From CAVPRW01 sp046727435 [NCBI: bacterium] (GTDB lineage Bacteria > Tectomicrobia > Entotheonellia > J063), in contig JBKPCR010000330.1 in NCBI GenBank assembly GCA_046727435.1, positions 1 through 16,989 of the forward strand: a stretch of 16,989 nucleotides of DNA, written 5' to 3'. Below, piece by piece: positions 1 to 16,989 of this stretch. The number at the start of each line of letters is the position of its first letter. Position 1 is the stretch's first letter. The position numbers and the translations under genes were made by a program. Under the pieces are notes generated by a model that was not told where the DNA came from, ran no database searches, and was given only the letters and a program-made list of their open reading frames with translations.

Positions 1-4
1 TGCT

Positions 5-115
5 GTTTCAATCCCTTTCAGGGAATCTGCCCTTCTGCGGCAATCGCCCTGACCATCATCGGCGGTCAATACGCCTTCGTTTCAATCCCTTCCAGGGAAT
101 CTGCCCTTCTGCGGC
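5..115 (-). CRISPR. CRISPR array, distal segment (2 repeats, 1 full spacer)
   Basis: Two 37-nt repeats lie at 5-41 and 79-115, separated by a 37-nt spacer at 42-78. Read on the minus strand the repeat begins GCCGCAGAAGGG and ends GGGATTGAAAC, so it carries the ATTGAAAC tail that becomes the 5' handle of crRNAs in many type I and III systems. Transcription is therefore inferred to be leftward. The first copy differs from the other three in the window by one base (CCCTTTCAGGG instead of CCCTTCCAGGG). Sequence after 115 begins like a spacer but no further repeat follows; 116-276 holds no gene and leads into a transposase. The array may continue left of base 1. Identical repeats reappear at 11354-11462. 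Confidence 0.93.
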
Positions 116-276
116 ACCACCGCTGCAAACATGGCCAACACCTCCTTTACACCGGTGGGGAATTGCCCCGACTCGCGCAACGGCACCGTGCAGCGTGCGC
201 CCTTGACCCATGACACCAGCCCTCTGCTGTGCTATACATCCCTCGCTCAGAGGTTGAGAGCTGAGGAGCCACGTGG

Positions 277-1555
277 GTGCCAACCGACGACTTCGCGCAA
301 CTGCAACTCCACTTGGTCGACCAGACGCAATGGCGCTATGAAGTGATCCGGCCCATCGTCCTCTTTGCCGACCAGACGCCGCGCCAACGGGCGGATGAGA
401 CCGACACGCACCCCGCCACCGTGCGGACGCTCACCCGCCGGTTTCGGCAGCAGGGGATGGTGGGGCTCCTCCCGGAGGATGTGGAGGTCAGCGTCCGGGC
501 GGGAGCCGCGGGTGCCAGAGGCGGTGCGAGAGGAGCTGGATCGGCTCAAGGCGCTCTACGACGGCTTCCGCTATCACGACATCCCCCATGTGCCCTCACC
601 AGTGGGGAAGCCAGCCTCGGGGCCCCACCCGTACAAAGCGTCGCATCGCCATCAGTACTGGTTCATCGACGGGCGCCGCATGGACTTTGTGTTGGAGGGG
701 GTGCGGTGGTGGAGCCTCATCATCCTGGAGGGGTATTCACGGACGATGCTGGCCGGGATGATCGCCCCCACCGAGGCCACCTGGGTAGCGCTGATGGTCC
801 TCTATACCGCCTGTCTGCGCTATGGGGCGCCCGAACAGCTCGTGTCCGACAGTGGGGGCGCCTATACGTCGGCCGACTTTGAAGCCGTCTGTATGCGGTT
901 GCAGATCCACCATGAGACGATCGTCAGCACCCAGGGTGAGAGCTATCAAAACCTGATGGAGACCCACTTCAACATCCAGCGGCGCCTCCACGATTATCAG
1001 TTCTCGTTGGCCCGCACCCCCCTGGAGCTCGAGCGACGTCATCAAGCCTTCATCCACGTCTATAACCCGACGGCGCATCAGGGGTTCCTCCACGACCAGC
1101 GCCTCCCCCCGATTCCCCTCGAGGTCCTCGGGACCGCCAAGGGCCGCATCTATGCCCCGGAGGAGCTCGCCCGCCGCTTCTCGCATGCCCTTTTCCCACG
1201 GACGACGAATCGCCATGGCTGTGTCACCTTGCATAGCTACCACTTCTATGTCGAGGAAGGTCTCCCCCAGACGCAGGTGTTGCTGTGGGTGTCCGGCGAA
1301 CACTTGCGAGCCGCCTTTGACAACGTGGTGCTGGCCAAATATCGCTCTCGGTACGATTGGCGGGACCGGCACGTGAAAGATGTCCGCGATGGCGTGTTTC
1401 ATGCGACCCGCTTCGCGTCGCCCCAGGGCACGCTCATCCCGCTGACGTCCCAGGACTCCTTGGTGGTGTATCGGGCGAGGGCGGCAAGGCGTCTGAAGCA
1501 GTCGCTCCCCCCCACCCCGCAGTTGCTGCTGTTTGAGGTGGTGCAGACCGGGTAA
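277..1555 (+). pseudogene. rve/Mu-C-type DDE transposase, frameshifted and internally deleted
   Basis: The N-terminal part starts at GTG 277, eight bases after an AGGAG, and shows a helix-turn-helix region (HPATVRTLTRRFRQQG). Near 480-505 the reading frame shifts by one and the second frame carries the rest to 1555. The catalytic core shows the first Asp in YWFIDGRRMDF, the second in LVSDSGGAYTS and Glu in LMETHFNIQRR. It is followed by a beta-rich tail like the Mu transposase C-terminal domain (LHSYHFYVEEG, AAFDNVVLA). From memory of this family, about 130 residues normally lie between a motif like YDGFRY and DIPHVPSP; here they are joined directly near 575. The frameshift plus this probable deletion mean it is inactive. 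No clear terminal inverted repeats were identified. Confidence 0.85.
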
Positions 1556-1699
1556 GCGGGCCTCATGCCATACCGGTCGGGAGTCTGAATCGGTGAGGAT
1601 CCCATATGGCGGTGCAAGAGACGTGAGGAGAGCCGTGGCGTGGCTGTGCAGGTGTGTCCGTGCGTAGGTGAACTGATGGCGCTCGGATGGGCGCCCCTG

Positions 1700-2069
1700 C
1701 TTGCTCCGCATCCCCCTGCACGCGCAGTTGCACGGTCTCCCCGGGGTGCACGAGCAGCCCGGCGGCCCCACAGCTCGCGGCCGTCGCACCTGCCATGTGT
1801 TGAAACTGCACTTGTTGCCCGGTGGTGAGGTTCGTACAGCTCCCACGGCTCGGTGTCATTCCCACCACCGCGCCCCCGACATCCGTCGCACCCGTCTGCA
1901 TAGGGCCACGCACGCGCAGGGCGACCTGGTCCCCGGCGCTGACCGCCAAGCCCGCGGCCTCGCAGTCCCATGGGACCACCGGGTCGCTGAGCATCGCCGC
2001 CTGCCCGGTGGTGACGTTCTGGCAGACCACGGTGCCCGGCGTAAACCCGCTGACCCAGCCCCCGAGCGC
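1700..2069 (-). pseudogene. C-terminal repeat extension of the upstream beta-helix gene, after an in-frame stop
   Basis: Immediately after the TAA at 2070-2072 the same frame stays open and encodes two similar units, each with a TP..C.N.TTGQ stretch followed by C.AAGL.V..G..V.LRV.G. The first unit contains FTPGTVVCQNVTTGQ and WDCEAAGLAVSAGD; the second contains MTPSRGSCTNLTTGQ and SCGAAGLLVHPGE. The conserved spacing, the paired cysteines and frame continuity show that this was coding sequence continuous with the upstream gene. Homology fades near 1700 and the frame then runs into the end region of the neighbouring transposon. Internal start codons exist (for example 2030) but there is no reason to think it is translated alone. 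Confidence 0.72.
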
Positions 2070-3239
2070 TTACCCGGGCACTTCGACTTCATAGGCCCCG
2101 ATGTCGCAGGCGCCCCCGGCGGGTTGGGGCCGCGCCCGGCACCGCTGATCGCCGAAGACAGTCGTGCCACAGCCGTGGGCCCCCGAGGGGATGGCATCAA
2201 TCGCGGGGCTACCGGGGAGCAGGGGGTGCGTGAGGGTGCCGCCGCCGTTGTCCTGCAGGGGCCCGAGCAATGGATCGGTCCCCGGCAGGTCGGTGGGTTC
2301 GGTCAGCTGGCAGCTGGTATCACTATCCAGGTTGTAGCCCGTAGAGGTAACCGTACTGGAAGCGTGGTGGCAGTCCCGACTCAGTAGGTTGCTGGCCACG
2401 ATGCTCTGGGTGAGGGTCAGCGTGCCGTAGATGTTATAGAGGCCGCCGCCATACGAAGCGGTATTGCCGCTGACCGTAGTGTTGATTAGCGTCAGCGTGT
2501 CTCCGTTGCAGAGGCCGCCGCCATACGAAGCGGTATTGCCATGGACGGTGCTCTGGGTGAGGGTCAGCCGACCCCGGGCGTTGAGGAGGCCACCGCCGCC
2601 GGTGAAGGCGGCACTGTCGCTGACGGTGCTGTGGGCGACGATCAGCGTGCCCCAGTTGATAAGGCCGCCGGCGCCATAGGAAGCGGTATTGCCGTGGACG
2701 GTGCTCTGGGTAAGGGTCAGCGTCCCACGGTTGATGAGGCCGCCGCCGTCCGACGTGGTATTGCCGCGGATGGTACTCTGGGTGAGGGTCAGTGTCCCAT
2801 CGTTCCGAATACCGCCGCCCTCCCCCCTAATCGCACGACCATAGCGAATTGTCAGGTCCTGGAGGGTCGCGGTGACACCGCTGGCGATGGTGAACACGCG
2901 GTCGGTGGCCGTGCCGCGGGTGGCCGCCGCCTGCACGATGGTGGTGGCCGCTGCCTCCCCCTGCAGCGCCAGGCTCTTATTCACGGCAATGCCGGCTTCG
3001 GTATACGTCCCGGCCGCGATCGCCAGCGTGTCGCCGTCGCGGGTCGTCGGCGCGGCGATAGCTACTTTGATACTCGTGTAGTCACAGCCGCTGGCGCACA
3101 CCGTCCAGGTCGTGGCCGCCTGCGCCGCGAGGCTCACGCCAACACTCAAGGCCAGACATACCAGTAGGGCTATGAGCCCCCACTGTGACAGGACACGGCC
3201 TGGTGAGGTGACCGAACCGGGGCACGTCTGTGGCATCAT
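2070..3239 (-). CDS. secreted right-handed beta-helix protein with choice-of-anchor-Q-like C-terminus
   Basis: The 389-residue product starts at ATG 3239 with a GGGAGGA ribosome-binding site eight bases upstream. A signal peptide (hydrophobic stretch about residues 22-40, cleavage near AAQA-AT) predicts export. The centre, about residues 120-290, is a run of 22-26-residue repeats built on GTLTLTQSTVHGNTAS and GGGL.N, typical of parallel beta-helix surface proteins. The C-terminal part contains DNGGGTLTHPLLPGSPAID, GCGTTVFGDQRC and CDIGAYEVE, the pattern of the choice-of-anchor-Q family of secreted proteins. No enzymatic residues are recognised; a surface or adhesin-like role is only inferred. 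The frame continues past its TAA into further repeat domains, so the gene is probably truncated by a nonsense mutation. Confidence 0.85.
   Translation of the reverse strand: MMPQTCPGSVTSPGRVLSQWGLIALLVCLALSVGVSLAAQAATTWTVCASGCDYTSIKVAIAAPTTRDGDTLAIAAGTYTEAGIAVNKSLALQGEAAATTIVQAAATRGTATDRVFTIASGVTATLQDLTIRYGRAIRGEGGGIRNDGTLTLTQSTIRGNTTSDGGGLINRGTLTLTQSTVHGNTASYGAGGLINWGTLIVAHSTVSDSAAFTGGGGLLNARGRLTLTQSTVHGNTASYGGGLCNGDTLTLINTTVSGNTASYGGGLYNIYGTLTLTQSIVASNLLSRDCHHASSTVTSTGYNLDSDTSCQLTEPTDLPGTDPLLGPLQDNGGGTLTHPLLPGSPAIDAIPSGAHGCGTTVFGDQRCRARPQPAGGACDIGAYEVEVPG
2400..2830 (-). repeat. tandem coding repeats of the beta-helix domain
   Basis: DNA-level tandem repeats with a period of about 69-78 bp underlie the beta-helix coils. 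For example, the 28-bp stretch at 2441-2468 recurs exactly at 2513-2540 (72 bp apart), and the segment GACGGTGCTCTGGGT recurs at several units. Such repeats can recombine, so coil number may vary between strains or be collapsed in assembly. Confidence 0.8.
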
Positions 3240-3622
3240 CGCGTCCTCCCTTAGCAGACAATGGAGAGACCGGTGGAGCCCCGTGTGGCAGGCTCCACGT
3301 CCTGGAACCGACGGGTCTACGGCCCTGAGAAGAGGGGTTCAGAGGTACGTGGGGCATGCGGAGCTGACCGCACGCGGTCAGACGGAGGGGGGCCGGATCA
3401 GCGTCGACGGGCGGCAGGGTGCGACCCCTTCGCTGGGGCAACCATGGCGATCGCGTGGCGACGCAGGAGCGGCAAGCCTATCAGTACGCATGATAGACGG
3501 GCGTTAACATAGCAAATGAAGTCATTAATACTCAATATAAATCTTTTTAGGTATGATTGAGACGCTTCGTATGGCTGCAAGGTGAGCCGGCTTCAGTCCG
3601 CACTGGTGTAAAGGAAAATGGG
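3240..3622 (-). promoter_or_regulatory. upstream region of the beta-helix gene: candidate promoter and two hairpins
   Basis: This 383-bp stretch holds no convincing gene. An AT-rich patch (about 3500-3560) in otherwise GC-rich DNA contains a minus-strand sigma70-like pair: TTGAGT at 3535-3530 and TATGTT at 3511-3506, separated by 18 bp. The predicted leader then contains two perfect hairpins, 3364-3381 (7-bp stem CTGACCG/CGGTCAG, 4-nt loop) and 3273-3298 (8-bp stem GTGGAGCC/GGCTCCAC), before the ribosome-binding site at about 3243-3249. The hairpins could stabilise or regulate the message; neither has a following T-tract. Confidence 0.45.
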
Positions 3623-3751
3623 TCTTCGTCGAATGGCATTAAGTTAAGCCCGAAACAGAGTCGAAATCGCGAAGTTGTTGAGCTGTAAGTCTCTGAATTT
3701 ACTATAGCCTGCCACTTTGGCTTTTCCTAACTTAATGCCATTCGACGAAGA
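3623..3751. mobile_element. MITE-like 129-bp palindromic element
   Basis: A perfect 24-bp inverted repeat occupies 3623-3646 and 3728-3751 (outer end TCTTCGTCGAATGG, inner end GCATTAAGTTA), with an 81-bp centre lacking any gene. The terminal sequence closely resembles the end of the IS4-type element further right (at about 9868-9900, read in reverse), so this is best read as a non-autonomous derivative mobilised by an IS4-like transposase. No target-site duplication could be confirmed by eye. Confidence 0.7.
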
Positions 3752-3825
3752 GCCGACATCCTCTACACCGGTGGGGAATGAAGCCGACCGCATGCAGAGG
3801 TGCGAACACCTTGCCGCGCATACGA

Positions 3826-3919
3826 TATAATACGCTCTCACGGTGAATACGTGAGCGCTGGTATGGGGGCTCGACATGTGGCCCCATCTCCAGGTATCAG
3901 GGCATATCGGCCTGATACG
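3826..3919 (+). promoter_or_regulatory. -10 box and structured leader upstream of the DUF3500 gene
   Basis: A consensus TATAAT lies at 3826-3831, but only a weak -35 candidate is visible. Three hairpins follow in tandem: CTCACG/CGTGAG (3837-3842 with 3850-3855), ATGGGG/CCCCAT (about 3863-3868 with 3882-3887), and GTATCAGG/CCTGATAC (3894-3901 with 3911-3918). This would give an mRNA leader of about 150 nt with a ribosome-binding site (AAGAAGGA) just before the start at 3993. The structure is seen; a regulatory role is inference. Confidence 0.45.
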
Positions 3920-3992
3920 CCATGGTGAGGCGTGGCGCCAGCCATCAGGGTATTTCTGAAACATCACCCATACACAAGAGGACAAGAAGGAC

Positions 3993-5249
3993 ATGCCAAT
4001 GACCATCAGGCCACACACGCGGATCATCAAGACGTGGTTCGTGCTTCTCACCGGTGGTTCCCTGCTCATCGGCCTCCTTTGCTATGGCATCATCTTGCAG
4101 GCGCAGCAGCCGTCAGGTGATCGCGCGGAGCGGGCCCAGCGCCAGTCGAAGGAAGCCGAAGGTAAGGGTTTGGCGGAGCCGTTCAAGGGCCTCACGACGG
4201 ATGGCACGCTGGTCCCAGGTCTCTTTCCTCTACGCTCAACCGGCGTGTCCACCGAGCCGGTCCGTCAAGCCGCAGATGCGTTCCTCGCGTCGTTGACCCC
4301 GGAGCAGCGTGCCAACACCATGTTTCCGGTGGACGACCCGGAATGGCGCAAGTGGATGAACCAGGATTTCTACGTTCGACAGGGCGTGAGCTTTCAAGAG
4401 ATGACCGAGGGTCAACGCGAGGCCGCCATCGGGTTGCTGCGCGCCTCGCTCAGCGCCAAGGGGTTGCAGCTAACGCGCGACATCATGCGGCTGAACCACA
4501 CGTTGGGCGAGCTCAACAACAACGATTTTGAACGGTACGGCGAATGGTTCTACTGGATCACCGTGATGGGCATACCATCAGCCAACGAGCCCTGGGGATG
4601 GCAACTCGACGGGCACCACGCGATCATCAACTACTTTGTGTTGGGCGATCAGGTGGTGATGACGCCGACGTTCTTCGGCTCCGAGCCGGTGCGTGCCCAC
4701 GCTGGCAGGTACCAAGGGACCACCGTGCTCCAGGACGAGCAGAACCAGGGACTGGCGATGATCAACGCCCTCACCGACGCCCAGCGGGCCAAGGCGATCA
4801 TTCGCATGTCTAAAACCGGGAACAACATCATGGCCCAAGCGTTCAAGGACAACCTCGTCCTCGAGTCCGTGGGGATTCGTGCGTCGGAGCTTGCGGCCGA
4901 ACAGCAACTGCAGTTGCTCGCATTGATTCATGCCTATGTCAGGAACATGGACGATGGGCATGCGACGGTAAAAATGGACGAGGTCCAGCGACACCTCGAC
5001 CACACGCATTTCGCCTGGATCGGCGGGACAGAGCCGACGAGCGTCTTCTATTACCGCATCCAGAGTCCCGTGCTGCTCATCGAGTTCGATCATCAATTGC
5101 CCGTGGGCTTGCGCCACCTTGCGTCCGATCCGCAGGTGGTCGATCGCGAGCACATCCACACCGTCGTGCGCACGCCAAATGGCAATGACTACGGCAAGGA
5201 TCTCCTGCGGCAGCATTACGAAATCCACCCCCACCCCCATAATCACTAA
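3993..5249 (+). CDS. DUF3500 family protein, membrane-anchored or secreted
   Basis: An intact 418-residue protein with a strong ribosome-binding site directly before ATG 3993. Residues 1-13 are basic and 14-37 form one hydrophobic segment, giving an uncleaved anchor or signal sequence, so the bulk acts outside the cytoplasmic membrane. The DUF3500 signature is clear: FYWITVMGIP and WGWQLDGHHAIINYFVLGD (about 186-220), TPTFFGSEP (224-232), then near the C-terminus YYRIQSPVLLIEFDHQ (353-368) and HIHTVVRTPNGNDYGKDLL (387-405). Many His and Asp residues sit in these blocks (H208, H209, D366, H367, H387, H389), so a metal-dependent role is possible, but the biochemical function of the family is unknown to me. 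It stands alone, between a structured leader and a strong 3' hairpin, and is one of the few undamaged genes here. Confidence 0.9.
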   Translation: MPMTIRPHTRIIKTWFVLLTGGSLLIGLLCYGIILQAQQPSGDRAERAQRQSKEAEGKGLAEPFKGLTTDGTLVPGLFPLRSTGVSTEPVRQAADAFLASLTPEQRANTMFPVDDPEWRKWMNQDFYVRQGVSFQEMTEGQREAAIGLLRASLSAKGLQLTRDIMRLNHTLGELNNNDFERYGEWFYWITVMGIPSANEPWGWQLDGHHAIINYFVLGDQVVMTPTFFGSEPVRAHAGRYQGTTVLQDEQNQGLAMINALTDAQRAKAIIRMSKTGNNIMAQAFKDNLVLESVGIRASELAAEQQLQLLALIHAYVRNMDDGHATVKMDEVQRHLDHTHFAWIGGTEPTSVFYYRIQSPVLLIEFDHQLPVGLRHLASDPQVVDREHIHTVVRTPNGNDYGKDLLRQHYEIHPHPHNH

Positions 5250-5273
5250 TGATGACTTTCGCTTTTCAAACAC

Positions 5274-5307
5274 GCCGCACGCTGGGCCTGCAGGTCCAGC
5301 GTGCGGC
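5274..5307 (+). terminator. GC-rich hairpin after the DUF3500 gene
   Basis: A perfect 12-bp stem (GCCGCACGCTGG/CCAGCGTGCGGC) encloses a 10-nt loop that itself contains the palindrome CCTGCAGG. It starts 24 bases after the stop codon at 5249. The stability and position fit a transcription terminator, but no run of T follows on the plus strand, so termination may be Rho-assisted or the hairpin may simply protect the 3' end. Confidence 0.5.
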
Positions 5308-5347
5308 CACAAATTACAGACGCTCGCCACGCACGCTGGAACCGTTC

Positions 5348-5500
5348 CCCACCCTGCTGGAGTACGACATGAGCGAAAATGCGCTGCGCACCGAGCTCGC
5401 GCAAGAGCCTATTCGCCACAGCGGCGGCATCGTCGCCGTGCCGCAAGGGCCGGGCCTCGGTATTGAGATCGACCGTGAGGTGCTTCAGAAATACTGCTAA
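5348..5500 (+). pseudogene. C-terminal fragment of a mandelate racemase/muconate lactonizing (enolase superfamily) enzyme
   Basis: The last 50 codons of the frame ending at 5500 read LLEYDMSENALRTEL...PIRHSGGIVAVPQGPGLGIEIDREVL, the typical C-terminal end of enolase-superfamily dehydratases and racemases. The barrel with its catalytic Lys/His and metal-binding Asp/Glu residues is absent; sequence left of about 5345 shows no homology and contains the hairpin following the DUF3500 gene. It is therefore a remnant cut by a rearrangement. It converges on the dehydrogenase gene at 5615 and was probably part of the same sugar-acid or hydroxyacid catabolic region. The 114 bp between 5501 and 5614 hold nothing recognisable. 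Confidence 0.8.
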
Positions 5501-5614
5501 CCCCCGCCCGCGCATTACTACAAAAAGCCGGAGGAGATACCGCACCAGCGCGCGACGCGTGGGATGCTTCCGGCGCCGCAGAGCCAGAAGTCGACGCTCA
5601 GCCTGTATGCGCAC

Positions 5615-6577
5615 TCAGCCTTTGAACGAGACCGGAGACGGAAGCGGCTTTCCCGCAAAATACGCGTTCAAATTAGAGAGAATCATCGCCGTCGCTGTGG
5701 TGCGCGCCTCCGGTGCGCGTCCGGCGATGTGCGGCGTGACCACCACGCTGTCGAATTGTTGAAGCTCCGGAAGCTGCGGCGGTACGTTCGGTTCGCCCTC
5801 GACCACATCGAGGCCTGCCCCCGCAATGCGCTTCGATCGCAGCGCATCGATCAGGGCCGCTGTATCTATAACCGTACCGCGTCCAATGTTGACGACATAT
5901 CCTTTCGGCCCGAGCGCCGTGAGAACGTCCGCGTTGACGAGATGTCGCGTCCCCGCGCCGCCGGGCGCGGCGCAGATCAGGAAATCGGCCCACGTTGCCA
6001 GCTCGATGAGACTGTCGAAATATCGATAGGAAGATCCGGTGACGGCCTTCCGGTTGTGATAGCCGATCTCCATGTCAAAACCGCGCGCGGCGCGGTGCGC
6101 GATCTTGTTGCCGATTGTTCCAAGACCGAGAATGCCCAGACGCTTGCCGGAAATAGTCGGGGTGTCGACACGCCATTGCTCCTGCCATCCGCCGGCGCGC
6201 ACGAAGCGATCGGCCTGAAGCAGGTGCCGGGTCGTTGCCATCAACAGCATCATGGCGGAGTCGGCGACAGCAGATGCGTTCGTGTCGGGGCAATTGGCGA
6301 CCGCGATGCCCCGGGCCCGGGCCTTGTCAAGATCGACAGCCTCATAGCCTGCGCCGACGGTGCACACGATCTCGAGATTCGGAAGCAATTCCATCTCGTC
6401 GCCGCTCAAGCCCCCACGGCCATTGGTCAGAACGGCCCTGACGGTATCGCCTGCCTCGCGAACGGCGTCTATCCGGTTTGCATACTTCTTCCCCTCGCGA
6501 ACGGCGTAGCCGGCGGCGGTCAGTGCGGCCGCGCGTTCAGGCGCGAGTCCCACGAGAGCCAGGACACCAATGTTCAT
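5615..6577 (-). CDS. D-isomer-specific 2-hydroxyacid dehydrogenase (NAD(P)-dependent)
   Basis: A complete 320-residue protein, the usual length of the family, starting at ATG 6577 after a GGAGGGA ribosome-binding site. It should reversibly reduce 2-oxoacids such as glyoxylate or hydroxypyruvate to D-2-hydroxyacids in the cytoplasm. The Rossmann motif GLGTIG is at 151-156. The catalytic triad is present: Arg233 in NIGRG, Glu262 in VVEGEP and His283 in TPHIAG; the substrate-loop region VGAGYEAVD is at 74-82. The gene follows the damaged hydrolase by 14 bp on the same strand, implying co-transcription. It is the only apparently functional member of this catabolic cluster. The longer open frame reaching to 6922 has no homology upstream of 6577. 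The exact substrate cannot be told from sequence. Confidence 0.9.
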   Translation of the reverse strand: MNIGVLALVGLAPERAAALTAAGYAVREGKKYANRIDAVREAGDTVRAVLTNGRGGLSGDEMELLPNLEIVCTVGAGYEAVDLDKARARGIAVANCPDTNASAVADSAMMLLMATTRHLLQADRFVRAGGWQEQWRVDTPTISGKRLGILGLGTIGNKIAHRAARGFDMEIGYHNRKAVTGSSYRYFDSLIELATWADFLICAAPGGAGTRHLVNADVLTALGPKGYVVNIGRGTVIDTAALIDALRSKRIAGAGLDVVEGEPNVPPQLPELQQFDSVVVTPHIAGRAPEARTTATAMILSNLNAYFAGKPLPSPVSFKG

Positions 6578-6591
6578 GGCTGCTCCCTCCT

Positions 6592-7189
6592 TCAAGCCAT
6601 CGCGGGCCGATGCGCCCGCAGGAAAGAGCGTACCTGGCGGACTGCCACGGGAATCTTGTCCTTGGAGTCCTTCCACGGAAAGAGGCTCACTTCGGACTTC
6701 GGCGCGAGCATCACGGACTCCATGGCGATGGTATACGCGTGCGACGGGGAGTCGTCCGGCATGACCAGCACGGGCGCCTGGCAGGAACGCACGAAATCGC
6801 GCGACACGGTGTAAACGAAATCGGCGGCGGCACCGCGGTACATCCGGGTAAGAAAGCGATCGACCTCGAGCGGGCCGGAGGACTGGCCGCTGTAGGCGTT
6901 GCGCAAGTCGGCAGTAATGCAACGATACTCGTTTCTGAACTCCTCCACCGGATTGAACGGCGCGCCCTTAGTGTTCCAGGCGATCGTCGAATTCAACCCG
7001 CCGCCGGGAATGAGGAGCAATGCGAAGCCGGAGCCAGCTTCTTCGTAGTGGATGCGAACGTTTCCTTTTTCGTAGAACGGCATGGCAGTTTCCCCTTTCC
7101 CGGTGCGTTGTGCGAATGCGCGCGGCGGCCGCGACCGCCGCTGCCGCCGCCGCGCCCGTTGTCAGCAGGGTGCGTCTCTTCGAATCCAT
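6592..7189 (-). pseudogene. alpha/beta hydrolase with Tat-like signal, frameshifted and lacking its nucleophile region
   Basis: ATG 7189, preceded by AAGGGGGAGA, starts a twin-arginine-like leader (MDSKRRTLLTTGAAAAAA). A one-base frame change near 7110-7125, in the GCC-rich tract, separates it from the mature frame, which continues from about 7115 (AQRTGKGETAMPFYEKG) to the TGA at 6592. The mature part begins with the oxyanion-hole loop LLLIPGGGLN and ends with PVLVMPDDSPSHAY and FPWKD, the late strand and acid/His region of the fold. From memory of close relatives, about 80-90 residues including the nucleophile elbow are missing between SSGPLEVDR and FLTRMY (near 6860). At 163 residues from ATG 7083 it is far short of about 280. 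It lies 39 bp downstream of the receptor fragment and 14 bp before the dehydrogenase. Almost certainly inactive. Confidence 0.78.
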
Positions 7190-7228
7190 ACGTCTCCCCC
7201 TTGATGAACGCGTTTCGTTTGGCAGAAC

Positions 7229-7640
7229 TCACTGCTGCTCGACGCCGGCGGCCTTGAGCGCCGTCTTCCAGACCGCGATCTGCTCCTTCATGTAAACCGC
7301 GAGCGCTTCAGGCGTGGATGATTTCGCCATGAAGCCGTGTCTCAGCATGAGATCCTTGACCATAGGCTTGCCCAGAACCGCGACCATCTCCTTGTTCATG
7401 CGCGCGACGATCTGGCGCGGCAGACCGGCGGGGCCGCCCAGGGCGAACCACGGACCGATCGGGAGCTTGGCCTGGCCCGTCTCCGGGAACGATGGCACGT
7501 CGGGCATCAACGGGCTGCGCTCGTTTAAAGTCCTCGCAAGTACCCTCAGCTTGCCCTCCTTCACGTGCGCCGAGACGCTTGTATTGGTGCCAAACAACAG
7601 CTGGACGCGGCCGGACAGCAGGTCGAGCATGGCCCCCTCC
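7229..7640 (-). pseudogene. C-terminal half of a tripartite tricarboxylate transporter substrate-binding protein (Bug family)
   Basis: Homology begins at about 7640 with AMLDLLSGRVQLLFGTNTS and runs to the TGA at 7229. It includes GKLRVLARTLNERSPLMPDVPSF, the highly characteristic ET.......PW.AL..PAGLP segment and a C-terminal helix. Bug proteins are periplasmic receptors of about 320 residues that deliver carboxylates to TctAB-type transporters. Here the signal peptide and first domain are gone, and the DNA upstream of 7640 is unrelated GC-rich sequence. The reading frame remains open to 7684 but those extra codons show no homology. It heads a minus-strand set (receptor, hydrolase, dehydrogenase) consistent with uptake and catabolism of an organic acid. 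Confidence 0.82.
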
Positions 7641-7897
7641 AGCCTTGCCACGTCGCCTGTCCCGCGGCCGTCCCCCCAAGGCACCCCAACGGCTCTACCC
7701 TACCGCATGCGGCGGCGCCTGTCCAGCACCCGCCACAGGCGCGCGCCGCCGCGCTGGCGGGTGGCCACGGCGCGCTGGGAGCACGGCGGGGTCGCCGCGG
7801 GGGAGCGCTGAGGCGGGTGCAGCCGGCGGGGCAGCGCAAAAATGCCGTTTGAATTTCCTATCCGCCTCGCGCAGGGCTGCAAAAAAGTGGCGAGACC
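7641..7897. other. GC-rich stretch without a recognisable gene
   Basis: All frames give low-complexity Arg/Ala/Pro-rich translations typical of non-coding GC-rich DNA. The only structure found is a 30-bp sequence at 7834-7863 that recurs at 10291-10320. This stretch probably replaced the first half of the Bug receptor gene. Confidence 0.5.
7834..7863 (+). repeat. 30-bp direct repeat, copy 1
   Basis: Matches 10291-10320 at 28 of 30 positions (core AAAATGCCGTT and GAATTTCCTATCC). Both copies end a GC-rich non-coding stretch, suggesting the conserved end of a degenerate mobile or intergenic repeat family. Confidence 0.6.
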
Positions 7898-7926
7898 TTG
7901 AACACTTTTTTTCCACACGCTACAGT
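7898..7926 (+). promoter_or_regulatory. sigma70-type promoter for the ribbon-helix-helix gene
   Basis: TTGAAC at 7898-7903 and TACAGT at 7921-7926 are separated by exactly 17 bp. Directly downstream, at about 7928-7950, TTGCAG is repeated (TTGCAGATATTGCAGCTTGCA), which could be an operator for the small DNA-binding protein encoded 50 bp further on, allowing autoregulation. Confidence 0.6.
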
Positions 7927-7977
7927 TGTTGCAGATATTGCAGCTTGCATTTGACGCCATCCACAGGAGTACGCGCT

Positions 7978-8169
7978 ATGCCGCAGACGCGCAACGTCGG
8001 CTTCCATCTAGATCCGGAGATCCACAAACGCGCCAAGATTCTGGCTGTGAGTGCAGGCGTACCGCTCCATCGGTGGGTGGAACGAGTCGTCAAAGAGGCA
8101 GTGCACACACAAAACCAAGTTTTAGTGGAGCTGAATACAACGACAGGTATGAAGACGAGTAGTAATTAG
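7978..8169 (+). CDS. small ribbon-helix-helix DNA-binding protein (HicB-tail/Arc-like)
   Basis: A 63-residue protein from ATG 7978 with AGGAG eight bases upstream. Residues about 6-38 fit the ribbon-helix-helix fold: a short beta strand (VGFHLDPEI), a helix with HKRAKILAVSAG, a turn and a second helix (PLHRWVERVVKEAV), as in HicB C-termini and other antitoxin-type regulators. It should bind DNA as a dimer. No toxin gene is adjacent: left is non-coding and right is an IS. The TAG stop at 8167-8169 coincides with the first bases of the inverted repeat of the neighbouring element, so the original C-terminus may have been cut by insertion. Role as orphan antitoxin or stand-alone regulator is unresolved. 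Confidence 0.72.
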   Translation: MPQTRNVGFHLDPEIHKRAKILAVSAGVPLHRWVERVVKEAVHTQNQVLVELNTTTGMKTSSN

Positions 8170-8233
8170 GTGTAGCGACCCGAGAATATAAACGGCTCTG
8201 CCCGAAAACATCGTAGTTTCATGCCCACATTAA

Positions 8234-8396
8234 GGCTCTTGGCCACTTTTGGTGAAACGGGGTAGTTTGGAGGTCTCGCAACGTTTTCCTGTCCACAGGA
8301 AGATAGGGAAGACCGCGCTGTTACTGAGGAAAAGTCCCTCCATTCCCCTCGTTGAGGTTCCTGTGCTCTCGACTTCACCAAAAGGGGCCAAGAGCC
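8234..8396. mobile_element. 163-bp MITE-like palindromic insert within the left IS end
   Basis: The ends 8234-8256 and 8374-8396 are inverted repeats matching at 22 of 23 bases (GGCTCTTGGCCACTTTTGG outward). The centre has no open frame of note but contains a small perfect hairpin TTCCTGT/ACAGGAA near 8286-8301. Comparison with the right end of the IS, where the equivalent sequences are contiguous, shows this block is extra at the left end. Confidence 0.55.
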
Positions 8397-8514
8397 GAAG
8401 GGCATTAAGTTAGGCAGAACTCACGATCTTTATCGGGTGCCATGGATGTTGGTGTCTTCAACCATCTCCTGTATGTCTATGGTATCAGATACCCCGCATA
8501 CAGGAGGGCACCGG

Positions 8515-9874
8515 ATGGTCCCGAGCATCAACACTATACTGCAACGCTTCTCAAGTGAGTGGGCCGCGTTGCTGCAACCCGACGCCATCCTCACGGTGTG
8601 CCGCGACATTGGGTATACCGCATGGCGCGACCGCGTCCTTACGCCGGTCACCACCGTACAGCTGTTCCTGCTACAGATTCTGCGTGGCAATACTGCCTGC
8701 AGCCATCTCCCCCATCTGTCGGGCATACGGTTCAGTGCGGCGGCCTACTGTCAAGCCCGCGCCAGACTCCCGCTGCGCTTTTTTGACCTCCTCTTGGAGC
8801 GCTTCGGCAGCGCGGTGCAGCAATCCGCCTTGGACGACGGGCGATGGCATGGCCACCGCACCTTTTTGGTCGATGGCTCGGGCTGCTCCATGCCCGATAC
8901 GCCTGCGTGACAAAAGGCGTTTGGCCAGCCGTCGGAGCAACGGCCTGGGTGCGGCTTTCCCGTCGCCCGCCTCCTGGGGCTGTTCCATGCCGGCAGCGGT
9001 GTGCTCCTCAAGCTGGTCATCGCGCCTCTCCTCACCCACGACCTTGCTCAAGTGCAGGCGGTGCATCCGAGCTTACAAGAAGGACATGTACTGGTGGCCG
9101 ATCGGGGTCTGTGTTCATATGCCCATGTGGCCCTCCTCGTCCAGGCCGGCGTGCACGCCGTGCTCCGCGTCGGCGCGCCAGATTGTGGCTTTCACACCGG
9201 GCCGGCCCTTTGTCAGGCCGAGCGTGCGGCGGACGTCTGCCGTCAAAGGCGTGCCACGGTCCCGCTGGCTCAAAGCGCTCGGTGTCCATGACCAACTCGT
9301 GATGTGGTTGAAACCAAAAACCTGCCCCTCGTGGCTTTCCCGTGAGACCTTAGCGGCCCTACCCGAGTCGTGAGTGCTCCGAGAGTTGCGCTACGCCATC
9401 GGCCGCCCGGGCTTCTGGACCCGCCAGATCACCCTGGCGACCACGCTCCTCGACGCGGAAAGCTACCGTGTGGCCGACCTTGCCGAGTTGTACCGCCAGC
9501 GCTGGCAGGTTGAAACCGCACTGGCGCAGCTCAAGACCACGATGCAGATGGATGTGCTGCACTGTAAAACGGTACCAGGCGTGCTGAAGGAACTCACCGC
9601 CTTCGCCATCGTCTACAACCTGGTCCGGATGGTCATGTGCCAATCAGCCAGACTCCAACACCTCGGCGTAGAGCGGATCAGCTTTCTAGATGCGCTGCGG
9701 TGGCTTGGCGCGCCGAGCAGCGGGAGCCCGTTAGGAGTGTTGATCATCATCCCCATCCGACCGCACCGAGTGGAGCCGCGCGTCAAGAAACGACGGCCCA
9801 AGAGCTTCCCGTTTATGGTCAAACCCCGGCAAGCACTGCGTCAGCAGTTGGTCCAGCAAGAGCCCAGAGGCTAA
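8515..9874 (+). pseudogene. IS4 family transposase, interrupted by two stops and a frameshift
   Basis: ATG 8515 follows AGGAGGG by six bases. Joining frames gives a protein of about 450 residues, normal for the family. The first part contains FLLQILRGNTAC and the region with the first catalytic Asp (FLVDGSGCSMPDTPA). A TGA at 8908-8910 interrupts it, after which the same frame continues (QKAFGQPSEQRPGCGFPVA) through the second Asp (VLVADRGLCSYAH). A one-base frame change occurs near 9175-9185, a second in-frame TGA lies at 9371-9373, and the last segment holds the YREK-like signature YRQRWQVETALAQLK with catalytic Glu, ending at 9874. With three lesions it is dead. Confidence 0.85.
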
Positions 9875-9891
9875 CTTCATGCCATTCGCGC

Positions 9892-9965
9892 AAGAGCCCA
9901 AATGTGGGCTGAAAACTGCGATGTTATCGGGCAGGACGATGTACGTTATCGCGCCGTTACAACTA
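9892..9965 (-). repeat. right inverted-repeat arm of the IS4-type element
   Basis: Reverse complement of 8167-8240 with about 55 of 74 positions matching by eye. The best blocks are AAGAGCC, AATGTGGGC, CGATGTT and TCGGGCAG. Confidence 0.6.
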
Positions 9966-10290
9966 GGGGCTAGGGTGGATCGCAGTGAAGTGGCGAGTGA
10001 CAAAAAAGGTGAAGTCAGCAGCGCTCATCGCGTGTGCATCCGCCCTCCCGGCGGCCCCAAGCCCGTCACCCAGCCGCCTGCGCTGGCTGCACAAAGCGGC
10101 GGCCGCTGGCACCGTGGCGTACGCGAGCGGTGGACAAGGCCGTAGACTCTGCGCCTTGCTGCGGGCCGCTGCGCCGGGCTGCAGCGGGGTGCTGGGGACG
10201 CCGCCATCGCTCTGAGTGCCGTGGGGCCGCTGGCGGACGACGCTGGGATGCCCCAAGGGCGTTTTCGGGGGTTGCCCTCCGGAAGGGCCG
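9966..10290. other. GC-rich stretch without a recognisable gene
   Basis: Translations in all frames are Arg/Ala/Pro/Gly-rich without family resemblance. It resembles 7641-7833 in composition and, like it, ends in the 30-bp repeat (10291-10320). No promoter or terminator stands out. Confidence 0.45.
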
Positions 10291-10320
10291 GCGCTAAAAT
10301 GCCGTTGGAATTTCCTATCC
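10291..10320 (+). repeat. 30-bp direct repeat, copy 2
   Basis: 28 of 30 bases match 7834-7863, in the same orientation and 2,457 bp apart. It is followed at once by a partial tandem duplication (TTTCCTATCC twice, 10311-10330). Confidence 0.6.
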
Positions 10321-10376
10321 TTTCCTATCCTTAATTGACGCGACATGCCGGTTCCGTCGCGGTGGAGGCCGGGCTT

Positions 10377-10940
10377 ATGGACAGCGTGACAATTCTGGGC
10401 CGGACGATTCCCGTCGAGTACCTCGTCGGAGCCGGCGGCGGCGCCCTTGACCAGGCGGCGCTGTTCGCCGGCCTGCAGGAGGCAGCCGCCCTGATCAACA
10501 GCGTCGGGACCTGGACGGGCGACGAGCGCGAGGCGTTGTCAGCGATGAACAAGATCGTCTTCTTCTCCGGCGAGATCGTGGTGAACACCTGGAAGCTCAC
10601 CCGTCCTGGCTGTGACGAGGATGACGCGATCTTCTACTGGGAGGCGGTGGAGTTCATGGCGAACACCGACGCCGACGTGCGCGCGAACACCTTCTTCCAT
10701 GACTGCTGGCATGTGATCCAGTTCCGCCGGGATGGCGGCTTCGCCCAGACGGACGAGATCCGGGTCGAGCGTGAGGTCGATGCGATCAGCCGGCAGATCG
10801 AAGCGGCCAGCAAACTGGGGTGCGTCGACCGCGAGGTCGCGCATCTGCAGAAGTACCTCGACGAACATGTGCTGATCGTGGCGCGGCTGGCCGAGGGCAT
10901 CGACCGGATGGATCACGCCCAACCTATCGCCCGCGCCTAG
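10377..10940 (+). CDS. hypothetical protein with HDxxH motif (possible metal-binding or zincin-like)
   Basis: A 187-residue protein; ATG 10377 is chosen because GGTGGAGG lies about eight bases upstream, although the frame is open from a TTG at 10335. I do not recognise a family. It has no signal peptide or membrane segment and is acidic and helix-rich. The notable feature is FFHDCWHVIQF (106-116), an HxxxH motif, followed 19-21 residues later by the glutamates of EIRVEREVDAISRQ (E131, E133). This spacing recalls zincin proteases (HExxH plus a downstream Glu), but the catalytic Glu is Asp here. It ends 12 bp from a converging GMC oxidoreductase remnant. Coding is supported by length, ribosome-binding site and a non-repetitive sequence. 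Confidence 0.65.
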   Translation: MDSVTILGRTIPVEYLVGAGGGALDQAALFAGLQEAAALINSVGTWTGDEREALSAMNKIVFFSGEIVVNTWKLTRPGCDEDDAIFYWEAVEFMANTDADVRANTFFHDCWHVIQFRRDGGFAQTDEIRVEREVDAISRQIEAASKLGCVDREVAHLQKYLDEHVLIVARLAEGIDRMDHAQPIARA

Positions 10941-10952
10941 GTCGCTCGCCGG

Positions 10953-11147
10953 CTAGGCCGCTCTTGCCTCGTACACCGGCGCGTCGTCCGCCGGCAGGAA
11001 GGCCCTGCCGCGGATGGCGTCGGAGACCTTCTCGGCGATCATGATCGTGGGGGCGTTGGTGTTGCCGCCGACCAGGGTGGGCATCACCGAAGCATCGACG
11101 ACGCGCAGGCCCGAAAGCCCCTGGACCCGGCAGTCACCATCGACCAC
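10953..11147 (-). pseudogene. C-terminal fragment of a GMC (choline dehydrogenase-like) oxidoreductase
   Basis: The fragment reads [19 protein letters not shown] then [20 protein letters not shown], the near-invariant C-terminal end of FAD-dependent GMC oxidoreductases, including the GNTNAP segment close to the flavin. Only about 64 residues of some 530 remain. The FAD-binding N-terminus and substrate domain are missing, and the DNA beyond 11147 is unrelated. It is a rearrangement remnant, not a functional gene. Confidence 0.85.
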
Positions 11148-11288
11148 CCGTTAGGTCAAAAAACTCAACCGCGTTATTTTCCAAGAGGTTACAGCCCTGC
11201 CATGACGTGCTCTTCATCTTGAATTCCATCTCATTATGCTCCATACTCCCCGGCAATGTGAGAGACTGCGATGGAGGTGGCACGACGC

Positions 11289-11312
11289 ATGGATTGGAAA
11301 CAATTGTTGGCG
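11289..11312 (+). pseudogene. extreme N-terminal remnant of an rve-type transposase beside the CRISPR array
   Basis: ATG 11289, preceded by GGAGGTGG, encodes MDWKQLLA, which resembles the conserved first residues of a widespread integrase-core transposase group (as recalled, MNWKHLLAYITGSVDQ). After these eight codons similarity stops and a TGA follows at 11338. The 41 bp from 11313 to 11353, directly before the next CRISPR repeat, are of spacer size. The rest of 11148-11288 shows nothing recognisable and is probably the IS end and flanking debris. Confidence 0.4.
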
Positions 11313-11353
11313 CAGGCGGGACGGACATACCACGGCTGAAAAGTATGAGCGCT

Positions 11354-11462
11354 GTTTCAATCCCTTCCAGGGAATCTGCCCTTCTGCGGCGTCCCATCAA
11401 GGCCATTCATCGTCGCCATGAACGTGTTTCAATCCCTTCCAGGGAATCTGCCCTTCTGCGGC
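11354..11462 (-). CRISPR. CRISPR array, leader-proximal segment (2 repeats, 1 full spacer)
   Basis: Repeats at 11354-11390 and 11426-11462 are identical to each other and to the copy at 79-115; the spacer at 11391-11425 is 35 nt. The orientation is the same as at the left end of the window: crRNA sense on the minus strand, ending ATTGAAAC. Because cas2 and the leader lie to the right, 11426-11462 is the leader-proximal repeat and 11391-11425 would be the most recently acquired spacer. Confidence 0.93.
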
Positions 11463-11690
11463 TGGTTGTCTCTCCAGTGCTGTATTTTCAGGCTAATAGC
11501 TCCCAATGCGCTAGCATCTCCGCCGAAGGTGTCTAAAAGCCATCGCAGCATCGGTGGCATGAGCGTCTCATATCCCATTAAACTCTGGCATGTCAATCGT
11601 TTTTTCATTTCCTAGCGTCCCCAGAGCATTTCCTGACAGCTTCGATGCTTGGCAAGATTGTCAAAAAAAAGCCCCACCATTGAGGAAGTC
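11463..11690 (-). promoter_or_regulatory. CRISPR leader with minus-strand promoter
   Basis: This 228-bp stretch separates cas2 from the first repeat and contains no gene. On the minus strand TTGACA (11596-11591) and TATGAG (11572-11567) are spaced by 18 bp, a good sigma70-type promoter pointing into the array about 100 bp before the first repeat. A- and T-runs occur near 11600-11610 and 11664-11671. The position relative to cas2 and the repeat polarity make it the leader. Confidence 0.65.
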
Positions 11691-11966
11691 CTATAAAACC
11701 ACTGGCCCATCGTCTCTCGGAGTGATCCCGCCGATGCGGTCGATCTTTCGCTGACGGCTGTCACATAGATGATAGAAGCGCACACTGTCTTGATCCTCTT
11801 CTTTGATAATCCGTTTGAGCGCATGCTGCATGCGAAGGAGCTGCTCTTTCGTTAAGTCACATTCAAACACGCTGAACTGTATGCGCTCACCGAAGTTTTT
11901 TAAGACCTTGTGGATACGATTCCGCCGCTTATCGTCATGGATGTCATACGACACGACAAGGTACAT
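11691..11966 (-). CDS. cas2: CRISPR-associated endoribonuclease/adaptation protein Cas2
   Basis: A 91-residue protein, the standard Cas2 size, starting at ATG 11966 with an AGAAGGA-type ribosome-binding site. A longer frame from 11993 adds nine residues without homology. It opens MYLVVSYDIHDDKRRNRIH, with the conserved metal-binding Asp8 at the end of the first ferredoxin-fold strand. GERIQFSVFECDLTKEQL follows, then a C-terminal part with RFYHLCDS and the basic residues RQRKIDRIGG. In spacer acquisition the Cas2 dimer bridges two Cas1 dimers and holds the prespacer. It appears intact, but its partner cas1 just upstream on the same strand is truncated, so it can only work with a Cas1 encoded elsewhere. 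Confidence 0.95.
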   Translation of the reverse strand: MYLVVSYDIHDDKRRNRIHKVLKNFGERIQFSVFECDLTKEQLLRMQHALKRIIKEEDQDSVRFYHLCDSRQRKIDRIGGITPRDDGPVVL

Positions 11967-12040
11967 GTGTAGTCCTTCTTCGAAAACCACCAAATCAGCG
12001 TCAGAGCTTTCAGCCGACAGGCTCCTGACCGGTCAGAATC

Positions 12041-12297
12041 TCACTTGGTCATCAACGGTGGGTAGGCGTCGAGTTCCCCCTGGAGGAATTTCCCCAGTAG
12101 TCTCGCCTGTAGCTCGAAACAGCGTTGATAGGTCATGCGGTAACCAAAGACGGGATGCTTGAACTCAGTGTTCTTACGCTCTTCATACTGCAGGAGGAAA
12201 CGCCGACGGGCATCGGGGTTGAGCCGATGTGCTCCCCCTAGCTCCACATCAAAATCATCCTGCTGCATGATGCGTTTATTGATGCAGGTCAATACCC
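12041..12297 (-). pseudogene. cas1: C-terminal remnant of cas1
   Basis: The last ~84 codons read VLTCINKRIMQQDDFDVELGG..., with EERKNTEFKHPVFGYRMTY and QARLLGKFLQGELDAYPPL, the typical helical C-terminus of Cas1 in type I/III loci. Cas1 integrase is normally about 330-345 residues, and its Glu, His and Asp metal ligands lie in the central part, which is missing here. Homology stops at about 12297; the open frame continues to 12445 with unrelated residues. It ends 74 bp upstream of cas2 on the same strand, the expected cas1-cas2 order. The break explains why no cas3, cas4 or effector genes are seen to the right. Confidence 0.88.
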
Positions 12298-12606
12298 TGC
12301 TGGAATGGCACGCCATAGCCGTCCGCAGGGTCTGGGATCTTGTGCTGCTGTCGCTGGCCCTGACCATAGGTACTGCTACAGCCTCGTCGTTCTCTTGCTG
12401 ATGTGTACCTGGATTATCCTCATTGCTGCAGGATTGTCTTCTCACGGCACCACTCTTGCCTCAGTTCAGAGAGTCAATGACTGGTATGCCCCCGTGCGGT
12501 CCTGACACAGACCGCCATCACACCTGGCACCGAACGCGATGAGGAGCGACCCTCAAGTCGCTCCTCGAGCGCACGGTCATCACTTGAGAGGAGCGATGGG
12601 AGGAGA
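12298..12606. other. intergenic stretch with a strong hairpin, no clear gene
   Basis: Short open frames on both strands show no family resemblance. One plus-strand frame (12305-12505) has a hydrophobic segment LVVLLLMCTWIILIAAG and could be a membrane-protein tail, but it has no convincing start. A perfect 10-bp hairpin at 12541-12566 (GAGGAGCGAC/GTCGCTCCTC, 6-nt loop) lies 40 bp before the next gene. It may be a terminator or a leader structure. Confidence 0.4.
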
Positions 12607-12821
12607 ATGACCAAGATGCGTTTGTTCGTCGTGGTCGCGCTCCTGTGCAGTGCATGGGCGGGACTCGGCTGGACGCAGACCTTGCGGGTCGTAGGGTTCA
12701 ACGTGGAATCAGGCGGGGCGTGCCCCGATGTCGTGCATGATCTCATCGCCGCAGCGCAGGACGTGGATCTGTGGGGCTTCTCGGAGGTGCAAGACGCGAT
12801 CTGGGCCACGATGTTTGCGCA
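12607..12821 (+). pseudogene. N-terminal fragment of a secreted endonuclease/exonuclease/phosphatase-family protein
   Basis: About 70 codons remain. A signal peptide (MTKMRLFVVVALLCSAWAGLGWTQ; the start could also be ATG 12616, better spaced from GGGAGGAG) is followed by LRVVGFNVESGG and VDLWGFSEVQD. These match the N-terminal strand with its Asn and the metal-binding Glu of the EEP fold (as in DNase I-like enzymes). The frame then passes directly into IS6 transposase sequence at about 12815-12822, so the insertion removed most of the catalytic domain. The fused open frame continues to 12921. Loss of the remaining His/Asp/Asn residues means no activity. Confidence 0.72.
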
Positions 12822-13336
12822 TCAACTGCGACGCCGACGTCCTCGACCCGGCTACAAATGGCATCTTGATGAGGTCTTTCTGACGATCAACGGCGCGCCA
12901 GTATCTCTGGCGCGCCGTTGATCAAGACGGGAATGTGCTCGACATCTTGGTCCAGCCTCGGCGTGACCAGGGGGCCGCAAGGAAATTCTTCCGCAAGCTG
13001 CTGAAATGATGCCGATACGTGCTCAGGGTGATCATCACCGATAAGCTGGCGAGCTATGGCGCGGCGAAGCGGGAACTCCTACCCAGTGTCGAGCATTGGC
13101 AGCACCGCTATCTCAACAAGCGCGCGGAGCACTCGCACCAGCCGACCCGCCAGCGGGATCGGCGCACGTAGGGGTTCAAATCAGCGGGGTATGCGCAGCG
13201 CTTCTTGGCCGCTTATGGTATCATCGCCCAACACTTCCGATCGAGACGCCACCGGCTCTCTGCCCCCGCGGATCGCCAAGTCATGGCCAAACGATTTCAG
13301 AGCTGGCACGCAGTCACGGGAACTGCAGCAGCATAA
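12822..13336 (+). pseudogene. IS6 family transposase remnant
   Basis: Starting at RRRRPRPGYKWHLDEVFLT, the sequence matches the DDE domain of IS6/IS26-type transposases, with Asp in HLDEVF, Asp in IITDKLASYG and Glu in NKRAEHSHQPTR. A one-base frame change near 12900 moves the reading from the exonuclease frame to a second frame that runs to the TAA at 13334-13336. In that frame a TGA at 13007-13009 and a TAG at 13169-13171 interrupt it. The N-terminal zinc-finger/HTH part (about 70 residues) is absent. The 153 bp from 13337 to the next gene include AATAAGTTGACAATGCC near 13394-13410, perhaps the IS end. Confidence 0.82.
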
Positions 13337-13489
13337 AGGGTCCTTACACATGGGTGGATCCACCGTCTTACCTGATGAGCGCCTCAGTCTGCAATAAGTT
13401 GACAATGCCTCAACGCCCGGTTTTCGTGGCGGCTGCGGAGAGCTGGCCTATGAGACGGCCGCTGATCGACACTGCAGGAGGGCAGAGAT

Positions 13490-14539
13490 GTGTCTGTCGA
13501 ACAGGCTCTTACAGACTTAGAGAAGACTGATGATCCCATAAAGCGTAACGCGGCCTTGGAACTGCTCTTATCAACGCACTGGACAAGCGATCACGCGCCC
13601 TTTATTCGAAAACTCTTGGAGGTTTTGCATGACAAAGACCGCCGCGTGCGCCGTATTGCTGCTTTTGCTTTAGGGGGTATAGGCGATGCGACTGCTGTAC
13701 CAGCACTTCTGGATGTCGTGCGTGATGAAGACCTTTTGACCCGCAGATGGGCCGTTAACGCACTAGCGCAGATTGGTGCGCCTGCTTTGCCGTGGCTTTT
13801 GGTTGCTACGCGCGACAACGTCCCGAACGTGCGTAAGGCCGCCGCTGAGTTATGCGGGAGAATAGGTGAGCCCGCTGCAGTGCCCATACTTATCAGTGCC
13901 TTGAATGATGAAGATCATGGTGTGAATGAAGCCGTAGTGGCAGCATTAGGGAAGATCGGGCCACCTGCGGCATTAGGGGTAATAAATGCTCTAAGTGATA
14001 AGAATCGCCAAGTGCGTATAGCCGCCGCCAGGGTGTTACGGCCGATGGGTAGTGCGAAGGCTGTGCCTGCCCTGCTCAATGCACTGAGCGACGAAGATGC
14101 AGAGCTACGAAGAGCGGCGGCTGCGGCACTTGTCTCAATACGCGACACGACAGCTATTCCCGCTCTTTTAGACGCCCTGCATGATAAACACGTTGAGGTA
14201 CGTCGGGCAGCGGTTGAAGCACTCAGAGAAATAGGAGATACCTCTGCCGTGCCAGCGATTTTGGATGTCTGGCGTCATGATCAACAGATGGAGGTACGCA
14301 GAGCCGCCTCTAGAGCCCTTACGAAGATTGGCGACGTGACGACTGCGGTGCCGGTCCTTTTAGTTGCGTTAGATGACGCAGACCGAGAGGCACGCAGTGA
14401 TGCCGTTGAGATACTCGGGGCTATCGGCAATGCGGCGGCTGTCCCAAAACTGTTGAACATGCTCCGTCGCGAAGATTCTGCGCTACGTTTTCAGATTCTC
14501 GCGGCACTGGGGCACATAAGCGTGGATTCCGTTTTTTGA
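13490..14539 (+). CDS. HEAT-repeat protein (PBS-lyase-like repeats)
   Basis: A 349-residue product. GTG 13490 is chosen as start: AGGAGG at 13476-13481 is eight bases upstream and the overlapping ATG at 13488 leads to a short frame. From about residue 35 to the end there are ten tandem 30-33-residue helical repeats of the pattern AVPALLDAL.D.D..VRRAA..AL..IG. Such alpha solenoids act as protein-interaction scaffolds; no catalytic domain or signal peptide is present. The gene lies directly after the IS6 remnant. Its last residues (about codons 344-349) overlap an IS1634 transposase remnant in another frame, so the native C-terminus was probably lost. Its composition is less GC-rich than the neighbouring ORFs. 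Confidence 0.85.
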   Translation: MSVEQALTDLEKTDDPIKRNAALELLLSTHWTSDHAPFIRKLLEVLHDKDRRVRRIAAFALGGIGDATAVPALLDVVRDEDLLTRRWAVNALAQIGAPALPWLLVATRDNVPNVRKAAAELCGRIGEPAAVPILISALNDEDHGVNEAVVAALGKIGPPAALGVINALSDKNRQVRIAAARVLRPMGSAKAVPALLNALSDEDAELRRAAAAALVSIRDTTAIPALLDALHDKHVEVRRAAVEALREIGDTSAVPAILDVWRHDQQMEVRRAASRALTKIGDVTTAVPVLLVALDDADREARSDAVEILGAIGNAAAVPKLLNMLRREDSALRFQILAALGHISVDSVF

Positions 14540-14877
14540 AAGACCCGCAGTTTTTAGCCTCCTCGCTGTATCTGAAAAAACCCGAGCGCATCATGGCGCT
14601 GCTGATGGTGATGACGCTGTGTTTGTTGGTCTATGCCGGCTTGGAATACCGCATCCGCCAAGCGCTCAAAGCCCAGAAGGCAACGTTTCCCGACCAAAAG
14701 GGCAAACGGATTCACAATCCGACGGCTCGTTGGGTCTTTCATTATTTTGTGGGGATTCACATACTGTATCAGGCAGGCCAATGGCCGATCGTTCTCAATC
14801 TCACCGAGGAACATCAGCACTTGCTTCGCCTCCTTGGACAACCTTACATGCGGTTTTATGACGTCAGATATTCGTAA
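14521..14877 (+). pseudogene. 3' remnant of an IS1634 family transposase
   Basis: From RGFRFLKDPQFLASSLYLKKP (codons from 14521) to the TAA at 14877, about 118 residues match the C-terminal end of IS1634-type transposases: ERIMALLMVMTLCLLVYAGLEYRIR, NPTARWVFHYFVGIH and LNLTEEHQHLLRLLG. The first ~80% of the gene, including most of the DDE domain, is absent. The frame overlaps the 3' end of the HEAT gene by 19 bp. After the stop, about 60 bp of probable IS end separate it from the IS701 transposase arriving from the other strand. Confidence 0.85.
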
Positions 14878-14956
14878 AAATCACGAAGGAGATGCGGAAT
14901 GTCGGTTTTAATGCCTCCACGGCAATGGTGCCAGCCGGCAATATGACTAGGAGGGC

Positions 14957-16081
14957 CTAGGCCCACATCGCGCATGTGAGATGCCGATACCAGCCCGTCC
15001 AACTCCGCACCGCGTAGTCGTCCGGGCCCACCTCGCCCTTGGCCGCTTCAAAGCTGCGTTCGATGGTCCACCGTGGACCCGCGACCTGCACCACTTCGGC
15101 CAAGGTCGTGTCCTGCGGGGCAAAGACCACATAGGCTGTCAGCTCCGTGGGGACGCTGAGACTGCGCCGGACCAGCAGCCACCGGCGCCAGTCCGACTCC
15201 TGGGGCTCGGCCAGGGGCAGCCAGCGCCACTCATACCAGCGGGGGCCTTTGGCGCCATCTCCCGCACTGAGGCGGGTCCAGCCCTCTGGGGGCAGCGCCG
15301 CCAAGATGGTCTTCACCTGCTGCTGCCGCCAGCCCAGCCACGCATATTCCTGGCCCGACACCGCCAGCACATAGGCCTGCGGCCGGGCCTCCAGCCACAC
15401 CCGCAGGCGTCGGTCAGCCCCATACACGCTGTCGCCGGTGACCCACTTCGCGGGGACGCCGGCCGCGAAGGCGCAGGCCAGCATCTGGCGGGCCAGCTGC
15501 GGCTTAGTGGCAAAGGGCCGGTCAGCCGGGAGCCCGGCCTGCCGGCAGCGCTCACGGTCATTGGCCCACTCCTTGGGCACATACAGCTCCCGGTCTACCA
15601 GGGCGTGGCCCAGCTGACCGGCATAGCCCAGAAACACGCCGATCTGGCCATTCTCCACCTTGCCGACGGTGCCGCTGTATTGGCGGGCGACCCCGGCTGA
15701 GTGGCGCCCTTTTTTCACGAACCCAGTCTCGTCAAGGACCAGCACCCCAGTGGGGTCCCCCACATGCCGGATGATGTAGGTGCGCAGCTCATCGCGCACC
15801 GCGTCCGCCTCCCACGCAGCCCGACCCAACAAGTACTGGAAGCCATACGGGGTGGGCTCCCCGCAGATTTCCGCCACTTGCCAGCTGTTCTTGCGGTCGG
15901 CCGAACTGAGCAAGCCGCGCAGATAGGTCAGAGCCCGTTGGCGGGACTCCGAACGCGCGAAATACGGGGCCGGCCGCCTCCCAATGTCTGCCAAGTAGGC
16001 GAGGCCACCCTCGATGGTGCTCGCCGTCGCATCGGTCGTGGTCGGAACAGGTCCTTCCGTCGAGGCATCGATCTGTTGCAT
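14957..16081 (-). CDS. IS701 family transposase, probably C-terminally truncated
   Basis: 374 residues from ATG 16081 (AAGGAGGA nine bases upstream). The DDE core is complete: Asp117 in LVLDETGFVKKG, Asp217 in VTGDSVYGAD and Glu341 in RWTIERSFEAAKGEVG. The typical IS701 blocks YSGTVGKVENGQIGVFLGYA and WTGWYRHLT are present. It ends in CAMWA followed by TAG, after which the frame reads ALLVI before meeting IS1634-derived DNA. Relatives as recalled continue for several dozen residues after a motif like RHLTLAMWA, so the tail has been lost through the stop and/or the junction near 14940. Because all catalytic residues remain it might retain partial function, but the element has no evident right end. 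Confidence 0.83.
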   Translation of the reverse strand: MQQIDASTEGPVPTTTDATASTIEGGLAYLADIGRRPAPYFARSESRQRALTYLRGLLSSADRKNSWQVAEICGEPTPYGFQYLLGRAAWEADAVRDELRTYIIRHVGDPTGVLVLDETGFVKKGRHSAGVARQYSGTVGKVENGQIGVFLGYAGQLGHALVDRELYVPKEWANDRERCRQAGLPADRPFATKPQLARQMLACAFAAGVPAKWVTGDSVYGADRRLRVWLEARPQAYVLAVSGQEYAWLGWRQQQVKTILAALPPEGWTRLSAGDGAKGPRWYEWRWLPLAEPQESDWRRWLLVRRSLSVPTELTAYVVFAPQDTTLAEVVQVAGPRWTIERSFEAAKGEVGPDDYAVRSWTGWYRHLTCAMWA

Positions 16082-16339
16082 GGCTCCGTCCTCCTTCTAT
16101 GAGTCCGGAACCAAGATACCAGTTGTGCAGTATTGTTACCACTGTAGTATTAGGTGGGGGATAGCAGAAACGTCCACAATCGAGGATGTAACAAGACTGG
16201 GAGGGGAATATTGGGTAAGGGTGCGCGGCCCATCCGACACGTGGTAGCTGGAATAAACCGGGAGGGAGCAGGCTCTTCAGGAGTAAAAGGTTCAAACATG
16301 CCAAGGAGTGAAGGCCAAGAGTATGCGGAGGAAACAGTG

Positions 16340-16534
16340 ATGTGCCCGACCTTGAACACGGTACCAGCTTGGTGGAATCGGGTCATGCGGGTGGCTGTGG
16401 TCTTCATGGTCTTATTGGTGTCAGCCTGCACCGGTCCTGGTCACGCCAGCTCGGCGCCCTCAGCCATGCCCTCTGAAGGAGGATATGCAGGCTCGAAGCA
16501 CTCAGGGAATGGTGATGGCGGCGATGGGATGTGA
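16340..16534 (+). CDS. small lipoprotein-like ORF
   Basis: 64 residues from ATG 16340, with GGAGG eight bases upstream. A basic/hydrophobic segment ([19 protein letters not shown]) ends in the lipobox VSAC, so the cysteine at about residue 31 would be lipidated and the rest would sit at the outer face of the membrane. The mature part is short and Gly/Ser-rich ([21 protein letters not shown], then [11 protein letters not shown]). It may be a genuine small lipoprotein or the start of a larger one cut by the rearrangement that brought in the ATPase fragment overlapping its 3' end. The 258 bp between 16082 and 16339 contain the IS701 upstream end and no other gene. Confidence 0.5.
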
Positions 16535-16541
16535 TTACCAG

Positions 16542-16842
16542 GAGGGAAAGTCGATGTTAGCCCGCCGCCTCACGACCATCCTGCCGGCGATGACCCTCGC
16601 CGAGGCTCTTGAGACCACGCGTATCCACCGCATCGTCGGCCTCACCGGTGACCGCAAGACACTCGTCAGCACCCGGCTGTTTCGCGCCCCGCACCGCACG
16701 ATTTCGGATGCGGGGCTGATCGGCGGGGGCCACGTGCCGATGCCGGGTGAAGTGTCGCTGGCCCACAATGGCGTGCTCTCTCTGGATGAACTCCCGGAGT
16801 GCCGACGCCATGTGCTGGAAGTCCTGAGCCAGCCGCTGGGCA
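16542..16842 (+). pseudogene. internal fragment of a YifB-type Mg-chelatase-like AAA ATPase
   Basis: About 100 codons match the AAA core of YifB/ComM-like proteins: [16 protein letters not shown] (second half of Walker A plus helix), [45 protein letters not shown] (Walker B with acidic DELPE) and [12 protein letters not shown]. The first half of Walker A (GxxGxxGK) is replaced by unrelated GCDYQE, and after QPL the sequence changes to [13 protein letters not shown] and a stop at 16883. It lacks the N-terminal Lon-like domain and the C-terminal Mg-chelatase part, so it is a displaced gene piece. The open frame from ATG 16485 has an apparent ribosome-binding site (GAAGGAGG), so it could be translated. 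Confidence 0.82.
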
Positions 16843-16989
16843 TGCTGAAACACCAATGGGCATTCACACATGCCAAGGCATGAAGATTTCGTTTGACCCT
16901 GCTGAGGGGGTATGGTCCAATGGAAACGTCGGTTGCGCGGCTGGGGTATGGATACATCCCCGTGCATGGGTTTTGGCGGTGCACACATG
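16843..16989. other. right end of window, unassigned
   Basis: No recognisable gene. A plus-strand frame from about 16880 is open to the window end but shows no family resemblance. This is likely the edge of a further IS or another gene fragment. Confidence 0.3.

What the first reader, a model, noticed from the sequence alone, without database searches (positions are those of the whole stretch)
5..11462. One CRISPR array apparently split by about 11.2 kb of mobile and captured DNA
Four copies of the same 37-nt repeat occur in the same orientation, two at the left edge (5-41, 79-115) and two beside leader and cas2 (11354-11390, 11426-11462). Between them lie transposases, two MITE-like elements and pieces of metabolic genes. 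If this is one array, a CRISPR locus has served as a landing site for serial insertions, and spacers left of the block are cut off from the leader promoter unless transcribed from within the insert.
Basis: partly seen in the sequence, partly recalled or inferred. Interest (0 to 1): 0.62.

Follow-up and report, generated by a model that had tools for sequence, protein, structure and literature searches.

The report
Decayed CRISPR array split by transposons
A decaying bacterial CRISPR immune locus of a known type appears to have had its memory array broken apart by transposons and gene debris, which is a known fate of such loci and not a new system.

Summary
The repeats are real: four 37-nt copies in one orientation at 5-41 (one mismatch), 79-115, 11354-11390 and 11426-11462. 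They look like the remains of a type I-D CRISPR locus. Cas2 scores best as Cas2d; Cas1 is reduced to its last ~85 residues. In 7 of 7 measured relatives Cas2 is followed after 201-301 nt by 37-nt repeats in the same orientation; here the gap is 228 nt. So the right pair is the leader end.

The left break looks like an insertion into a spacer: an IS481-like element with inverted ends at 143 and 3615 starts 27 nt after a repeat, while spacers in those relatives are 31-40 nt. The right break is unexplained: no matching element end, inverted repeat or target duplication was found. One array split by insertion and later rearrangement is the best reading, not proven: no host genome is held and no intact array was found.

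The 'landing site' idea is weak, because the cas side of the window is also full of IS elements and gene fragments. Mobile elements inside CRISPR arrays are already described (PMC3119063, PMC7708916).

The parts
5..41 (+). CRISPR repeat (37 nt), one C-to-T change; leader-distal side; first base of the window is 4 nt before it
42..78 (.). complete spacer, 37 nt
79..115 (+). CRISPR repeat (37 nt), consensus
116..142 (.). 27 nt between repeat and transposon end; read as the stump of a cut spacer (inference)
143..3615 (.). putative transposon: facing 19-nt ends at 143-161 (+) and 3597-3615 (-) around an IS481-like transposase and a choice-of-anchor Q protein gene
365..1555 (+). IS481-like (rve) transposase ORF; the apparent start of the gene (277) is in another frame, so probably broken
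   Evidence: IS481 model 37.3 bits, below its cut-off of 224
2070..3239 (-). choice-of-anchor Q domain protein
   Evidence: 71.3 bits, cut-off 25
3620..3754 (.). MITE-like unit with ends like those of the IS4-family element
   Evidence: I2, I8, D10; exact limits by eye
3759..3777 (+). third copy of the 19-nt transposon end, partner not found in the window
3993..5249 (+). DUF3500 protein gene, domain complete
   Evidence: model 2-297 of 297
5354..5500 (+). C-terminal scrap of an enolase-superfamily gene (approximate start)
   Evidence: MR_MLE_C 176-218 of 219, 29.3 bits against a cut-off of 29.4
5615..6580 (-). D-2-hydroxyacid dehydrogenase gene, looks complete
6592..7083 (-). ORF read by eye as an alpha/beta-hydrolase-like remnant; no family match
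   Evidence: no hit
7229..7684 (-). C-terminal half of a TctC receptor gene
   Evidence: 144-273 of 274
8234..8396 (.). MITE-like unit with 23-nt inverted arms (96%)
8437..9874 (+). IS4-family transposase, broken into several frames
10335..10940 (+). ORF of unknown family
   Evidence: no significant hit
10953..11147 (-). last 37 residues of a GMC oxidoreductase
   Evidence: 103-139 of 139
11148..11353 (.). unidentified DNA between the GMC scrap and repeat 3
   Evidence: no hit
11354..11390 (+). CRISPR repeat (37 nt), consensus
11391..11425 (.). complete spacer, 35 nt, the leader-proximal one
11426..11462 (+). CRISPR repeat (37 nt), first repeat after the leader
11463..11690 (-). presumed leader, placed by comparison with 7 relatives
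11691..11993 (-). cas2 (best as Cas2d)
12041..12301 (-). cas1 stub: C-terminal ~85 residues, closest to type I-D Cas1 in NCBIfam
12805..13330 (+). broken IS6-family transposase on the cas1 side (approximate limits)

Best explanation
This is the wreck of one type I-D CRISPR-Cas locus in an unidentified, IS-rich bacterium. The array read from right to left (minus strand) from a leader next to cas2. An IS481-like transposon entered a spacer near the leader end. Further insertions, recombination between element copies and capture of chromosomal scraps then widened the gap to 11.2 kb and erased the matching right end. The cas operon was also cut off inside cas1. With cas1 gone the locus cannot take up spacers by itself; the leader has one complete spacer directly next to it, and the left repeats are stranded. 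Shown: the repeats and their orientation, Cas2 and Cas1 identity, the Cas1 truncation, the facing element ends at 143 and 3615. Inferred: that left and right repeats were once one array, the order of events, the capture, and the loss of function.
For: Same 37-nt repeat in one orientation on both sides. Layout of cas2, gap, 37-nt repeats and orientation as in 7 of 7 measured relatives. Transposon end 27 nt after repeat 2, shorter than the 31-40-nt spacers of those relatives. Facing ends around a transposase ORF. The one variant repeat (5-41) is on the presumed leader-distal side. Cas1 kept only over model positions 250-333 of 334.
Against: No element end, inverted repeat or target duplication at the right junction; the longest word shared by the two edges is 5 nt, reached by 191 of 300 shuffles. 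The pattern was written from the three copies it finds, so only its shuffle control carries weight. No intact array or host found. The transposon has no target duplication visible by eye at 143/3615. The left neighbourhood is cut off at base 1.
Confidence: 0.65

Rival explanations
1. Two separate small arrays with the same repeat, either neighbours from the start or brought close by rearrangement. The DNA beside repeats 2 and 3 is then array flank and not cut spacer.
For: The right junction shows no sign of an insertion, and the window is rearranged throughout.
Against: A transposon end only 27 nt from repeat 2 fits a cut spacer better; within the window there is only one cas2 and one presumed leader. 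I did not search the left side for a leader beyond base 1, which is not available.
Confidence: 0.17
2. Assembly join: the two repeat pairs come from different places, or different genomes, joined through the 37-nt repeat.
For: Both edges of the block lie at repeats by definition, the window begins 4 nt before a repeat, and neither coverage nor reads could be seen.
Against: A 37-nt repeat is short for a false join in most assemblies (general knowledge); the transposon end so near repeat 2 is explained better by an insertion.
Confidence: 0.12
3. A circular mobile element carrying its own mini-array recombined with the chromosomal array through the shared repeats, so that the whole block entered in one step.
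For: Both sides of the block are bordered by the same repeat in the same orientation, and no target duplication is seen.
Against: No replication, conjugation or phage gene was recognised among the block ORFs scanned; the content is IS and gene scraps. The repeat was not found in viral contigs.
Confidence: 0.04

Closest known systems
Residual CRISPR of Haloquadratum walsbyi HBSQ001 (PMC3119063; passages seen)
   Same: A CRISPR remnant with a MITE inserted within a spacer near the leader end, in a strain that has lost its cas genes.
   Different: There a single MITE; here an 11.2-kb composite block, with cas2 and a cas1 stub still present.
[quoted passage not shown] passages seen)
   Same: IS copies split the array, and recombination between IS copies leaves edges that do not match.
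   Different: One IS of 1355 bp, up to three copies in the CRISPR-Cas locus; different CRISPR type; known population history.
IS insertions in cas genes (PMC10359306; passages seen)
   Same: IS activity inactivates CRISPR-Cas.
   Different: 28 natural insertions in cas genes; there the IS interrupts effector genes, here the array is cut.
   Same: Cas2 53-58% identical in the six best matches, 37-nt repeats ending GGGATTGAAAC, same layout.
   Different: Repeat differs from this one at 14-17 of 37 positions; 11-17 repeats seen within the fetched flank.

Membership tests
CRISPR array | Near-identical direct repeats with unique spacers of similar length | tested here: met
   4 repeats of 37 nt, spacers 37 and 35 nt; only 2 repeats per side in the window
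CRISPR array | Leader and adaptation genes beside one end | tested here: met
   cas2 228 nt from repeat 4, layout as in 7 of 7 measured relatives
CRISPR array | Spacers match foreign DNA | tested here: inconclusive
   no exact 22-nt match in viral contigs for the two spacers; phages: none for 38-152, weak match E 0.4 for spacer 11391-11425
Type I-D CRISPR-Cas | Cas1d and Cas2d | tested here: inconclusive
   Cas2 best as Cas2d; Cas1 stub best as type I-D in NCBIfam but at 96 of the 385 bits asked, and best as Cas1g then Cas1d in PADLOC
Type I-D CRISPR-Cas | Cas10d/Cas3 interference genes | tested here: inconclusive
   none recognised among the ORFs scanned; genes outside the window could not be seen
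Insertion of a mobile element into a CRISPR array | Element end lies inside a spacer or repeat | tested here: met
   left side only: 27 nt after repeat 2
Insertion of a mobile element into a CRISPR array | Matching element end and target duplication on the other side | tested here: not met
   none found at 11353/11354
Insertion of a mobile element into a CRISPR array | Empty site in a relative | not testable with these tools
   no host genome held; repeat absent from genome contigs and viral contigs

The most novel reading that the evidence does not exclude
The block is a composite mobile region that entered through the CRISPR repeats themselves: a mini-array on a mobile element recombined with the chromosomal array, so that repeats act as recombination ports for large pieces of DNA.
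Probability: 0.04. Interest if true: 0.55.

Novelty: new member of a known kind. Interest (0 to 1): 0.2.

Why it matters
If the reading holds, it is a clear case of how a CRISPR locus dies in an IS-rich genome: adaptation lost with cas1 and most of the array cut from its leader. It also warns that array-finding programs would call this two tiny orphan arrays. It does not change what is known about CRISPR biology.

Tried and rejected
The same repeat elsewhere: a 34-nt exact pattern found nothing in genome contigs or viral contigs. The host, through relatives of two transposases: the IS701 protein gave 46 loci, the best 63% over residues 29-374 and 66% over 181-374. The IS481-like protein had no relative in viral contigs, matches of 31-37% in 4 plasmid records, hits in 2 of 13 genomes reached through the IS701 loci, and in samples of four groups hits in 13 of 201, 8 of 299, 4 of 247 and 11 of 246 genomes, none above 39% identity. 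The host stays unknown. A guess at a sponge-symbiont lineage (Entotheonella) was from memory; a paper search for it gave nothing used, and it plays no part in the argument.

Spacer targets: none convincing; the stump 116-142 was covered only. Promoters: 3 promoter-like sites in 1-12100 against a mean of 3.9 in shuffles; the only one on the minus strand (11262-11233) is 11 kb from the left repeats, and none was seen in the presumed leader either, so the scan has little power here. Rfam: no match at the gathering threshold. tRNA: none. Right junction: no inverted repeat, no further copy of the element end, no plasmid relative. The stretch 3480-8420 against plasmids gave 54 records; the 10 listed all lie over the 2-hydroxyacid dehydrogenase at 64-70% identity and say nothing about a mobile unit. 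A pattern for the MITE/IS4 ends hit one viral contig, judged a chance match on reading. PMC3718332 was looked at in passages and not used. The landing-site idea was set aside because the other side of the window is also broken.

Full report
Observation. On the strand of cas2 the repeat reads GCCGCAGAAGGGCAGATTCCCTGGAAGGGATTGAAAC. Three copies are identical and the one at 5-41 differs at one base. A 28-nt core finds the four copies and nothing else with up to 3 mismatches, and none of 200 shuffles gives a hit. The two complete spacers are 37 and 35 nt.

What the locus was. Cas2 (11691-11993, minus) matches the Cas2 families of Pfam and NCBIfam above their cut-offs and scores best as Cas2d in PADLOC. 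The ORF upstream holds only the last ~85 residues of Cas1. It scores best to the type I-D Cas1 model in NCBIfam, positions 250-333 of 334, far below the cut-off for a whole protein; in PADLOC Cas1g comes first and Cas1d second, and the Pfam match is just below its cut-off. No other cas gene was recognised among the ORFs scanned; not every small ORF was scanned. In a sample of 194 genomes of the group of G006 (the genome of a Leptolyngbya locus) 67 had a Cas2 match and the six best are 53-58% identical. In a sample of 301 genomes of the group of G001, which I take to be Chloroflexota because it holds the same places as the Herpetosiphon plasmids, 94 had a match and the best-scoring one is 48% identical.

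Of 12 fetched cas2 loci (L073-L084), 8 had an array that my script could see. I measured 7 of these 8 and left out L082, whose 5 visible repeats end in GCAAC. In 7 of 7 the array follows cas2 by 201-301 nt from the end of the match, with 37-nt repeats in the same orientation relative to cas2, spacers of 31-40 nt and medians of 35-36. The window fits: 228 nt, same orientation, 37-nt repeats. So the right pair of repeats is the leader end, and transcription would run leftwards (inference from layout).

The block. At 143 begins a 19-nt terminal motif found three times in the window (143-161 +, 3597-3615 -, 3759-3777 +). The pattern used was written from these three, which one search had already shown to be alike; the shuffles gave 0.01 matches on average. 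The first two copies face each other around an IS481-like transposase ORF and a gene for a choice-of-anchor Q protein. The transposase ORF is out of frame with the apparent start at 277. A MITE-like unit with ends like those of the IS4-family element follows. Then come DUF3500, an enolase-type C-terminal scrap just below its Pfam cut-off, a 2-hydroxyacid dehydrogenase, an ORF that I read by eye as a hydrolase remnant, half a TctC gene, a second MITE-like unit, a broken IS4-family transposase, an unknown ORF and the last 37 residues of a GMC oxidoreductase. GC3 is 0.72-0.89 for the block genes, 0.59 and 0.65 for cas2 and the cas1 stub, and 0.49 for the HEAT-repeat gene. But IS701 (0.82) and the Mg-chelatase-like piece (0.78), both outside the block, are as high, so composition does not prove a foreign origin, and 'captured' remains an inference from truncation alone.

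Junctions. On the left, 27 nt separate repeat 2 from the element end. That is shorter than any spacer measured in the 7 relatives, as expected if the element entered a spacer. On the right there is no such end. The 206 nt between the GMC scrap and repeat 3 have no inverted repeat, their ORF has no protein family and they have no relative in plasmids. The longest word shared by the two edges is 5 nt, which 191 of 300 shuffles also reach. So a clean single insertion is not shown. Recombination between element copies after insertion would explain unmatched edges; this is described for IS6110 in the M. tuberculosis CRISPR locus (PMC7708916, passages).

Is the CRISPR locus a landing site? The part of the window beyond cas2 also holds a broken IS6-family transposase (two of three pieces matched the NCBIfam IS6 model and one of two the Pfam model), an IS701 element, a piece of a Mg-chelatase-like gene and the cas1 break itself. 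I made no formal test of density, but the decay is plainly not confined to the array, so the array needs no special attraction for mobile DNA.

Function. With cas1 reduced to a stub this locus cannot acquire spacers unaided. The leader has one complete spacer next to it. No promoter-like site above chance was seen that would serve the left repeats, but the same scan saw none in the presumed leader, so it says little. Loss of function is inference; cas genes elsewhere in the genome could act in trans.

Novelty. Insertions of MITEs or IS elements in CRISPR arrays are in print: a MITE in a spacer of a cas-less remnant (PMC3119063, passages), IS6110 (PMC7708916, passages), and a review of earlier cases in the introduction of PMC10359306 (passages). 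Searches for split or interrupted arrays (the listings hold 25 of 30, 16 of 16, 7 of 7 and 25 of 134 papers) did not show me an 11-kb composite block, but I saw listings only and they are far from exhaustive. I rate it a new example of a known kind.

Noticed in passing
window 143-3615: An IS481-like element with facing 19-nt ends seems to carry a choice-of-anchor Q (beta-helix-like) protein gene as cargo.
   Followed up: partly
window 7828-7863 and 10285-10320: A 36-nt direct repeat (89%) borders the stretch with the second MITE-like unit and the IS4-family element; both copies sit beside very GC-rich DNA.
   Followed up: no
window 8167-8241 and 9891-9965: 75-nt inverted arms (75%) enclose the second MITE-like unit and the IS4-family element, as if one element were nested in another.
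   Followed up: no
window 12607-13330: An ORF with an unrelated-looking start runs into a broken IS6-family transposase with a frameshift and stops, next to the cas1 break.
   Followed up: partly
window 13490-14536: A HEAT-repeat protein gene with lower GC3 (0.49) than its neighbours.
   Followed up: no
window 11391-11425: The leader-proximal spacer has a weak match (query 7-34, 89.7%, E 0.4) to an rIIA-like region of six related Streptomyces phage records; probably chance.
   Followed up: no
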